In this document: positions 1 to 64,000 of the stretch, piece by piece
Numbering within the stretch: position 1 is the first letter of the stretch
Layout of the letters: each line of letters begins with the position of its first letter
NCBI RefSeq assembly: GCF_005670685.2
Contig: NZ_CP062008.1
Span: 2,914,001 to 2,978,000, forward strand
DNA from: Mycolicibacterium mucogenicum DSM 44124
GTDB taxonomy: Bacteria > Actinomycetota > Actinomycetes > Mycobacteriales > Mycobacteriaceae
Length of the DNA stretch: 64,000 nucleotides
Direction of reading: 5' to 3'
The notes under the pieces: generated by a model
What the model was told of the DNA's origin: nothing
Seen by the model: the letters and a program-made list of their open reading frames with translations, nothing else
The model's database searches: none
Position numbers and translations under genes: made by a program

Positions 1-124
1 CTACAACCTGGGCGTCAAGGCCGCCGAGGCTGCCCGGTTCGTCCATGCCCACCCGACGCAGAACGAGGCGTTGGGCGAGGCGCTGATGGCCGTGTCCGGA
101 GCGCCGCTGCACCTGCATGGCTGA
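1..124 (+). CDS. Dihydrolipoamide dehydrogenase, C-terminal end (partial)
   Basis: Only the last 40 or so codons are present; the gene runs off the left edge. The reading frame starting at base 2 ends at TGA 122-124. The visible peptide contains HAHPTQNEALGEAL, which matches the C-terminal His-Pro...Glu signature of pyridine-nucleotide disulfide oxidoreductases of the dihydrolipoamide dehydrogenase type; the His and Glu form the catalytic base pair at the dimer interface. Such enzymes re-oxidise lipoyl groups of 2-oxoacid dehydrogenase complexes or the glycine cleavage system. A related flavoprotein disulfide reductase of the same family cannot be excluded from so short a piece. Confidence 0.75.
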   Translation, partial: YNLGVKAAEAARFVHAHPTQNEALGEALMAVSGAPLHLHG

Positions 125-129
125 CGTAG

Positions 130-170
130 CGCCGAGGATTGCGGTCACCATGTGGCTGCAATCCTCGGCG
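130..170. terminator. Bidirectional hairpin terminator between convergent genes
   Basis: A perfect 13-bp inverted repeat (CGCCGAGGATTGC at 130-142 and its complement at 158-170) encloses a 15-nt loop. It lies between the stop of the dihydrolipoamide dehydrogenase and the stop of the convergent creatininase gene, where a shared terminator is expected. There is no clear U-tract, as is usual in mycobacteria. Confidence 0.7.
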
Positions 171-178
171 TTGCGGGT

Positions 179-967
179 TTAGGCCAAACCGTCCCGGCGG
201 TCCCCGAACTCCTCATCGAGAATCGCGACCAGCCGGTCGACCATCCACTCGGTCAGCAGCTTGCCTTTCTCGGCGCTGGCGGCCTCGGGCGAGGACAGCG
301 TGCCGGTGGCGGTCGACATGCGGGTGTCGATCGGCAGCACGTCGTAGCTCACGACGCGTTCGGGGGCGTCGGCCTTGATGTGCTCGGGGCGCACCAGGTG
401 CGGTGCGTGATGCAGCAGCAGCGACGTTTCGATGACGGCGGCATGTTCGAGCGCCAGGCCGGGGAAGCCGCCGGGCCAGATGGCGTGCTGGCGGTCGGCG
501 GTGAAGTCCGGGTTGGCGTCCTCCATGACGAGGATCTTCAACTCGGGGTGCCGCTCGGAGATCAGGAATGCCGGTTCGTAGATGAAGCCGCTGTTCTCGT
601 AGTGCCAGTTGTAGAGGACGATGTTGCGGAAGCCGGCGCGCTTCAGCTCACTGAGGATGTCCTCGAGCAGTGCGATGTACGTGGTGGCCCGCAGCGACAG
701 CGTGCCCGGAATATGCTGTCCGCCACCGCTTCCCGGCCGGCTCCGGTAGCCGAACGGCACGAACTGCCCGACGATGAGATCGGTCCGCTCGCTGGCGGCT
801 TCCAGCAGCTTCTCGGGGATCAGCCAGTCGGTGCAGACCGGGAGATGGTGGCCGTGCTGTTCGGTCGAGCCGATCGGAATGGCCACCGGAATGTCGGCGG
901 CGGCGGCCGCGGCGATTTCCGGCCACGTCATCTCCCGGTACAGCCGGGACGGCTTCTGCTCGGTCAT
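179..967 (-). CDS. Creatininase-family amidohydrolase
   Basis: This 262-residue protein has the creatininase/creatinine amidohydrolase fold signature. STEQHGHH gives E36 and H38, D47 follows, and NWHYEN gives H122 and E124. These five ligands sit two residues later than the metal ligands of Pseudomonas creatininase (E34, H36, D45, H120, E122). A later GLALEHAAVIETS segment matches the conserved HAE..ETS region. The enzyme would hydrolyse a cyclic or linear amide with a di-metal centre in the cytoplasm. The start is the ATG at 967, preceded by AAGGAG; longer frames have no ribosome site. It is last in a three-gene minus-strand operon with a dehydrogenase and an epimerase. The family also includes MftE of mycofactocin synthesis, but no other mft gene is nearby, so a catabolic role is more likely. 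The substrate is unknown. Confidence 0.8.
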   Translation of the reverse strand: MTEQKPSRLYREMTWPEIAAAAAADIPVAIPIGSTEQHGHHLPVCTDWLIPEKLLEAASERTDLIVGQFVPFGYRSRPGSGGGQHIPGTLSLRATTYIALLEDILSELKRAGFRNIVLYNWHYENSGFIYEPAFLISERHPELKILVMEDANPDFTADRQHAIWPGGFPGLALEHAAVIETSLLLHHAPHLVRPEHIKADAPERVVSYDVLPIDTRMSTATGTLSSPEAASAEKGKLLTEWMVDRLVAILDEEFGDRRDGLA

Positions 968-984
968 GTGGAACTCCTTGTGGG

Positions 985-1785
985 TCAGACGTTCTGGGAG
1001 ACGCCGATGTTGCCGGCGGGGATGCAGGTGGATCGTCCACCGTCGACGACGAGATGCGTGCCCACGGCGTAGCTGGCCCGGTCGGACAGCAGGAACACCA
1101 CGGCTTCGGCGATCTCCTGCGGCTCGCCGAACCGTCCGGCGGCGACGCTGGAGGCGATTTCGGCGATCTCGGCCTCGGGATCGGCGCTGTCCTCGAATTC
1201 GACCATCAACAGGGGAGTGCGTGTGGTGCCGGGGCACACCGAGTTCACGCGGATGCCCCAGGACACCAATTCTGCTGCGGCGCTGCGGGTCATCGCGACG
1301 ATGGCGCCCTTGGTGGCGGTATAGGCGACGAAGCCGGGCTGTCCTATGAGAGCAAGTTCCGAGCCGGTGTTGACGATGGCGCCGGCGCCGCGGGGCTGCA
1401 TGACCCGTGCGGCCTCGCGCAGCACGTAGAACGATCCGGCGACATTGATCGCCATGAGGTCGTCGAAATCCTGGTCGGTGGTGTCGACAAGCGGTGCGAC
1501 ACGGGAGATTCCGGCATTGTTCAGGACGGCATCGATGGGCCCGAGCTCGGCCTCGACCCGGGCGAAGGCAGCCCGCACCGCGGCGGAATCACGCACGTCG
1601 ACACTCACCGGAAGCGCCCGCCGGCCATACGCCGTCACCTGCCGCACCGCCTCGGACAGGTCGTCCTCCGGGCGGGCCAGCACTGCCACGTCGGCGCCTT
1701 CCCGGGCCAGCGTCGCGGCGGTGGCCAACCCGATCCCCGAGGAGGCTCCCGTCACCAGGGCAATACGGTTCGCCATGTCTCCCAT
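985..1785 (-). CDS. Short-chain dehydrogenase/reductase (SDR)
   Basis: A classical SDR of 266 residues. The NAD(P)-binding TGxxxGIG motif is at residues 12-19, NNAG at 89-92, the catalytic Ser near 142, and YTATK gives Tyr155 and Lys159. The C-terminal VDGGRS is typical of the family. It should oxidise or reduce a hydroxyl/keto group of a small substrate with NAD(P). The ATG at 1785 has AAGGGA upstream; ATG 1776 is an alternative. It sits 17 bp upstream of the creatininase gene and 22 bp downstream of the epimerase gene, so the three are probably cotranscribed. The extra insertion seen in many mycofactocin-dependent SDRs is not obvious here. Confidence 0.88.
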   Translation of the reverse strand: MGDMANRIALVTGASSGIGLATAATLAREGADVAVLARPEDDLSEAVRQVTAYGRRALPVSVDVRDSAAVRAAFARVEAELGPIDAVLNNAGISRVAPLVDTTDQDFDDLMAINVAGSFYVLREAARVMQPRGAGAIVNTGSELALIGQPGFVAYTATKGAIVAMTRSAAAELVSWGIRVNSVCPGTTRTPLLMVEFEDSADPEAEIAEIASSVAAGRFGEPQEIAEAVVFLLSDRASYAVGTHLVVDGGRSTCIPAGNIGVSQNV

Positions 1786-1807
1786 GAAGCGTTGTCCCTT
1801 CGATTCG

Positions 1808-2725
1808 TCAGAGTTGCTCAGTGGACCGGATCCAGTCGATCTGTGATTGCAGGCCTTTCTCGAGCTCCCATGCCGGCTCGTAACCGAGGTCGCGGGTGGA
1901 GCGGGACAGATCGAACTGCACTTGACGGTCCCAGTCGGGCAGGTAGCCCGGGCCGATCTCGAAGCGGGCCTCCGGTAGGTATTTCTGGAGCAGCGCGGCG
2001 GTCTCGAACACCGTCATACGGTCGCCGCCCGAGACGAAGTAGGCCTGCTGGGTCAGCGTGTCGGTGGTGGAAGCCAGCCGGGCTGCGGTGGCGACGTCTT
2101 CGACATGCACGAACTGGAAACCATGGTCACCGCCGGACTCGAGGGTGAACGTCTCGCCGCGCAGCCCGGCCCGGATCATGTCGCCGAGCAGGCTGGGCAT
2201 CCAGAGCCCGGGGCCGTACACCTCGGTGATGCGCAGCGAGACGATCTCCGTGCCGTACAGCGAGTTGTAGGCGCTGCCCAGTATCTCGCCGGTCACCTTG
2301 GTCACGCCGTACACGGTGGTCGGCGCAGGCTTGATGTCCTCGGTGACGGGGCCTGGCTCGGTGATGTTGCCCAGGGCGCATTCCGAGGAGAAGAAGACGA
2401 TCCGGCGCACGCCCGTCATCCGCGCCGCTTCGTAAACCGCAAGTGTCCCATCGGCGTTCGCGGCGAACGTGGTCACCGGCAGCTCGATCGACAGCGCGGG
2501 GTGGCTCTGTCCCGCGGTATGGATGATGCGATCCACCTCGTACGCGCGCAGCGTCTCGGTGAGACGGGGGATGTCGAACAGCTCGCCAAGAACCGCGACT
2601 ACTCCGGCTCGGGGGTCTACGGAGTAGTCGCGGTTGTACATGATGACCCGCTCACCGTCGGCCAGTAGTTGGTCCACCAGATGGCGGCCCACAAAGCCGC
2701 GGCCGCCGGTGACGAGTGTGGTCAT
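1808..2725 (-). CDS. NAD-dependent epimerase/dehydratase
   Basis: A 305-residue extended SDR. The Rossmann motif TGGRGFVGRH is at residues 6-15, the catalytic Ser is in FFSSE (113-114), and YGVTK gives Tyr139 and Lys143. The length and C-terminal half fit the nucleotide-sugar epimerase/dehydratase or uronate dehydrogenase class. It is the promoter-proximal gene of the minus-strand operon; its ATG has an AAGGA ribosome site eight bases upstream. Together with the downstream SDR and amidohydrolase, and with the divergent sugar-oxidising genes, a role in catabolism of a sugar-like or glycoside-like compound is plausible but not shown. Confidence 0.85.
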   Translation of the reverse strand: MTTLVTGGRGFVGRHLVDQLLADGERVIMYNRDYSVDPRAGVVAVLGELFDIPRLTETLRAYEVDRIIHTAGQSHPALSIELPVTTFAANADGTLAVYEAARMTGVRRIVFFSSECALGNITEPGPVTEDIKPAPTTVYGVTKVTGEILGSAYNSLYGTEIVSLRITEVYGPGLWMPSLLGDMIRAGLRGETFTLESGGDHGFQFVHVEDVATAARLASTTDTLTQQAYFVSGGDRMTVFETAALLQKYLPEARFEIGPGYLPDWDRQVQFDLSRSTRDLGYEPAWELEKGLQSQIDWIRSTEQL

Positions 2726-2822
2726 CGTTGTCTTCCTTTTCCTTGGCGTTCGCCGTGCTGATCACATTGCCGTCGCTGCTCTACCGGCGGCAACGGATGA
2801 ACTGTCGAGGCTCGTTGTCTGA

Positions 2823-2842
2823 CCTTGTGCGATTGCACAAGG
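2823..2842. promoter_or_regulatory. Inverted repeat in divergent promoter region, possible PucR-family operator
   Basis: CCTTGTGC at 2823-2830 and its exact complement GCACAAGG at 2835-2842 are separated by four bases. A further copy of the half site, CTTGTGCG, lies at about 2855. The element sits between the divergent epimerase operon (start 2725) and the GMC oxidoreductase gene (start 2936), where a regulator controlling both arms would bind. The PucR-type protein encoded at 6484 is the only regulator in the cluster, so it is the natural candidate. Confidence 0.5.
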
Positions 2843-2935
2843 CGACTTCATGGGCTTGTGCGGATTCGCGCTCACTGCGCGGGTGTGATCCACGCATCAT
2901 TGACCAACAGAAGTGACCGACTTGGAGTGCGACTG

Positions 2936-4552
2936 GTGAACACACAACACATCGACGACGAGCCCGACGTCCTGATCATCGGGGCCGGCGCGTCCGGTGG
3001 CGTGGCGGCCCTCGAACTGGCCCAGCAGGGCCTGAAGGTCGTCTGCCTGGAACAGGGCGGCTGGAACCTGCCCGACGATTTCACTGCCGGCAAGCCCGAG
3101 TGGGAACTGACCCGGCTCAAGCAGTGGAACGCCAGCCCCAATGTCCGGCAGAACCAGGCCGACTACCCGATCGACAGCAGCGAGAGCCCGGTGGAACCGT
3201 TGATGTTCAACGGCGTTGGTGGCAGCACCATCATGTTCTCCGGGCACTGGGTACGGCCCATGCCGTCGGACTTCCGGGTCAAGACCCTCGACGGGGTCGC
3301 CGAGGACTGGCCGTTCACGTACGACGATCTGCGCCCGTTCCTCGACGAGGTCACCCACCACATCGGCGCCTCCGGTCTGGAAGGCGATCCGGCCTATCCC
3401 GATTCGCACACGTTCCCGCTGCCGCCGTTGCCCATCGGCAAGTACGGCCTCGTCGCCGCCAAAGGCATGGACAAGCTGGGCTGGCACTGGTGGCCGGCGC
3501 CCAACGCCATCGCCTCCCGCAAGTACAAGAACCAGGAAGGCTGCCAGCGCTACGGCGCCTGCGAATCCGGGTGTCCGGTCGGCGCCAAGGCCAGTACCGA
3601 CATCACCCACTGGCGCGACGCGATCAAACTCGGCGTGCAGTTGGTCACCGGTGCCCGCGTGAGCCGCCTGACGACGAACAAGAAGGGCCTGGTCACCGGC
3701 GCCGAATACATCGACCGCAAGGGCACCCTGCGGCACCAAGGCGCGCGGGTAACGGTGTTGGCGGCCAACGGAATCGGCACGCCGCGCCTCCTGCTGAACT
3801 CCGCAACCGACGGCCTGGCCAACTCGTCAGGCCTCGTCGGCAAGCGGCTGATGACCCATCCCTACGCGTCGGTCTACGGCGCCTACGACGAAGACCTGGA
3901 GACGTGGCTCGGCCCTGCCGGCCAAGCGCTGCAGTCGCTGCAGTTCTACGAGACCGACACCAGCCGCGGCTTCGTGCGCGGCGCCAAGTGGAACCTGATG
4001 CCAACCGGCGGCCCGCTGGCCCAGACGTTGTGGGAGCCGGGCAGCAACTGGCGTGACAGCTTTGGCGCCAACTTCCATCCGCGCCTGGCGCGCACGTTCG
4101 GCCGCTACACCGAGTGGGGCATCACCACCGAGGACCTGCCCGACGAATCCAACACGGTCACACTGGATCCCGACGTCACCGACTCCGACGGCATCCCCGC
4201 CGCCAAGATCCACTACGAGATCGGCGAGAACTGTCAGCGGATGCTCGACTTCAACGTCGCACGCGCCATCGAGGCGCATGAGGCCGCGGGAGCCGTTGAG
4301 GTGCACCCGGTTCCGGTCGTGCGGCACAGCGCCTGGCACCTGCTGGGCACCACCAAGATGGGCGCCGACCCGGCCACGTCCGTCGTCGACGAATGGGGCC
4401 GCACCCACGACATCCCGAACCTGTTCATCATCGACGGCAGCACCATGGTCACCTCCACCGGCATGAATCCCACCGCCACGATCATGGCCGTCGCCCTGCG
4501 CTCCATGCGGCATCTGGCCGAAACCCGCTCCAGCATCCCGACGGCATTCTGA
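2936..4552 (+). CDS. GMC-family FAD oxidoreductase (sugar/alcohol dehydrogenase large subunit)
   Basis: A 538-residue flavoprotein. The dinucleotide-binding GAGASGG is at residues 16-22. A cysteine-rich CESGCPVGAKAS segment is typical of the gluconate/fructose/glucoside dehydrogenase branch. The C-terminal GMC block has the catalytic His in WHLLGTTKMG and Asn in STGMNPTATIM. It should oxidise a sugar or alcohol hydroxyl and pass electrons on, probably via the small subunit encoded 9 bp downstream. No Tat or Sec signal is visible, so it is likely cytoplasmic unless escorted by a partner. I chose GTG 2936 because it begins just before the conserved N-terminus; an upstream in-frame extension to 2825 crosses the putative operator. 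Relatives in this branch include glycoside 3-dehydrogenases. Confidence 0.85.
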   Translation: MNTQHIDDEPDVLIIGAGASGGVAALELAQQGLKVVCLEQGGWNLPDDFTAGKPEWELTRLKQWNASPNVRQNQADYPIDSSESPVEPLMFNGVGGSTIMFSGHWVRPMPSDFRVKTLDGVAEDWPFTYDDLRPFLDEVTHHIGASGLEGDPAYPDSHTFPLPPLPIGKYGLVAAKGMDKLGWHWWPAPNAIASRKYKNQEGCQRYGACESGCPVGAKASTDITHWRDAIKLGVQLVTGARVSRLTTNKKGLVTGAEYIDRKGTLRHQGARVTVLAANGIGTPRLLLNSATDGLANSSGLVGKRLMTHPYASVYGAYDEDLETWLGPAGQALQSLQFYETDTSRGFVRGAKWNLMPTGGPLAQTLWEPGSNWRDSFGANFHPRLARTFGRYTEWGITTEDLPDESNTVTLDPDVTDSDGIPAAKIHYEIGENCQRMLDFNVARAIEAHEAAGAVEVHPVPVVRHSAWHLLGTTKMGADPATSVVDEWGRTHDIPNLFIIDGSTMVTSTGMNPTATIMAVALRSMRHLAETRSSIPTAF

Positions 4553-4561
4553 GGAAGAACC

Positions 4562-4954
4562 ATGCTCACTTCCGAACAGCGCCAGGTGTTCGCCACCTTG
4601 GCCGAAGCGCTCATCCCGGCAAGCGAGACCATGCCGTCGGCCACCACGGCCGAGGTCTCCGGCGTCCTGCTCGATCAGGTCTTGCGCTACCGGCACGACC
4701 TCCTCGACGATCTCACCGCCGCACTGGACGCCAGCGCCGGGAAAGACCCCGAAACCGCGCTCGACGATCTCGCGATCGGGCAGCCCGAGCAGTTCGAGGC
4801 GCTCACGGTCCTCGCCGCAGGAGCCTATTTCCTCAGTCCCGCAGTCAAATCCGCGATGCCGTACGACGCGGCACCACGCGTCGCACGCGACGACACGGAC
4901 ACGTACATCGAGATGCTCGAGACCGTCGTCGACCGCGGCTTCGTCATCCGCTGA
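4562..4954 (+). CDS. Gluconate 2-dehydrogenase subunit 3-like small subunit
   Basis: A 130-residue helical protein beginning with TSEQRQVFATLAEALIPA, the usual opening of the gluconate 2-dehydrogenase subunit 3 family. Family members are small partners of GMC-type FAD dehydrogenases and often carry the export signal for the complex; none is visible here. It follows the large subunit by 9 bp with a GAGGAAG ribosome site, so the two should form one complex. Confidence 0.75.
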   Translation: MLTSEQRQVFATLAEALIPASETMPSATTAEVSGVLLDQVLRYRHDLLDDLTAALDASAGKDPETALDDLAIGQPEQFEALTVLAAGAYFLSPAVKSAMPYDAAPRVARDDTDTYIEMLETVVDRGFVIR

Positions 4955-5017
4955 TCCTGCCGTTCTTCACCGAACATCCTGAAATCAACACCACCCCAAC
5001 GTGTAAGGACGTGTCCC

Positions 5018-6430
5018 ATGCCGCATGACAGTGGCTCGAGGGTCGAGTATCTGACCATTCAACCGGTGCCGGAATCCCAGCGCACCGGACAGGTGCGACA
5101 CCTGTTCTCGTTCTGGTTCACCGTCCAGATCATCCCGCTCGCGGTGGTGACCGGCCTTCTCGGCCCGACGATCTACAAGCTGGACGTCAAATCCACGATC
5201 ATCGCCGTCATCGTCGGCAGTGCCATCGGCGCGGTGTTCATGGCCCTGCATTCGGTACAGGGTTCGGGCCTCGGCGTACCGCAGATGATTCAGGCGCGCG
5301 CGCAGTTCGGCATGTATGGTTCGCTCTTGGTCATCGTGGTGGTGATATTCGCCTATATTGGCTGGATCGTTGCCCTCATGGTGTTGGCACAGCAGACCCT
5401 GTGCGCGGTCTTCACGTCGCTGAATACCACTGCCGCAGTTGCCATCAGCACCCTGCTCACCGTGGCCACCGTGGTGATCGGCTACCAGCTCATCCTCCGG
5501 CTGAACCGGGTGATGGTATTGGTCTCGGCCGTGGCCCTGGTGCTCACTTTGGTCTATACGTCCAGCGCCGCACTGCACCACCACCCCGGCAGCGGTGCCG
5601 GTGGCTCCTTCAATTGGATCGGCTTCCTGAGCATGGCGTCGGTCGCCGGGATCTGGCAGCTGTCGTATGCGCCGTATGTCTCCGACTACTCGCGCTACCT
5701 ACCGAAGTCGACCTCGTCGCGTGCTGCGTTCTGGTACACCTACGCCGGCACTTTTTTCGGCGCCGTCGGCGCGATGATCGTCGGTGCGCTCCTGGTTGCC
5801 GGATTGGGCGCTGATGCCCAGCTGGCGAATCTGTCGAGCATCATGCCTGGTCCAGTTTTCGTCTTCGTGATGCTGGTGTTCTTCTTCGGCGCCATCGACG
5901 CCGGCGTCATCAACATGTACGGATCATCGTTGTGCACGCTGACCTGTATCCAGGCCTTCAAATTGACATGGTCGCCCAAGTCGTCGGCCCGCAATGTCGT
6001 CGCGGCGGTGATCGGGATCGCGGTCTTCGTCGCGGCGATCAGCTTGACCGACAACTTCTTGGCCGAGTACTCCAACTTCATCAGCATCCTGATGTACCTG
6101 CTGATTCCGTGGAGCGTCGTCAACCTGATCGACTACTACATGGTGAAGCATGGCGACTACGACCCGGCGTCGTTCAGTGACCCGAGGAGCGGCTACGGCG
6201 CCTTCAACGTACCGGCTGTCCTCAGCTACTTCCTCGGCTTCGTGATCCAAATCCCGTTCATGTCAACGGCTATCTACACGGGCCCGGTCGCCAACAGAAT
6301 CGGTGGCATTGATACCGCGTGGGTCGTTGGCACGGTGGCGAGTTTCTTCATCTATCTCGGCCTGATCAAACTGTGGCAGAAGCGCGCCGACGCCCTTCCG
6401 GTGGCGGTCGCCGCGGAGGTCACGCCATAA
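5018..6430 (+). CDS. NCS1-family (cytosine/purine/hydantoin-type) permease
   Basis: A 470-residue membrane protein with about 12 hydrophobic segments. The N-terminus has the NCS1 pattern (R-x-G-x-V-R-H-L-F-x-F-W-F). NCS1 carriers import nucleobases, hydantoins, allantoin and related compounds with H+ or Na+. AAGGACG lies upstream of the ATG. Its place between a GMC dehydrogenase pair and a PucR-type regulator suggests it imports the compound that the cluster degrades. An N-heterocyclic or amide substrate would also suit the creatininase-family enzyme on the opposite strand. Confidence 0.85.
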   Translation: MPHDSGSRVEYLTIQPVPESQRTGQVRHLFSFWFTVQIIPLAVVTGLLGPTIYKLDVKSTIIAVIVGSAIGAVFMALHSVQGSGLGVPQMIQARAQFGMYGSLLVIVVVIFAYIGWIVALMVLAQQTLCAVFTSLNTTAAVAISTLLTVATVVIGYQLILRLNRVMVLVSAVALVLTLVYTSSAALHHHPGSGAGGSFNWIGFLSMASVAGIWQLSYAPYVSDYSRYLPKSTSSRAAFWYTYAGTFFGAVGAMIVGALLVAGLGADAQLANLSSIMPGPVFVFVMLVFFFGAIDAGVINMYGSSLCTLTCIQAFKLTWSPKSSARNVVAAVIGIAVFVAAISLTDNFLAEYSNFISILMYLLIPWSVVNLIDYYMVKHGDYDPASFSDPRSGYGAFNVPAVLSYFLGFVIQIPFMSTAIYTGPVANRIGGIDTAWVVGTVASFFIYLGLIKLWQKRADALPVAVAAEVTP

Positions 6431-6483
6431 GCCAGTTGTCCGCAATCGCGTTCGGTGATCGTGTCGCGAGATACGGTTAGCCG

Positions 6484-7986
6484 GTGAGCATCACCGTTCG
6501 CGAACTGCTGGACATGCCGCACCTTCAGCTTCGGCTGCATTCGGGCAAGGCAGGTCTGGACCGTCAGGTCACCTGGACGCACACGTCGGATCTGCCCGAA
6601 CCGTGGCAATGGGTCAGCAGCGGTGAGTTGTTGATGACCAACGGCATGTCGTTTCCCGCCGACGCCGACGGCCAGGAACAACTGCTCGACGAACTGCACC
6701 GGATCGGCGCCAGCGGGCTGGCCATCGGCGAGCAGATGTACTGCCCGAAGCTCACGGGGCGATTCACGCAGGCCAGTGAACGCCTCGGGCTGCCGGTGCT
6801 CTGGATCCGCTATCCCATGCCCTTCGTGGCGATTTCGCGGGCCATCGCCGAGGCCACGCTCCTCGAACAGTCTCAGCGCCTCATGCGGACGGCACGTATC
6901 TACGACGCACTGCGCCGGACCACCGGTGGCGATGTGGCCCGGTCGCGCACCGCCGATGCCCTCACCAAGGAGCTGCGGTGCCCGGTCTTCGTCTGCGATC
7001 GCGTTACCGCCGAGGCGTATCACCCCGATGGCCCGCACCCGCCCGACGATGTGAAAGCCACGGTCCGGACGGCGTCACAGGGCACCCTGGTCGCCGGTGC
7101 CCGGTCGGTGCTGACGCCCAGCGGCGTCGAGGTCCTGGTCGGCGAGGTGCCCACGCACGACAACGCGGTCCTGGCGGTCATCCGCGAGGGCGGCGTGGCC
7201 CTCGACGGCGTGCTCATCCAGCATGCGGCGACAGTCGTGGCCCTCGAGCTGTCTCAGACGCACCTGGCGCTCGAACACACCCGCCGCTCCGGCGCCGAGC
7301 TCACGGCCCAGCTCATGGACGGCAGTATCGACCGCCGGGGCGGGCGTCGCCAATTGCTGTCCCTGGGACTCGATCCGACGCACTCGGTGTTCGTCTCGGC
7401 AACCGGTGCCGATGAACGACGGCTACGGGATCTCCATGTGGCGTTGTGGCGCCGCCGGATTCCGCACGTGACGGCATTTCGTTCGGGCGTCGCCCACGCC
7501 GTCGTCCCCGGTACCGACGAAGCCGTCGACGCCATCGTCGCATCGCTCGGTCCGAACGCCAGGGTCGGTGCCAGCCGGGCGCTGCAATCGGTGGCTCGTT
7601 CCGCGGAATCGGCGCGCGAAGCGACCTGGGCGCTGGGCACCGCGCAACGGACCGACGCGCGACTGGTTCGGTACGGCAGCGCCACCTCGTGGTTGGGCGT
7701 GGGTGGGGTGGACGATGCCCAGGCCATGGTGGAGCGGTGGTTGGGTCCGCTCATCGAACACGATGCGCAGCACCGGACGGGGCTCGTCGAAACTCTGGAG
7801 GCGTTCTTGGCCAACCAACGGTCGTGGCAGCGCACTGCCGAAGCGATGAACGTGCACCGCCAGACGGTGCTCTACCGCATCCACAAAGTTGAAGAACTCA
7901 CCGGAGCCCATCTGACCGATACCGCCGATATCGCGCAGCTGTGGCTGGCACTGCAGTCACGAGACCTGTTGGGCGGCAGCAGGTGA
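6484..7986 (+). CDS. PucR-family transcriptional regulator
   Basis: A 500-residue regulator. The N-terminal PucR domain (ITVRELLDMPHLQLRLHSG, residues 2-130) is followed by a GGDEF-like/CdaR middle region and a C-terminal helix-turn-helix (roughly 435-490, RTAEAMNVHRQTVLYRIHKV) of the HTH_30 type. PucR proteins control purine and related nitrogen catabolism and usually respond to a pathway metabolite. GTG 6484 is the only start near the conserved N-terminus. Its stop overlaps the start of the next gene, so it is expressed with the plus-strand arm that it probably controls. Confidence 0.88.
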   Translation: MSITVRELLDMPHLQLRLHSGKAGLDRQVTWTHTSDLPEPWQWVSSGELLMTNGMSFPADADGQEQLLDELHRIGASGLAIGEQMYCPKLTGRFTQASERLGLPVLWIRYPMPFVAISRAIAEATLLEQSQRLMRTARIYDALRRTTGGDVARSRTADALTKELRCPVFVCDRVTAEAYHPDGPHPPDDVKATVRTASQGTLVAGARSVLTPSGVEVLVGEVPTHDNAVLAVIREGGVALDGVLIQHAATVVALELSQTHLALEHTRRSGAELTAQLMDGSIDRRGGRRQLLSLGLDPTHSVFVSATGADERRLRDLHVALWRRRIPHVTAFRSGVAHAVVPGTDEAVDAIVASLGPNARVGASRALQSVARSAESAREATWALGTAQRTDARLVRYGSATSWLGVGGVDDAQAMVERWLGPLIEHDAQHRTGLVETLEAFLANQRSWQRTAEAMNVHRQTVLYRIHKVEELTGAHLTDTADIAQLWLALQSRDLLGGSR

Positions 7987-8981
7987 CGGCGACGGCCCCG
8001 CCGGTGCGGATCGGCGTTCTCGGTGCGGCCCGGATCGCGCCGCTGGCGCTCATCAAACCGGCGAGGGGCCGCAGCGATGTCGTCGTGGCGGCGGTGGCCG
8101 CACGTGACACCGCGCGGGCCGACCAGTTCGCCGCGCGTCACGGCATCGGTACCGCATATGGGAGTTACGACGCGCTGATCGCGGATCCCGAGGTGGACGC
8201 GGTGTACATCCCGCTACCGAATGGCCTGCACGGCAGGTGGATCCGGGCCGCCCTCGACGCCGGTAAACATGTGCTCTGCGAAAAACCGTTCACCGCCAAC
8301 GCAACTGAGGCCCAGGACATCGCACAGCGGGCGGCGGCGACAGAACCCGTGGTGATGAAGGCGTTCCACTACCGCTACCACCCGCTGGCGCAGCGAGTGG
8401 AGGAGATCATCGGCTCAGGTGAATTGGGGAAGCTGCAGCACGTCGAGACGGCGATGTGCTTTCCGCTGCCCAAGTTCTCCGACATCCGGTACAACTACGC
8501 GCTCGCTGGTGGCGCGACGATGGACGGCGGCTGCTACGCCATCCACATGGCGCGCATCTTCGGCGGCGGTACTCCCGAGGTGGTATCGGCGCAGGCGAAA
8601 CTCCGGGACGGGCAGGTCGACCGCGCCATGACGGCCGAATTGCGTTACCCCGCAGGGCACACCGGCCGCATGCGCTGCAGTATGTGGTCGACGAGCCTGC
8701 TCGCGATGAGCGCGCGGGTCATCGGAGAGCACGGCGAGCTGCGGGTCCTCAATCCCGTGCTGCCCCAGCTGTACCACCGCCTCGCGGTCCGCACCGCGAA
8801 CGGCAAACGCGTGGAACGATTTCCACGGCGCGCGTCCTACAGCTATCAGCTGGACGCCTTCGCCGGTGCGGTATTGCGCGGCGAACCGGTCAAGACCACG
8901 CCACAGGATGCGGTCGAGAACATGACCGTCATCGATGCCGTCTACCGGGCCGCCGGACTTCCGGTGCGGGAGCCGGCATGA
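7983..8981 (+). CDS. Gfo/Idh/MocA-family oxidoreductase
   Basis: A 332-residue NAD(P)-dependent oxidoreductase with an N-terminal Rossmann start (IGVLGAARIAPLALI) and the family hallmark CEKPF in the loop that contacts cofactor and substrate. The C-terminal alpha/beta domain includes GGATMDGGCYAIHMAR. Family members oxidise or reduce sugars, inositols and glycosides. The GTG start overlaps the PucR stop by four bases (GTGA), indicating translational coupling; an ATG 42 bp upstream lies inside pucR and is less likely. Confidence 0.85.
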   Translation: MTATAPPVRIGVLGAARIAPLALIKPARGRSDVVVAAVAARDTARADQFAARHGIGTAYGSYDALIADPEVDAVYIPLPNGLHGRWIRAALDAGKHVLCEKPFTANATEAQDIAQRAAATEPVVMKAFHYRYHPLAQRVEEIIGSGELGKLQHVETAMCFPLPKFSDIRYNYALAGGATMDGGCYAIHMARIFGGGTPEVVSAQAKLRDGQVDRAMTAELRYPAGHTGRMRCSMWSTSLLAMSARVIGEHGELRVLNPVLPQLYHRLAVRTANGKRVERFPRRASYSYQLDAFAGAVLRGEPVKTTPQDAVENMTVIDAVYRAAGLPVREPA

Positions 8982-9826
8982 CACCGCCTGGGGATCGGCT
9001 CGGCGTCGAGGCACTGAGTGCATTCGGCCTGCCGCCCCTCGAATTCGTGGATCTGGCCGCGGATCTCGGGTGCCGGTACATCACGGTCTTCCTCCGGACC
9101 CTCGCCATGCTGCCACTGGGCTATCCACCGTTCTCGCTCCTGGACGACAGTCGGCTGCGGGCAGACCTGCTGGCCGCCATGGATCACCGCGGCGTCAGCA
9201 TCTCGCTGGGGGACGGATTCCTCGTGCTGCCCGGCGCCGACATGCGGTCATTCGCGCGGGATCTCGACCTGATGGCCGCGCTGGGGGTGCCGCGCATCAA
9301 CGTGGTCAGCCTCGATCCGGACCTCGACCGCACCTGCGATCAGGTGGGCACCCTTGCAGAACTCGCCGCCCAGCGGCAGATCGAGACCGTCATCGAACCC
9401 GTGCCAGGCCTGACGATCGGTGATCTGTCCACTGCAATTGCTGTGCTCCAACAGGTTTCGCGGCCCGACGTCCGGCTCCTCGTCGACACCATGCACCTGG
9501 TGCGGTCGGGTTCGGGCGCCGGGGACATCTCCGCGCTCACTCCAGACCGGATCGGTTACGCGCAACTCTGCGACACCACCCTGGCGCCACAGACCGACAA
9601 CTATGCCGAAGAAGCCATGTTCGAACGGATGGTGCCGGGGGAGGGTGAGCTGCCGCTGGCGGAAATCCTTGCGGCACTTCCCGACGACGTCGTCATCGGA
9701 CTGGAAGTACCACAACGCGCACTGGCGTTGGCCGGCGTCGGCCCCGCAGAACGGCTCAGACCCTGCGTCGAAGCGGCGCAGGGTCTGTTGCGGCAGCGCT
9801 GGCTCAGCCGGCCAAGGACTGCTTGA
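8978..9826 (+). CDS. Sugar phosphate isomerase/epimerase-family (AP endonuclease 2-like TIM barrel)
   Basis: A 282-residue protein with the TIM-barrel pattern of xylose isomerase-like/AP endonuclease family 2 proteins. Putative metal ligands lie in VIEPVPG, in LLVDTMHLVRSG, and in a late VPGEGELPL segment. It overlaps the Gfo/Idh gene by ATGA. In known systems a GMC or Gfo/Idh oxidase acts with such a barrel protein on 3-oxo-glycosides; whether that happens here is inference. Its 3' end overlaps the convergent membrane protein gene by 23 bp. Confidence 0.78.
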   Translation: MTPPGDRLGVEALSAFGLPPLEFVDLAADLGCRYITVFLRTLAMLPLGYPPFSLLDDSRLRADLLAAMDHRGVSISLGDGFLVLPGADMRSFARDLDLMAALGVPRINVVSLDPDLDRTCDQVGTLAELAAQRQIETVIEPVPGLTIGDLSTAIAVLQQVSRPDVRLLVDTMHLVRSGSGAGDISALTPDRIGYAQLCDTTLAPQTDNYAEEAMFERMVPGEGELPLAEILAALPDDVVIGLEVPQRALALAGVGPAERLRPCVEAAQGLLRQRWLSRPRTA

Positions 9827-10457
9827 AGCGACGGACCATGAGGGCCACCACCGCGCCGATGACCAGAACGACGACGGACCCGACGACGTTGACCAAGCCG
9901 TTGGCGACGTCGAACGGGAACGTGAAGACGATGCCCAGCAGGACGGCGACCTGAATCAGCAGGCCGACGCCGACCACGGCACTCAGCCGGATGTGCAACG
10001 CGTGCAGTGCGGCGGTCGGGGTGTGCGTCGTGGCCGCCGGCATGAATCGGGCTGCGACGAAGTGCGTCATGGGCTTTCCGAGCACGCAGCTCGCCAGGAA
10101 CACCGCCGCCGCCACGCCGCCGACGAGCGTCTGCCCGGCCAGCACCAGCCGGGGATCGGTGGTGACCAGTGCGACCGCCAGGGTCAGGCCGAACATCAAC
10201 ATGAGGTATCCGGAATACGGATCGAGCTGACGAGCTTTCACAAGCCCGTATGCCACCGGGATACCGGCGACGATCGTCGCGGCCAACAATGCGAAGTACT
10301 CGGAATGCCCGGTGGCACGAAGGCCGTAGAAGGCGACCAACGGGGTGCCGATCTCGAGGACGGTCCGGATGATCACGGGGCGTTTGGCAGCGGATCGGGC
10401 GACGTCCGGGCGGTCGACCGGCTCCGGTCCGATGGTGTCGATCGACATGGCGGTCAT
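9804..10457 (-). CDS. VC0807-like integral membrane protein
   Basis: A 217-residue protein with about six hydrophobic segments (for example residues 38-60, 62-80, 88-104 and 182-208), resembling the VC0807/intracellular septation-like membrane proteins seen in actinobacteria. No catalytic motif is evident and the function is unknown. ATG 10457 is the longest start; ATG 10448 is an alternative. It is monocistronic and convergent to the catabolic cluster. Confidence 0.65.
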   Translation of the reverse strand: MTAMSIDTIGPEPVDRPDVARSAAKRPVIIRTVLEIGTPLVAFYGLRATGHSEYFALLAATIVAGIPVAYGLVKARQLDPYSGYLMLMFGLTLAVALVTTDPRLVLAGQTLVGGVAAAVFLASCVLGKPMTHFVAARFMPAATTHTPTAALHALHIRLSAVVGVGLLIQVAVLLGIVFTFPFDVANGLVNVVGSVVVLVIGAVVALMVRRFKQSLAG

Positions 10458-10690
10458 GGTGATGTCCTTCCCGGACGAGTCGGTGGCCTCGCGGTTCAGC
10501 GATGCCTACAGCGTCTCGCTCGGGCCGCCGCGGGTCTGTCGGGCGAACGGTTGACGAGGGGGACGAAATCGCTGTCCACCGAACGGGGGAGCTGCTGGCG
10601 TCGCCCACCGGCGATGAACGTCAAAAGCCCACGTCAACCGGCGTATCCGCGCTAGTGTCGTCTCGACCTCACTCCCGTAAGGAGACAGCC

Positions 10691-11182
10691 ATGGGCAGCT
10701 ATCGGACCGTTCTCGTCGGGACTGACGGCTCAGACTCGTCGATGAAGGCAGTCGAGCACGCCGCCACGTTCGCCGCTCAGCAGGGCGCCAAACTGGTGAT
10801 TGCGACGGCCCATTTCCACGAAGTCGAGAAGGGGAGCTGGGCGCGAGCGGCCGCACCGGAAAAGGCCAGTGATCGGCGGGCCGAGGATGTCCTCGGGCGT
10901 GACGCCGGATACCGGGTGCACGGTGACGCGCACGTGTACGAGATTCTCCGCGACGCCGGCGAACTCGCGCGTGGCGCGGGCGCACAGGATGTCGTGGAGC
11001 GGTCGGTGATCGGTGCGCCCGTGGAAGCACTGACCACGCTGGCACGTGACGTCGACGCCGACCTGATCGTCGTCGGCGATGTCGGACTGAACACGACAGC
11101 GGGACGCCTGTTGGGCTCGGTGCCTGCCGACGTTGCGCGTAAGGCCAAGATCGACATCTTGATCGTGCACACCGTCGACTGA
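10691..11182 (+). CDS. Universal stress protein (UspA family)
   Basis: A single-domain Usp of 163 residues. The N-terminus (YRTVLVGTDGSDSSMKAVEHA) and the C-terminal ATP-binding motif GDVG followed by nine residues and GSV are those of ATP-binding Usp proteins. Such proteins support survival under hypoxia or stationary phase in mycobacteria. The start is the ATG after AAGGAG (10679-10684). No convincing DosR box is seen upstream. Confidence 0.9.
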   Translation: MGSYRTVLVGTDGSDSSMKAVEHAATFAAQQGAKLVIATAHFHEVEKGSWARAAAPEKASDRRAEDVLGRDAGYRVHGDAHVYEILRDAGELARGAGAQDVVERSVIGAPVEALTTLARDVDADLIVVGDVGLNTTAGRLLGSVPADVARKAKIDILIVHTVD

Positions 11183-11192
11183 CCCGGTGCCC

Positions 11193-11756
11193 ATGTCGAC
11201 GCACGACTACGCCACCTACGAGGAGTTCGGCCGAAAGTTCTTCGAGGTCGCGGTCACCGCTGACCGCGTGGCCGAGGGCTTCGGCACGATGGCCGGCGAC
11301 ACCTTCGAGCTCGGGCCGTTTCCCGCGGGGCCGGCCGGGATCGCGCGGGTGACGGCGCGGGTCAGCATCGAGCAACCACAGGTGACACGTAGAGACGGCG
11401 ACATGATCGCGTTCGACGTTCGCATTCCGCTGGACATCGATCTGCTCATCGACCTGCGCGTGGACCGCTCCCGGTTCGAGGTGACGGGCGAGATCGCGCT
11501 GATTGCAACCGCACGCGCCGCGGAACCGCTGCTGCTGATCATCGATATCCCGAAGCCGCATCGCAAAGACATCACCGTCAACGTGACGTCCCAGACGCTG
11601 CGGGGCGAGCTCCTGCGGATCGTGGCCGATGTCGACTCGGAGATCAAGCGCGTCATCGCCAAGCAGGTGGGCCGCCGGATCGAAGCGCCCGAGGCGCAGC
11701 AGGCGAAAGTCGTCGACATCGGCAAGCGGATTGCCAGCGCCTGGACCGGAGTCTGA
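11193..11756 (+). CDS. Hypothetical protein
   Basis: A 187-residue soluble protein with alternating hydrophobic beta-strand patterns (ARVTARVSIEQPQVTR, MIAFDVRIPLDIDLLIDLRV) and a helical C-terminus ending in an Ala/Lys/Arg-rich stretch. No signal peptide or catalytic motif is visible. The pattern suggests a lipid- or ligand-binding beta-sandwich, but I do not recognise the family. ATG 11193 is used; GTG 11187 is two codons upstream. It starts 10 bp after the Usp gene and is probably cotranscribed with it. Confidence 0.7.
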   Translation: MSTHDYATYEEFGRKFFEVAVTADRVAEGFGTMAGDTFELGPFPAGPAGIARVTARVSIEQPQVTRRDGDMIAFDVRIPLDIDLLIDLRVDRSRFEVTGEIALIATARAAEPLLLIIDIPKPHRKDITVNVTSQTLRGELLRIVADVDSEIKRVIAKQVGRRIEAPEAQQAKVVDIGKRIASAWTGV

Positions 11757-11782
11757 CGGCGCCGACGGGGTACCGTGCCTGC

Positions 11783-12079
11783 ATGACGGTGTATGCCATT
11801 GCGCAGCTTCGGTTTACGGATCGGCCCGCCTACGACAGGTATCAGAGCCGGTTCATGGGCATCTTCGCGAAGTACGCGGGAACCATCCTCGCCGCCGACG
11901 AGGCGCCCGCGGTCATCGAAGGCGACTGGGATCGCGAGAAGGTGGTCCTGATGTCGTTCCCCGACGAGTCGTCGTTCCGTGAATGGGCGAATTCACCTGA
12001 GTATCAGGAAATCTCGGTCGACCGCCGGGCCGGGTCGGATGCCGTCGTCCTGCTCGTCAAGGGAATCGGTGCGCCTTAG
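11783..12079 (+). CDS. DUF1330-like protein
   Basis: A 98-residue ferredoxin-like (dimeric alpha/beta barrel) protein. The pattern YAIAQLRFTDRPAYDRYQS, a central VIEGDW and the ending VVLMSFPDESSFREWANSPEY fit the DUF1330 family. The biochemical role is unknown. Its stop codon forms part of the following hairpin terminator. Confidence 0.8.
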   Translation: MTVYAIAQLRFTDRPAYDRYQSRFMGIFAKYAGTILAADEAPAVIEGDWDREKVVLMSFPDESSFREWANSPEYQEISVDRRAGSDAVVLLVKGIGAP

Positions 12080-12095
12080 CGGCGGAATGCCGCTA
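12077..12095. terminator. Hairpin shared by two convergent stop codons
   Basis: TAGCGGC (12077-12083) and GCCGCTA (12089-12095) form a perfect 7-bp stem with a 5-base loop. Each arm contains the stop codon of one of the two convergent genes (DUF1330-like on plus, TetR on minus). Confidence 0.55.
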
Positions 12096-12683
12096 GCTCC
12101 CGGTTGCAGCGGAGATCCGCGACTCGATGAGTCCGGCCAACTGCTGACCGACCGTGATCAGCGCGCTGCCGTCGCGGCCCGCGCGGGCGAGTAGGAGCCC
12201 GCCTTCTATTCCGGCCAGCACGGTCAGGGCCACGTCGGCGGCCTCGTCACCTGACAGCCCTGCCGCGGTCATGGCTTCGGCGATCACCTTCCGCCAGCTG
12301 GTGAAAGCTCGATCGCACACCGCGCCGATCGTCTCGGACTGGGCGGAGGTTTCGAGGGCCACCGTGGCGATCGGGCAGCCGTCCGCCCAGCCGCTGCGTT
12401 CGAGTTCGCGCGCACCGACTTTGGTCCACATGCGGACGGCGTCGGCCGGCCCGTGCTGTGACATCGCGTACCGCAGCATCTGCTCGTACTCCGCCGCCGC
12501 GCCGGTCAACGCATCGACGGCCAATTGCTCTTTGCCGCCGGGGAAGTGGTGGGCCTGCGATCCCCATGGTGCGCTGCTTTCGGCAATGACCTGACGCCAT
12601 CCCGTGGCGGCAAAACCCTGACGCCGGAACAGCGTTGCGGCCGAGCGGACGATGCGATCGCGCGAATCGGAGATGCGGGGCAT
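12093..12683 (-). CDS. TetR-family regulator, LmrA/YxaF type
   Basis: A 196-residue TetR protein with an N-terminal helix-turn-helix (roughly residues 8-52: RIVRSAATLFRRQGFAATGW ... SQAHHFPGGKEQL). The SQAHHFPGGKE recognition helix and the C-terminal WADGCPIATVALE region are characteristic of the LmrA/YxaF subgroup. It is divergent from a zinc alcohol dehydrogenase and separated from it by about 50 bp with two repeated operator-like sites, so it probably represses itself and that gene. ATG 12683 was chosen because the conserved domain starts soon after; the frame is open to 12716. Confidence 0.88.
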   Translation of the reverse strand: MPRISDSRDRIVRSAATLFRRQGFAATGWRQVIAESSAPWGSQAHHFPGGKEQLAVDALTGAAAEYEQMLRYAMSQHGPADAVRMWTKVGARELERSGWADGCPIATVALETSAQSETIGAVCDRAFTSWRKVIAEAMTAAGLSGDEAADVALTVLAGIEGGLLLARAGRDGSALITVGQQLAGLIESRISAATGS

Positions 12684-12702
12684 CGAGAAAGAATAGCTTG
12701 AC

Positions 12703-12734
12703 AAGACAAACGTCATACTAAGACACTCGTCCTA
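12703..12734. promoter_or_regulatory. Two tandem TetR operator-like sites
   Basis: AAGACAAACGTCATA (12703-12717) and AAGACACTCGTCCTA (12720-12734) are direct repeats with a 17-bp period. Each contains an AGAC-N4-GTC partial dyad. They fill the gap between the TetR gene and the dehydrogenase and touch the dehydrogenase ATG, which would block initiation of a nearly leaderless transcript. Confidence 0.55.
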
Positions 12735-13777
12735 TGTCGTTGATGCAGTCTCTGACCTTGCTCGGTACCGGCTCGTTGCGGTGGGATGATGTCGCCGCCC
12801 CGGTACTCACCGGCCCCGGGGAGGCCATCGTTCGGCCGGTGGCGGTCGCGACATGCGACCTCGACACGCTCGTCCTCCGGGGCAGCTATCCCTTGCCGGG
12901 TCCGTATCCGTTGGGGCATGAAGGTGTCGCCGAGGTCATCGAAATCGGCGCCGACGTACACAGCGTGGCGATCGGGGATCTGGTCGTCGTACCGTTCCAA
13001 ATCTCATGCGGCACTTGCGAACCGTGCCGACGCGGGCGCACCGGCAACTGTGCGAGCCATCCCAGGATGTCGACGTTCGGGCTGGGGCAGATGGGCGGGC
13101 TGCAGTGGGGCGGTCTGCTCGCTGATCGGGTCCGGGTTCCGCACGCCGACGCCATGCTGGTCCCCGTGCCGCCCGGCGTCGACCCCGCCGTCGTCGCCAG
13201 TGCCAGCGACAACATCCCGGACGCCTGGCGGGCCGTCGGGCCTCAACTAGCCGCTGAGCCAGGCGCGGAAGTCCTGGTGGTCGGCGGCGCGGGCGGGCCG
13301 CACTCGATCGGGCTGTATGCGGTTGGGCTCGCAGTGGCGGCGGGGGCCGGATCGGTGACCTATGTCGACACCGACCCGCAGCGGCTGTCCATCGCGGAGA
13401 AATGCAGTGCGGCGGTGGTGGACGGTGTACCGGCCCGAAAGGTCGGCAGTTTCGCGATCACGGTGGACTCCAGTAGCACCGAAGCCGGACTTCGTTGTGC
13501 GCTGAACAGCACCGCTGCCGATGGGGTGTGCACGAGTACCTCTGTGTACCTTCAGGATCCGCAGATCCCGATGTTCGCGATGTACTCGCGCTGCTGCACC
13601 CTGCACGCCGGACGTGCACACGTCCGCCCGGCGATTCCCGAGGTGCTGAAACTCGTCGCAGCCGGCGAGTTCGACCCCACGCTCGTCACCACCACCAATG
13701 CCGCGTGGGACGATGCCATCGACGCGCTGGCGGAGCCCACGATGAAAGTTGTTGTCACGCGCGATGGTTCGTACTGA
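12734..13777 (+). CDS. Zinc-dependent alcohol dehydrogenase (medium-chain)
   Basis: A 347-residue MDR-family enzyme. Catalytic zinc ligands are Cys41 and His62-Glu63 (GHE), and the structural zinc cluster is Cys92, 95, 98 and 106. The nucleotide-binding segment GGAGGPHSIGLYAVGLAVAAG deviates from the usual GxGxxG. It should oxidise an alcohol or reduce an aldehyde with NAD(P). The ATG has no ribosome site and lies at the end of an operator-like repeat, which suggests a leaderless mRNA. Control by the divergent TetR protein is likely. The gene ends exactly where the next convergent gene ends (TGA/TCA abut). Confidence 0.87.
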   Translation: MSLMQSLTLLGTGSLRWDDVAAPVLTGPGEAIVRPVAVATCDLDTLVLRGSYPLPGPYPLGHEGVAEVIEIGADVHSVAIGDLVVVPFQISCGTCEPCRRGRTGNCASHPRMSTFGLGQMGGLQWGGLLADRVRVPHADAMLVPVPPGVDPAVVASASDNIPDAWRAVGPQLAAEPGAEVLVVGGAGGPHSIGLYAVGLAVAAGAGSVTYVDTDPQRLSIAEKCSAAVVDGVPARKVGSFAITVDSSSTEAGLRCALNSTAADGVCTSTSVYLQDPQIPMFAMYSRCCTLHAGRAHVRPAIPEVLKLVAAGEFDPTLVTTTNAAWDDAIDALAEPTMKVVVTRDGSY

Positions 13778-14278
13778 TCAGACCGGCGCGATGTAGTTGC
13801 TGCTGTAGAACTCCGCCGGAACTTGCGAGTGAGCCGACGGCAGGTCCACTGCCAGCCACAAGCCGGTGGTGCCGGCCGGGATGGGCGCCTGCAGTGTGAC
13901 GCTGCCGCTGCCGTAGGCATCGGTGACGAGTGTCCCGGTGGTGATGCTGGGATCACCGGCCAGGCAGCCCAACGCCGCGTGTGGTGCGGGGATCACCCGC
14001 ACGACGTAGCGCGCGTCGTCGGCGCCGTTCGTCACGTCGATGTGCGCGACCGCGATGTGCCCATCCGAGGTGACCTCGGCGAAGGGTCTTGCGCTCGCGC
14101 GACCCAATTGCGTAGTCACCAGTTGAAAGTCGCACGTGTGCATGTTGGCGAGCAGGAGCATCCGATGGGCAGGCGATGCGGATGCCGACGTGGCCACCGT
14201 CGTCAAGGTTGCACTCATTGCCGCTGAGATGACCACGGCTCGCGCGATCGCGGCCCGGGTAGTTGCTGCGGTGGTCAC
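13778..14278 (-). CDS. Secreted hypothetical protein
   Basis: A 166-residue exported protein. A Sec-type signal peptide is visible (Arg-containing n-region, hydrophobic AVVISAAMSATLTTVATSA, cleavage near ASA-SP). The mature part has beta-strand-rich sequence, with two Cys spaced to form a disulfide (HTCDF and LGCLAG). GTG 14278 is preceded by AAGAAGG; the longer frame to 14329 lacks a ribosome site. I do not recognise the family. Confidence 0.7.
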   Translation of the reverse strand: MTTAATTRAAIARAVVISAAMSATLTTVATSASASPAHRMLLLANMHTCDFQLVTTQLGRASARPFAEVTSDGHIAVAHIDVTNGADDARYVVRVIPAPHAALGCLAGDPSITTGTLVTDAYGSGSVTLQAPIPAGTTGLWLAVDLPSAHSQVPAEFYSSNYIAPV

Positions 14279-14452
14279 TGTGAACCTTCTTGTCCGTGCG
14301 TGAAATAGATTGACGCACTGCGTGTTCAACAGCCTATGAAGGTCAGGGGGCGGCCCGGATCGTGCTGCGGTCGGAGATCGGCCTGGTGCTTCCTACTCCC
14401 GGGGTAGGTATCGATCGCCACCCACGGCACGATGCCGGCGCTGGCGGCGTGC

Positions 14453-15052
14453 CTAGCTCGCCGGCGCGACGCCGTTCAGGACGAAGTCGATGACGGCACC
14501 GGCGACGTCGCGCTGCGTCTTTCCCGAGCCGACGGCGTTGTGCAACAGCGCTGTCATCATGACCGCGCCGAAGATGCTGACCGCATCGGTGTGTGGCTCC
14601 GCGACATGTTTCAGGGTGCCGTCGGCGGCACCGGCCTCGAGCACACGCGCGATGGGTTCGTAGAACGCGTCCTGGACGGCGGAGGCCAGGTCGGGGAGGC
14701 GGATGGCGCGGCCCAGGTCGCCGACCAGCGCCATGCTGGTTCCCGGCCGATTCATCGTGTGCGCAACCTGCGCGGTGATGACGGCTTTGAGTCGTTCCCG
14801 CCCGCTACCGGCGGAGTCGGCGGCAGCGGCAACGTCACGAGCCAGGTCGCCCAGTGAATCCCGCAGCAGAAAACCGAGGATGTCGTCCTTGCCGGTGAAG
14901 TAGTAGTACAGCGTGGCCTTCGGCACGCCGGATGCGGCGGCGATCTCTTCGATCTTCGTGTTTTCCAGGCCTTTGGCGGCGATCAGGTCGGCCGCGGCAT
15001 AGAGCTTGCTCGCCACCGCCGCGGGCACGGCCCGTCCCGTCTGCTCAACCAC
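14453..15052 (-). CDS. TetR-family regulator
   Basis: A TetR protein with the helix-turn-helix in IEEIAAASGVPKATLYYYF and a ligand-binding C-terminal domain. It is divergent from the flavoprotein dehydrogenase gene at 15176 and probably controls it. The start is uncertain. The frame is open to a TTG at 15112; GTG 15052 leaves a normal lead of about 16 residues before the DNA-binding domain. A 9-bp odd palindrome, ACTCAGAGT (15125-15133), lies in the gap and may be part of an operator. Confidence 0.82.
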   Translation of the reverse strand: MVEQTGRAVPAAVASKLYAAADLIAAKGLENTKIEEIAAASGVPKATLYYYFTGKDDILGFLLRDSLGDLARDVAAAADSAGSGRERLKAVITAQVAHTMNRPGTSMALVGDLGRAIRLPDLASAVQDAFYEPIARVLEAGAADGTLKHVAEPHTDAVSIFGAVMMTALLHNAVGSGKTQRDVAGAVIDFVLNGVAPAS

Positions 15053-15175
15053 GAATCGAAGTGTACGAGCAGCACGCCGGCGGAATTCTGGGACCGTGGA
15101 ACTGACATCCAAACTGATATGTTGTACTCAGAGTCTAAACCACCAGTTCTAGGTGCAAGGTCGGGAGTGATCAAC

Positions 15176-16777
15176 ATGAGCAGCGTCACCGCAGACGTCG
15201 TTGTGGTCGGCTACGGAGCCGCGGGCGTGTCGGCGGCGCTCGAAGCGCGCGCTCAGGGCGCGGACGTTCTTGCCATCGACCGTTTCAACGGGGGCGGTGC
15301 CACGCAGGTGTCCGGCGGGATCATCTACGCCGGCGGTGGCACGTGGGTCCAGCGCCAGGCCGGCATCGACGACAGTGCCGACGCGATGTACACCTACCTG
15401 CACGCCGAGGTCGGCGACTCGGTGCGGCCGGAAACACTGCGGCGGTTCGTCGACGGCAGCCCCGCGATGATCGACTGGCTCACCGCACACGGCGTGCCGT
15501 TCGAAGCATCGGTGTGCCCGTACAAGACGTCGTACCCCAACAACAAGTACTACCTGTACTACTCGGGGAGCGAGAACTCCGGACACTTCCGTGCGCTCAC
15601 CCCACCGGTGCAGCGCGGTCACCGGGCCAAGGGGCCGGGTGCTTCGGGCAAGAAGATCTATCACCCACTGGCGGCGTCAGCGCGCCGGGCGGGCGTGCGC
15701 ACGATGTTCCACACGCGCGCCGACACACTGCTGACCGACGCTGCCGGTCGGGTCGTAGGGGTCCGGACGAACACCTTGGCGCACGCCCCGGCGTGGGTGC
15801 AGCGGCGCTACGCGATGTACGGCGCGCTCGCCGTGAAGCCGGGCATCTACTACCCGCCGCTGCGCGCGGTGATGGAGCGGCGTCTGGCCGCCATCGAGCG
15901 CCGGTACGCCCAGACGGTCGATATCCTTGCCCGCAAAGGCGTGATCCTTTGTGCCGGTGGCTATATCGCGAATCGCGAACTGATCGAGCAGCACGCTCCG
16001 GGCTATCGCGATGGCCTGCAGCTCGGCACCAGTGCGGACGACGGTAGCGGCATGCAGTTGGCTGTCGACGTCGGCGCGGCCGTGGACCGCCTGGACAACG
16101 TATCCGCGTGGCGGTTCATCACGCCGCCCAGTGCGATGCTCGGCGGGCTTGTCGTCGACGAACACGGACAGCGCTTCATCGACGAAACCCGGTACGGCGC
16201 AGCCATCGGCAACGCGATGGTGCAGGGCCACAACGGCCGGGGCTGGGTCCTCGCCGACCGCACGTTGCTCGAACAGGCGCGCAAACAGCTACCGCAGCAG
16301 GCGATCTGGTTCCAGCGCCTGCAGATGGAGGCGATGCTGCGGGCCGATCGCGTGGAGGCCGACACCATCGAGGCCGTCGCCGCCAAGGCGGGCGTCGACG
16401 CGGCGGGACTGCGCCGGACCGTCGCCGAGCACAACGAGGCGGCGGCAGCGGGGCGCCCGGATCCGATGGGCAAGCCGGCCGAATACGTCCACCCCATCGA
16501 ACAGGGGCCCTACTCGCTGATCGCGATCTCGATCAAGCGCAGCCTGATCAACCCGTGCCCGATGTTCACCCTCGGCGGCCTCATCGTCGACGAAGACACC
16601 GGCGCCGTGAAAACCTCTGAGGGACAAGCGATCGACGGCCTCTTCGCAGCAGGACGCACCGCGCTCGGCATCTGCGCCAACTCCTACGTGAGCGGACTGT
16701 CGCTCGCCGACTGCGTGTTCTCCGGACGACGTGCCGGCGCGCACGTCGTCCAGCTCCCTTCCGTCAGCGCTCGCTGA
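15176..16777 (+). CDS. FAD-binding dehydrogenase (3-ketosteroid dehydrogenase/fumarate reductase-like)
   Basis: A 533-residue flavoprotein. The N-terminal dinucleotide motif is VVVGYGAAGVSAALEA (residues 9-24). The C-terminal FAD-contact block GLFAAGRTALGICANS ... SGLSLADCVFSGRRAG is that of 3-ketosteroid delta-dehydrogenases and related flavin dehydrogenases. Members introduce double bonds next to a ketone, often in sterol degradation; a delta4-(5alpha)-type ketosteroid substrate is possible but unproven. ATG 15176 has GGGAG at about nine bases; an in-frame GTG lies nine bases upstream. The 3' end overlaps mmpL by 14 bp on the opposite strand. Confidence 0.82.
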   Translation: MSSVTADVVVVGYGAAGVSAALEARAQGADVLAIDRFNGGGATQVSGGIIYAGGGTWVQRQAGIDDSADAMYTYLHAEVGDSVRPETLRRFVDGSPAMIDWLTAHGVPFEASVCPYKTSYPNNKYYLYYSGSENSGHFRALTPPVQRGHRAKGPGASGKKIYHPLAASARRAGVRTMFHTRADTLLTDAAGRVVGVRTNTLAHAPAWVQRRYAMYGALAVKPGIYYPPLRAVMERRLAAIERRYAQTVDILARKGVILCAGGYIANRELIEQHAPGYRDGLQLGTSADDGSGMQLAVDVGAAVDRLDNVSAWRFITPPSAMLGGLVVDEHGQRFIDETRYGAAIGNAMVQGHNGRGWVLADRTLLEQARKQLPQQAIWFQRLQMEAMLRADRVEADTIEAVAAKAGVDAAGLRRTVAEHNEAAAAGRPDPMGKPAEYVHPIEQGPYSLIAISIKRSLINPCPMFTLGGLIVDEDTGAVKTSEGQAIDGLFAAGRTALGICANSYVSGLSLADCVFSGRRAGAHVVQLPSVSAR

Positions 16778-19643
16778 GCGACAGGTCGTCGTCGTCGGAC
16801 TTCTGGGCCGGCGATGGCCACTGGGCGGGAACCGGGCGCTGGCGCACGATCTGCGGCCACCAGAACCACTTGCCCAGTAGTGCCGCGATCGACGGTGTCA
16901 TGAACGAGCGCACCACCAACGTGTCGAACAGCAGACCCAGGCCGATGGTCGTGCCGATCTGCCCGAGGATCACCAGTGGACTGAAGATGAACGCGGCCAT
17001 CGTCGCCGAGAACACCAGACCGGCTGCCGTGACGACGCTGCCGGTGCCACCCATCGACCGGATGATGCCGGTGTTGAGGCCGGCATGCATCTCCTCTTTG
17101 AACCGGGACACCAGCAGCAGGTTGTAGTCGGCGCCGACCGCCAACAGCAGGATGATCGCGAGCGGCACCACGACCCAGTACAGATGGATGCCGAAGATGT
17201 ACTGCCACACCAGAACCGACAAACCGATCGATGCGCCCAGCGACAGCACGACGGTACCGACGATGACGGCCGCGGCGACGATGCTGCGGGTCACGATCAC
17301 CATGATCAGCAGGATGAGCGCGACTGCCGCCAGTGCGGAGATCAACAGGTCGTACTTGGTGCCCTCTTGAATGTCCTTGTTGGTGGAGCCGATACCTGCG
17401 ATGTAAATCTTGGCGTCCGACATGGGTGTCGCCTTGAGGGCATCGAACACCGCGTCCTTGATCGCGTTGATGTGCGGGATGGCCTCGGGGTTGGCGGGGT
17501 TGCCCTGGTGCGTCACGATCATGCGCGCCGCTTTGCCGTCGGGTGACAGGAACAGCTTGAGCCCGCGCTTGAAGTCGGCGTTGTCGAAGGCCTCGGGCGG
17601 CAGGTAGAACGTGTCGTCGTTCTTGGCGTCGTCGAACGCCTTGCCCATGGCCGTCGCGTTCTTCAGGGCCTCGTCGCTCTGGGAGTTGGTGCCACCCGTG
17701 GTCGCGTAATTCGACAGCGTCAGTTCACGATTGCGTTCCTGGATGGCGATCTGCGGCGGGATCAGCGCGACCAGTTGCGGCTGCAGAGCGTCCAACTTGT
17801 CGAGGCTGGCCGTGATGTTGCCGAACTTGTCGGAAAGATCGGCGATACCGTCCAGCGAGTCGAACACCGACCGCAGCGCCGCGCACATGGGGATGTCGAA
17901 GCAGTGCGGTTCCCAGTAGAAGTAGTTCCGCAACGGTCGGAACTGGTCATCGAAATCGGCGAGCTTGTTGCGCAGATCGTTGACCGTGACGACGGTGTCG
18001 TGGAACGCCTCGACCTGCTCATGGGTCGCTGCCGCGCTCTGCTTCTGCAGCGAGAGCTGCTGCTTGAGCACGCCGATCGTATTGTCGATCTCGCCCGCCT
18101 GCTTCAGCAGATCGTTGGCCCGGTCCTTCTGGTAGCCCAGGTTCATGATCTGGCTCGCGCTGGATGCGCTGATCTGGAACGGGATGGAGCTGTGCGTGAT
18201 CGGCGTGCCCAGCGGGCGCGTGATCGATTGCACCAGAGCGATTCCCGGTGTGTGCAGCACGGCCTTGGCCGCGCGCTCGAGGATCAGCATGTCCGCCGGA
18301 TTCCGCATGTCGTGGTCGGCTTCGATCATCACGAGCTCGGGGTTGATGCGGGCCTCGGTGAAATGCCTTTCGGCGGCTTCCATACCGACGACGCCGGGTG
18401 CGCTGGCGGGGATGTACGGGCGGTTGTCGTAGCTGACTTCGAAGCCGGGCAGGGCGAACACCCCGATGAGCGCGATCGCGCCGGTGACCACGAGGATCGG
18501 TCCGGGCCAGCGCACGATGGCGGTACCGATCTTGCGCCAGCCGCGCGCCCGCTGGGCGACCTTGGGCTCCATCAGTCCGAAGCGGGTGGCGATCAACAAG
18601 ACCGCGGGGCCCAGCGTCAGCGCGGCCGCCAATGTCACGAGAACCCCGATGGCCGCGGGGATTCCGAGGGTCTGGAAGTAGGGGAGCCGGGCGAAGCTCA
18701 TGCACGCGACGGCGCCGGCGATCGTCAGGCCGGAGCCCACCATGACGTGGACCGTGCCGTGCCACATGTCGTGGTAGGCCGATATTCGGTCCATGCCCTT
18801 GCCGCGCGCCTCCTGGTAGCGGCCGACGACGAAGATGGCGTAGTCGGTGCCCGCCGCGATGGCCAGCAGGGTCAACAGGTTCGTCGCGTAAGTGGACAGA
18901 CCGATGACGCCGGCATGGGCGAGAACGGCCACGACACCGCGGGCCGCCATGAGCTCGACGGCCACCGTCAGCAGGACGATCAGCATCGTCACCAGTGATC
19001 GGTAGACGAAGAGCAACATGATGCCGATGACCAGGAACGTGACACCGGTGACCTCGTTGGTGCCCGCGCTGCCGACCTCGAAGTTGTCGGTCACCAATGG
19101 CGAAGCGCCGGTGATGTAGGCCCGGATACCGGGCGGCGGCGGATCATCGGCGACGATCTTGCGCACGGCGTCCACGGAGATGTTCGACATCGCCTCGCCC
19201 TGATTGCCGCGCAGATACAGCTGCGTCAGGGCGGCCTTGCCGTCCTTGCTCTGGGAGCCGCCGGCGGTGAGCGGGTCACCCCAGAAGTCCTGGACGTGTT
19301 CGACGTGCTCTTTGTCGGCCTGGAGCCGCTTCACCAAGCCGTCGTAGTAGTTGTGTGCCTCGGGCCCGAGCGGCTGGTCGCCCTCGATGACGAGCATTGC
19401 CGCACTGTCGGAATCGAATTCGTGGAAGACCTCGCCGATGTGCCGCATCGCGAGAATGCCCGGCGCATCGGCTGCGTTCTGCCCGACCGAGCGTTCCCAG
19501 CCGACCACCTCGAGCTGCGGTGCGATGGTGTTGGAGCCGGCGGCGATGACGATCCAGATCAGCAGGATCGGTAGGGACAGCTTGCGGATGAGGCGGGCGG
19601 GCAGGGAGCCCTCGACGGCGGGATCGGTCCGGTGCTCGCTCAT
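16764..19643 (-). CDS. mmpL: MmpL-family RND transporter
   Basis: A 959-residue membrane protein of normal MmpL length. It has two RND repeats, each with a TM segment followed by a large periplasmic loop. Signature stretches are GTDYAIFVVGRYQEARGKG in the first half and GADYNLLLVSRFKEEMHAG in the second, carrying the Asp-Tyr pairs of the proton relay in TM4 and TM10. Such proteins export lipids, siderophores or drugs. It overlaps mmpS by four bases (ATGA), so they form an operon. The adjacent divergent TetR gene argues for an inducible efflux role (MmpS5/MmpL5-like arrangement), but the substrate cannot be read from sequence. The C-terminus is short and hydrophilic. Confidence 0.93.
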   Translation of the reverse strand: MSEHRTDPAVEGSLPARLIRKLSLPILLIWIVIAAGSNTIAPQLEVVGWERSVGQNAADAPGILAMRHIGEVFHEFDSDSAAMLVIEGDQPLGPEAHNYYDGLVKRLQADKEHVEHVQDFWGDPLTAGGSQSKDGKAALTQLYLRGNQGEAMSNISVDAVRKIVADDPPPPGIRAYITGASPLVTDNFEVGSAGTNEVTGVTFLVIGIMLLFVYRSLVTMLIVLLTVAVELMAARGVVAVLAHAGVIGLSTYATNLLTLLAIAAGTDYAIFVVGRYQEARGKGMDRISAYHDMWHGTVHVMVGSGLTIAGAVACMSFARLPYFQTLGIPAAIGVLVTLAAALTLGPAVLLIATRFGLMEPKVAQRARGWRKIGTAIVRWPGPILVVTGAIALIGVFALPGFEVSYDNRPYIPASAPGVVGMEAAERHFTEARINPELVMIEADHDMRNPADMLILERAAKAVLHTPGIALVQSITRPLGTPITHSSIPFQISASSASQIMNLGYQKDRANDLLKQAGEIDNTIGVLKQQLSLQKQSAAATHEQVEAFHDTVVTVNDLRNKLADFDDQFRPLRNYFYWEPHCFDIPMCAALRSVFDSLDGIADLSDKFGNITASLDKLDALQPQLVALIPPQIAIQERNRELTLSNYATTGGTNSQSDEALKNATAMGKAFDDAKNDDTFYLPPEAFDNADFKRGLKLFLSPDGKAARMIVTHQGNPANPEAIPHINAIKDAVFDALKATPMSDAKIYIAGIGSTNKDIQEGTKYDLLISALAAVALILLIMVIVTRSIVAAAVIVGTVVLSLGASIGLSVLVWQYIFGIHLYWVVVPLAIILLLAVGADYNLLLVSRFKEEMHAGLNTGIIRSMGGTGSVVTAAGLVFSATMAAFIFSPLVILGQIGTTIGLGLLFDTLVVRSFMTPSIAALLGKWFWWPQIVRQRPVPAQWPSPAQKSDDDDLSLSER

Positions 19644-20086
19644 GCGGTCTTGTCCAGGCACGAGATGTATCCGTTCACGTGGTTCGTGGACCTTTCGTCC
19701 TTGACGATGCCGTTGACGGTGATGCGGCACCCGATGGTGCTGCCGTCACCCTGGGCGCGCAGGTCGGCGTACATGGTCGGGTCGTCGGTCGTCAGCTCCT
19801 GCGACCACGGCAGGGTGACGTTCTCGACGCGCTGCGGCTGCGCATTGATGTCCAGAAAGTTGATGGTGGCCACGGATCCGGGCGTGCCGAATACCTCGAA
19901 CAGCACCTTTTTCGGGTTGTAGCCCGTGTTCTCCAGGGCTTCTGATCCGGGCCGCGATATCTCGTTGTCGGAGCCGAAGATGCCCCGCAATCGGTCGACA
20001 CTGAATGCGACCAAGGCGACCACGACAATCGCCACGATGGCGATCCACTGCCGGCGTGCCAACTTGCTCACCGAAAACTTGCTCAA
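19640..20086 (-). CDS. mmpS: MmpS-family membrane accessory protein
   Basis: A 148-residue protein with one N-terminal TM helix (WIAIVAIVVVALVAFSV) and the extracytoplasmic MmpS beta-sandwich (KKVLFEVFGTPGSVATINFLD ... TIGCRITVNGIVKDE), including the two Cys usually joined in a disulfide. MmpS partners its MmpL in export. The TTG at 20086 has AAAGG eight bases upstream and is preferred over the in-frame GTG at 20071, which has none. Confidence 0.92.
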   Translation of the reverse strand: MSKFSVSKLARRQWIAIVAIVVVALVAFSVDRLRGIFGSDNEISRPGSEALENTGYNPKKVLFEVFGTPGSVATINFLDINAQPQRVENVTLPWSQELTTDDPTMYADLRAQGDGSTIGCRITVNGIVKDERSTNHVNGYISCLDKTA

Positions 20087-20159
20087 GCCACAGCCTTTCG
20101 ACGCCCCCGATGACGAAGAGCCGCAGCGATCTCGTCAAATCGTCCCGTAACGGAGAACG

Positions 20160-20173
20160 GTACGGTACCGTAC
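20160..20173. promoter_or_regulatory. Perfect 14-bp palindrome, likely TetR operator
   Basis: GTACGGTACCGTAC is its own reverse complement. It lies in the 206-bp gap between mmpS and the divergent TetR gene, 74 bp upstream of mmpS. The position and symmetry fit binding by the dimeric TetR protein encoded next to it. Confidence 0.6.
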
Positions 20174-20292
20174 GCGCGATCGCAACCGGGTTGACATATG
20201 AGCAAAACCCTGCGCTCAATGCCTTAACGAGGTGCAACACCGTGGTGTAACTCTGGTATTCCATCTGTGTGCGATCAGGAAGAGGTGTGGCG

Positions 20293-20889
20293 ATGTCGGG
20301 CGACATGTGCGATGCCTCGAGCTGCCCGTGGAGTGAGCGCGAAGCCGAACTGCTGGCGATCACGCTGGAGTTGTTGCAGGAGCACGGGTATGACCGGCTG
20401 AGCGTCGAAGCGGTGGCGACCAGGGCCAAGGCCAGCAAGGCGACGATGTACCGGCGCTGGCCCTCGAAGGCCGATCTGGTGTTGGCCGCCTTCATCGAAG
20501 GCACCCGGAACTCGGCGGTGCCGCCGCACACCGGCTCGCTCCGTGGAGATCTCCTCGAGATCGGCCGGTCCGTCTGCGAGCAGGCTCAGGTACATACCCG
20601 GACCATGCGGGCTGTGCTCAACGAGATGTCACACAGCCCCGGCCTCCAGTCGGTCATGCAGGAGAAGTTCGTCCTACAGCGCAAGTTGGTGATCGACGGT
20701 GTCCTGGCCGACGCTGTCGAACGCGGCGAGATCGACGCCGCAGCCATCGACGAGGAGATCTTCGACGTACTGCCCGGATACCTGGTGTTCCGGGCGCTCG
20801 TCTCCGATCGGCCACCCACCGAAGAGACGGTGCGCATCATGGTCGACGATGTGCTGCTGCCCAGCCTCACCCGCCACCGGCCGAAGTAG
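20293..20889 (+). CDS. TetR/AcrR-family regulator of mmpS-mmpL
   Basis: A 198-residue TetR protein with helix-turn-helix RLSVEAVATRAKASKATMYRRWPSKADLV and a TetR_C-type ligand domain. ATG 20293 follows AGGAAGAGG by seven bases. Its divergent position and the palindrome between the genes indicate it represses the mmpS-mmpL operon and possibly itself. Similar pairs in mycobacteria control drug efflux, so ligand-binding mutations could change resistance; this is inference from family. Confidence 0.9.
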   Translation: MSGDMCDASSCPWSEREAELLAITLELLQEHGYDRLSVEAVATRAKASKATMYRRWPSKADLVLAAFIEGTRNSAVPPHTGSLRGDLLEIGRSVCEQAQVHTRTMRAVLNEMSHSPGLQSVMQEKFVLQRKLVIDGVLADAVERGEIDAAAIDEEIFDVLPGYLVFRALVSDRPPTEETVRIMVDDVLLPSLTRHRPK

Positions 20890-20908
20890 GCCGGCAGGCC
20901 CGTCGTGG

Positions 20909-21400
20909 TCAGCGTCCGGACGCCCGGTCACCGACCAGCGTCATGACGGTGCTCGTGGCGGTGGCGACGGTCTTGCCGTCACTCTGGCGCACGATGTCGC
21001 AGTGGTAGTGCGTGATCGTCTTGCCCGAGTGCGTTGGGACGGCGCGGGCGGTCAGCGTGTCACTCCACACCGGACGCAAAAACACCGCGCGTAGGTCGAT
21101 GCTCGTGAACGACTCAGCCGGTCGCATGAGCGTGGAGTGCGCCGTCCCGATCGCCGCGTCGGCGAGCTCGACGAGGAACCCGCCGTGCACCGTCCCCTGT
21201 TGATTGCCGTGCCGGTCCGCGTCGACCTTGACGGTCACAGACGCAGTGCCGGAACCGATTTCGGTGATATCGAAGTCGAGCAGCTGCGAGATCGCCGTTG
21301 GATATCTCATATGAGTACGGTCGTCCGGCTGCGAGGTGCCCGCCAGGCGCCGCTGCAGGAACTCCAGCACGGGCAGCTGGTCGGCTTCGGTATCGGGCAT
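20909..21400 (-). CDS. PaaI-type hotdog-fold thioesterase
   Basis: A 163-residue protein with the PaaI/4HBT signature: HGNQQGTVHGGFLVELADAAIG, HGG at 72-74 with the following acidic residue. It should hydrolyse acyl-CoA or aryl-CoA thioesters as a homotetramer. ATG 21400 is preceded by GAGGAG; the frame upstream lacks a site. It is convergent to the TetR gene and separated by about 20 bp. Confidence 0.87.
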   Translation of the reverse strand: MPDTEADQLPVLEFLQRRLAGTSQPDDRTHMRYPTAISQLLDFDITEIGSGTASVTVKVDADRHGNQQGTVHGGFLVELADAAIGTAHSTLMRPAESFTSIDLRAVFLRPVWSDTLTARAVPTHSGKTITHYHCDIVRQSDGKTVATATSTVMTLVGDRASGR

Positions 21401-21499
21401 CTGTTTCTCCTCGGGGTTGCAGCCGGGAGTGGCTGACACCCGAACCTACGATCCTTAAACTGATGCAATCAACAGATTGTCATAGGGATAAGGACCGCG

Positions 21500-22828
21500 G
21501 TGCGGACGGAGCGCTACAAGATCGTCGCCGATGAGATCGCTGCCGCCATCCGTGCCGGTGACCTGCCGGCGGGAACGCGACTGCCGACCCATCGTGAGTT
21601 GGCACTGGAGCGCGGGATCGCGCTGCCCACCGCCACCAAGGTGTACCGCGAACTCACGGCGGCGGGCCTTGTGGTGGGGGAGCCCGGAAGAGGTACGTAC
21701 GTAAGGGATCTCAGTGGCTTCGCGGGCCTGGAGCCGCTGCGGTTGCCGGCCGGCGCGCGCGTCGCAGACCTGTCCTTCAACCAGCCTCTCGCGACCGAGC
21801 AGTCGGAGCAGCTCCGTCATGCGCTCCGCGACCTGGCGGCCGAAGGTGACCTGGGGGCGCTGCTGCTCCAGCAGCCGCCGGGTGGCCGTACTGTCGATGC
21901 TGCCGCCGTGGCCACCCATCTGCTCGATCGCGGAATCGATGTCCCGCCGGGCAATGTGCTCTTGACCGCCGGTGCGCAACACGCACTCGACGTCGTCCTC
22001 ACCGCGGTGACCGACCCGGGGTCGACGCTGGCCGCCGATGCGGTCACGTACCCGGGGCTCAAGCTGCTCGCCGACAGCCGCCGTCTGGATCTGGCGGCAG
22101 TGCGGTGCGGGCCGGACGGCACGGACCTCGAGTCGCTCGACCGGCTCGCTCGGCGGCGCAAGATCGCCGTTCTGTACGTGGTGCCGACCGTGCACAACCC
22201 ACTCGGGTTCGTCCTGGATTCGGCTGCGCGACAACACATCGCCGCATTGGCCCGCCGGTACGACTTCGCCATCATCGAGGATGCCACCTATGCGTTCCTG
22301 GCGTCTGGCGCGCCCGCACCCATCCAGACGCTGGCGCCGGAACGGACCTTCTACGTGGGGAGCTTCTCGAAGAATCTCGCTACAGGTCTGCGCGCCGGGT
22401 ATCTGGTGGCACCGGCCGCGGACCGCAGCCGGCTGGTCCGGGCGCTGCGAGCCACGAGCTGGGGAACCAGTTCTCTCGCAACGGCTCTCGTCACCCGCTG
22501 GATTCGCGACGGTACCGTGTCGCGGCTCGAGAAGGCCCGGCGTGAAGACGCGCGGGAACGGCAGGCCATCGCGCGACGCGCCTTCGAAGGCTTCCACTAT
22601 CAGGCTCATCCGGCGTCGTACTCGGGCTGGCTCCAGCTGCCCGCCGAGATCCGCAGCGATCAGGCCGCACACCGCCTGGCTCAGACCGGCATCCTCGTCT
22701 CGACCGGCGACGCGTTCGCGATCGGAGGTACCGCACCCAACGCCATCCGGATCGCGCTTGCGAACCCGAAAATCCAGGAGCTCGCCGGCCTGCTCGACCG
22801 CTGCCGCAGCGCGCTGGCCATCACCTGA
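21500..22828 (+). CDS. MocR-type GntR regulator with aminotransferase domain
   Basis: A 442-residue fusion. An N-terminal GntR winged helix (residues 1-70, including AGTRLPTHRELALERGIALPTATKVYREL) is joined to a fold-type I aminotransferase domain. PLP contacts visible are Asn233 (VHNPLG), Asp261 (IIEDATY) and the Schiff-base Lys291 (SFSKNL). MocR regulators use bound PLP or its adduct as a signal. It starts with GTG after AAGGA. The convergent MFS gene overlaps its end by eight bases. Confidence 0.9.
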   Translation: MRTERYKIVADEIAAAIRAGDLPAGTRLPTHRELALERGIALPTATKVYRELTAAGLVVGEPGRGTYVRDLSGFAGLEPLRLPAGARVADLSFNQPLATEQSEQLRHALRDLAAEGDLGALLLQQPPGGRTVDAAAVATHLLDRGIDVPPGNVLLTAGAQHALDVVLTAVTDPGSTLAADAVTYPGLKLLADSRRLDLAAVRCGPDGTDLESLDRLARRRKIAVLYVVPTVHNPLGFVLDSAARQHIAALARRYDFAIIEDATYAFLASGAPAPIQTLAPERTFYVGSFSKNLATGLRAGYLVAPAADRSRLVRALRATSWGTSSLATALVTRWIRDGTVSRLEKARREDARERQAIARRAFEGFHYQAHPASYSGWLQLPAEIRSDQAAHRLAQTGILVSTGDAFAIGGTAPNAIRIALANPKIQELAGLLDRCRSALAIT

Positions 22829-24014
22829 GCCGGTCGCCGATCCACACGCCAAGCGCGGCCAGTGCGAACACGGCACCCACCACGCTCGTGCCGCTCCATC
22901 CGGTGTGTGCGTACGCGACGGTGGCGGCGATGGCGCCGAGACCCGTACCGATCGAGTAATAGACCATGTAGCCGCCGATGAGGCTGGTGGTCGCTGTCGG
23001 ATCGGACTCCACGATGATGTGCTGGTTGATGACGTGCAGTGCCTCGCCCGCGAAATCGAGTGCAATCAAACCGATTCCGAGCAGTAGCAGCGAGCTCGGG
23101 GCCTGGGCGATGGCAAGCCACGAGGCGAGGAACACGACGAGCATCCCGCCGGTGGCGAGCTGGGCGTGACCCGCGTCGGCCCACCGGCCCGCACCCGATG
23201 CACCGAGTGCCCCGGCGGCGCCGACGATGCCGAACAGTCCGATCTGTGTCGTGGTCAGGTGCCACGGCTGCGCGGCGAGCGGAAGTGCCATCGATCCCCA
23301 TGCGGCGCCGAAGCTGGCGAACATCAGTCCGCCGATGAGACTTCGCACCCGAAATGCTCTGTCGCTCCGGCTGAGGGCGACGACGGAGGTGATCGCCCGA
23401 CGGTAGGGCGCTGCGACTTTCTCAACGGTGTCGCGAGGGAGCGTCGCGGCCAGCCAACCGCTGACCGCCACCATGGCAAGTGCCGCCACGACGAACACCG
23501 CGCGCCAGCCCCACAAGCCGGCGATGGCTCCGGAAACGGTGCGGGCCAACAGGATTCCGAGTACCACACCCGTCGTGACGGCGCCGACGGTGCGCCCGCG
23601 CCGGTCGGGCGGGCTGGTCGTCGCGGCGAACGCGGTGATCACCTGGACAACCGTCGAGGCCGCGCCGAAGAGAGCGCAGAACGCGAGGAACGTCCACGCC
23701 GACGGCGCGACAGCGGCCCCGAGAAGTCCCAGCGCGGTCACCGCGAGTTGCACGAGGATGATGCGGCGCCGGTCGAAGCGATCGCCCAGCGGCACCACCA
23801 GGATCAGCCCGAGGAGGTAGCCACCCTGCGTCGCCGTTGTGACCCAGCCCAACTGAGCCGCGCTCATGTGCAGCTGCAAGCCGAGGTCGTCCAGAAGTGG
23901 TTGAGCGTAATAGACATTGGCCACGGCCGCGCCACTGACGAAGGCCAGTAGCAGGGCCATCCCGGTGCCGATGGTCTGGATCTGCCGGGTATCGGTTTCG
24001 GTCGTGCACGACAT
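22821..24014 (-). CDS. MFS transporter
   Basis: A 397-residue protein with 12 predicted TM segments and the loop 2-3 motif GDRFDRRRIIL of the major facilitator superfamily. The N-terminus (ANVYYAQPLLDDLG) is typical of the CynX/NreB-like exporters often paired with regulators of drug response. It is divergent from an HxlR regulator, with a 25-bp palindrome in the gap, and is probably that regulator's target. Confidence 0.88.
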   Translation of the reverse strand: MSCTTETDTRQIQTIGTGMALLLAFVSGAAVANVYYAQPLLDDLGLQLHMSAAQLGWVTTATQGGYLLGLILVVPLGDRFDRRRIILVQLAVTALGLLGAAVAPSAWTFLAFCALFGAASTVVQVITAFAATTSPPDRRGRTVGAVTTGVVLGILLARTVSGAIAGLWGWRAVFVVAALAMVAVSGWLAATLPRDTVEKVAAPYRRAITSVVALSRSDRAFRVRSLIGGLMFASFGAAWGSMALPLAAQPWHLTTTQIGLFGIVGAAGALGASGAGRWADAGHAQLATGGMLVVFLASWLAIAQAPSSLLLLGIGLIALDFAGEALHVINQHIIVESDPTATTSLIGGYMVYYSIGTGLGAIAATVAYAHTGWSGTSVVGAVFALAALGVWIGDRLR

Positions 24015-24078
24015 TCGATGGGCCGTCCCTCTGGAGCATCCGAGAAAGTGGTACTAGATTGCAACCAAACCATAGGCA

Positions 24079-24103
24079 ATGTGGTTGCAAATTGCAACCA
24101 CAT
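24079..24103. promoter_or_regulatory. 25-bp perfect palindrome, likely HxlR operator
   Basis: Arms ATGTGGTTGCAA and TTGCAACCACAT (12 bp each, fully complementary) flank a single central base. A third half site, TTGCAACCA, lies at 24059-24067. The element is in the gap between the divergent MFS gene (start 24014) and the HxlR gene (start 24120). HxlR proteins bind palindromes of this kind as dimers, so it probably controls both genes. Confidence 0.72.
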
Positions 24104-24119
24104 GAATCTGAGGGGTGTC

Positions 24120-24575
24120 ATGAGCAGTCGACTGGCTCGATCGACCTGTCCGGTATCGCGCACCGTCGACATCGTCGGCGACAAGTGGACGTTGATGATC
24201 CTTCGCGATGCCTTCGAAGGATTATCGCGGTTCTCGCAGTTCCAGCGCAGCCTCGGCGTCGCGAAGAACATCCTGTCGGGACGTCTGCAGCACCTGGTCG
24301 AAGCCGGAGTGATGGAGTCGCGTCCCGACGCGGGTGGCTCGTCCTATCGAGAATATGTACTCACGCCCAAGGGGGAGAAGCTCTTTCACCTCATGGTCGC
24401 GCTGCGGGAATGGGGTGCGGACAACGCGTTCACCGATGATGAACCGCGCACGGCGTACGTCGACTCGCGTACCGGTGTGGCATTGCCGAGATTGCAGTAT
24501 CAATCGCCCGGGGGCGACGAGATCAAGCCCGAGCACACCCGGCCCGTGCGGCCCGACGGTTGGGTCGCCCCGTGA
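24120..24575 (+). CDS. HxlR-family transcriptional regulator
   Basis: A 151-residue winged-helix protein. CPVSRTVDIVGDKWTLMILRDA and the wing region GVAKNILSGRLQHLVEAGVM match HxlR/MarR-like proteins; the Cys near the N-terminus is a common redox or electrophile sensor in the family. ATG 24120 was chosen; an upstream in-frame ATG at 24102 overlaps the palindrome. The 3' end overlaps the convergent EspR-like gene by 53 bp. Confidence 0.88.
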   Translation: MSSRLARSTCPVSRTVDIVGDKWTLMILRDAFEGLSRFSQFQRSLGVAKNILSGRLQHLVEAGVMESRPDAGGSSYREYVLTPKGEKLFHLMVALREWGADNAFTDDEPRTAYVDSRTGVALPRLQYQSPGGDEIKPEHTRPVRPDGWVAP

Positions 24576-25044
24576 CGACGACGGTCGGCGGCAGCGCCTC
24601 CATCGGCTCGGCAATGGTTGCCATACAGTCGAATTGATATCCGCCGGCCTGTTCGAGCAATTCGTCACGCTGGCTGGGCGTCAGCGTCAGGAGTGCCGTG
24701 GTGAGTTCGCGGACACTCTTGTCGTGGACAACATCGAGCCAGTCCAGTTCGGCGTCGAGCGCACGCGCATAACTGGTATCGGGGTCGAAGTACTCGACCT
24801 CGACGCCGAAGAACTCTGCCAACATCACCGCGGTGCGCGGGGACGGGTACCTCCGGATACCCGAGCGCAGTTGCGACAGGTAGGGAGCGGACAGCCGGTG
24901 CCCGCGTCGGTCGAGCGCTTCGGTGACCTCGAAGTTGCGATACGGCCCCCGGCCGGGAGCCCAGATGGTGTCGAACAATCGATTGAGACGTGCCGCGAAA
25001 GTTGCTGTGTCCACTGAATATTGGCGACGATTCTTGCTGGCCAT
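24523..25044 (-). CDS. EspR-like helix-turn-helix DNA-binding protein
   Basis: A 173-residue protein closely resembling the mycobacterial nucleoid-associated regulator EspR. Matching blocks are TFAARLNRLFDTIWAPGRGP (residues 14-33), LSAPYLSQLRSG (the recognition helix, about 51-62) and FFGVEVEYF. It is longer than EspR (about 132 residues) because of extra N- and C-terminal tails. EspR binds many AT-richer sites and regulates the ESX-1-linked espACD operon. ATG 25044 has GAGGGGGA upstream. A long inverted repeat lies about 160 bp upstream of the start and may be its site. No ESX genes are in the window, so its targets are unknown. Confidence 0.85.
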   Translation of the reverse strand: MASKNRRQYSVDTATFAARLNRLFDTIWAPGRGPYRNFEVTEALDRRGHRLSAPYLSQLRSGIRRYPSPRTAVMLAEFFGVEVEYFDPDTSYARALDAELDWLDVVHDKSVRELTTALLTLTPSQRDELLEQAGGYQFDCMATIAEPMEALPPTVVVTGRPNRRAARAGCARA

Positions 25045-25204
25045 CGAGTTCCCCCTCGAATCAAGCTGCAGTGCAGTGACTTACGGTGACTCAGTTGATG
25101 CCGGCCTGGTCGTGGTGCCGGCGTGACCTGATGCTGACCGCCCGGGGGTGCGGTTCCTGGGCCAGATGCCACAGGGCGTTGTTCGGGCGCGAGCCCGTCG
25201 CACG

Positions 25205-25247
25205 AACATTAGCTCACATTTCTGTGAATGCAATGTCAGCTAATGTT
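25205..25247. promoter_or_regulatory. 16-bp imperfect inverted repeat upstream of EspR-like gene
   Basis: Arms at 25205-25220 (AACATTAGCTCACATT) and 25232-25247 (AATGTCAGCTAATGTT) are complementary at 15 of 16 positions, with an 11-base spacer. The composition is AT-rich compared with the surroundings. The position fits an operator of the divergent EspR-like protein. Confidence 0.6.
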
Positions 25248-25564
25248 TGCGAAGAGTTGACGCGCCGGTAGGTTCGTGGAATTCTCGTGACATCAGTTGA
25301 GTGCCAGTAAAGCCGGGGGGCTTGGGGCCGGTCTTCTCAAGGGGGATGCAGTGTTTCGTGTTCTGCCGCGGGTGTCGCGGAGTGTCGTGTCGACCTTGGC
25401 GCTGCTCACATCGCCGTAGTGGCGATTGTGAGGGTGTCACGTTCGGTGGTTGCTGGTCTGGTGCCGCCGCGGGATTGACCGCGTTGGCCGGGGCCGTGCC
25501 ATGAGCCGCACACCCTGCTGCTTCACGACGTCACGGAGACGCCGTGCACGATATGGAGACTTGA
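25248..25564. other. Intergenic stretch with no convincing gene
   Basis: This 317-bp stretch has short open frames but none with a family pattern. One of 22 codons starts at GTG 25351 after AAGGGGGA (MFRVLPRVSRSVVS...) and ends at 25419; its codons look plausible, but I cannot support it as a gene. It may serve as the 5' leader of the gene at 25565. Confidence 0.4.
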
Positions 25565-26032
25565 ATGAATTCTGTTGGAAAGCAGGGGTGCCCACAGCAC
25601 GACTGCACAGAATGGACCGGAGAGACCGCAGAGGTTCTGGCGCTGCTGCGCGGTTCACCGCTGGCGAACCAGCCGCGCCCGGTGGCGCGCAACTCCGCGC
25701 ACATCCCGGGCATGATCTGTCAGCCACCGCGTCCCGTGCGGGTGGCGTATTGGTGGGCCAATGCACTCCAGGCGCAAGGCTGGCGCCTGCGCGCGCTGGG
25801 GGAACCGCTCGCCGGTGGCGGGTTCCTCGCCGAGATCGGTCTGACCGGCGAGGACTCGGTGTGGGTGGTGTTCCCCCGGAACATGCCCGACGACGGCACC
25901 GAAGCGTCGGCGTTGGCAAACTACCTGCAGCGACTGACCTTTGATCAGCGGAACTACCTGCGCCGGCTTGTCGCCTGTGCGCCCGGCGTAGAAGTGTCCC
26001 GGCGACCGAATGGATCGTCGGCACCTTCGTGA
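25565..26032 (+). CDS. Hypothetical protein upstream of WhiA paralogue
   Basis: A 155-residue soluble protein with no signal peptide. It is rich in Trp and Arg in the middle (VRVAYWWANALQAQGWRLRAL) and ends in an Arg/Ser-rich tail. The ATG has GGAG at about six bases. I do not recognise a family. It ends 50 bp before the WhiA-like gene and probably shares its transcript. Confidence 0.65.
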   Translation: MNSVGKQGCPQHDCTEWTGETAEVLALLRGSPLANQPRPVARNSAHIPGMICQPPRPVRVAYWWANALQAQGWRLRALGEPLAGGGFLAEIGLTGEDSVWVVFPRNMPDDGTEASALANYLQRLTFDQRNYLRRLVACAPGVEVSRRPNGSSAPS

Positions 26033-26082
26033 TTTCCGGTGCGGTGGCGAATACGGAACGAATGTGTTGTGGGGGATTTGCG

Positions 26083-27033
26083 GTGTTGACACCGAGAGTG
26101 AAAGACGAGTTGGCCAGCACCGTCGTGCACCTGCCGAGTGCGCGCAAAGCCGAGGTGACCGCACTGCTCCAGTTCGCGGGCGGACTCCGCGTGGCCAACG
26201 GGCGCGTCGTGATCGACGCTGACGTGGACCGCGAATCCGTTGCCAACCGCGTGTGCCGGGACCTCAAAGACCTGTGTGGGTCTTCGGCGGAAGTACGCGT
26301 GCTGCCGAGCGTCGCTTCGCGGCGTCGCTACCTGGTGCATATCACCCACCAGGCGGAAGACGTGGCCCGATGGACCGGGCTCATCGACCGCTGGGGACGG
26401 CCGGTCCGGGGGATGCCCGCGCAGATCGTCGGCGGTAGCCGGGCCGAAGCCGAAGCCGTGTGGCGCGGCGCCTTTCTCGCCCGCGGATCGTTGGCGCTGG
26501 CCGGCCGCGCCCGTGGGCTGGAGGTGGAATGCCCGGGGATGGAGGCTGCCCTGGCGCTGACAGGGGCTGCCCGACGGCTCGGCGTGCAGGTGAAGGCACG
26601 ACAGCTGCGGGGCGCTGATCGGGTCACGGTGCGCGACGCGGACACCATCTCCGCATTGCTGAATCTCATTGGCGCCCAACAGACTCATGTCGTCTGGCAG
26701 TCGTACCGCGACCGTACCGGCACCGCCACCGCAGGTGCGGCACTGGTGGACTCCAACCAGCGCCGTGCGCAGCAGTCGGCGATGACGACGGCCGTGCGGG
26801 CGCAACGAGCGCTGGAAATCCTCGGCGACAAGGCACCTGACCATTTCGTCGAGATCGCTCGGTTGCGAATCCAGCATCCTGACCTGTCGTTGGAGGATCT
26901 CGGTCGCCTCGCTGAGCCTCCGTTGACGAAGCATGCAGCCGCCGGCCGGCTACGGCGGGTGTTGGGAATGGCTGACCGCGAAGCCCAGCGCGCCGGCATC
27001 GCCGACACCAGTACGGACCTCGCCGCGGGCTGA
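26083..27033 (+). CDS. WhiA-family paralogue (sporulation/cell-division regulator-like)
   Basis: A 316-residue protein aligning along its length with actinobacterial WhiA. Matching blocks are an N-terminal RVKDELAS, the LAGLIDADG-like domain with LLQFAGGLRVANGRVVIDA, RPVRGMPAQIVGGS, WRGAFLARGSLA and AARRLGVQVKARQLRGADRV, followed by ALEILGDKAPDH and a C-terminal helix-turn-helix (LSLEDLGRLAEPPLTKHAAAGRLRRVL). WhiA binds DNA with WhiB-type partners to control division genes. Canonical whiA lies in the uvrC-yvcK-whiA cluster; none of those neighbours is here and the sequence is clearly diverged, so this looks like a second copy. GTG 26083 was chosen to match the WhiA N-terminus; ATG 26062 and GTG 26029 are alternatives. 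Confidence 0.88.
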   Translation: MLTPRVKDELASTVVHLPSARKAEVTALLQFAGGLRVANGRVVIDADVDRESVANRVCRDLKDLCGSSAEVRVLPSVASRRRYLVHITHQAEDVARWTGLIDRWGRPVRGMPAQIVGGSRAEAEAVWRGAFLARGSLALAGRARGLEVECPGMEAALALTGAARRLGVQVKARQLRGADRVTVRDADTISALLNLIGAQQTHVVWQSYRDRTGTATAGAALVDSNQRRAQQSAMTTAVRAQRALEILGDKAPDHFVEIARLRIQHPDLSLEDLGRLAEPPLTKHAAAGRLRRVLGMADREAQRAGIADTSTDLAAG

Positions 27034-27050
27034 CCTGAACGGCGCCGCGG

Positions 27051-27509
27051 TCACCCCAGCGGGTCACCCTCGACGACGTCGGTGATGGTCACGTCGATAG
27101 GTCCGGACGGACCGCTGCCGTCCTGGTCGAGGTCGTCGAGGATCGTTCGGATGGTGTCCAGCACCAAGCGCCGGATGTCGTCGCCGAGGTCGCGAAGTTG
27201 GGTTCCGTAGCTGCCGGTGACGTCGATGTCGATGGCGCGCAGCACGGCACCGTCCAGGGTGAAGGCGATTCGGGTCGGCTGGCACACGAAGCTGCGACGC
27301 AACTCGCGGGCCAGCAGGCTGCGCAGCGCGTGATCGGTGATGTACACGACGCCGTCACCGGTATCGCGTGACGCGCGGACGGGCCAACCGACGCGCGGCG
27401 CAGCATGCACCGCCGCGCGCACTCTGTCGCTGATGGCGTCCCAGCCGGGTTCGGGCACAGTTCTCAGGTATGAAGCCGCGCTGTGCAGGAAGGGATCAGG
27501 CTCAGTCAC
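27051..27509 (-). CDS. Asp23-like protein coupled to ECF sigma factor
   Basis: A 152-residue soluble protein. Its second half (ITDHALRSLLARELRR, DGAVLRAIDIDVTG, QLRDLGDDIRRLVLDTIRTI, IDVTITDVVEGD) has the strand-helix rhythm of Asp23/Gls24 proteins. It overlaps the sigma factor stop by four bases (GTGA), the usual place of an anti-sigma factor, but no zinc-binding anti-sigma motif or TM helix is present. GTG 27509 has GAGGAGG at five bases. It may tie sigma activity to the divergent Asp23 operon. Confidence 0.68.
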   Translation of the reverse strand: MTEPDPFLHSAASYLRTVPEPGWDAISDRVRAAVHAAPRVGWPVRASRDTGDGVVYITDHALRSLLARELRRSFVCQPTRIAFTLDGAVLRAIDIDVTGSYGTQLRDLGDDIRRLVLDTIRTILDDLDQDGSGPSGPIDVTITDVVEGDPLG

Positions 27510-28081
27510 TGCCACCTCCTCAACAGAACTCGCAAAGTCTTCACAGCCCGCAGGTGGTGACCGCGCACGGCGTCGGGACTGAGCTGTAGCACCTCGCCGA
27601 TCTCAGGGAACGTCATTTGCTCGACCTCCCGCATCATCCAGACCGCACGCTGGCGGACCGGCAGTTCGCCGAGTGCCAGCTCGAGGGCATCCAGGAAGGC
27701 GGCATTGGATGCCGCGGTGAAAGGGTCCGCGGACGTGTCGGGTCCTGCCAGCGGTTCCAGTACCCAATCCTCAACCGGTCGTGCACGTTTGAGCCGGTGC
27801 GTGTCGGCGATCTTTCGGTAGCAGATCGCGAACAGCCACGTCCGCAGTGACGAGCTTCCGCGGAACGAGCCGATCTGCTGCCACGCGGCAACGAAGGTGT
27901 CCTGCACGACATCCGGGACGTCGGCCTCGGAAGCGAGCATTCGCCGCGCGTAGCGGTAGAGCACTGGTCCGTAGCGGTTGACGATGGTGTCGAACGCTTC
28001 GCGATCGCCGACCACCGCCGAGGCGCGCAAGGCCTCGTCGTCAGCGTCGCGTAGGTCGCCACCGGTTGGCGCTGTCACCAC
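27506..28081 (-). CDS. ECF-family RNA polymerase sigma factor
   Basis: A 191-residue sigma-70 group IV protein. Region 2 includes RYARRMLASEADVPDVVQDTFVAAW (roughly residues 44-68), and region 4 has the helix-turn-helix TFPEIGEVLQLSPDAVRGHHLRAV (about 155-180). It starts with GTG at 28081 after GAGAGCGGAG. It is divergent from the Asp23 operon, about 190 bp away, and probably drives transcription of that operon and perhaps of its own. Confidence 0.92.
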   Translation of the reverse strand: MVTAPTGGDLRDADDEALRASAVVGDREAFDTIVNRYGPVLYRYARRMLASEADVPDVVQDTFVAAWQQIGSFRGSSSLRTWLFAICYRKIADTHRLKRARPVEDWVLEPLAGPDTSADPFTAASNAAFLDALELALGELPVRQRAVWMMREVEQMTFPEIGEVLQLSPDAVRGHHLRAVKTLRVLLRRWQ

Positions 28082-28271
28082 ACTCCGCTCTCAACTACGC
28101 TTCACCGCTCGTGAAATATAGGCATTCGTACCAGAATTGAATGCCCAACGGGCTGTGTGAGACAAGTTCGGCTGAGTAGATTTGCGATGTGTCCTGAATC
28201 ACTCAAATGGGACGTTCGGTTCGAGTTCTGAGTAACGACTACCCAATAACGACGTCGAAAGGGGAGCGGTG

Positions 28272-28736
28272 ATGACCAGCGCACAGGCCGACACGGAGCC
28301 GTCCGGCAAAGAAGTCAGCCCGTACCAGGGTTCACCGTTGGTGAGCACGCAGGGCAAGACGACCATTGCGGACGTGGTGGTCTCCAAGATCGCCGGGATC
28401 GCGACCCGCGAGGTCAGCGGCGTGTACGACCTGGGCGGCGGGGCGTCGCGGGTGGTCGGCGCGATCCGCGAACGGATCCCCGGCGCGAGCGTCAACCAGA
28501 GCCAGGGCGTATCGGTCGAGATCGGCGAGAAGCAGGCGGCGGTCGACATCGACATCGTCGCCGAGTACGGCGTGGCGATCGCCGACCTCGCTGCAGGTAT
28601 CCGCCGCAACGTCATCGCCGCGGTCGAACGCATGACGGGCCTCGAGGTGACCGAGGTCAACATCACCGTCCACGACGTGCACCTGGACGGTGACAGCGGC
28701 GACGACGCCGACGCCGCGCCCGCCCGTGTCCAGTGA
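28272..28736 (+). CDS. Asp23/Gls24-family envelope stress response protein
   Basis: A 154-residue Asp23 protein. Clear family sequence is TIADVVVSKIAGIATREVSGVYDLG (about residues 33-57), IDIVAEYGVAIADLAAGIRRNV and VTEVNITVHDVHL. In Firmicutes Asp23 is a membrane-associated cell-wall stress protein anchored by AmaP and found with a DUF2273 protein; the same three partner types are encoded here. AAAGGGGAG precedes the start (ATG 28272; GTG 28269 also possible). It is first in a six-gene operon. Confidence 0.9.
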   Translation: MTSAQADTEPSGKEVSPYQGSPLVSTQGKTTIADVVVSKIAGIATREVSGVYDLGGGASRVVGAIRERIPGASVNQSQGVSVEIGEKQAAVDIDIVAEYGVAIADLAAGIRRNVIAAVERMTGLEVTEVNITVHDVHLDGDSGDDADAAPARVQ

Positions 28737-29055
28737 TGCCCCGACGGGGGATGCGGTTGTCGAGGACCCGGCCGAACGCATCGCTGCGGCGGTGATCGCC
28801 GTGGCGGGCGTGGCCGGTTTGCACGCGGGCATGTTCGGCGAGGTGGCGACCTACCTGCCGGGACGTCGGGTATCCGGCGTCCGGATTGGGGCCGACCGGG
28901 TCGACGTCCACGTCAGTCTGGTCCTCGGCGTGCCGGTGCGGCCGACCGCAACCGCGATCCAGCGGGCCGTCGCCGAGTTGATCGAACTACCTGTCGACGT
29001 CACGATCGAAGATCTCGTGCCGGTGACACCAACGCCTGGTCGGGGGTTGCTGTAG
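28726..29055 (+). CDS. Asp23-like protein, second copy
   Basis: A 109-residue protein related to the preceding one: ERIAAAVIAVAGVAGLHAG, GVRIGADRVDVHVSLVLGVPV and LIELPVDVTIEDLVPV follow the Asp23 strand/helix pattern. GTG 28726 gives an 11-bp overlap with the first Asp23 gene; GTG 28690 would extend it by 12 residues. It probably mixes with the other Asp23-like subunits of this operon. Confidence 0.72.
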   Translation: MSSDAPTGDAVVEDPAERIAAAVIAVAGVAGLHAGMFGEVATYLPGRRVSGVRIGADRVDVHVSLVLGVPVRPTATAIQRAVAELIELPVDVTIEDLVPVTPTPGRGLL

Positions 29056-29155
29056 ACCGCCGTGGTGCGGCGGCGCGACGAGGGGCGCGCCGCCTCACCA
29101 CGGGCCACGAATTCCTAAGTGCCAGTACTACTTCGTAACGCGGAAGGTTCACATC

Positions 29156-29335
29156 ATGACCTCATCGACGCTGGGTCTGGTCGCCGGTCTGCTACTCGGC
29201 ATCGCTGCGGCCGCCGGCGGGCTCGGTGGATTTCTCATCGCGTTGCTTCTCGGCGTGGCGGGCTATCTGATCGGCGCACACCGCGACGGCGAACTCGATC
29301 TCGCCTCCCTGTTGCAGAGGCGCGACCGTGACTGA
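29156..29335 (+). CDS. Small membrane protein, DUF2273-like
   Basis: A 59-residue protein made of two Gly/Ala/Leu-rich hydrophobic segments (LGLVAGLLLGIAAAAGGLGG and FLIALLLGVAGYLIGAHRDG) and an acidic/basic tail (LDLASLLQRRDRD). This matches DUF2273 proteins that accompany Asp23 in Gram-positive bacteria. ATG 29156 has GGAAGG upstream. It overlaps the next gene by eight bases and lies 100 bp after the second Asp23 gene. Confidence 0.75.
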   Translation: MTSSTLGLVAGLLLGIAAAAGGLGGFLIALLLGVAGYLIGAHRDGELDLASLLQRRDRD

Positions 29336-29726
29336 GCCAGAGGTCGTCGAAAACGTTGCGGCGCTGGCTGACTCCGAGGACGACGGTGCCACTCGCGGCA
29401 GCCTGACCGTCCGCGAGAAGGTCGCGCAGCGGCTTGCCGTCCGCGCCGCACTCGACACTCCCGACGTGCTGCCGTTCCCGGAAGGACGCGCCAAGATCCC
29501 GGGCCGGTCTCTGCCGCAAGCGCAGCTGACGGTCACCGGCGACCGCGTCACGGCCCATCTCAAAGTGACCGTGGCGTGGCCGGCGCCGGCGGTGGACGTC
29601 GGGCGTGCGGTACAGCGCAATGTCGCGCAGACCTTGTCGAGCATGGGCGGACTGCAGGTGGACCGCGTCGACGTCACCGTAGAGCAGCTGAGCACCGTCA
29701 CCAAGGACACGAAGAGGACCCGTTGA
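29328..29726 (+). CDS. Asp23-like protein, third copy
   Basis: A 132-residue soluble protein. After a charged N-terminus and a Val/Leu-rich RGSLTVREKVAQRLAVRAAL segment comes the Asp23 pattern AQLTVTGDRVTAHLKVTVAW, GRAVQRNVAQTLSSMGGLQV and VDVTVEQLS. GTG start, eight bases before the end of the DUF2273-like gene. It ends with TGATG, overlapping the next start. Confidence 0.7.
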   Translation: MTEPEVVENVAALADSEDDGATRGSLTVREKVAQRLAVRAALDTPDVLPFPEGRAKIPGRSLPQAQLTVTGDRVTAHLKVTVAWPAPAVDVGRAVQRNVAQTLSSMGGLQVDRVDVTVEQLSTVTKDTKRTR

Positions 29727-30286
29727 TGACTGCCGACAACGTCGCACTTCCCGCACCCGGCCGGTCCCCGGCCGCCGTGGCCACCGCCCGATATGTTGCG
29801 GTGGCGCTGGCACTGGTCGTCATGTTCGTCGGTGTCGTGTCCCTGCGTGAGGCAGGTGTCGTGTTGGGCTGGGTCGGCGGGACGCCGTGGATCGGCACGG
29901 CCATCGCAGCACTCAACGGCCTGCGGAGTCAGTGGTGGATGGTGCCCGCCGGTGTCGGCGCACTGCTGCTCGGCCTCTGGCTGGTGTTCGTCGCGCTGCG
30001 GCCCCGACGCAAGACCGTCGTCGCCGTCGACGCGGCGGGGTCGGTGTGGATGCGCCCGCGCGACGTGGCCCGGCTGGCAACCCACGCGGCGTCGTGTGTA
30101 CCCGGCGTGGAGGTGCTGAACTCCGCGGCCACTCGCCGCAAGGTCACCATGTATGTCGGAATCACCGGCATCGAGTCCGACACCGCGGCGAAGGGTGCGG
30201 TCGCCGCCGCCGTGGGCAGCGCGACCGAAATTCTCATCCCCACACCGAAAATCGTCGTGCGCATCGGCACGAGCGGGGCTGCATGA
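29726..30286 (+). CDS. DUF6286-like membrane protein of the Asp23 operon
   Basis: A 186-residue protein with two TM segments (about 23-44 and 70-93) and a cytoplasmic C-terminal domain whose strands (VWMRPRDVARLATHAASCVPGV ... KIVVRIG) echo Asp23. It is likely a membrane anchor for the soluble Asp23-type proteins. ATG 29726 overlaps the previous stop (TGATG); its own stop overlaps the next start (ATGA). Confidence 0.7.
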   Translation: MTADNVALPAPGRSPAAVATARYVAVALALVVMFVGVVSLREAGVVLGWVGGTPWIGTAIAALNGLRSQWWMVPAGVGALLLGLWLVFVALRPRRKTVVAVDAAGSVWMRPRDVARLATHAASCVPGVEVLNSAATRRKVTMYVGITGIESDTAAKGAVAAAVGSATEILIPTPKIVVRIGTSGAA

Positions 30287-30849
30287 GCCTGCTGCCGACC
30301 GACCTCGTGGATCGCGCGGCGACACTGGTCGCCGGGATCGTCGTGGCATCCCTGGGTGCCGCGGCGGCACTGTGGCCGACGCACGTGGTGCATGCGGCTC
30401 CGGAACAGATCAGTACGGGGCCGGTCGCGCGGGCGACCTCTTCGACGTGGTGGCCGTGGGAACTGGCGGGAGCGGGCGCGCTGCTGGTGATACTGGGGCT
30501 GGTCTGGCTCATCGCCCATGTGCCGGTCCGCAAGGCGCAGGTCCTGCGCGTTCCCGGCACGAGTGACCCGGGATTCATCACCGTGAACCTCGATGGCGTC
30601 GCCACGGCGGCCGCCGCCGCGTTGGCGCAGGAATCGAATGTGCAGTCCGCCAAGGGCAAGACGATTGCCGACCGCGGCACCGCGACCGTCGAATTGACCG
30701 TCACCACGGCGCACCCGGCCGGCCTGGCCGATGTCGTGTCCGCTATCGACACCACGCTTGCCGACATCGCCCGCGTCACCGGAGGCACCGGCGATACCGT
30801 GGCGGCACGCGCGGTCCTACAGATCGCCAAAACCAAACGCTCCGGGTGA
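30283..30849 (+). CDS. AmaP-like alkaline shock response membrane anchor
   Basis: A 188-residue protein with two TM helices (residues 15-40 and 60-80) and a soluble tail (PGFITVNLDGVATAAAAALAQE, VELTVTTAHPAGLADVVSAI), the layout of AmaP. It closes the operon: its stop codon sits in the strong hairpin that follows. Confidence 0.75.
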   Translation: MSLLPTDLVDRAATLVAGIVVASLGAAAALWPTHVVHAAPEQISTGPVARATSSTWWPWELAGAGALLVILGLVWLIAHVPVRKAQVLRVPGTSDPGFITVNLDGVATAAAAALAQESNVQSAKGKTIADRGTATVELTVTTAHPAGLADVVSAIDTTLADIARVTGGTGDTVAARAVLQIAKTKRSG

Positions 30850-30874
30850 GTCCGCCGGCCGGCGAACTCACCCG
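30843..30874. terminator. Strong bidirectional hairpin terminator
   Basis: CGGGTGAGT (30843-30851) pairs with ACTCACCCG (30866-30874), and the inner CGCC/GGCG extends the stem to 13 pairs with one mismatch. It ends the Asp23 operon and the convergent metallo-hydrolase gene. Confidence 0.8.
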
Positions 30875-30886
30875 TGTCTGTCCATC

Positions 30887-31855
30887 TCAGCAAACTTGGA
30901 CAGCGTCGACATAGTTTTGCCAACGGAAGCCATCACCGTCCCGGCCGACAAACAGAGGGCCGTGCGCGGGGAAGTGGGCCGTAACCAGGCCCAGCCCTTC
31001 GTTCGCGCTGCGCTCGAGGATGGCGCGGCGCGTGCCGATCGCCTGCTGTGGGTCGTGGTCGGCGAAGAACACGAGCTCGGGATACAGCGCCTGCACGGGG
31101 TGGTGCAGTGCGTCGCCCACGATGAGTAGACCGCCTCCGGGACTGGCGATCTCGACCGCTAGATGTCCGGGCGTGTGCCCTGCCGCGTCGACCGCGCGGA
31201 TCTGTGTGGCCCCGCTCGAATGGATGACGTCACGCGGGCTGACGCCGCGGTGTGCGCCGCTCTCCAGTATGGGCAGCACGCTGTCCTGGTAGACCCAGCC
31301 CGCGTCGCTTCGCCATTGCCCCACCGGGGCCGACTTCCACTGTGCTCGAAGGTATTCGAGCTCGGCATCGTGAAACCAGTAGGTGGCATTCGGGAAGGTC
31401 GGCGCCCATACGCCGTCGATCAGACGGGTGTTCCATCCGCAGTGGTCCAGGTGCAGGTGGGTATTGATGACGATGTCGACATCGGCCGGTTCGAACCCTG
31501 CCCGCGCAAGGCGGTTCAGATAGTCGGTGTCGAGCATATGAAGATCCGCGAAGTACGGTCGGTTCTTGTGGTTGCCGGAGCAGGTGTCAATGACGATCAC
31601 GCTGCCGTCGATCTCGATGACGTAGTTGTGGATCGCGAACAGCATCGTGCCGGCGTCGTCGGTGAGGGCCGACGGTGCGAACAGTTGCTGCGCGGCATCC
31701 AGCTGTGCGTCGCTGATCGCGGGGTACCAGAGCCGGGGCGCGATTGGCCAGACATCCAACTCCGTGAGCTGCGTGACGGTCGCGTTCCCGACGCAAAACG
31801 TGTGCACGGGGGTGGGCAACGCTGTTGACCCCGTATCTATTCCGGCTACATCCAA
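30887..31855 (-). CDS. Metallo-beta-lactamase-fold hydrolase
   Basis: A 322-residue MBL-fold enzyme with the zinc motif HLHLDH (His133, 135, Asp137, His138) preceded by DIVINT and later His residues (HTPGHLAVEI). The family hydrolyses lactones, thioesters or phosphodiesters; homology to lactonases is likely but the substrate is unknown. It starts at TTG 31855; GTG 31807 would be shorter. Neither has a good ribosome site, so the start is uncertain. Confidence 0.85.
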   Translation of the reverse strand: MDVAGIDTGSTALPTPVHTFCVGNATVTQLTELDVWPIAPRLWYPAISDAQLDAAQQLFAPSALTDDAGTMLFAIHNYVIEIDGSVIVIDTCSGNHKNRPYFADLHMLDTDYLNRLARAGFEPADVDIVINTHLHLDHCGWNTRLIDGVWAPTFPNATYWFHDAELEYLRAQWKSAPVGQWRSDAGWVYQDSVLPILESGAHRGVSPRDVIHSSGATQIRAVDAAGHTPGHLAVEIASPGGGLLIVGDALHHPVQALYPELVFFADHDPQQAIGTRRAILERSANEGLGLVTAHFPAHGPLFVGRDGDGFRWQNYVDAVQVC

Positions 31856-31958
31856 ACGCGGGACGTCAGGCCGATGGTGACGTTTGGGACAACCGATCAG
31901 CGGGAATAGGGGAAATCAGCTGATGCCGTCGGCGCGTCACTCAGTGTGAGGAATCGAG

Positions 31959-32189
31959 ATGGTCCACGAACTGGTATTGGCCGTACAGAGCCAGCCCGAA
32001 GCAGCCGGATTCATCCTGCGGGGTATCAAGGGAATCTTCGTCGCCATCGGCAGCGTCATTGCCGCGATCATCTGCGCGGTGATCGCCGGCACGAAGGGCC
32101 GCAGCGCCCTCGGTTGGGGGATTCTGGGGTTGTTCTTCTCGATCCTGACGCTCATCGTCGTGATCGTCATCCCCTCCAAGAAGTCTTGA
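31959..32189 (+). CDS. Small membrane protein
   Basis: A 76-residue protein with two hydrophobic segments (IFVAIGSVIAAIICAVIAG and LGWGILGLFFSILTLIVVIV) separated by TKGRS, and a C-terminal PSKKS. ATG after a weak GAG site. Function unknown; it is followed 23 bp later by another membrane protein gene. Confidence 0.7.
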   Translation: MVHELVLAVQSQPEAAGFILRGIKGIFVAIGSVIAAIICAVIAGTKGRSALGWGILGLFFSILTLIVVIVIPSKKS

Positions 32190-32212
32190 GCCAACTGAGA
32201 TTAGGAGCAACG

Positions 32213-32560
32213 ATGTCTGTTCGACGAATGCTTTTGCTCGCGGGTGCCATCTTGCTGTTGGCCGGCGTGATAGGGCTCTTGGTGCCCGTTTCTGCCTCGT
32301 CCAATGACGGCAAGGAAATCGGTTGCGGCAGCGCACTGTTCCAGGATCTCGACCAAGCCCGCTCGGCGAATGCGTCGAGCATCGCGGGCGTACCGATCCT
32401 CAATGAGATTGTCCCGCATACCGATTACGTGGCGCTGTGTGAATCTGCGCTGTCCGGTCGCCGGACCTGGGCCATCCCAGTCGCGATCGTCGGGATCGTC
32501 GTCGCGGCGTCGGCCGCCGTGGTCCGGCGCCGAACTGACGCAAGCGCGCCGTTGTCCTGA
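32213..32560 (+). CDS. Membrane protein with extracytoplasmic loop
   Basis: A 115-residue protein with an N-terminal TM (LLLAGAILLLAGVIGLLVPV), a 55-residue loop carrying two Cys (IGCGS and ALCES) and a C-terminal TM (AIPVAIVGIVVAASAAV). Its ATG has TAGGAGC upstream. It is likely cotranscribed with the gene at 31959. The family is not recognised. Confidence 0.7.
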   Translation: MSVRRMLLLAGAILLLAGVIGLLVPVSASSNDGKEIGCGSALFQDLDQARSANASSIAGVPILNEIVPHTDYVALCESALSGRRTWAIPVAIVGIVVAASAAVVRRRTDASAPLS

Positions 32561-32594
32561 TCCAGGGGACCTCGCCGCCTAAGACATCCTTCCG

Positions 32595-32720
32595 ATGCCG
32601 TATCTGGTCATGGATGTCGGCGCCTCCATCGCGCCCTACAACCACATCGGCCTGAACTCACCACTGGTGGTCGACTACGTGTGGGGGCGTCAGCTGGGGG
32701 AGCGCACGATCAACCCGTGA
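32595..32720 (+). other. Short open frame, possible gene remnant
   Basis: 41 codons (MPYLVMDVGASIAPYNHIGL... ending at TGA 32718-32720), preceded by an in-frame TAA at 32580. It has coding-like composition but no ribosome site. It could be a decayed gene end or a spurious frame. Confidence 0.2.
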
Positions 32721-32814
32721 CGGCACATCAGGTAAACAACCGTGGAGCAGAGTTTGGTGTGCAGAATCAGGGGTATCTGCTGCCACGATGCTGCCGGACG
32801 AAAGGGATTGCGCC

Positions 32815-33204
32815 ATGCCTACCAACCCGAAACCGCTGTCCCGAGCTCGCCTGACCGTCTACGTCGGCGCAGTGGCGCTGGCGGTGACCGGCCTTGCCGC
32901 GTGTGGCGACAAAGCCTCGAACGACAAGTCGACGACATCGGTCACCACGACGACGTCGACCACCGAAACATCCACGACCACAATATTTCCGACGTCGGTT
33001 GCGCCGACCGTGAGTTCGTCGGGGCCGGTCACAGAAACGCCCGCGCCGCAGATGCCTGCGACGGAGACCGGTCGGCCGATGGTCCCGGCGCCACCGGCCA
33101 TGCCCGCACCGCCGATGGTCCCGGCGCCACCGGCCATTCCTGCGCCACCGGCGATACCGTCGCCGCCGCCTATTCCGTCACCGCCCCCGATCCCGATGCC
33201 CTGA
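32815..33204 (+). CDS. Proline-rich lipoprotein
   Basis: A 129-residue exported lipoprotein. The signal peptide (LTVYVGAVALAVTGLAAC) ends in lipobox LAAC, so the Cys at about residue 29 would be acylated. The mature part has a Thr/Ser-rich linker and then a tandem PAPPAMPAPPMVPAPP-like array of Pro/Ala/Ile/Met. The ATG follows AAAGGG by about ten bases. It may span or contact the peptidoglycan; function unknown. Confidence 0.8.
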   Translation: MPTNPKPLSRARLTVYVGAVALAVTGLAACGDKASNDKSTTSVTTTTSTTETSTTTIFPTSVAPTVSSSGPVTETPAPQMPATETGRPMVPAPPAMPAPPMVPAPPAIPAPPAIPSPPPIPSPPPIPMP

Positions 33205-33226
33205 CATCAGATCCGGCTGAGCCTGA

Positions 33227-34405
33227 TCAGCTGGACCCGCGGCCGGCAAGTACGAGGAAGTTGGCTGCGGCGGCGAGGCAGACCGTCACGGCCAGGAGCG
33301 CCACCGTCAGAGTCGATGCAGCAGAGATGGCGCCGACGAGAAGTGGTGCCGCGAAAGCGCCCAGCAGGCGGCTGATCTCGGCGATGCCGACCACCTGGCC
33401 GAGCCGCTCGGGAGGATTTCTCCGGGCCAGGTAGGTGAACCCGAGTGGTGCAATCACGCCCGCGCCGGCACCGACCAGCACGCCGGCACCCACCAGGCCG
33501 GCGACAGTCGGAGCCAGTGACGCCGAGGCGAAACCTAGTGCCACCAACAGCAGTCCGATGCCGATCCCGGTGTGGTCGGCCAATCGTCCGGCATCGCGGA
33601 TACGGCGCACGGGTCGCTGTACCAATGCGGCGACCGCAACCAGACTGGAGACGAGTGCACCGGAGGCCAACGGCCCGAGGCCCTGTTGAGTGGCCAGGAC
33701 AGGCAAGAACCCGAGGCTGACGGACACCGCCGCCGCGCCCGCAGCGAGGGCCAGAGCCGGCCGCACACCTGATGTCGTGAACAGAGCCCGGACGAGATCC
33801 GTCGTCGACTCACTCGTCGGGGCCGCGGCATCAATCGTCGGCACGGCCATCGCTGCCCATGCCGTCAGCACGGCGGCAAGGACGGCGAGCAGCAGGAACA
33901 GTGCCGAATGCCCGCCAGCGCCAACCAAAATGCCGCCGAGCAGGGGGCCCAGCGCGTAACCCGCCGCTTTCCAGGTGCGGTACCCACCGAAGGAGTGGCT
34001 CGTGCCGGCGGGGGACAACCGGGTCAGCACCGCATCGGCACCAAGTCCGACAGCCGCGGCGGCTGCCCCTTGGCCGAGTCGCGCCAGTCCCACGCCGAAC
34101 GCGTCCTCCGCAATGACGAACGCCCCCGATGCCACTACCGAGGTGACCAACCCGGTCAGCAGCACTCCCCGTGGCCCCATAATGGCGGAGAGTGCACGGA
34201 TGAGCGGTTTGAGCAGCAGTTCGGCCGCAGGATAGAGCGCGAGCAGGAGCCCCAACGTGAGCAATGTCCCATGGCTGATCCGCAGATAGCTCGCCAAATT
34301 TGCCGCGATGCTGGTGGCGCTCAACGCAATTGCGAATCCGGCGCCATAGACCGCCAGCAGGCCCGAGCGGGGTACACCATCCGGTTCTCCGGGCGATGTA
34401 CTCAT
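33227..34405 (-). CDS. MFS transporter
   Basis: A 392-residue major facilitator protein with 12 hydrophobic segments. Notable parts are GLLLALYPAAELLLKPLI in TM2 and RNPPERLGQVVGIAEISRLLGA near TM11. It lies downstream of a ChrB-like gene on the same strand, 42 bp apart. The pair could confer export of a toxic anion or drug; this is inference. Confidence 0.85.
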   Translation of the reverse strand: MSTSPGEPDGVPRSGLLAVYGAGFAIALSATSIAANLASYLRISHGTLLTLGLLLALYPAAELLLKPLIRALSAIMGPRGVLLTGLVTSVVASGAFVIAEDAFGVGLARLGQGAAAAAVGLGADAVLTRLSPAGTSHSFGGYRTWKAAGYALGPLLGGILVGAGGHSALFLLLAVLAAVLTAWAAMAVPTIDAAAPTSESTTDLVRALFTTSGVRPALALAAGAAAVSVSLGFLPVLATQQGLGPLASGALVSSLVAVAALVQRPVRRIRDAGRLADHTGIGIGLLLVALGFASASLAPTVAGLVGAGVLVGAGAGVIAPLGFTYLARRNPPERLGQVVGIAEISRLLGAFAAPLLVGAISAASTLTVALLAVTVCLAAAANFLVLAGRGSS

Positions 34406-34447
34406 CGCGGCTTCCGCGGTGACTTGATCGCCTGCGCTGCGGAGTAA

Positions 34448-34978
34448 TTACATCTGGTGCAGTGCTCGATACACCCGTGCGGCGTAGTCGGCCAAGTGGC
34501 CCGCGCACCGTTCAAGCCGTAGGTGGGCCTCTGCGGCGACTGGCGCGCCAAAGACGTCGCGCGCCTTGATGTCTCGGTGCGACCGACGCAGCCGCTCGAG
34601 CCGCTCTTGCTGGTCGACCAGCGCTGTGATGGTGAGTTCACCGTTGGCGATTGCCGTGTCGATCTGGGCGTCGAACTCTGCGCATCCAGAAAGGAAGCCA
34701 GTCCATTCGTTGGCTCGTTCAGCGGTGAACATGTCTTGCAGTCGCGCCGATTCCGATCTGTCACGACCGGCCGCGCTGAGCGTCAACACTTCGCCGCCGC
34801 CGCGATGCGCCAACTGGACCACTCGTGCGACACCGTCGGCGAAGACCGGAACGTCGGGCATCGCCCACACACCCTGCCCGATCTGTAATGCGCCACCCCG
34901 CCGCAGCTCGCGCCACGTCGCCACCCGATGCCGAGAGGGCACTGCAGGTATCCGCACCACCAAAATCAGCCACCGCAC
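34448..34978 (-). CDS. ChrB N-terminal domain-like protein
   Basis: A 176-residue protein whose start (WLILVVRIPAVPSRHRVATWRELRRGGALQIGQGVWAMPD) matches the ChrB/chromate-resistance N-terminal domain, a DNA-binding regulator part of chromate efflux operons. The C-terminal half is helical and Arg-rich. The usual C-terminal ChrB domain and a ChrA transporter are absent; instead an MFS gene follows. GTG 34978 opens the conserved domain. Confidence 0.75.
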   Translation of the reverse strand: MRWLILVVRIPAVPSRHRVATWRELRRGGALQIGQGVWAMPDVPVFADGVARVVQLAHRGGGEVLTLSAAGRDRSESARLQDMFTAERANEWTGFLSGCAEFDAQIDTAIANGELTITALVDQQERLERLRRSHRDIKARDVFGAPVAAEAHLRLERCAGHLADYAARVYRALHQM

Positions 34979-35127
34979 GAAGCGTCACGCTCGCAATCAC
35001 AAACAAGAATGTAACGGATGTTTCTTTTGGCGGTGCCCAACAGGCGATTTCGGTCGTTCACCTGCGCAAAGCGTGCCGCGCGCCGGATCATGGCGGACCC
35101 ATGTTCATGTCCGGCCGCACCTCGGTC

Positions 35128-36702
35128 TCAGTAGGCGCCGTCACCGGCGAGGACGGTACGGACGGTCTTGCCGACGATGAGGAGGTCCTGGAGCAGCGAC
35201 CAGTTCTCGACGTAGGTCAGGTCGAGGCGGATGGCGTCGTCAGGTTTGAGGTCGGAGCGTCCGCTGATTTGCCAGAGGCCGGTGAGGCCGGGTTTGACGG
35301 CCAGGCGTCGGCTGACGAGGTCGTCGTAGGTGTCGACTTCGCGGCGCACTTGGGGGCGGGGTCCGACGACGCTCATGTGTCCGGTGAGGACGTTGAAGAA
35401 CTGGGGGAGTTCGTCGATGGAGTACTTGCGGATGATCTTGCCGATGGGGGTGACGCGCGGGTCGTCCTTCATCTTGAAGAACAGGGCGTTGCCACCGTTG
35501 GCGGCGATCATGTCGGCTTGGCGGGTGTCGGCGTCTTGGTACATGCTGCGAAACTTGGTCATGCGGAACGGTTTTCCGTCCAGGCCGATGCGTTCGGACT
35601 GGTAGAAGATCGGCCCGGCGCTGGTGAGCTTGACCGCCAGTGCCGTCACGATCATCACCGGCGCAATGGCCGCCAGCGCTGCCGCGGCAAAGAAGACATC
35701 AAAAGTTCGTTTGATCAGTGAATTCGAGCGGCTGTATTGGGGTTTGGCGATCTCGAAGACCGCCATGCCTGCGACGGGGCGGCTGGTGAGGCGTTGGTCG
35801 GCGATGTCGATGAGGCCGGGGGCGACCATCAGATCGACTCCGTGTTCTTCCAGTTCCCACATGAGCCGTCGGATGTCGGTGGGGCTCAGGTGATGGGTCG
35901 CAGCCAGAGCGACGGTATCCACCCCTGTGCGCTGAACGGCGGCGAGGATGGCTTCGTCGGTGCCGACGATCGGGATGTCGCGGCCGGCGATGGTGATGAC
36001 TTCTTTGGCGTGCGTGGGTCCCATCGGGGTGCAGAACCCGGCGACGTAGTACCCCGCCCACGGGTCTTTGGCGAACTCGGTGGCGATGTCCGTCGCAGCA
36101 CTGGTGGCACCGACAACCAGGAGACGGCTCTGGTCGTCGCCCGAAAGACGCTTCCGGGCGACGACGCGGCGCCAGATCCAGCGGGTGGTGATCAGGCCGA
36201 CCAGGCCCGTGGGCAGGGCGATGGCGAGGTAGCCGCGCGAGATGTCGAAGTGGAACAACGTCGAGGCGATGGCGATGAGGCCGAACAGCTGCAACGTGGC
36301 CGCGGCGAGGGTGACGTACTCATCGAAACCCCGGCCGACGACCTTGGCCGACCGGCTGCCCAGTGACAAGAAGCCCATCCACGCCACCGCGATGACAGCC
36401 GAGACCGCCAGATACCGCACGTGCGGACCGCCGTCGAGGGACACGTACACGGGGTGGCCACTGGTGGTGGCGAACCGGAAAATTTGCCCGAACATGACGG
36501 AAGAGCAAATAACTATGGCGTCGCTGAAAATGAGTATTCGCGCAAGTTTCTGATGACGCTGCTCACGGATCGAGCGTCCTCGGTGGTTGGTTGCGGCAGC
36601 TGGCGGTAGCTGAAGCAGGGCCCCTGCTGCGGCGCCGGAACGCACGCGAGCAGGGCCGATATCGTTCGTGAACTGGGATATATCTACGGCGGGTGTCGAC
36701 AT
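35128..36702 (-). CDS. Exopolysaccharide polyprenyl-phosphate sugar transferase (copy A, intact)
   Basis: A 524-residue initiating glycosyltransferase (WcaJ/WbaP-like). It has an N-terminal four- to five-TM region, a central Rossmann-like CoA-binding-type domain (VVGATSAATDIATEF) and the C-terminal bacterial sugar transferase domain. Visible in that domain are KRTFDVFFAAAALAAIAPVM, FRMTKFRSM, the DELPQ motif and KPGLTGLWQISGRSD. It transfers a sugar phosphate to undecaprenyl phosphate at the membrane, the first step of a surface polysaccharide. ATG 36702 is used; an in-frame GTG at 36774 also opens a sequence conserved with copy B. The gene is about 90% like copy B at 61372. Confidence 0.9.
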   Translation of the reverse strand: MSTPAVDISQFTNDIGPARVRSGAAAGALLQLPPAAATNHRGRSIREQRHQKLARILIFSDAIVICSSVMFGQIFRFATTSGHPVYVSLDGGPHVRYLAVSAVIAVAWMGFLSLGSRSAKVVGRGFDEYVTLAAATLQLFGLIAIASTLFHFDISRGYLAIALPTGLVGLITTRWIWRRVVARKRLSGDDQSRLLVVGATSAATDIATEFAKDPWAGYYVAGFCTPMGPTHAKEVITIAGRDIPIVGTDEAILAAVQRTGVDTVALAATHHLSPTDIRRLMWELEEHGVDLMVAPGLIDIADQRLTSRPVAGMAVFEIAKPQYSRSNSLIKRTFDVFFAAAALAAIAPVMIVTALAVKLTSAGPIFYQSERIGLDGKPFRMTKFRSMYQDADTRQADMIAANGGNALFFKMKDDPRVTPIGKIIRKYSIDELPQFFNVLTGHMSVVGPRPQVRREVDTYDDLVSRRLAVKPGLTGLWQISGRSDLKPDDAIRLDLTYVENWSLLQDLLIVGKTVRTVLAGDGAY

Positions 36703-36855
36703 GGCTACCGGGGCGCTCTCTGCTGGGCGGGACTCACTCGGTCGATTCGACCCCGCGGTGCTTGCAGGATTCACCTGCCAGTTCGGGATCGACACGCAGA
36801 CCGACGGTGGTCTCGCGCGATGCACTACTTGTTAACGAATGCGATTTTCAGCAAA

Positions 36856-36919
36856 TTTATACCGAAGGATTGGAGCGGGCAAGTAGGACACCTAACCAAC
36901 ACCTGTTACGGCCATCACA
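36856..36919 (-). promoter_or_regulatory. Promoter of sugar transferase copy A with CRP-like site
   Basis: On the minus strand a TATAAA -10 element (36861-36856) has TTGCCC about 15 bp upstream. The 16-bp TGTGATGGCCGTAACA (36919-36904) resembles a CRP site (TGTGA-N6-TCACA with one change) and is centred near -62 from the likely start. The same elements are kept in copy B. A leader of about 150 nt precedes ATG 36702. Confidence 0.5.
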
Positions 36920-36925
36920 CTTCAA

Positions 36926-37154
36926 TGCGTGAGGCGGTGAGGTCGCGGCACTTGCCGGCGGGCCGCGATGGCCGCTTGACGTGACCAGGCGGCTGTGGAT
37001 GAGCTATGAAAATTTGCCATATTGGCGATCGAGCCGGTTTGACTAGCGGAAATGAATCGCCATGGACATTGCCAAATCGGGCTGCTAGCGTTCGCTTTGC
37101 TGTCGCGATTTGGGGAGATCGCATTCATCAGGTGCACCTGAAACGGGGTTCGAC
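36926..37154. other. Intergenic gap upstream of diguanylate cyclase gene
   Basis: Together with the promoter region of copy A this gap is about 450 bp. The part near 36990-37080 is AT-richer than the surroundings. I see no gene here; it is likely promoter DNA for the GGDEF gene. Confidence 0.4.
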
Positions 37155-38366
37155 GTGCTGACACGGCTGCGCGAGCTATTGGCTGTTGCGCGGCTGGCCC
37201 GTGTCTGGTGGTCCGAACCGGTCGACTACGACGCGCAAATCGGGTACTTCGCTCAGCGCGGCCTACTCGGTGGCATACAACTGCTTGTCGGAGGATGCGC
37301 GGCCCTGCTCGCCGCAATCTCGATCGTCATTCAGTTCTCGCCCGCGGGGCCGTCCACCGCCTTGTCTCGTGGCGTCTCGTCGGTGTTTGCGGTGTCCGCA
37401 CTGGTCTGGGCGTTGTTGTGGTGGTTCGGGCCCTGGCCGTCGCGCGCGATGTCGATTGCCTTCATCGTCTATGCGGACATCGGTATCAGCGTCGTCGCAC
37501 TGCTCGACTCCAACCGGCTGGCCGGGTTCTTCGGCTTGAATGCGCTCCTTCTCATCTCCGTCTATACGAAGTTCTTCGAAGGCCCCAAGGTCCTGGCGCT
37601 CCACACGGTGTGGGTGCTCATGGTGACGGCGCTGTTCGCGGCCGATATCGCGTGGGGGCCAGATGGAGACCCTTATCTGGCGCTCGCGAAAACGTTAGCG
37701 GCCATCGCATCTTTCGTGGTGCTGCCCGCTGTCGTGCAATTCGGGATCTGGGTGCTGCGGAACGACGCGCACGACTCGGTGACCGATCAGCTGACCGGGC
37801 TACTCAACCGCCGGGGTTTGAATCTGCGGATCGAGAGCTTCCTCGCCGACCGGGCGCACCGATCGATTGCCGGCGCCTGCGTAACGGTGCTGGTCATCGA
37901 TCTGGACAGGTTCAAGAACGTCAACGACACGTACGGGCACGCCGTGGGCGATGCCGTCCTGATGCGCAGTGCGGAACGGATACGCGGCGTCGTACGCAGC
38001 ACTGCACTCGTCGCCAGGGTGGGCGGAGAAGAGTTTGTGGTCGTCGATGTCACGTCACCGCAGCAGGTACTGGGCATCAGTGAGCGCATACGCGCGGCCA
38101 TCGCCGCACCCGCCGACATGGCGCCGGTCACTGCCAGCATCGGTGTCGCCTCCGTTGCCTTGCCGGACTTCTCCAAGGGGGACGAGGATGCCCAGTCCGT
38201 ATTGGACGCCACCATCGAGTGCGCTGACCATGCGATGTTCTCGGCCAAGCGCGGCGGAGGCAATGCGGCAGTGCGCATGACGTTCGCTGTCGGCAACGAC
38301 ATCGTCTGCCGTTGCGACGGCAATTCGACGCCGTGCGATGACCCCTCTCCGTTGCGGCGGCGCTGA
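37155..38366 (+). CDS. Membrane diguanylate cyclase (GGDEF)
   Basis: A 403-residue protein with six TM segments (about residues 36-195) followed by a GGDEF domain. The active site looks intact: GGEEF at 290-294, and DLDRFKNVNDTYGH with Asp249 and the metal/guanine contacts. The inhibitory RxxD site is lost: the position is RSTA (281-284), so product inhibition by c-di-GMP should be weak. It should make c-di-GMP from two GTP at the membrane. GTG 37155 has GGGG at about six bases. Its place next to polysaccharide genes suggests it activates them. Confidence 0.9.
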   Translation: MLTRLRELLAVARLARVWWSEPVDYDAQIGYFAQRGLLGGIQLLVGGCAALLAAISIVIQFSPAGPSTALSRGVSSVFAVSALVWALLWWFGPWPSRAMSIAFIVYADIGISVVALLDSNRLAGFFGLNALLLISVYTKFFEGPKVLALHTVWVLMVTALFAADIAWGPDGDPYLALAKTLAAIASFVVLPAVVQFGIWVLRNDAHDSVTDQLTGLLNRRGLNLRIESFLADRAHRSIAGACVTVLVIDLDRFKNVNDTYGHAVGDAVLMRSAERIRGVVRSTALVARVGGEEFVVVDVTSPQQVLGISERIRAAIAAPADMAPVTASIGVASVALPDFSKGDEDAQSVLDATIECADHAMFSAKRGGGNAAVRMTFAVGNDIVCRCDGNSTPCDDPSPLRRR

Positions 38367-38633
38367 CCGGAGGCCATCTATTCGTGCGGTTCCACGATAA
38401 ATTGTCGTTTCCGAAACTTTGCTGAATCTGGGGTAGGATATCCCGACAAGTGGCATACCAGGGCTGTAGAGCGAGCGCAGGTTTGCCGGTATGCAGAGAA
38501 ATAGCGTGATAGCGGCCGGTTTCTCCCGGCGGAAACGTCAGTCGGTTCCGACTCGACAAGGTTCGGCGGGTTGTTCACGCTAACCGTGTCTTTGTCGCTA
38601 CGATTGCACGAACACACCGGACTGGAGGCACCT

Positions 38634-40940
38634 GTGGTGCGGCAGGTTCTGATTGCGAGCGCGAACAGCGGCGTCGCCGGCGCGGTCGTCGTCGACGCCG
38701 TGATGGTCGCGCTTGCGCTGTTTGCCGTGGTGTGCGCGATCTCTGCTGCGGTGGGATCGCACGGTCGACACCGTGCGGCGTGGACCAGCCTGACTGTCGG
38801 CTTGTGCGGTTGGGTAGTCGCCCAGACGATATGGACGCTGTCCGAACTTCGGCTGGGTGCCACCCCGGAGGTGGTGCCGGCCGCGGTCGACATGGTCGGG
38901 TTGCTCTATCCGGTCGGGGCGTGCGTCAGTCTCGTCCTGCTGGCATCCGGCGCCTCGCCGTGGACCAGAGCCCGGTTGCTTCTCGACGGCGCGATCATCG
39001 GCCTTGCGGCATTTGCCTTGGCTTGGGTCGTGGCGCTCGAAGACGGCTTCGCCATGGGCGCTGAGCACCGCTGGCATTCGTGGTTTGCCATGGCCTTCCC
39101 GATCGCGGACCTGGTTTTGGTCGCGGTCGCAATTGCGGTGTTGAGCGCCGTTGATCGCCGGCATCGCCCGGTGCTTCTGCTGCTGACGATCGGCAACGTT
39201 CTGGGTGCGGTTTCCAACATCGCCATACTGTTCGTCGACATGTGGGGCAGTGGTACGGCGCACCGCCTGATCGATCTCGGCTGGAGTGCGGCGCTGATCT
39301 GCCTGGCGTTTGCCGCGTTGACAAGTCGCCAACAGCGAAAAGTGCTGTCCGCCACTGATGTCGACACGGCGGTCGCGCCGCGTTGGTCCGCAGCCATTCC
39401 GGTGGTGCCACTGGTCATCGCGACCGCGACTTGCTGCATCGAATTGCTGCACGTGGCGGCGGCCTGCTGCATCCCGATGGCGATCACCGCCCTCGTGCTC
39501 GTCGTGACGACCGTGGTCCGACAGGTCGTCACGTTCAACGAGAACCAGCGCCTACGGGCCGCCGCGAGAGAGCTCTTGGAGCAAGACCGGGTGACCGGCC
39601 TCGACAATGCGATCTCGTTGCGCGACCGGCTGTCTTGCACGCTGTCCCGCGCTGACCGCGACACCGAAGGCGTTTCGGTGGTGCGTCTCGATATGGACGA
39701 GTTGGCGTTGGTGACTGCGGCCTATGGCCGTGGCGCGGGAGACGAGCTGCTGAACCTGGCCGCCGGCCGCATCCGATCGAGCGTCGGCCGCGATGATGCC
39801 GTCGCGAGGATTGACAGCGGGCAGTTCGCGGTGCTCATGGACGGCGGCGTCGAGCACGGCCGGGCTGTGGCAGACCGCCTGGTCCAGGCATTCGCAGAGC
39901 CGTTCATCATCGACGGGCACGATCTGCTGATCCGGCCGAGCGTCGGACTCGCGGTGGCGACCGACGGAGAAGCCGACCTCACAGCCGACGAACTCCTCGC
40001 GCGCGCTGCGGCGGCCGTCCAGATCGCGAAGAACTCGCACCTGCGCAGTGCGTACATCCACGGCATAGACAGCGACATCGACGACACTGTGACGACGTCG
40101 CGTATCGCGGCGTTGGGTGCGCGACCGACCGAGACGGTCCGGCTGCTGGGCCAGCTACGCCAGGCGATCGACAGTGAGGCTCTCTGCCTTTACTACCAAC
40201 CGAAGTTCGACCTGATCTCGGGCGACATGATGGGCGTGGAAGCCCTATTGCGTTGGCCCCACGCCGAACTCGGCTTGCTGGCCCCCGACCGCTTCTTGCC
40301 CCTGGTGCGTTCGCACGGCCTCACCACGTTGGTGAACGATCTGGTGATCGAGCGGGCACTCGACGACGTCGCCCGGTGGCGCGGTGAGGGATTGGCCGTG
40401 CCCGTGGCAGTCAATGTATTCGCCAATTGCCTCACCGACATCGCCCTGCCCCGGCGGATTGCCAGGGCGCTGGAAGAACGCCGGATCTCCGCGGCCGACT
40501 TGACGCTGGAGATCACCGAGGACTTCATGCTGAGCAAGCTGGGACGAGTTCAATACGTCCTGAACGGATTGCGCCACACCGGAGTACGGGTCGCAATCGA
40601 TGATTTCGGCAGCGGCTATTCAACCCTGAGTTACCTGCGCGACCTTCCGGTTGACGAGGTCAAGCTCGATCGGCAGTTCGTCGCGTCTGTCCTCAAGGAT
40701 GATCGTGCCGCCGAAATCGTCCGCTCCATCATTTCTCTGGCTCATCATCTGGGGGCTCGCGTGGTCGCCGAGGGCGTAGAGGACGGCGAAACTGCCGCCC
40801 GGCTCAAGCAATTCAAATGCGACGTCGTGCAGGGCTATCTCTACAGCACGCCCATCGCCGCCGATCGCGTGCCCGCCTGGCTGCGTGAGCGGCCGGACTT
40901 CCCGCCGAGTATTCCGCGACCCGTCGGCGCGAGTACCTAG
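38634..40940 (+). CDS. Membrane GGDEF-EAL protein (c-di-GMP phosphodiesterase)
   Basis: A 768-residue protein with an N-terminal multi-TM sensor region (about eight helices), a degenerate GGDEF domain (RIDSGQF in place of RxGGDEF) and a C-terminal EAL domain. EAL residues are present: GVEALLRW, VNVFANCL, LEITED, AIDDFGSGYS, VKLDRQFV, AEGVED and VQGYLYSTP. So it should hydrolyse c-di-GMP, with the GGDEF part regulatory. The start is uncertain: GTG 38634 follows GGAGG by five bases, while the frame is open to TTG 38571. It pairs with the cyclase upstream. Confidence 0.9.
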   Translation: MVRQVLIASANSGVAGAVVVDAVMVALALFAVVCAISAAVGSHGRHRAAWTSLTVGLCGWVVAQTIWTLSELRLGATPEVVPAAVDMVGLLYPVGACVSLVLLASGASPWTRARLLLDGAIIGLAAFALAWVVALEDGFAMGAEHRWHSWFAMAFPIADLVLVAVAIAVLSAVDRRHRPVLLLLTIGNVLGAVSNIAILFVDMWGSGTAHRLIDLGWSAALICLAFAALTSRQQRKVLSATDVDTAVAPRWSAAIPVVPLVIATATCCIELLHVAAACCIPMAITALVLVVTTVVRQVVTFNENQRLRAAARELLEQDRVTGLDNAISLRDRLSCTLSRADRDTEGVSVVRLDMDELALVTAAYGRGAGDELLNLAAGRIRSSVGRDDAVARIDSGQFAVLMDGGVEHGRAVADRLVQAFAEPFIIDGHDLLIRPSVGLAVATDGEADLTADELLARAAAAVQIAKNSHLRSAYIHGIDSDIDDTVTTSRIAALGARPTETVRLLGQLRQAIDSEALCLYYQPKFDLISGDMMGVEALLRWPHAELGLLAPDRFLPLVRSHGLTTLVNDLVIERALDDVARWRGEGLAVPVAVNVFANCLTDIALPRRIARALEERRISAADLTLEITEDFMLSKLGRVQYVLNGLRHTGVRVAIDDFGSGYSTLSYLRDLPVDEVKLDRQFVASVLKDDRAAEIVRSIISLAHHLGARVVAEGVEDGETAARLKQFKCDVVQGYLYSTPIAADRVPAWLRERPDFPPSIPRPVGAST

Positions 40941-40944
40941 CGCG

Positions 40945-42009
40945 TCAGTTCTGGTCCCTGCCGGCCGGCGGCACGATGCCCACGGTGTCGAGTATCTGCT
41001 GGGCGGAGACTTCCCACGAGTAGCGGCGCGCGTTGCGAACGCCGCGCTCGCGCAAAGTGTTCGCCAGTTCCACCTCGGACTCCAGCCGATCCAGTTGGGC
41101 GAGCAGGCCGGGCATGTCATCGGGGTCGAAGTAGAGGGCGGCGTCACCCGCGATCTCGGGCAGCGATGCCGCGTTCGACGTGATTACCGGACAACCGAGA
41201 GTCTGGGCTTCCAGCGGCGGCAGGCCGAAACCCTCGTACCGTGACGGGAAGATCAGACCACGCGCGTTGCGGTACAACCATGCGAGCTCGGCATCGGAAA
41301 GACGCCCGGCGACAATGGCTTTCGGGGAAAGTGCTGCCGCTTGACTGAACACCTGGTCGTTACCGGACGCGCCGACCACGACGACGGTGCGTCCGGAATC
41401 AGAGACGGCACGCACCGGTGCCGGCAGGTTCTTGTGGACCGCGAGCGTGCCAACCATGAGATAGAACGGTTCGTCCGGGGCCAAGTCGGGTCGCTGGGGT
41501 TCCACCGTCGTCAAGGCATCTGCGGCACAACCGGCGACCACGAACTTCTGCGCGCGGATGCCGAGCACGTCGTCGAGTTCCCTGGCGCTGAAGTGGGACA
41601 CGGTGATCAGATGGCGTGCCCAGCGCCCGAGGAACGAGTACGAGATGCGGTAGAAGGCCACGAAAGCCCGGCGGAACGTCTGCGGGAACCGGAAGGGCGT
41701 GGCGTCGTGCATGGTGACAACTTGTCGGCGCTTCACCACCGGCGCCGGCCCGGCGAAATTGAGCAGCAGGTTCCCGAACGTTGCGGCGGGTAGGTATATC
41801 TGCTCGAAAACCACGCCGGTGCTGCGCGACTGCCGAATCTCGACCCGCGGGCTGCGCAGCCAGTCGGGGATCTCGGCGTTGGCCGGCACATGGACGACCA
41901 GGTCGGTGACGTCATTGTCGATGACTGCGCGGACGATTTCAGTGGCGTAGCGCTGCGTGCCGGTCAGCTTCTGCGCCAGCCACTTTCCGTTCACGTGCAC
42001 TTTCCGCAT
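40945..42009 (-). CDS. GT4-type glycosyltransferase
   Basis: A 354-residue GT-B enzyme. The C-terminal nucleotide-sugar-binding block [13 protein letters not shown] contains the E-x7-E motif, and [18 protein letters not shown] is the usual linker strand. It likely adds a sugar, perhaps mannose, to the lipid-linked repeat unit. ATG 42009 overlaps the upstream gene's stop (TGATG). It is convergent with the EAL gene, four bases apart. Confidence 0.88.
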
Positions 42010-43100
42010 CAATGATCTCCCCTCAGCGGCTCATACAGGGCGCGAAGTGCAGTCCGCTGTTCGGTCTCGCAATTACCGGCCAATGCCATCGCGGTCTGCT
42101 GCCGCAGCGCCGCCAGCCCTCCGACCCGGCGCAGCGCCGTGATGGCGGTGATCAGATCCTCGGGACGGTCGAGCATTACCGGTAGGTCGACACCGTGCAA
42201 GTACGCACGCCGACGTGCGACCACCGGCAACCCCATGCCCGCGGCCTCCATGATGGAGATCGGAAATCCCTCCCACGACGCCGTGTGCAGGTACAGATCG
42301 CACCCGGCCATCACATCGAGGGCCGCACTACGCGGTAGCCAGCCGGTGACTTCGACTCCGTGCGCGCGGAGAAGGTCGATGTCCTCGTCGGTGCCACCAC
42401 CGATCCACACGGCCTCCAGCCCGCCGTGCACCTCGGCTGCGGCGCGGAACGCCTCGGCGAAGAACCGCGGATCTTTTTGTGGCCCTAGGCGTCCGTTGCC
42501 GACGATCCGCAATGTCGGCTCGCTTGCGGGACGGTCGGCTCGGGGCAACCCGGGGGGTTGTACGTTCGGTACCGTCACCACGCGCGGCGAGCTCAGCGGC
42601 CATCTTGACAGCTCGGCCTCGCGGGGAGAGCACGCCGCGTAGGCGGAAGTGTTGAACGACAACAACCATTCGAGTATGCGAAATCCCTGCCGCACCGCCC
42701 AGGACACGTCCAGCCGTTCGAACGAGTAGCAGTGCGGCGTGTATACCAGCGGGCGCTTGCTCGTCCGGCGCACCGCGGAGCGCACGTACGCGCCGGCCAT
42801 GCTCGAGTGCGCGTGCACGATCACGTGGCCTGGTGTAGCGCGAAGCAACCGGCGAAGGAACCTGACCCGCGCGATGGTGCCGGGGGGCAGCTGCGTCTTC
42901 GTTGCGAAGTACGTCAACTCGTCGATGTCCAGCCGCGCCTCGTCGCGAAACGAGTAGACGAGGTGATGCTGGGCCTCGGGGTAGTTGCGGACAAAGTCCC
43001 CAATCGCTGACGCGGTACCGCTGGCGAATGATTCCGCGACGTGAATGATCGACGGACGTCGGCTGGCCACGATGCCCAACGAGGAGTTGGGGTCTGCCAC
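42009..43100 (-). CDS. GT4-type glycosyltransferase
   Basis: A 363-residue GT-B enzyme starting with IIHVAESFASGTASAIGDFV, a pattern of glycosyltransferases in exopolysaccharide clusters. The binding block is TASWEGFPISIMEAAGMG (E-x7-E), and GNGRLGPQKDPRFFAEAF marks the second domain. GTG 43100 has GGAGG upstream. It is translated together with the next glycosyltransferase gene. Confidence 0.88.
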   Translation of the reverse strand: MADPNSSLGIVASRRPSIIHVAESFASGTASAIGDFVRNYPEAQHHLVYSFRDEARLDIDELTYFATKTQLPPGTIARVRFLRRLLRATPGHVIVHAHSSMAGAYVRSAVRRTSKRPLVYTPHCYSFERLDVSWAVRQGFRILEWLLSFNTSAYAACSPREAELSRWPLSSPRVVTVPNVQPPGLPRADRPASEPTLRIVGNGRLGPQKDPRFFAEAFRAAAEVHGGLEAVWIGGGTDEDIDLLRAHGVEVTGWLPRSAALDVMAGCDLYLHTASWEGFPISIMEAAGMGLPVVARRRAYLHGVDLPVMLDRPEDLITAITALRRVGGLAALRQQTAMALAGNCETEQRTALRALYEPLRGDH

Positions 43101-43379
43101 TTCGTGCCTCCGGACGTGAATTTAGCAAACTTGGATGCCATTGCTCTATATCGCATACCGTAACCGTTCTCCGTGTGACGGTCTAGCCGGATTCGGGACA
43201 TGGCGCGATCGTTTGCGGTGAGAAATCCCATATTGCAGCGGCTATACCGGCCGGTCTCGACAATTCGAAGGCCTGTCGCATGTCCAGCGGAGTTCATTTT
43301 GGTCGGCTTAAATGTTTGATGGTGCACTTCTAGCGAATATCGGACGGCTCCGTGACTGTGTATCGTGGAGCGCGACCAT

Positions 43380-45185
43380 ATGGCACTTGGATCACAGAGG
43401 GGGCTCTGGTTCGTGGACGAGGAAGCTGCCCATACGCAGCCGACATGGTTCGGCCCCGAAACGGCACCCCTGTACGGAGTCGTCCACGTTCCGGCAGGGC
43501 GACGCGCGCGCGGCGGCATCGTGATCTGCCCGCCATTGGGCAAGGAGCACGTCGACACCTACCGAGGACTCAAACTGCTGGCTCAAGAGTTGTGTGAGCG
43601 CGGCTTCATGGTGCTGCGGTTCGACTATCACGCGACGGGCGACTCCGCCGGGGAGCTCGGGGCCGACTCGGCTCTGAGCGACTATCAGGACAGTATCGGC
43701 ACCGCGGTGCGGTATCTGCGAACTGCCGGGGTGACGCGGATCGGCGTGATCGGGCTACGGATGGGTGCCATGCTCGCGGCTACCGTCGCATCCGATCTCG
43801 ACGGGCTTGCCGCGCTTGTCCTGTGGGACCCCGTTCTCGACGGGCGACGATATCTCCGCGAGCAACGGACGCTGTACAAGATGACGGTCGGTGCGGACCT
43901 GGTCGACGTCGACCGTGAGTCCATCCTTGGCACGACCTTCTCGCCCGAGTGCGCACGACAACTCAAAGGCATCCAGATGCCGGAATCGCTCAGCGCAACC
44001 GTCCCGACGCTCATCGTCGCCAGGCCCGAGCGGGCGGACGAGCCGAAGATCAAGGCGCTGCTGGCGAACGGCAACTGCGAGCTGGCGACTGTCGCCGGCC
44101 AGCCTGAGTACGTCGAGCCGGTGACATTCGTGGTGCAGATCCCGGTGGCAACGCTGACGCTCATCGCGGAGTGGCTTCATCAGGCGATGGACACCGGCCG
44201 AGCACCGGTGGCGCCGGCCATCGCGCGCCGCGCACAGGTGGCCCAGCTGCCCGACGGCCGCGCGGTCGTCGAGACGTTGGACGAGTTGGGGCCCAACCGG
44301 TTGTTCGCCATCAGGACCGCCCTGGCGGATACGGCACCGGACACCCCGACATTGCTCATCCACAACACGGCGTGTGAACATCGCGTCGGCTCAGGGCGGG
44401 TGTGGACCGACACCGCACGCGAACTTGCCGCGCACGGCCTCGCTGCGGTGCGCTACGACCGTCGTGGTACTGGTGACACCGGTTGGGCCACAGCAGAATT
44501 CGCAACAATCTATTCGCCGGAATCCAACACCGATGTGCATGACGCGATGGTGGCGACCGGGATCCCTGCCGAACGCCTCATGATGACGGGGATCTGCTCC
44601 GGCGCGTGGAATTCGGCGATCGGGGCCATCAGGTACGGCGCCCGCGCGGTGGTGCTGGTCAACGCCATCCTCTTCAGCATCCGTCACAAGGCCATCGGAC
44701 CCGAGAAGTTGATCGGTATGACGCCGCCGAATCCCGGCGTCGAACCTGCACCCGAGCCCCGCACGCTCGAAGCCCGTCTCAAGAGACTGGTCAGGCGCTG
44801 GCTGCCGTACCGGCTGTGGCTGCTGATGGGCCGGGTCGGCTTGACTGAAGTGCCCGAAGTCCTGCTGACCGCCTTGGGACGTCACGGCATCGTCGTCGAC
44901 ATGGTGATGTCGCCCGAGGACCAGGCGTGGTTCGACAAACAACGTGGGCAGCACGGCATGGCACGGCTCGAGCGTCGTGGCTGGGCACCGACCATCACGC
45001 GTGCACCGACCGGCGATCACCCCCTGCTGCAGCGCGACATCCAGAATGTCGCGAGTGCACGGATTCTGGCTGTCGCGCAGCGCGAGTTTGCCGAACTACT
45101 GCCAGAATCGGTTGATGGCGACGCCCGACGTACCACGTTGCATCGCAACGCAGATCCACCCGCGCCGTGCTGTGAGCGACGGTGA
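43380..45185 (+). CDS. Fused double alpha/beta-hydrolase-like protein
   Basis: A 601-residue protein made of two alpha/beta-hydrolase-type domains (about 15-265 and 275-600). It resembles a fusion of the two hydrolases that accompany exosortase/exopolysaccharide systems. The first has CPPLGKEHVDTYRGLKLLA and an elbow GLRMG, with Arg in place of the nucleophile Ser; the second has GICSG, with Cys at that position. So catalysis may be lost in one or both halves, or use Cys. ATG 43380 is used; GTG 43413 after GAGGGGG is a strong alternative. It overlaps the flippase gene by GTGA. The role is unknown, perhaps a modifying or carrier function. Confidence 0.7.
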   Translation: MALGSQRGLWFVDEEAAHTQPTWFGPETAPLYGVVHVPAGRRARGGIVICPPLGKEHVDTYRGLKLLAQELCERGFMVLRFDYHATGDSAGELGADSALSDYQDSIGTAVRYLRTAGVTRIGVIGLRMGAMLAATVASDLDGLAALVLWDPVLDGRRYLREQRTLYKMTVGADLVDVDRESILGTTFSPECARQLKGIQMPESLSATVPTLIVARPERADEPKIKALLANGNCELATVAGQPEYVEPVTFVVQIPVATLTLIAEWLHQAMDTGRAPVAPAIARRAQVAQLPDGRAVVETLDELGPNRLFAIRTALADTAPDTPTLLIHNTACEHRVGSGRVWTDTARELAAHGLAAVRYDRRGTGDTGWATAEFATIYSPESNTDVHDAMVATGIPAERLMMTGICSGAWNSAIGAIRYGARAVVLVNAILFSIRHKAIGPEKLIGMTPPNPGVEPAPEPRTLEARLKRLVRRWLPYRLWLLMGRVGLTEVPEVLLTALGRHGIVVDMVMSPEDQAWFDKQRGQHGMARLERRGWAPTITRAPTGDHPLLQRDIQNVASARILAVAQREFAELLPESVDGDARRTTLHRNADPPAPCCERR

Positions 45186-46753
45186 CCATCGGAATGAGAA
45201 GTAGGCGGCGTGACGCGGACGAGCGTGTGGAATCTGGCGGTCAGGTGACTGCCACGGGCAACAGCGGTCCTGGCGCGTCCGTAGACGCTGACGCGGACCA
45301 GCGTCGGCGGGACGAACAACATGCGGCCGCCGGGCGAAACACCGTCGCGCTGCTGTTGAGCCGCCTTGCGATCGCCTTGATGGGGTGGTCGGGGACCGTC
45401 CTGATCGCCCGGTTGCTGTCGCCGACGGACTGGGGCGTGTTCTCGTTCGTGTTCGGACTTCTCGGGATGATGTCGATCGTTACCGATCTCGGCGTGGGCC
45501 GGGTGGTGCTCGGCAGGCTGCTGGAAGCAGATGACGAAGACGCCGACGTCTTCGCAAGTTCGTTTGTCGGTCTGCGAGCGGCGTTGGGGCTACTCGGATA
45601 TGGGATCGCCGTCGGCTACGTCGTCGCGATGGGCTACTCGGGCGAGGTCATCCGGGCGACCGCCCTGGCCGGCCTCGTCGTCGTCATCGCCACACCCAGC
45701 CATGCGCTGTCCGTCCTCTACCAGAGCCGGCTGAAGATGGTGACCGTCGCCGCGGCGGAAGCGTTCGCCCAACTGTTCCAATTGATCCTGACCGTCCTCA
45801 TCGCGACGACCCACCCCGGCTTGATGATCTTCATCCTGCCGGCCATCGCAAATGAAATCTTCTCGGGCACATGGAAATTGATCGGCGTCCGCCGCGGCGG
45901 TGTCGGACCGCGGATCACCAAACAGCCGCGCCTCAAGCTGTGGCGCGAGATGCTGGTGGAAGCCATTCCGCTGAGCATCGGGTTGGCCATGATGACGTTG
46001 CTGTCCAAGGTCGACATCCTGATGCTCGGCAAGCTGGATCAGTTCGACTCGGTCGGCCTGTACAGCGTGGCCTACAAGTTCGCCGATGTGCTGTCGTATG
46101 CGGTCCTGGCCATCGTGACGCCGGTGGCAACTCTGTTGGTTGCGGCGTGGCCGCTGATGACCGACGAATTCCGCAGCCGGGTGCGCTCTTCCGCGGTGCT
46201 GATCGGACTGATGACCTGTCTTGCGGTCGCGGGCATGTGGGCCTCGGGCGACGAGATCGTGTCGCTGCTGTACGGCGAGCGGTTCGGCGTCTGCGCAGAC
46301 GCCGTCCGCATGCTGTTGATCGGGGCCGTGTTCGCGGCACTGTCCCACCTGATCCTGGTGGCCCTGGTGTCGGCGACGCGGCAACGGGCCTATCCGTGGG
46401 TGGCATGCGGCGCGTTGGTACTCAACGTCGTTCTGAACGTGTATCTGATTCCGCGGTTTTCGTTCAACGGTTCGGCCGGAGCCACGGTCATCACCGAGAT
46501 CGTCATGTTCGTCGCGATGTGGGCGCTCGCGGCCCGGACCATTCCGATCGACCGGCTGATGCCCGTGTCCAAGTTGCTCCTGATCGTCGCGCTGACGGTC
46601 GGCGTATGCGCGGTCACCGAAGTCATGCAGGGCTATGTGCCGTGGGTGGTCGTGGCCGCATGCTCGGTCGTGCTTTTCGTCGGTGGCGCGTTCGCGCTGC
46701 GACTGCTCGACCGCCAGCTGTTGGCGCGACTGCGGCCGGCGCGAGCGGCATGA
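45182..46753 (+). CDS. Polysaccharide flippase (Wzx/MATE-like)
   Basis: A 523-residue protein with about 14 TM helices and the MVF/Wzx-like start LLSRLAIALMGWSGTVLIARLLSP. It should flip lipid-linked repeat units across the membrane. A 45-residue charged N-terminal tail precedes the first TM. GTG 45182 overlaps the hydrolase stop, and its own stop overlaps the next start (ATGA), so three genes are coupled. Confidence 0.88.
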   Translation: MTIGMRSRRRDADERVESGGQVTATGNSGPGASVDADADQRRRDEQHAAAGRNTVALLLSRLAIALMGWSGTVLIARLLSPTDWGVFSFVFGLLGMMSIVTDLGVGRVVLGRLLEADDEDADVFASSFVGLRAALGLLGYGIAVGYVVAMGYSGEVIRATALAGLVVVIATPSHALSVLYQSRLKMVTVAAAEAFAQLFQLILTVLIATTHPGLMIFILPAIANEIFSGTWKLIGVRRGGVGPRITKQPRLKLWREMLVEAIPLSIGLAMMTLLSKVDILMLGKLDQFDSVGLYSVAYKFADVLSYAVLAIVTPVATLLVAAWPLMTDEFRSRVRSSAVLIGLMTCLAVAGMWASGDEIVSLLYGERFGVCADAVRMLLIGAVFAALSHLILVALVSATRQRAYPWVACGALVLNVVLNVYLIPRFSFNGSAGATVITEIVMFVAMWALAARTIPIDRLMPVSKLLLIVALTVGVCAVTEVMQGYVPWVVVAACSVVLFVGGAFALRLLDRQLLARLRPARAA

Positions 46754-47850
46754 CCATGGCTTCCATCGTCTTCGTCAACCGTGCCGGGCGGGTATCGGGT
46801 GCGGAAGTCGTGCTGCTGCGGCTGATTCAAGCCGCCCGTGAACGCGGCGATCAGGTTCGCGTGATCAGCCCGGTGGGCGTCCTGGCAGACCGGCTGCCCG
46901 AGGACGTCGCGCACGTCGAGATCGACGAACTCGACCTGGGCGGCGCCTCGGGGGTCGCACGGGTGTTGGCACTGGGGACCTTGGCGCGCCGGTGGATCCG
47001 TGCCGCAGCGGTGATCCGCCGCAACGTCGACGCACACGATGTGGTCATTGTGAACTCCCTGCTGGCGCTGCCGGCCGCCCGCTTCGCGCGGCTTCGGCAA
47101 GGGGTGTCGTGGCTCGTCCACGACACCATCGACGAAGCCAAGCAGCGGGCCATGGTGAAGATCGGCAGGCCGGCCATTCGCCGCGCCGTGGCGGTGTCAC
47201 CGCCGACGGCCGCGCCCGTGCAACAGCTCGGGCTTGACGTATCAGTGTCCCCATTGGGTGTCGACATACCCGGTGTATTCGCGCAGCGGCAGGCCCGTCC
47301 GCAGCCGGTGATCGGCATCATGGGAGTGATCACGCCATGGAAGGGCCATCAGGTGCTGCTCCAGGCGCTCACCCACGTACCCGAAGTGCGGTGTGAGGTG
47401 GCGGGCAGCGCGTTCCATGCCGACGCCGACTATCTTGCTGAGCTGCAACGGTTTTCGGACGCTGAACTGGACGGTCGGGTGCGGTTCCTCGGCCATGTCG
47501 ATCCGGTCGCGACCGTGCTGAACTGGGACATCTTGGTCAATGCCAGTACCTCGCCCGAGGCCGGTCCGATCGTCGCGCTCGAGGCGATGAGCGTCGGCGT
47601 ACCCGTGATCGCGACCGATCACGGCGGCAGCAGTTGGCTGTTGCGCGACGGCGCCGGCGTCCTGGTTCCCGTCGGGGATGCCGAAGCGCTGGGTGCGGCG
47701 ATCACCCGTGTGCTCGAAAACCCCTCCGGCGTAGCCGAAATGGTCGAGCGGGCGTACGAACGAGTGTGTGCCGTCCACGATGCGCGGCGGGCGTTTCCGG
47801 CGATGCTGGATGCGCTGTTGCCGGACTCGCGGCGCGAACTCACGCGATGA
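46750..47850 (+). CDS. GT4-type glycosyltransferase
   Basis: A 366-residue GT-B enzyme. N-terminal NRAGRVSGAEVVLLRLI and C-terminal STSPEAGPIVALEAMSVGVPVIA (E-x7-E) are clear. It overlaps the flippase gene by four bases and the convergent beta-helix gene by eleven. It is the third glycosyltransferase of the locus. Confidence 0.88.
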   Translation: MTMASIVFVNRAGRVSGAEVVLLRLIQAARERGDQVRVISPVGVLADRLPEDVAHVEIDELDLGGASGVARVLALGTLARRWIRAAAVIRRNVDAHDVVIVNSLLALPAARFARLRQGVSWLVHDTIDEAKQRAMVKIGRPAIRRAVAVSPPTAAPVQQLGLDVSVSPLGVDIPGVFAQRQARPQPVIGIMGVITPWKGHQVLLQALTHVPEVRCEVAGSAFHADADYLAELQRFSDAELDGRVRFLGHVDPVATVLNWDILVNASTSPEAGPIVALEAMSVGVPVIATDHGGSSWLLRDGAGVLVPVGDAEALGAAITRVLENPSGVAEMVERAYERVCAVHDARRAFPAMLDALLPDSRRELTR

Positions 47851-49861
47851 TCGTCGTACCACCCATCGTGATGCCGCTTGCGCTGTAGCTTCCGCTTGGC
47901 GTGTTGGTGTAGAAGATCGGCAGGGTGGTCTTGTCGAAGCTGATGTTCTTGAAGACGATGCCGCTCATGCTCGATCCGGTCTCCTGGATCAGGCCGATCT
48001 CACGCTGCGCCGTGAGTGGTGTTCCGGTCACCGAGAGGTTCTCGATGGTCACGCCGGTGGCAGGCTGGCCCGTGTTGCCGGCGTAGACGAGGATGGCCCC
48101 GTGCACGACGCCCGAGTTGTAGTTGGCGCCAGTCACGGTGCCGCCGTTGACGATTATGTTGGACACACCCATCGTGTTGTAGCTGGGCTCGGAGGCGATG
48201 TACACGCCGGCGCCGTTGGTGTTGGAGACCTTGATGTTGTTGTACGTGATGTTCTGTCCGCCCACCACGGTCACACCGCGGCCCCAGGTCGTGCCGTTGA
48301 CGATCGGGTTGTTGATCGTGATGTTGGAGCAGATGGTTCCGTCGGCGATGTAGGACACTACAGACACCCCGTCGTCACCGGTGTTGTTCGTCACCGGGTT
48401 GTTGACGACGCCGTCGTGAGCGCCACCGGTCATCGAAATCCCGTCCGCGCGTGAGTTGTTCACCGTGATGCCGGTCAGGTTGAACCAGCCGGCACCCAGG
48501 ACGTATATCCCGGCTCCGGCAGCACCGTTGATGGTGACGTTGCTGACCGTGGCGTAGTTGCCTTTGATCAGCAGCTTGTGCTGTTCATCGGCGTAGTAGC
48601 GAGGGCCGGTCAAGTTGGCGCCGAGAGTCAGATTGCTCATGGTGACGTGGTCGGCGAGAATTTCGACCGCCGACGTTGCGTCGTTCGTGGCCTGGAGCGT
48701 CGCGCCATTGCCGTTGATGGTCAGGCCGGACACGGTGATCTGCAGAATTCCGGAGTGGTAGAACGTCTTTGGGGCCAGGGTGAGCGTCGAGCCCGGCTTG
48801 AGATTGCTGAATACGTTCTGCAGTACCGCGGTGCTGTCGCCCGTGATCGGCGTCGCCAGAACCGGCACCGTCACCGTCTCGGATACTTTGGACGAACCGC
48901 TACTGGCGAGGACGGTGAAGCTCGAGGTGTTCGCGTTGGCCGAGACCGCGGAGAGGTCCCGGGCCAACTTGGTCGGCGTGTAGGTGAAGGTGCCGTTCGA
49001 ATTCACCGTGACGGTGCCGTAGTTCGGTTGTGATGACACGGTATACGTGACCGTGCCTGTGCCCTGGTTCTTGACATTGAGCGACCCCGAAACGGCGCCC
49101 GTTGTGGCGTCCGGCGTACCAACGGTCGGCGTGCCCGCAGCGAGTGAACTGCGACTCGTTCTGATCGCGGTCACCGGTTTGAGGAGGGTTGTCAGCGACG
49201 TTGTGCTCGTGGTGGTTGCGGTGGCCGGCGTGGGCTGAGCCGCGATGTCGGTCGTCTGGGTTGGGGCACTCGTGGTGGTTTGGGCGGCGGGCGCCGTGAC
49301 CTGCGACGGACTGGGCGCGCGTCGCGTCCACGCGGCGATGGTCCAGGCGATCGGCGCACCGATGGGTGCCGAAGGTGCCGCGCCGTTGGACGACGGACCG
49401 GCTGGCGTGGTGACGCTTGCCGTCGTGGGCAACTGTGCTGCCGGAGTGCTGACGCCGGTCGAAATCACTTCCACCTGTACTGATTTCGCGTTGGCGGCCC
49501 CGACGTTCGGTGCAGCCGAGGAGAGTTGCGATGGCACCTTCTTGGGTGGTGTCACCACCGCGCGCGGGGTACCGGGGTTCGGCTGTACCGCGGCAGGATT
49601 CTGCGGTGGCACCTTGGGGGCCGCGACCGTGGCGACCGCCTGCGCGGAGCGCGCTTTCCGCGGCTCGTCCGTCTTCCCTTGGGCGCGAGACGTTTTGGCC
49701 CGATGAGGTTGGTCGCTTCCGGTTTTCTGGTCGCTCTGGTGTGGCGCGGTCGACGTGACCTCGGGTGCTGCTGCCGCGGTGCCCATGCCGGCGATGGCGG
49801 TACCGATGCCCAACGCGACCGCCAATGCGCCGACCCGCCCAACGCACATGGTGATGTCCAT
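47840..49861 (-). CDS. Exported beta-helix protein with Ig-like domain
   Basis: A 673-residue secreted protein. A signal peptide (VGRVGALAVALGIGTAIAG...AAAA-PE) is followed by a Pro/Thr/Ser-rich linker (about 35-255), a VCBS/Ig-like segment (GSLNVKNQGTGTVTYTV, GTVTVNSNGTFTYTP) and a right-handed parallel beta-helix (about 345-650) with N-rich ladders such as LTINGNGATLQATNDATS and GDDGVSVVSY. Such folds occur in polysaccharide lyases and epimerases. ATG 49861 follows GAGAGG. It is paralogous to the next gene. It may trim or modify the locus product outside the cell. Confidence 0.82.
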   Translation of the reverse strand: MDITMCVGRVGALAVALGIGTAIAGMGTAAAAPEVTSTAPHQSDQKTGSDQPHRAKTSRAQGKTDEPRKARSAQAVATVAAPKVPPQNPAAVQPNPGTPRAVVTPPKKVPSQLSSAAPNVGAANAKSVQVEVISTGVSTPAAQLPTTASVTTPAGPSSNGAAPSAPIGAPIAWTIAAWTRRAPSPSQVTAPAAQTTTSAPTQTTDIAAQPTPATATTTSTTSLTTLLKPVTAIRTSRSSLAAGTPTVGTPDATTGAVSGSLNVKNQGTGTVTYTVSSQPNYGTVTVNSNGTFTYTPTKLARDLSAVSANANTSSFTVLASSGSSKVSETVTVPVLATPITGDSTAVLQNVFSNLKPGSTLTLAPKTFYHSGILQITVSGLTINGNGATLQATNDATSAVEILADHVTMSNLTLGANLTGPRYYADEQHKLLIKGNYATVSNVTINGAAGAGIYVLGAGWFNLTGITVNNSRADGISMTGGAHDGVVNNPVTNNTGDDGVSVVSYIADGTICSNITINNPIVNGTTWGRGVTVVGGQNITYNNIKVSNTNGAGVYIASEPSYNTMGVSNIIVNGGTVTGANYNSGVVHGAILVYAGNTGQPATGVTIENLSVTGTPLTAQREIGLIQETGSSMSGIVFKNISFDKTTLPIFYTNTPSGSYSASGITMGGTTIIA

Positions 49862-50210
49862 TTGCCCGACCTCTCGACGCTTTATCGGGCCGCGGAGCTA
49901 CGCGGCCGTCATTTGTCGCAACGATGATGACGAGCATTGGGCGCAATGTGTGGCATTTCGGAAATTCATCCCAGATGTCGACGGGAAGCAAAAAACATTC
50001 AAACTTCGCCACAATTTGAGTTTATTGACGCAGAATGCATCATATCTGCAGCATATTGATGTTCAATACCTTTTGAATCATTTTGCCACAACGTCAGTTT
50101 TGTGTTCAATTTCGACGCGCGGCAGAGTAACAGATGTTACCGTCGCCCCGCCTGTAGCGCATTGCAAATGACGTTTGCTGCACATGGCTCCGGCGACCAG
50201 GCGGCAGGTT
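49862..50210. other. AT-rich intergenic region
   Basis: 349 bp without a gene. The central part (about 49990-50130) is clearly AT-richer than its surroundings. It is upstream of the beta-helix gene at 47840 and likely holds its promoter. Confidence 0.5.
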
Positions 50211-51326
50211 CTAGATCGAAGTGACGTCGATGCGCTTGCCGTCGTTGGTCCAGTTGGCCACGGTGTAGCTGCCCACCGGCGCATTGGTATAGAACGGCGC
50301 GACGGTCGTCGCAGTCAGATTGATGTTCGACAGGTAGATGCCGTGCATCGCGCGGTCGCCGCCGTTCGTCTCATCGACAATTGCCACGTTGCGGTTCACG
50401 GTGGTACTCGTGGCGGTGACCGTCACATTCGACATGGTGACGTCGTGCACGAATCGTCCCTGATTGCCCGAATACACGAGAATGGCGCCCTGCTCGATGT
50501 CCTTGTCCCAATTGGCAGCGGTCACAGTGCCGTCGGAAATCGCAACCCGCTCGACGGATCGCGTGAAGAATGGATTGCCCTCGTTGGCGACGTATATGCC
50601 GGCGGAACTGGTGTGTGCGACTGAAAAATGGCTGATGTCAACGTTGTTTCCGCCGACCACGGTGATGCCGCGTCCCCAGCGGGTACTCCCGACGGTGATG
50701 TTCCTTTCGGTGATGTCGTGGCACGGCGTCGGGTCGTGGTCATACGACACGACTGCGACACCGTCATCGCCGGTTTGATCGGTCTTGATGTTCTCGACCT
50801 GACCGAAGGCCGAGCCGCCCGTCATGTGCAAGCCGTCGGCGCGCGTACCGGTGATCGTGATGTCCCGGGCAACGAAATGCGTTGCACCGCTGAAGTAGAT
50901 GCCGGCACCGGCCGAACCCTGCACCCTGACGTTGCTGACGGTCGCGCGCTGCCCTTTGACGACGAGTTTGTGCTGTTGTTCGCCCATCCAGCGCTTACCG
51001 TCGGACGGGGCGGCAAGCGTCACGTCGGTGATGGTGATGCCGTCGCCGAGGATGTCGACAGCGGACGTCTCATCATTGGTCGCAGTCAGCGTGGCGCCGT
51101 TGCCGTTGATCGTGACGTTGGGTGTCCGAACGGTGAGGATGCCCCGGTGATGATAGGCCCGAGGTTCCAGGGTCAGCGTCGCGCCGGGTTGGAGCGCGTC
51201 GAATTGCGCCTGCAGTGCGGCGGTGTCGTCCCGGACGTCACCGCCGTCCGCGGCCGACAGCGGATTGCAGGCGGCGACCATCATCACCACGGCTGCCTGT
51301 ACCGCAAACGTTGTCCGACCTCGCAC
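50211..51326 (-). CDS. Lipoprotein beta-helix protein (paralogue of the previous one)
   Basis: A 371-residue protein with signal and lipobox VAAC (Cys near residue 20), then a right-handed beta-helix matching the C-terminal helix of the neighbour block by block (VTINGNGATLTATND, HKLVVKGQRATVSNV, GDDGVAVVSY, GRGITVVGG, EQGAILVYSGN). It lacks the linker and Ig-like parts. GTG 51326 follows AGAGGGGA. It would be a membrane-anchored partner of the secreted copy, acting at the surface. Confidence 0.82.
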   Translation of the reverse strand: MRGRTTFAVQAAVVMMVAACNPLSAADGGDVRDDTAALQAQFDALQPGATLTLEPRAYHHRGILTVRTPNVTINGNGATLTATNDETSAVDILGDGITITDVTLAAPSDGKRWMGEQQHKLVVKGQRATVSNVRVQGSAGAGIYFSGATHFVARDITITGTRADGLHMTGGSAFGQVENIKTDQTGDDGVAVVSYDHDPTPCHDITERNITVGSTRWGRGITVVGGNNVDISHFSVAHTSSAGIYVANEGNPFFTRSVERVAISDGTVTAANWDKDIEQGAILVYSGNQGRFVHDVTMSNVTVTATSTTVNRNVAIVDETNGGDRAMHGIYLSNINLTATTVAPFYTNAPVGSYTVANWTNDGKRIDVTSI

Positions 51327-51353
51327 GGAGCGTCCCCTCTCAGACGACTGCGA

Positions 51354-52739
51354 CTACTGCTGATTCAGTGGCGTGGGCTGCTTCGGCCAGATCGTCGCGC
51401 GCCGGCGAGCCCTGCGTTCGGTGATGAGCACTCCGATGATCACCGCGGCGAGACCGACCCAGGCGTAGGTGACGCGACCCTGGACCCAGTACATGTACCG
51501 CGGCCACTCGACGAGCCCGGTGAAGAACATCGGATACACCAGGAGGCCGCCCAGGCTTCCCCGGCAGAAGTGGCGATACAGCAGTCCGGCGACCACGCCG
51601 AGACCGAAGAAGAACACGAGGCCGCCGATCTGGCCGTAATCGACGAATGGAGCTTCGTACCCGCTGGGGTTGTTGAACTCAGGGTTTGCGTACTGCTCGA
51701 GCACCCGGTAGTAGGGCGAATCCGGATCAAATGTCTTGGGGTAGGGCCGATCATGACCACCGAGGCGCTCGTAGAGCCGCAGTTGATAGATGCCTTGCAC
51801 CGACCAGAATGACTCGAGCGTGTCGTAGGGGATCCGGCCCGGCCAGCTCATGTGATCGACGATGACCGCGCCGTTGTTGATGGCTGTCGCGTAATAGCCC
51901 GCCAGTCGATTCAGCACAAACGTGGGGAACGAATCTTCTCCGTGCATCCGGTAGAACATCCACGACCGGAAGTACTCGAAGAACGCGAACGTGACGATCA
52001 CCAGAGCGATACCGGCGACGGGGATGGCACGAGCGATGGTGCGCCGCTTCCGGTCGCGGGTGGACAGCCAGCCCGCGCCGACGACCACCACGGGGACGAC
52101 GAGCTCGAGGATGGCGAGGCGCTCCGAGTAGATGTACGAGCGCGGTACCGACAGCAGGAGTACGACGAGCAGCTTGATGAGCTCCGCGCGGGTGTACTTG
52201 TGCGCCAGCAGGATTGCGGAAACGACGACTGCGGCGATGCCGATCTGGGTGAGGGCGGTTACCCCGGGAATGTTGCCGATGGCCGTTTTTGCCGGAGCAT
52301 CCCACGGGTGGTCGGAGCCGCCGAACAGCTCGGCGGGCCCGAGTCCACTCTTGACGATCAGAACCGCGAACCCGACGTATCCGACGATGGTGAGGGTCGT
52401 CAGTACCGTGCTCGCGCGTTCGAGGGCGGCGCGGCGCCGCTCGGACAGCGCCGGCCATACCGCGGCCAGATTGTCTCGGGCGGGCATGGCTGCGATGGCG
52501 ATCATCGCGCCGAAAGCGAAGGCGAGCACGCCGCACTCGAACAGCCATAGCATGCTGTCCGTCACGACTTTTGGTTCCTGCCAATACGTTCGGAACTGCT
52601 GATCGTCGACCGATGCGGTGAGCAGGATCGCGCTCGAGCCGACGGCAAGAGACACCACAGCCGGCGACAGCCATCCCAGCCGGAGTTCGCCACCTGTGGT
52701 CGACCCGGTTGCGGCGCGGGGTTTCGTTGCCATCAGCAT
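51354..52739 (-). CDS. Wzy-like polymerase/O-antigen ligase-type membrane protein
   Basis: A 461-residue membrane protein with ten to twelve TM helices and a large loop between the last ones (about 290-375). The layout and locus context fit a polysaccharide polymerase. A positively charged C-terminal tail ends in PLNQQ. ATG 52739 or 52733. Confidence 0.65.
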   Translation of the reverse strand: MLMATKPRAATGSTTGGELRLGWLSPAVVSLAVGSSAILLTASVDDQQFRTYWQEPKVVTDSMLWLFECGVLAFAFGAMIAIAAMPARDNLAAVWPALSERRRAALERASTVLTTLTIVGYVGFAVLIVKSGLGPAELFGGSDHPWDAPAKTAIGNIPGVTALTQIGIAAVVVSAILLAHKYTRAELIKLLVVLLLSVPRSYIYSERLAILELVVPVVVVGAGWLSTRDRKRRTIARAIPVAGIALVIVTFAFFEYFRSWMFYRMHGEDSFPTFVLNRLAGYYATAINNGAVIVDHMSWPGRIPYDTLESFWSVQGIYQLRLYERLGGHDRPYPKTFDPDSPYYRVLEQYANPEFNNPSGYEAPFVDYGQIGGLVFFFGLGVVAGLLYRHFCRGSLGGLLVYPMFFTGLVEWPRYMYWVQGRVTYAWVGLAAVIIGVLITERRARRRATIWPKQPTPLNQQ

Positions 52740-52778
52740 GCGGCGATCACCGCCGTGCTTGCCGGCTGACCCGGGCTG

Positions 52779-53960
52779 TCACGCGCGCGTCGCCACGACA
52801 GAGACGGGAATGTCGCGGTGCGCTACGGAACGGGCGGCGACATCGACGTCGTGAGCGGTGTCGAACCCGATCCGAACGGCGACGACGATCTGGTCGGCCG
52901 TGTCGGCTGCCTCGACCGCGACGGGTGAACTCCAGGTGCCCGCGTCGAGGATTGTCGTCTCGGCGCGGCGGGTGCTGTCGCCATCGGCGAGATCCTCACT
53001 GACGGCCTCGCCGTGCTCGGCTGCGGCGAAGGCGATGTGCCTCGCCACTGTCGCGGAGCCCGAATCAGCGGACGCCCCGACCACGAGGATGGTGCCGGTG
53101 CATGGGCGGGGGAGTTGCGCATAGATCGTTCGCGCTGCCGGCTCGTCGACCTGCCGGCGCGCGAGCCGAAGTACCGGCCTGAGCGCGAGCTGGTCCTCGC
53201 CGTCCAACTGGGTGACCGACGTGACGATGCCCGTACGCGTGCGCCACACCATGGCCCCGGCCATTGCCACGATGCCACCGAGGAGCCCGCCCCCGATGGG
53301 TCCCAACGCCGGCGAGCTGAGCAGTCCGGTCGCTTCGGCGATGCGGGTCGGCTCTACTGTCTGCACACCCGGCGTGCGAAGCAGTTCGACCTGAAGTGAC
53401 GTGCGCCGGAAATACAGCTGGACGAGCTCGTCGGTCGGGCGAGTCGCTGCCGGTTCACTGATCCGCTGCGCCTCCTCGAGTTTGGGGATGACAGCGTTGA
53501 CGGCGTCGAGGCTGGACTGGTACCGCTGCTGGTTCTGATCGAACACGTGACCGGTGAAGACGGTGACGGCGGCATCGACCGTCCGCCGAGCTTCGTCCGA
53601 ATTGGCGGCGGTGGCCGAGAGCGTGACGAGGTTCGACTTGCCCGCCTGCGATGCAGAGAGCGTGGGCTTCTTGCTTTCCCCGAGTTTCTTGGCGACGGAG
53701 TCGAGATAGCTGGGAGATGACAGGTACGCCAACTCACCCGACATGTAGTCGGGCATCGTGTTCAGCAGCGGCTGCGTGCCGAGCATGATCTGGTTCGCCT
53801 CGATCGGCTCGTCGACCCGAATCGTGGTGCTGGCGGTCACATCTTTGCTCGGGGCCAAGGCGAGTGCACCGATCAGTGCGCCGAGCACGATGCCCACCAG
53901 TGTGATCGGCCACAGCGGCGTAACCCACTTCGAAATCGCAGACCTACGTCGCTGTCCCAC
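52779..53960 (-). CDS. Wzz/CapA-type chain-length regulator with degenerate kinase domain
   Basis: A 393-residue protein. It has two TM segments (about 15-35 and 210-235) flanking an extracytoplasmic Wzz domain (STTIRVDEPIEANQIM...). After TM2 comes a cytoplasmic domain resembling a BY-kinase, but its P-loop (GASADSGSATVA) lacks the Walker A lysine, so it probably cannot phosphorylate. It likely controls polymer length. GTG 53960 follows GGAGGGAG by five bases and is better than the TTG at 53975. Confidence 0.78.
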   Translation of the reverse strand: MGQRRRSAISKWVTPLWPITLVGIVLGALIGALALAPSKDVTASTTIRVDEPIEANQIMLGTQPLLNTMPDYMSGELAYLSSPSYLDSVAKKLGESKKPTLSASQAGKSNLVTLSATAANSDEARRTVDAAVTVFTGHVFDQNQQRYQSSLDAVNAVIPKLEEAQRISEPAATRPTDELVQLYFRRTSLQVELLRTPGVQTVEPTRIAEATGLLSSPALGPIGGGLLGGIVAMAGAMVWRTRTGIVTSVTQLDGEDQLALRPVLRLARRQVDEPAARTIYAQLPRPCTGTILVVGASADSGSATVARHIAFAAAEHGEAVSEDLADGDSTRRAETTILDAGTWSSPVAVEAADTADQIVVAVRIGFDTAHDVDVAARSVAHRDIPVSVVATRA

Positions 53961-54224
53961 GTCGGCTCCCTCCAAACCTGTTCGTGTGGCCTAGACAGTA
54001 ATGAAGGCTGGGCCAGATGGCAAATTTACAGAGATGTTAGCAATCATCGCTGAGGCGCGAGTGATGCCTTGGTCTAGCTGGTCGGCGAGATGATCCAATG
54101 ATCGCCATAAATAGCCTTCGACATGGCATTTAACGTCAATTGCCCTGACTGAATTGATGGCCGACGACTCCATCGCATGGCGTTGCTAGAAGCTCTATAT
54201 TGCGACTACAGCAACATCGCCGAA

Positions 54225-54647
54225 TCAAGGAAGGTCAAGTGATGTGGTCGCGCAGACCGCCACCACCACGGCGGCGGCGTGGCATTCGGCGTGGGTCAGC
54301 GACAGCGAGATCTGCCGCCATTGCTGCTCGTCCGCCAGCTCTGCGGCTGAGCCACTCAGCCGGAGGGTGACGAGCGGTTTCGCCGTCACCACCTCGATCT
54401 CGCGGGGCACGAAGGCGGCGTCTGGGCGTGAAAATGCCTTGATAGCGGCCTCTTTCGCGGCGAATCGGGCCGCGAGTCGAGAAAGCCGGCTCGGTCCGGC
54501 ACATGCGGCCAGCTCGTCGTCGGTATAGATCTTGGCGAGGAACCGCGCGCCGAACGTCGACACGGAGTGTTCGATCTCGTCGAGACTCACCACATCGCAA
54601 CCGACCCGGACGTGGTGACCCGGAACCTGTACCTCAGGAACGATCAC
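54225..54647 (-). CDS. Holo-ACP synthase-like phosphopantetheinyl transferase
   Basis: A 140-residue protein with AcpS motifs: VGCDVVSLDEIE near the N-terminus (Asp18), FAAKEAAIKAF (residues 62-72, the catalytic Lys-Glu pair) and SLTHAECHAAAVVVA at the end. It would attach 4'-phosphopantetheine from CoA to the Ser of a carrier protein; the obvious target is the small carrier protein at 58007. GTG start overlaps the stop of the GH2 gene (GTGA), so it is the last gene of a four-gene operon. Confidence 0.85.
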   Translation of the reverse strand: MIVPEVQVPGHHVRVGCDVVSLDEIEHSVSTFGARFLAKIYTDDELAACAGPSRLSRLAARFAAKEAAIKAFSRPDAAFVPREIEVVTAKPLVTLRLSGSAAELADEQQWRQISLSLTHAECHAAAVVVAVCATTSLDLP

Positions 54648-57016
54648 GCCGATCTCCGTATCGGAATCGGCGCGCGCAGATCGATCGACCCGACTGTTCC
54701 GGTCGGCGACTCACCGCCGCTCTGCCGGGTCAACGTGATCTGACGCGGTAGTCGTGCGGCCACGTGGAAATAGTTGTCGCTGACCAGCCAACCAGAGATC
54801 TCGATCTCGATGTAGCGCAACGCGACCTCGGACACCAACTCGAGCACCCATATGCCTTCCGACACCGGGGATGCCGTCGCGGTCAGCAGTGAAGCTGCTT
54901 GCCTGCCTGCAGGATTCACGACCAGCACGTCGTACACGGTCGGTCTGCCGTCGAAGGTGACCCGGGCCTGGACCGCATCCGCTGTCGGCGGGCCGAATTG
55001 ATAGGCCTGTGACAGATCTCGGAATTGTCCTGACAGCTCGGTATCGACGAATGCGGTCGACGAGGCCGGGGGCACCGTGATCGGTCGAGTGACGTCCACC
55101 GCAACGCCCACGGAATTCGTTGCCGTCAAGGTCAATTCACCACGCAGTTCCGCGTCGGTGTCGTTGTACACGTCGATTCTGACGCCGGCGAGGCCTTCGT
55201 CCGAGAGCAAGACCGCTACCGGAGCCCAGGTCCTGGCCAGCACAGCCAGTGCCGGTTTCGCCCCGCCGTCGGAGTCCAGAAGTCCCCACCCGGCGCCGGG
55301 CACTGTGTCCCGGCCGGACAGCACAAGGGCCCCGCCACAGCCTGAGTCGGCTCGCCGCCAGTAGGCGAAGCATTCGCGCATCGCGGTGGCCACGGCAAGG
55401 CGACCGAGCTGCAGATAGCGTTCAGGATCCGTGCGCCGTACGGCGAGCAGACCCTCACCGAACACCTCGTGCGCGTAGAAGTCGCGGACGTCCTCGAAGT
55501 CCCACGAGGAGCCGCGGTCCCGCGGCACGCCGGCCTTCCAGTCGGGGTGATGGCCGGCCACTGCGGCGGAACCGAAATGGCGTTCGATGTAGTCGGACAC
55601 CGGGGGATTGGCGAACGCCAGGCTCTCGGCAGCGAACCGGATTCCGGCGCTCCGCACGTCGGCGATCGGTCGTAGGTAGCCACCGACCCCGTACCAGTGC
55701 GCTATGCCGGTGTCCGGGCGGATCGCGAGATCGGCGGTACCGGGTGGGGCCGACGGTGAGGCCCGGACGTAGTGGGCATCAGAGTGTTCCGCGACAGCGG
55801 CACCAAGTACTGATTCCAGGACCTCCATCACCGACTCGTCGTGGCTGAGTCCGAGCATCTCGGGCTGTTGCAGCGTCTCGCTGCCACCGCTGACCACCGC
55901 CAGCGCTGGGTTTCCAGACACTCCTTGCAGGACAGAGATGAGTTCTCTTGCGATCAACTCGTTCTGCTCGACCGGGGGGTCGAACGTCGCCAGCATGGCG
56001 TCCTGCCACACCAGCAGGCCCGCCTCGGCGCAGGCCTCCCAGAACTCGGCCTGCTCGAAGAGCAAGCCACCCACCACTCGCACCATCGTGGCACCGGCGG
56101 CCGCGAAAGTCCTTACCTGATCGCGAATCTGATCGGGATCGGCGAATGCCCGGATGGGGTCCGGAGGAGACCACGTCACGCCCCGGCAGAAGATCGCAGT
56201 GCCGTTCACGCTGATCCGAAATCCGTCCGCTGCGACCGACAGTGTCCGAAATCCGACGGGCCGATCGGCGACTTCCACGCCATCGGCCTCAAGGCGTACC
56301 CGGTACACGTGTTGCGGGCCATAGCCGTTGGGCCACCAGAGCAGCGGAGACGGAACGGCGACGTTGAACCGGAAGCCACGTTGGGTCGGTGCGGTGGTGT
56401 CGTCGGCTATCTGTCGGCCGGCCGGATCCACCACGGTGAGCCGGATCGTGCGCGCACCGCTGGTTCCCGCAACTGTGATGACGTTTCCGTCGACCTTGGT
56501 GACGACATCGGTCCGGGTCTGCGCGGTGACAGCAGTCACCGGACGCCAGATGCCAACGGGTGCCGGAAGATTCCCATACACAGGGGCGCGGCCGATTAGC
56601 GTCGTTCGAGCCCACCGCAGGCCCGGCGCACCGACCAGCGTGGAGCGCCAACGTCCTCTTGGCCTTCGCGTCTTGAGCCAATGATTCAGCGACGCGAAGC
56701 GAATCACCAGCTCGTGATCACCGGCATCGCATTCGATGCGCAACGGCAGAAACATCGATTCACAGTCGGCCACCGGCGACCCATCGAGAAAGACCGTGGC
56801 GGGGAAGGTCAGTCCTTCGAATTCGATACTGGCCGCGTGTTCCGTGGTCAACGTGGTCCGGTACCACCAGTCGTGGTCGTCGGGGTTGCCGACGAACGCG
56901 GTCGCCACCGTCGCCGGGATGTCCAGGGTCGGTGCGGCAGCCCAATTGTCAGTCAGCTCCCCGGGTCCCGCAACGGAGCCGGGGTCCCGGCGCAACATCT
57001 GCCAACGTGCCGGCAT
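54644..57016 (-). CDS. GH2-like glycoside hydrolase (beta-mannosidase-type)
   Basis: A 790-residue protein with the beta-sandwich, Ig-like and TIM-barrel order of GH2 beta-mannosidase-like enzymes. The N-terminal WWYRTTL and sugar-binding domain, FRISVNGTAIFCRGVTWSP and the barrel start are visible. The acid/base region is VSGGSET, with Ser where GH2 usually has Asn before the Glu, and the nucleophile region is RFAAESLAF, with Glu retained but SEFG not kept. So it may be active with altered specificity or have another role. It lacks a signal peptide, hence cytoplasmic. ATG 57016 is five bases after the previous gene. Its neighbours are carrier-protein genes. Confidence 0.75.
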   Translation of the reverse strand: MPARWQMLRRDPGSVAGPGELTDNWAAAPTLDIPATVATAFVGNPDDHDWWYRTTLTTEHAASIEFEGLTFPATVFLDGSPVADCESMFLPLRIECDAGDHELVIRFASLNHWLKTRRPRGRWRSTLVGAPGLRWARTTLIGRAPVYGNLPAPVGIWRPVTAVTAQTRTDVVTKVDGNVITVAGTSGARTIRLTVVDPAGRQIADDTTAPTQRGFRFNVAVPSPLLWWPNGYGPQHVYRVRLEADGVEVADRPVGFRTLSVAADGFRISVNGTAIFCRGVTWSPPDPIRAFADPDQIRDQVRTFAAAGATMVRVVGGLLFEQAEFWEACAEAGLLVWQDAMLATFDPPVEQNELIARELISVLQGVSGNPALAVVSGGSETLQQPEMLGLSHDESVMEVLESVLGAAVAEHSDAHYVRASPSAPPGTADLAIRPDTGIAHWYGVGGYLRPIADVRSAGIRFAAESLAFANPPVSDYIERHFGSAAVAGHHPDWKAGVPRDRGSSWDFEDVRDFYAHEVFGEGLLAVRRTDPERYLQLGRLAVATAMRECFAYWRRADSGCGGALVLSGRDTVPGAGWGLLDSDGGAKPALAVLARTWAPVAVLLSDEGLAGVRIDVYNDTDAELRGELTLTATNSVGVAVDVTRPITVPPASSTAFVDTELSGQFRDLSQAYQFGPPTADAVQARVTFDGRPTVYDVLVVNPAGRQAASLLTATASPVSEGIWVLELVSEVALRYIEIEISGWLVSDNYFHVAARLPRQITLTRQSGGESPTGTVGSIDLRAPIPIRRSA

Positions 57017-57020
57017 CGCC

Positions 57021-58001
57021 TCAGCCCACCGCGTCGGCGATGACGTCGAGCGCGTCCTGCCAATCGGTGGCCATGGCGGAAAGCGCGGCGGACACATCGA
57101 CTTTCCGCCCGCTCACCGCGCGCGCCATCTTGAACTGCACTGCCTTCGCCGCCGCCGCGACGTTACGCAGTAACACTGCTGCGGCGGCCGCACCCGAGAA
57201 CTCGGCATCGAGGTGTTCGGCCAGATCGGCCAGCAGTTCAGCCGACGCCCCGCACTGACGCAGCGAACCGAAGGCCCACAAGTGGAAGCGGGCCATCCCC
57301 GCCTCAGGCAGCCAGGTCCCGGCCTCCTCGACGCAGGTTGCCAGACGATCGATCGGATTTCCGCTCGGGCGACGTGAAAGATGCTCGCGCACAATGATTG
57401 CTAGGGCACCAGGCTGTGCACGGGCCGGAAAGAGACGGACGACTTCGATGTACGGCGGGAGCAGCGGTGCCGACGCGGCAGTCAGCCCGAACACGCCGTC
57501 GAAGTCTTCGCCGTCGAGCGCGAACAACCCCGCGTTGTGCAGGTAGCGCATCTGCCTTGCATTCCGGTCGACGTTCAGCGGCGTGATCGTGGTCTTGACA
57601 TGCTCATTGCGATAGGCGGTTCCCGCGGTGTCGGGCAGCCACCAGCTGTCGACTTCCACGGTGTGCAGCACGCCGCGCCGCGGCCCCGTCTCCACCAATT
57701 CGAGCACCGGGAGCCACGAATTCTCTTCGGTTACCTCGATGCCGTACAGCCGACGCAGGTCGTCGGGTTGCTGCTTGCCGAAGGTCCAGCTGAGCCCGTC
57801 ATGGTCAACCGAAAGCAGTGACGCGAAGCTCGGAACAGGGTCCAGCCCAAGACAATTCAGAATCTCGATCCACAGGTCGAGGTAGCAGTTCGTCTCGACC
57901 CAGAGCCGGTCGGCGTGGTGCGTGAAATGCGGTTCGTAACCGTCGGGCCTGGCGTCGATCTGCAGGGCAGCGGCAGCTTGCGGCACCATGGCGCGACTCA
58001 T
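57021..58001 (-). CDS. DUF1839-like protein
   Basis: A 326-residue soluble protein. Conserved-looking parts are THHADRLWVETNCYLDLWIEIL (residues 27-48), VEVDSWWLPDTAGTAYR and FHLWAFGSLRQCGASAELL. I recall this as the DUF1839 family, which occurs beside amino acid:[carrier protein] ligases in rhizobia; its reaction is unknown. It lies five bases after the carrier protein gene and before the GH2 gene. The locus suggests it acts on the aminoacyl group or its acceptor. Confidence 0.72.
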   Translation of the reverse strand: MSRAMVPQAAAALQIDARPDGYEPHFTHHADRLWVETNCYLDLWIEILNCLGLDPVPSFASLLSVDHDGLSWTFGKQQPDDLRRLYGIEVTEENSWLPVLELVETGPRRGVLHTVEVDSWWLPDTAGTAYRNEHVKTTITPLNVDRNARQMRYLHNAGLFALDGEDFDGVFGLTAASAPLLPPYIEVVRLFPARAQPGALAIIVREHLSRRPSGNPIDRLATCVEEAGTWLPEAGMARFHLWAFGSLRQCGASAELLADLAEHLDAEFSGAAAAAVLLRNVAAAAKAVQFKMARAVSGRKVDVSAALSAMATDWQDALDVIADAVG

Positions 58002-58006
58002 GAGCC

Positions 58007-58243
58007 CTACTTGGCGAGATTCGAGACGACCGCCTGGATGTTCCGTATCGAGGCAAAGGTGGACTTCTTGAGGGCTTCATCGGGAAATTCGATGTCGAAC
58101 TCGTCTTCGAGCGCCAGCATCACATTCACCGAAGCGTGGGAGGTCAGGCCCAATTCATAGAGGTCGGCGTCGTCGGCCACCCCGATCGGGTCGACGGCCA
58201 TCCGGCCGTGCGCAGCCAAAACGCGTTCGATGGTTTCCCGCAT
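58007..58243 (-). CDS. Acyl/aminoacyl carrier protein
   Basis: A 78-residue carrier protein with the four-helix pattern and the modification motif LGLTSHASV; Ser35 would carry 4'-phosphopantetheine. The acidic helix ALEDEFDIEFPDEAL is typical. It heads a minus-strand operon with the DUF1839-like, GH2 and phosphopantetheinyl transferase genes. The ATG at 58243 lies about seven bases from a TATGAT element, so the mRNA may be leaderless. It is probably the partner of the amino acid:[carrier protein] ligase encoded at 59513. Confidence 0.85.
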   Translation of the reverse strand: MRETIERVLAAHGRMAVDPIGVADDADLYELGLTSHASVNVMLALEDEFDIEFPDEALKKSTFASIRNIQAVVSNLAK

Positions 58244-58349
58244 ACCCGTATCATACAGAGTATTCGCCGCTGATAGTTCGCTGTATTCATCACAGCTAAC
58301 TACAATTCTGCGAGGAACCGAAGGTCGGTTCATCGCCCGAGGGGGTCTC
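58244..58349. promoter_or_regulatory. Divergent promoter region of the aminoacyl-carrier module
   Basis: This 106-bp AT-richer gap separates the divergent carrier protein and acyl-CoA dehydrogenase-like genes. A TATGAT element (minus strand, 58255-58250) sits close to the carrier protein ATG. TACAAT at 58301-58306 could be the plus-strand -10. Confidence 0.4.
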
Positions 58350-59516
58350 ATGCCCGATCTTGACGGTGCGGTCACGCGCACCGCGTCGACCATTCCCGGG
58401 CTCGTCGACGCCGTGCGCGTCGCCGCTGGCGCCGCAGACGAGGTTGACCAGCAGGCGCGGTTCCCGCACGAAGCCGTCGATGCACTCAAACAGGCACAAT
58501 TACTTTCGTGCGGCCTTCCAGCCGAACTCGGTGGTCAGGGGTTCCGCATCGCCGAACTGTCGGTGATCGCCCGGGCGCTGGGTACCGCATGCAGCGCCGC
58601 GGGCATGGTCTTCGCCATGCACCAGACACAGGCCCTGGTCCTTGCGAAGTACGCGCGCAGCGGCCCCGCCGCGGAAGTGGCAAGAAGCATCTCAGCAAAT
58701 CAGTCGCTCATTGCGTCAGCAACAACTGAGAGCACAACTGGTGGTGATCTCGGCTCGTCGACGTGTGCGATCGTCAGCGAAGGCGACGAAGTTCTCTTGG
58801 AAAAGAACGCGCCGGTGATCTCGTACGCCGAGCAGGCCGACTACATCGGCGCCACGGCCAGGCGTCACCCGGATGCGGCCAAGAACGATCAAGTCCTGCT
58901 GTTGTGTCCGGCCGGCGACACCGATCTCAAGCGCACCAGCACCTGGGACACCATGGGCTTTCGTGGCACGTGCAGTCCCGGCTATCTGTTGTCGACGCGG
59001 ACTTCGGCCGCCAACCTGATTCCGGCCGACTACGCGAGCATCCTGGCGACCACGATGCTGCCCGCGTCACACACCCTGTGGGCGTCGGTGTGGTTGGGAA
59101 TCGCCGACGCGGCATACGCCAAAGCCCGCACGGTCGTTCGACAAGCCGCGCGCAAGGCGCCGGACAAGACCGTCCCGCAAGCGTCGGTGCTGGCTGATCT
59201 GACCGTGACGCACCAGCGCTTCGAATCGATGGTGCTACACGAGGTTCTGCGCTATCAGTCCTTGGCCGAGTCCGGTGCCGATGAAGCGACCATCAGCTTC
59301 ACCGTCGCCATGAACAATCTCAAGATCGCCGCATCGACGGCGGTGATCGATGTGGTGACCGAGGCGTTGAAGATCGTCGGCCTCAATGGTTACCGCGAGG
59401 ACCACGCGCTGACCATGGGACGTCTCCTACGGGACGCATTCGGTCCACAGCTGATGGTCTCGAACGAACGTATTCGAGTAAACAACGCCAATCTCGTGTT
59501 GGCCTACCGGGGGTGA
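58350..59516 (+). CDS. Acyl-CoA dehydrogenase-like flavoprotein
   Basis: A 388-residue protein with the acyl-CoA dehydrogenase layout. It has an N-terminal helical domain (LLSCGLPAELGGQGFRIAEL), a beta domain with STTGGDLGSS and TWDTMGFRGTCSPGY, and the C-terminal four-helix bundle. The canonical catalytic Glu region (YEGT) is replaced by MVSNERI, so the base differs. In pyrrole-forming pathways related flavoproteins oxidise prolyl groups on carrier proteins; here the substrate could be the aminoacyl-carrier protein. ATG 58350 follows GAGGGGG. Its stop overlaps the ligase start. Confidence 0.82.
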   Translation: MPDLDGAVTRTASTIPGLVDAVRVAAGAADEVDQQARFPHEAVDALKQAQLLSCGLPAELGGQGFRIAELSVIARALGTACSAAGMVFAMHQTQALVLAKYARSGPAAEVARSISANQSLIASATTESTTGGDLGSSTCAIVSEGDEVLLEKNAPVISYAEQADYIGATARRHPDAAKNDQVLLLCPAGDTDLKRTSTWDTMGFRGTCSPGYLLSTRTSAANLIPADYASILATTMLPASHTLWASVWLGIADAAYAKARTVVRQAARKAPDKTVPQASVLADLTVTHQRFESMVLHEVLRYQSLAESGADEATISFTVAMNNLKIAASTAVIDVVTEALKIVGLNGYREDHALTMGRLLRDAFGPQLMVSNERIRVNNANLVLAYRG

Positions 59517-60460
59517 GAGCATTGACGACAGCTGGCGAGCCGCTCGAATTGGCGCGCAAAGAATTTCGCGATGAGCTGGTCGATGTCGGCCACTTGGTGC
59601 CGTTGGGCATCGACGGACTCTATGGCCGCGGCGGTGATTTCGAGAAGATCATCGACGGCATCGATGTCGCGGTGCGCCGAAAGGGCGCCGAGGTGCACGG
59701 CAACGCGCCTGCGGTCCTGCGCTTTCCGCCCTTGTACCCACGCGAAGCGTTCGAGAAGACCGACTACATCGCGTCTTTCCCGAATCTGACAGGCGCCATC
59801 TCGACATTCACCGGAGGCAACCCCGAGCATCGCGCGCTGCTGGCGGATCGTGACGCCGGACTGTCGTGGGATGGTCACCTGAACCCTGCTGGGACCATGC
59901 TGGTTTCGGCCGCGTGCCATCCCAGCTACGGCACGCTTCCGAAGGTCCTTCCCGAAGGCGGGGCACTGATGGACATCTACGGCTATTGCTTCCGGCATGA
60001 GCCTGCGATCGACCCAGCGCGTATGCAAGCCTTCCGGATGCACGAGTATGTGCGCGTCGGCTCACCCGAACAAGCGGAGGGACATCGCGACTCGTGGGTG
60101 GACCACGGCATGGAGGTACTCACCGCCCTCGGCCTGGACGCCCGGCCCGCGCCCGCCAATGATCCGTTCTTCGGCAGAGCAGGCCGAATGCTGGCGGCGA
60201 ACCAGCGGGACGAGAATCTCAAGACGGAGCTGTTGGTGCGGCTCTACGGCGATCTCGATGACGGTACCGCCGTGGTGTCGGCGAACTGCCATCGGAATCA
60301 TTTTGGTGAGACGTTTGGGCTGTCGACCGCCGACGGGGCCGTCGCACACAGCGCCTGCGTCGGATTCGGCATGGAACGAATCGCCCTTGCCCTGCTCAAA
60401 ACCCATGGTCTACGGCCCGATTCGTGGCCGATCGCCGTACGCGAAGTGCTCGGGTGGTAG
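59513..60460 (+). CDS. Amino acid:[carrier protein] ligase (class II tRNA-synthetase homologue)
   Basis: A 315-residue protein matching the atypical seryl-tRNA-synthetase-like ligases that load glycine or alanine onto carrier proteins, as known from Bradyrhizobium and Agrobacterium. Class II motif 2 is FRHE (Arg161, Glu163) and motif 3 is GFGMER (284-289). Likely zinc ligands are Cys135 (SAACHP), Glu178 (MHEYV) and Cys282 (HSACVG), at spacings matching the known enzymes. It has no tRNA-binding arm. It would form aminoacyl-AMP and transfer the amino acid to the phosphopantetheine of the carrier at 58007. GTG start overlaps the dehydrogenase stop by four bases. Confidence 0.9.
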   Translation: MRALTTAGEPLELARKEFRDELVDVGHLVPLGIDGLYGRGGDFEKIIDGIDVAVRRKGAEVHGNAPAVLRFPPLYPREAFEKTDYIASFPNLTGAISTFTGGNPEHRALLADRDAGLSWDGHLNPAGTMLVSAACHPSYGTLPKVLPEGGALMDIYGYCFRHEPAIDPARMQAFRMHEYVRVGSPEQAEGHRDSWVDHGMEVLTALGLDARPAPANDPFFGRAGRMLAANQRDENLKTELLVRLYGDLDDGTAVVSANCHRNHFGETFGLSTADGAVAHSACVGFGMERIALALLKTHGLRPDSWPIAVREVLGW

Positions 60461-60461
60461 C

Positions 60462-61283
60462 TCAGGAGATGAAGCGCATGACGTCCGCCCCGGCGACGTC
60501 ATGCCGCTTCGCCTGGCGGTAGCCCAGGGCAACGCCGATTGCGACGACCAACAGCATCGCCACGGACCCGGGGACCGCGGCCGCATTGACCAAGTCGCCG
60601 CGCAGTGCGACCGGACTGTCTGAATCCGGCCCTATCACCAGCGGCAACCGGGCGAGGTCAGCGAGCGGACTGCTGACGCTGATACCGCTAGTCGGCGCCG
60701 AACGTGGCGGTGCATCCGGTCGGTCGTCAGATGGCGTTGTACCCCAGACCAATTCGTGCGGCGCGACGGGGGAGCCGGTGGTGGCATGATCACTCAACGG
60801 CACCCGGTGGGGTTTCTCGGGTGAGTCGATTGGAGGCCGCGACGCGCGCCGGGTGGCTTCGGTGGACGTACTCGGCCGCCGACCGGAGGCTGTCCGTTGG
60901 CGGGGAACTGCGCGGCTACCGGTCGATGATTCCTTGCGCGCCGGCGCACGGCCCGGGCGGGCCGACGTTTCCGAGTCGCTCGGCTCGGCCGTTTTGGCCG
61001 CAGGTCGCTCGGCATCGGTCTTGGCCAGCGACGGAGTCGGTGCAGCGAGTGCGCCAGCGACATGTGGCGCGGGTAAGCCCTTGGGGGACTTGGCCGATGT
61101 GTGCCCGAAACGCGCTACACGGCCGTCTGCTTCTGCGGATGCCCCCGGCCGCGAGTCAACCGGCGACGTCGGTGACGGGTCCGCCATGGCTGGTGGGCAG
61201 CAGGCCAACGCACCAGCCATGGTCATGATCGCCAGCCACAGCGCTGCGTCGTGCCGACTCGGTCCCGTCATTCTGCCGCGCAT
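60462..61283 (-). CDS. Exported protein with C-terminal membrane anchor
   Basis: A 273-residue protein: signal peptide (LWLAIMTMAGALACCPPAMA), a long Pro/Ser/Ala/Arg-rich disordered middle, and one C-terminal TM (VPGSVAMLLVVAIGVALGY) with a basic tail QAKRHDV. No domain is recognised. It may be a surface-exposed linker to the wall or polysaccharide. Its stop is one base from the convergent ligase stop. ATG 61283 or 61271. Confidence 0.65.
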   Translation of the reverse strand: MRGRMTGPSRHDAALWLAIMTMAGALACCPPAMADPSPTSPVDSRPGASAEADGRVARFGHTSAKSPKGLPAPHVAGALAAPTPSLAKTDAERPAAKTAEPSDSETSARPGRAPARKESSTGSRAVPRQRTASGRRPSTSTEATRRASRPPIDSPEKPHRVPLSDHATTGSPVAPHELVWGTTPSDDRPDAPPRSAPTSGISVSSPLADLARLPLVIGPDSDSPVALRGDLVNAAAVPGSVAMLLVVAIGVALGYRQAKRHDVAGADVMRFIS

Positions 61284-61371
61284 CCCCTGGCATGCCTGAA
61301 CCCCGAGCGACGTTGATCGGGGGCGGTCTCGCTCGAGGTCCAGGAGTTTCGTGGGCAGGTCGCCACAGTTG

Positions 61372-62945
61372 TCAGTAGGCGCCGCTGCCGGTGAGGACGG
61401 TACGGACGGTTTTGGTGATGATGAGGATGTCTTGGAGTAGGGACCAGTTTTCGACGTAGGAAAGGTCCAGGCGCACAGCGTCTTCCACCGCGAGGTCGGA
61501 GCGTCCGCTGATTTGCCAGAGGCCGGTGAGGCCGGGTTTGACGGCCAGGCGGCGGCTGACGAGGTCGTCGTAGGTGTCGACTTCTCGGCGGACTTGTGGG
61601 CGGGGTCCGACGACGCTCATGTGTCCGGTGAGGACGTTGAAGAACTGGGGAGTTCGTCGATGGAGTACTTGCGGATGATCTTGCCGATGGGGGTGACGCG
61701 TGGGTCGTCCTTCATCTTGAAGAACATCGCGCCACCTCCGCTGGCGGCGATCATGTCGGCTTGGCGGGTGTCGGCGTCGCGGTACATGCTGCGAAACTTG
61801 GTCATGCGGAACGGTTTTCCGTCCAGGCCGATGCGCTCCGCCTTGTAGAAGATCGGGCCAGCGCTGGTGAGCTTGACGGCCAGGGCGGTGACGAGCATGA
61901 GCGGGGCAACCGCCAGTAGCGCCGCACCGGCGAAGGCGATGTCGAAAGTGCGCTTGATCAGCGAATTTGCGCGGCTGTATTGGGGTTTGGTGATCTCGAA
62001 GACCGCCATGCCTGCGACGGGGCGGCTGGTGAGGCGTTGGTCGGCGATGTCGATGAGGCCGGGTGCAACCATGAGGTCGATACCGTGGGTCTCCAGTTCC
62101 CACATGAGTCGGCGGATCTCGGTGGGGCTGAGATGGTGGGTGGCAGCCAGGGCGACAGTGTCGGCGTTGGTGCGCTGAACGGCGGCGAGGATGGCTTCGT
62201 CGGTGCCGACGATCGGGATGTCGCGGCCGGCGATGGTGATGACTTCTTTGGCGTGCGTCGGTCCCATGGGGGTGCAGAATCCGGCGACGTGGTACCCGGC
62301 CCAGGGGTCTTTGGCGAACTCGGTGGCGATGTCTGCGGCAGCGCTGGTGGCACCGACAGCCAGGAGGCGGCTTTGGTTGTAGCCCAGGCGGCGCTTGTTC
62401 GCGTGGAATTTGCGCCAGATCCAGCGGGTGGTGATCAGGCCGACCAGGCCTGTGGGCAGAGCGATCGCGAGGTAGCCGCGCGAGATGTTCAGGTGGAACA
62501 GCGTCGAGGCGATGGCGATGAGGCCGAACAGCTGCAACGTGGCCGCGGCGAGGGTGACGTATTCATCGAAACCTCGGCCGACGACCTTCGCCGACCGGCT
62601 GCCCAGTGATAGGAAGCCCATCCACGCCAGCGCGATGACGGCCGACACCGCCAGATACCGGACGTGCGGACCGTTGTCGAGGGACACGTAGACGGGGTGG
62701 CCGCTGGTGGTGGCGAACCGGAAAATTTGCCCAAGGATGACGGAAGAGCAAATAACTAAAGCATCGCTGAAAATGAGCTTGCGTGCATATTTTGCGTGAC
62801 GCTGCTCACGCATTGACCTGCCCCGGTTGCTGATTGTGGTAGCAGCTGGTAGCTGCAGCGCAAGCTCGTTTGCAGCGGAGAATTGGCCGGTGGTGGACTC
62901 GTTTGAACTGTTTACCTGCGGGTTTTCAACTGTAGATGTCGACAT
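61372..62945 (-). pseudogene. Polyprenyl-phosphate sugar transferase (copy B, frameshifted)
   Basis: Near-identical paralogue of the gene at 35128. The frame from ATG 62945 reads through the TM and central domains and into the transferase domain, then shifts at a G-run (61646-61649, four G against five in copy A) and ends at 61617 with an unrelated tail. The rest of the domain (FFNVLTGHMSVVGPRPQ ... KPGLTGLWQISGRSD) continues in the next frame to 61372. The total length is 1574 nt against 1575 in copy A, so one base is missing. As read, it lacks the end of the catalytic domain. A sequencing error in the G-run is possible. Confidence 0.85.
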
Positions 62946-63098
62946 GGCTACCGGGGCGCTCTCTGCTGGGCGGGACTCACTCGGTTGGTTCGACCCCAGG
63001 CTGCTTGCAGGGTTCACCTGCCGATTTGGGATCAGCGCGGTGACCGGCGGTGGTCTCGCGCGAGGGGCTACTTGTTAACGAACGCGATTTTTAGCAAA

Positions 63099-63162
63099 TT
63101 TATACCGAAGGCTTGGAACCGGCAAGTAGGACACCTAACGAACGCGTGTTACGGCCATCACA
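63099..63162 (-). promoter_or_regulatory. Promoter of sugar transferase copy B with CRP-like site
   Basis: Same elements as copy A: TATAAA (63104-63099) and the 16-bp TGTGATGGCCGTAACA (63162-63147) with unchanged spacing. The sequence between them differs at several bases, so the -10 and CRP-like site appear selectively kept. The gap from 62946 to 63294 holds no other gene that I can see. Confidence 0.5.
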
Positions 63163-63294
63163 CTTGAAGCCCGACTCCTGTGAGGTCGGCGGTTCTGACT
63201 GGTCAGGAGTTCATGGAACGGGCGAAGCCGACACACGGATTCCGGGACCATCGCAGACGGCCCAGGACGTGGAGTGTCGGCGAAGCGACCCGAG

Positions 63295-63969
63295 TCAGGA
63301 AATACGGACGATCTCGAGGGGGACCGTACGCGTCAGAGTGAAACCCATCGCCTTGTAGAGCCTCTGAGCCGGGTTGTCGCTCGATGTATGGAGGAACGGA
63401 GTTTCGTCGCGCTCGCGAATACCGTGTGCGATTGCGCGGATCAGGCGGGACGCCAGGCCCTGTCCGCGGGCTTCGGGGGCGGTGCACACTGCGCTGATTT
63501 CCGTGAATCCGGTCGGTCGCATCCGCTCGCCGGCCATCGCGACGAGCGAACCATCGGCGGCGCGGATACCCAGATAGGTCCCGAGTTCGATGGTCCGGGG
63601 GAGGAACGGTCCCGGTTTGGTCCGCTCGACCAGGGCGGTCATCTCGGGCACGTCGGCCGGCGTCAGTGGTATCGCCGCCGGATCGGGCGCAGCTTCGATT
63701 TCGCTGCCCTCGTATTGGACCAAACCGAACGTCTCGACGACGGACCAGCCCGCGGGCAGCGCGGTGGCGCGGTCGCGAAGGACCGCGATCCCGGTGTCGC
63801 CGGCCAGGCGGGCGACGTGGATGTAGTCCTCGGCGGTCAGTTCGCGTGGGTGACCATAGAACACCGAAACGTCCGCGCGGTATCGCTGGATCCGTCCGCT
63901 GACTTCACGGAACCGGCTGTGTGGGCCGTCGAGCGCGGCGTTGACGGGGTCGGCGAGCACATCGGTCAC
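63295..63969 (-). CDS. GNAT-family N-acetyltransferase
   Basis: A 224-residue protein whose C-terminal half has the GNAT acetyl-CoA-binding block (ISAVCTAPEARGQGLASRLIRA, with the RGQG loop) and a final SSDNPAQRLYKAMGF. The N-terminal half is less clear. It would acetylate an amine or small molecule. GTG 63969 or GTG 63960 (GAGG at nine bases). It stands outside the repeat and probably outside the polysaccharide locus. Confidence 0.83.
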   Translation of the reverse strand: MTDVLADPVNAALDGPHSRFREVSGRIQRYRADVSVFYGHPRELTAEDYIHVARLAGDTGIAVLRDRATALPAGWSVVETFGLVQYEGSEIEAAPDPAAIPLTPADVPEMTALVERTKPGPFLPRTIELGTYLGIRAADGSLVAMAGERMRPTGFTEISAVCTAPEARGQGLASRLIRAIAHGIRERDETPFLHTSSDNPAQRLYKAMGFTLTRTVPLEIVRIS

Positions 63970-64000
63970 GCCTCGATCATCCCAGACGACGAGATGGCAT

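Follow-up and report, generated by a model that had tools for sequence, protein, structure and literature searches.

In the D-alanylation of teichoic acids by the Dlt system, the amino acid reaches a bacterial surface polymer through the action of an AMP-forming ligase, DltD and the membrane acyltransferase DltB. The lincosamide condensing enzyme CcbD, for its part, condenses an amino acid on a carrier protein with an amino sugar. In the butirosin pathway, according to PMC10318531, an aminoglycoside receives its acyl group from a carrier through the papain-fold enzyme BtrH. Besides, an exosortase-A set comprising hydrolases 1 and 2, an AMP ligase and a PLP decarboxylase is delineated by TIGR03098-03101, and a literature search on exact phrases for the exosortase-A-associated hydrolases returned no match. 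As for the tRNA-synthetase-derived ligases that load amino acids onto carrier proteins, they have been known since 2010, and their purpose has been an open question ever since, which a 2022 review (PMC9437257) continued to describe as unknown; a search at title level found no title testing the end product of these amino acid:[carrier protein] ligases. A surface sugar as the final destination of the amino acid was already proposed in 2010, in a note in proof (PMC2922099).

A ligase of this type is encoded in a window of 64,000 nucleotides from Mycolicibacterium mucogenicum DSM 44124, i.e. the whole stretch of DNA analysed here. The reading put forward, and held with moderate confidence, is that a carrier-protein route would decorate a Wzx/Wzy surface polysaccharide with an amino acid, with a tandem alpha/beta hydrolase (ABH) and a cassette of accessory enzymes as parts of this route.

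Organisation of the locus

The first-pass annotation had described six genes in two coupled divergent operons. All six ORFs are borne out in place and strand and, by profile matches, in family name (Table 1), and the coupling stands, with 4-nt overlaps between the phosphopantetheinyl transferase (PPTase) and GH2 genes and between the flavoprotein and ligase genes, while the starts of the flavoprotein and of the carrier protein are revised. Since its homologues are about 388 aa long, the flavoprotein probably starts at 58350 and, with the carrier ATG at 58243, the divergent gap would come to 106 nt.

Table 1. Features of the locus and their positions in the window
Feature	Position	Strand	Profile match or remark
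GT4 glycosyltransferase	40945..42012	-	
GT4 glycosyltransferase	42009..43100	-	
Tandem ABH, candidate aminoacyl transferase	43365..45185	+	Outside the gene list of the first-pass annotation
Wzx-type flippase	45182..46753	+	4-nt overlap with ABH
Hydrophobic protein, possible Wzy polymerase	51354..52739	-	No Pfam match; function assigned by eye
Possible Wzz-like chain-length protein	52779..53975	-	No Pfam match; function assigned by eye
AcpS-type PPTase	54225..54647	-	TIGR00556, 66 bits (cut-off 45.35); PF01648
GH2 glycosidase, beta-mannosidase-like	54644..57016	-	PF22666, PF00703
DUF1839 papain-like protein	57021..58001	-	PF08893, 331.1 bits (gathering score 22.5)
Carrier protein, PRK07081 type	58007..58243	-	NF005480, 96.9 bits (cut-off 72)
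Divergent-operon gap	58244..58349	.	From revised starts
Acyl-CoA-dehydrogenase-like flavoprotein	58350..59516	+	PF02771, PF00441; start probable
Amino acid--[acyl-carrier-protein] ligase, class II aaRS-like	59513..60460	+	NF005479, 423.3 bits (cut-off 357)
Polyprenyl glycosylphosphotransferase	61372..63017	-	Split over two frames

The ligase exceeds the NCBI curated cut-off for its family and matches PDB 4h2w at 2.4e-67. Its Cys135, Glu178 and Cys282, which we take to be zinc ligands, are present as first reported, and each has the same residue opposite it in the alignment with chain 4h2w. On a Priestia plasmid, the module comes with an alanine permease and a racemase, and an alanine dehydrogenase lies near 21 loci of the Rhodococcus group; these are hints only of alanine as the substrate, and they are not relied on here.

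A core and a removable cassette

A lack of co-occurrence of the six genes outside this genome had been set beforehand as a refuting outcome, but co-occurrence was found by tblastn: of 80 loci fetched for their related ligase, 38 have matches to all six within the same stretch, so the grouping is not due to chance. The same count rules out an obligate six-gene module. Taken singly, the carrier is matched in 78 loci, the flavoprotein in 71, DUF1839 in 51, GH2 in 49 and the PPTase in 44; counts by gene clusters (flavoprotein 70, DUF1839 48, GH2 47) are lower because tblastn also picks up remnants and missed gene calls. The six genes give way, as the unit, to a core of ligase, carrier and ABH, whereas the flavoprotein, DUF1839 and GH2 form an accessory cassette. 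The PPTase was dropped from the core on this recount; the idea that the module carries its own PPTase holds here but only for those 44 of the 80 loci.

The accessory cassette behaves as a removable unit: only remnants of it are left at locus L012, the L088 stretch holds none of its genes and L096 holds the flavoprotein alone. These three loci are nonetheless labelled as full cassette in the tree of loci, from which L027 and L079, with no ligase called, were left out. In a separate grouping of homologues, five of 340-399 aa fall outside both groups. In flavoprotein-bearing loci without a nearby DUF1839, the latter is found elsewhere in the genome in all seven cases checked; the genome-wide search covered DUF1839, and counts for the flavoprotein and GH2 refer to the locus stretches.

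A tandem hydrolase as the third core member

The ABH was present in 72/72 ligase-bearing genomes or loci checked (the other 8 of the 80 being unchecked) and, among 12 plasmid cases, lies on the plasmid record in nine, the search in these cases having covered the plasmid records alone. In Williamsia and Rhizobium it forms a fusion protein with a Wzx flippase, and in Dietzia with a glycosyltransferase. The two halves are related to exosortase-A hydrolases 2 (first half) and 1 (second half), yet scores against TIGR03100 (76.7 bits, cut-off 168.45) and TIGR03101 (97.2 bits, cut-off 202.75) stay below the curated limits. The N-terminal half has lost its nucleophile, with R132 in its place, and by fold is nearest to lipases and esterases (in a search mainly with residues 20-278), while the C-terminal half keeps a Cys-Asp-His set (C411, D519, H552).

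The three plasmid cases with the ABH off the plasmid record count against a role in the route, as does Shinella, where the ABH lies about 22 kb from the ligase and adjoins a second set of carrier, ligase_PEP_1-like and dCO2ase_PEP1-like genes (i.e. carrier, AMP-ligase and decarboxylase), which it may serve instead. At loci with the ABH alone, a stand-alone adenylation enzyme may be a neighbour rather than the loader, since L012 has an adenylation enzyme near the ligase itself.

The cassette enzymes

The predicted structure of DUF1839 resembles CcbD, the nearest folds being CcbD, AziU3 and CtaG at 11-17% identity. Across 59 aligned sequences, which leave out the Burkholderia L100 frame (over the 500-aa limit), C39 and H155 are kept in 59/59, T137 in 58 (one S) and T138 in 58 (one A). 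DUF1839 thus carries the C-(T/S)-H catalytic set described in PMC10318531, with T137 or T138 as the Thr; against the Cys-His-Glu triad reported for the CcbD type (PMC12945683), a comparison of sequences finds the Cys kept and the other two positions different.

This fold, together with the note of PMC2922099, would suit the 2010 proposal of DUF1839 as the sole aminoacyl transferase, with the ABH as a thioesterase clearing misloaded carrier or as a glycan esterase, to which the lipase- and esterase-like fold of its N-terminal half lends itself. This is quite unlikely, as eight genomes with ligase and ABH (two of them maybe one strain, the carrier being seen in seven) have no DUF1839 anywhere, so that another protein must unload the carrier, and a proofreading esterase leaves the flippase fusions unexplained. 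Counting against the favoured Wzx/Wzy route, the sequence of the ABH fits transfer or hydrolysis alike, and two Cys candidates for acyl transfer, ABH and DUF1839, are one more than a single pathway needs.

Regarding GH2, the best PDB match is a beta-mannosidase (4.3e-22), and the acid/base E380 and nucleophile E464 are kept in 58/58 sequences. The motif reads SE rather than NE here (S in 51 and N in 7 of the 58), as also found in subfamily GH2_14 (PMC12243196), and no signal peptide was seen by eye. In the flavoprotein, of the two positions assigned on the alignments as catalytic in MCAD and IVD, one is V/I and the other S/A/T, never Glu, throughout 82/82 rows; by the catalytic-Glu criterion, it would fall outside the classical acyl-CoA dehydrogenase mechanism, and the solved dehydrogenase 7p98 likewise has no Glu at the first position. 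Oxidation of the amino acid on the carrier, as suggested by the first-pass annotation, is thus no more than a possibility.

Polysaccharide neighbourhood

Glycan genes lie near 54 of the 80 loci, and the count of seven glycan clusters comes out at zero for 26 stretches; near relatives are counted repeatedly in these figures, and glycan genes are perhaps undercounted since annotation covered 20 recurring clusters plus the genes of the window. A module always inside a polysaccharide locus is, taken literally, ruled out by these 26 stretches. They count against the Wzx/Wzy route, together with Caballeronia L097 and Rhizobium gallicum L102, where a five-gene operon has no obvious glycan genes around it, and with the split glycosylphosphotransferase beside the module here.

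The module could instead make a small diffusible metabolite, such as an amino-acid or amino-sugar conjugate, with the polysaccharide neighbourhood as a secondary matter. Such a product would agree with the two operons just named, with the Priestia plasmid, where PPTase, carrier, flavoprotein and ligase sit with a transporter and an ATP-grasp protein besides the permease and racemase, and with the nearest DUF1839 folds, AziU3 and CtaG being presumably natural-product pathway proteins. The same origin is given for CcbD (PMC12945683). It is nonetheless unlikely in view of the constancy of the ABH and its fusions to flippase and glycosyltransferase, the 54 loci near glycan clusters, and the location of the Shinella ABH inside an EPS cluster.

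Non-ribosomal peptide synthesis, with the carrier feeding a peptide assembly line, was the first role suggested for such ligases (2010 PNAS paper, as cited in PMC9437257 and PMC2922099). Two genes away from the ligase at Gordonia locus L033, a 2774-aa protein has an adenylation match and is possibly an NRPS, which also counts against the Wzx/Wzy route, and an A-T-thioesterase protein is found near the ABH-only locus L106. Still, neither a scan of 20 proteins of the window nor the annotation of the plasmid stretches shows an NRPS, and this role is very improbable.

Proposed route

In the favoured Wzx/Wzy route, a PPTase would first arm the carrier, and the ligase would adenylate a small amino acid, which going by homologues would be Gly, Ala or Ser, and load it as a thioester, as shown for homologues. 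Then, given the conserved Cys-Asp-His, the co-occurrence and the flippase and glycosyltransferase fusions, Cys411 of the ABH would take the aminoacyl group, which the lipid-linked repeat unit would then receive from the ABH beside the flippase, on the cytoplasmic side. Where the cassette is present, and with no order of steps implied, the flavoprotein may modify the carrier-bound aminoacyl group, DUF1839 may form an amide to an amino sugar in a CcbD-like manner and GH2 may remodel a C2-substituted sugar. Finally, Wzx would flip the decorated unit and Wzy polymerise it. The earlier idea of an activated amino acid bound for the surface polysaccharide thus gains from the ABH fusions, the glycan genes near 54 loci and the CcbD-like DUF1839 model, but it is not new, having been printed in 2010 (PMC2922099).

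More tentatively, and with a degree of belief just short of even, ABH-like hydrolases of mycobacteria, rhizobia and exosortase-A loci might be general Cys acyltransferases, moving carrier-bound amino acids or amines to lipid-linked glycans at the flippase. Their loaders would be interchangeable, being class II aaRS-like in this locus and AMP-forming in others, and this would amount to a non-Dlt aminoacylation. If true, this suggests a function for the exosortase-A-associated hydrolases as well as a second way of aminoacylating bacterial surface polymers.

Comparison with known systems

The ligase and carrier families are common to this locus and to the Bradyrhizobium and Agrobacterium ligases (NF005479; PDB 4h2w, 3mey). 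The 2010 prediction (PMC2922099) likewise has a glycosidase, a redox enzyme and an uncharacterised protein, taken as DUF1839, alongside them, and it too proposes that the amino acid is placed on a sugar of the cell surface; the redox enzyme is called Rossmann-fold there but is acyl-CoA-dehydrogenase-like in this locus, the core here can dispense with DUF1839, and the text of PMC2922099, its additional file aside, names no alpha/beta hydrolase. The exosortase-A set is alike in its related ABH halves and in the genes adjoining the Shinella ABH, but here the two hydrolases form one polypeptide, scoring below the cut-offs, and the loader is class II aaRS-like. LmbD, a lincosamide condensing enzyme like CcbD, stands with CcbD, CtaG and AziU3 among the proteins to compare with DUF1839, while BtrH is of a different family and is absent among the fold matches listed for DUF1839, which excludes nothing. 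With Dlt, the outline is alike, that is an activated amino acid, a small carrier and a surface polymer, yet the loader here is of class II and the hydrolase a soluble Cys enzyme, and membership is not claimed. What is described here beyond the 2010 prediction is the ABH as partner of ligase and carrier, its fusions to flippase and glycosyltransferase, and a core that can do without DUF1839; such a partner, flippase-fused in loci of two phyla, makes the purpose of these ligases directly testable.

The module and its neighbourhood

All six genes lie where the first-pass annotation had placed them in the window, with the ligase matching the curated profile model NF005479 (423 bits vs. a cut-off of 357), the carrier NF005480 (96.9 bits vs. 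a cut-off of 72), and Pfam matches covering DUF1839, GH2, ACPS and acyl-CoA-dehydrogenase domains. The ligase residues then pointed out as likely zinc ligands, Cys135, Glu178 and Cys282, are indeed kept and align with identical residues in the solved enzyme 4h2w. Revised starts put the carrier at 58243 and the flavoprotein at 58350, i.e. a divergent gap of 106 nt, and 4-nt overlaps join PPTase to GH2 and flavoprotein to ligase. The genome containing the window is a single contig of 6.10 Mb.

Polysaccharide-related features of the window
Feature	Positions	Remark
Polyprenyl glycosylphosphotransferase, beside the module	61372-63017	Split in two reading frames: ORFs 61617-63017 and 61372-62103
Second polyprenyl glycosylphosphotransferase gene	35128-36825	
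GGDEF protein and GGDEF-EAL protein	37110-40940	Adjoin polysaccharide genes
Two right-handed beta-helix proteins	47840-51326	Within polysaccharide cluster

The Bac_transf match ends half-way in the split glycosylphosphotransferase, the relatives of which are called as a single ORF of about 520-555 aa. The GGDEF and GGDEF-EAL neighbours suggest c-di-GMP control.

Distribution of the module

A pattern search of genome contigs gave 141 matches, reduced to 82 relatives and 80 kept loci, mostly from Mycobacteriaceae, Williamsia, Gordonia and Rhodococcus. The six genes do co-occur outside this genome, as all six match within the fetched stretch in 38/80 loci; singly, in the same stretches, matches were obtained for the carrier (78/80), flavoprotein (71/80), DUF1839 (51/80), GH2 (49/80) and PPTase, the latter being rejected as a core member with just 44/80. 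The module is sporadic within the genus, where the ligase passes the cut-off in 12/248 genomes (with weak matches in 4 more) and DUF1839 occurs in 7/248, all among these 12; in a phylum sample, DUF1839 is present in 3/396 genomes.

On plasmid records, the ligase was found in 86 and DUF1839 in 59. The order carrier-flavoprotein-ligase-DUF1839-GH2 holds in 7/8 annotated stretches with DUF1839, the eighth being a Rhizobium plasmid (L098, 8947-9933) with DUF1839 alone amid conjugation genes. A conjugative plasmid of Rhizobium gallicum (L102, 8542-14395) bears the five-gene operon between nif genes and ACC deaminase, and in Rhizobium sp. NLR16a (L094, 8502-11328) EF-P, EpmA and a lysine-2,3-aminomutase-like gene immediately precede the module. 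Besides, a Priestia megaterium plasmid (L096, 11139-19686) combines PPTase-carrier-flavoprotein-ligase with a DMT transporter, ATP-grasp, alanine permease and alanine racemase, with a D-Ala-D-Ala ligase upstream; this set is perhaps an alanine-analogue pathway.

A constant core and a separable cassette

Ligase, carrier and the tandem alpha/beta hydrolase (ABH) look like a core to which flavoprotein, DUF1839 and GH2 have been added as a cassette, a picture based on joint presence and absence, a nested cassette-free form and remnants in one locus. Counted by gene clusters, 45 of the 80 loci have DUF1839 together with GH2, 30 have neither and 5 have one of the two. According to a tree of 52 ligases, loci without the cassette branch from among those of the full form, which takes 5 changes, at least 3 of them forced by well-supported branches, the rows labelled full including three with an incomplete cassette, namely L012 (remnants), L088 (no cassette gene in the stretch) and L096 (flavoprotein only). 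In locus L012, carrier and ligase are kept, but DUF1839 is reduced to 44 residues (with a stop) and the flavoprotein to 36.

None of the three cassette genes was matched in 9/80 fetched stretches, and DUF1839 was found nowhere in the genome for 8 of these 9 cases (G639 and G660-G666 searched; L088 outside the search). In this set, L083 and L084 may represent one strain or a contaminant, their ligases being nearly identical. The whole-genome search of 248 genus genomes likewise found no DUF1839 in five with ligase, two of which match L017 and L018 at 100%. Genome-wide absence covers DUF1839, while that of flavoprotein and GH2 refers to fetched stretches. DUF1839 being the sole aminoacyl transferase is thus argued against by its separability from the ligase-carrier-ABH core.

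ABH lies inside the fetched stretch in 46/80 ligase loci; for the 34 others, it was found elsewhere in 26/26 genomes searched, at 11-20 kb from the ligase in many cases, by coordinates and provided the contigs correspond. Among the 248 genus genomes (5 candidates per genome at most scored), ABH occurs in 12/12 with ligase vs. 4/236 others (Fisher 2e-17, kinship ignored). In three of these four (L105-L107, without ligase), carrier and PPTase adjoin ABH, and the fourth is on a 3.9-kb contig. Near ABH, L105 encodes a stand-alone adenylation enzyme whose score is DltA-like (14605-16143), with relatives in L106 and L107. Considering plasmid records only, 9/12 ligase loci share their record with ABH, the exceptions being L096, L097 and L102.

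ABH fusions and glycan export

ABH and flippase form one polypeptide in Williamsia (L024, L049) and Rhizobium (L094), as do ABH and a GT4 glycosyltransferase in Dietzia (L084); a flippase part is present in 49 among the 120 listed of 177 homologues of the Rhizobium protein. Cassette-free modules adjoin glycosyltransferases and an O-antigen-ligase domain, and full modules (L021, L027-L032) have the same glycosyltransferase clusters alongside. Of seven annotated glycan clusters, 54/80 loci have one or more nearby and 26/80 have none.

Earlier proposals and related systems

The first-pass annotation was right in its observation and partly right in its interpretation, i.e. an activated amino acid on a surface polysaccharide, but this central idea is older than it knew, since a note added in proof in 2010 (PMC2922099) had proposed the coupling of an amino acid to the amino group of a sugar on the cell surface. 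Carrier, 'Rossmann fold' redox enzyme, conserved uncharacterised protein, glycosidase and liposaccharide genes were listed there as ligase neighbours, the uncharacterised protein (Atu2574 in Agrobacterium) being proposed as the joining enzyme and the redox enzyme as modifying the aminoacyl group. In PMC10318531 (2023), DUF1839 is counted among papain-like proteins having a C-(T/S)-H set, with a guess at a cell-wall role in glycan processing, and a 2022 review (PMC9437257) calls the role of these ligases unknown. What is new here is the constant Cys hydrolase (ABH), its flippase and glycosyltransferase fusions, the separable cassette and the predicted CcbD-like fold of DUF1839; judging from sequence, the amino acid in the polymer is putative.

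A Shinella stretch of ~30 kb comprises the module together with GumC, O-antigen ligase, glycosyltransferases, flippase and ABH, the last being followed by a second carrier, then by ligase_PEP_1-like (566.8 of 592.35 bits) and dCO2ase_PEP1-like (413.1 of 478.45 bits) proteins. Because this exosortase-type set adjoins the aaRS-type set in one stretch, the Shinella ABH could serve either of them.
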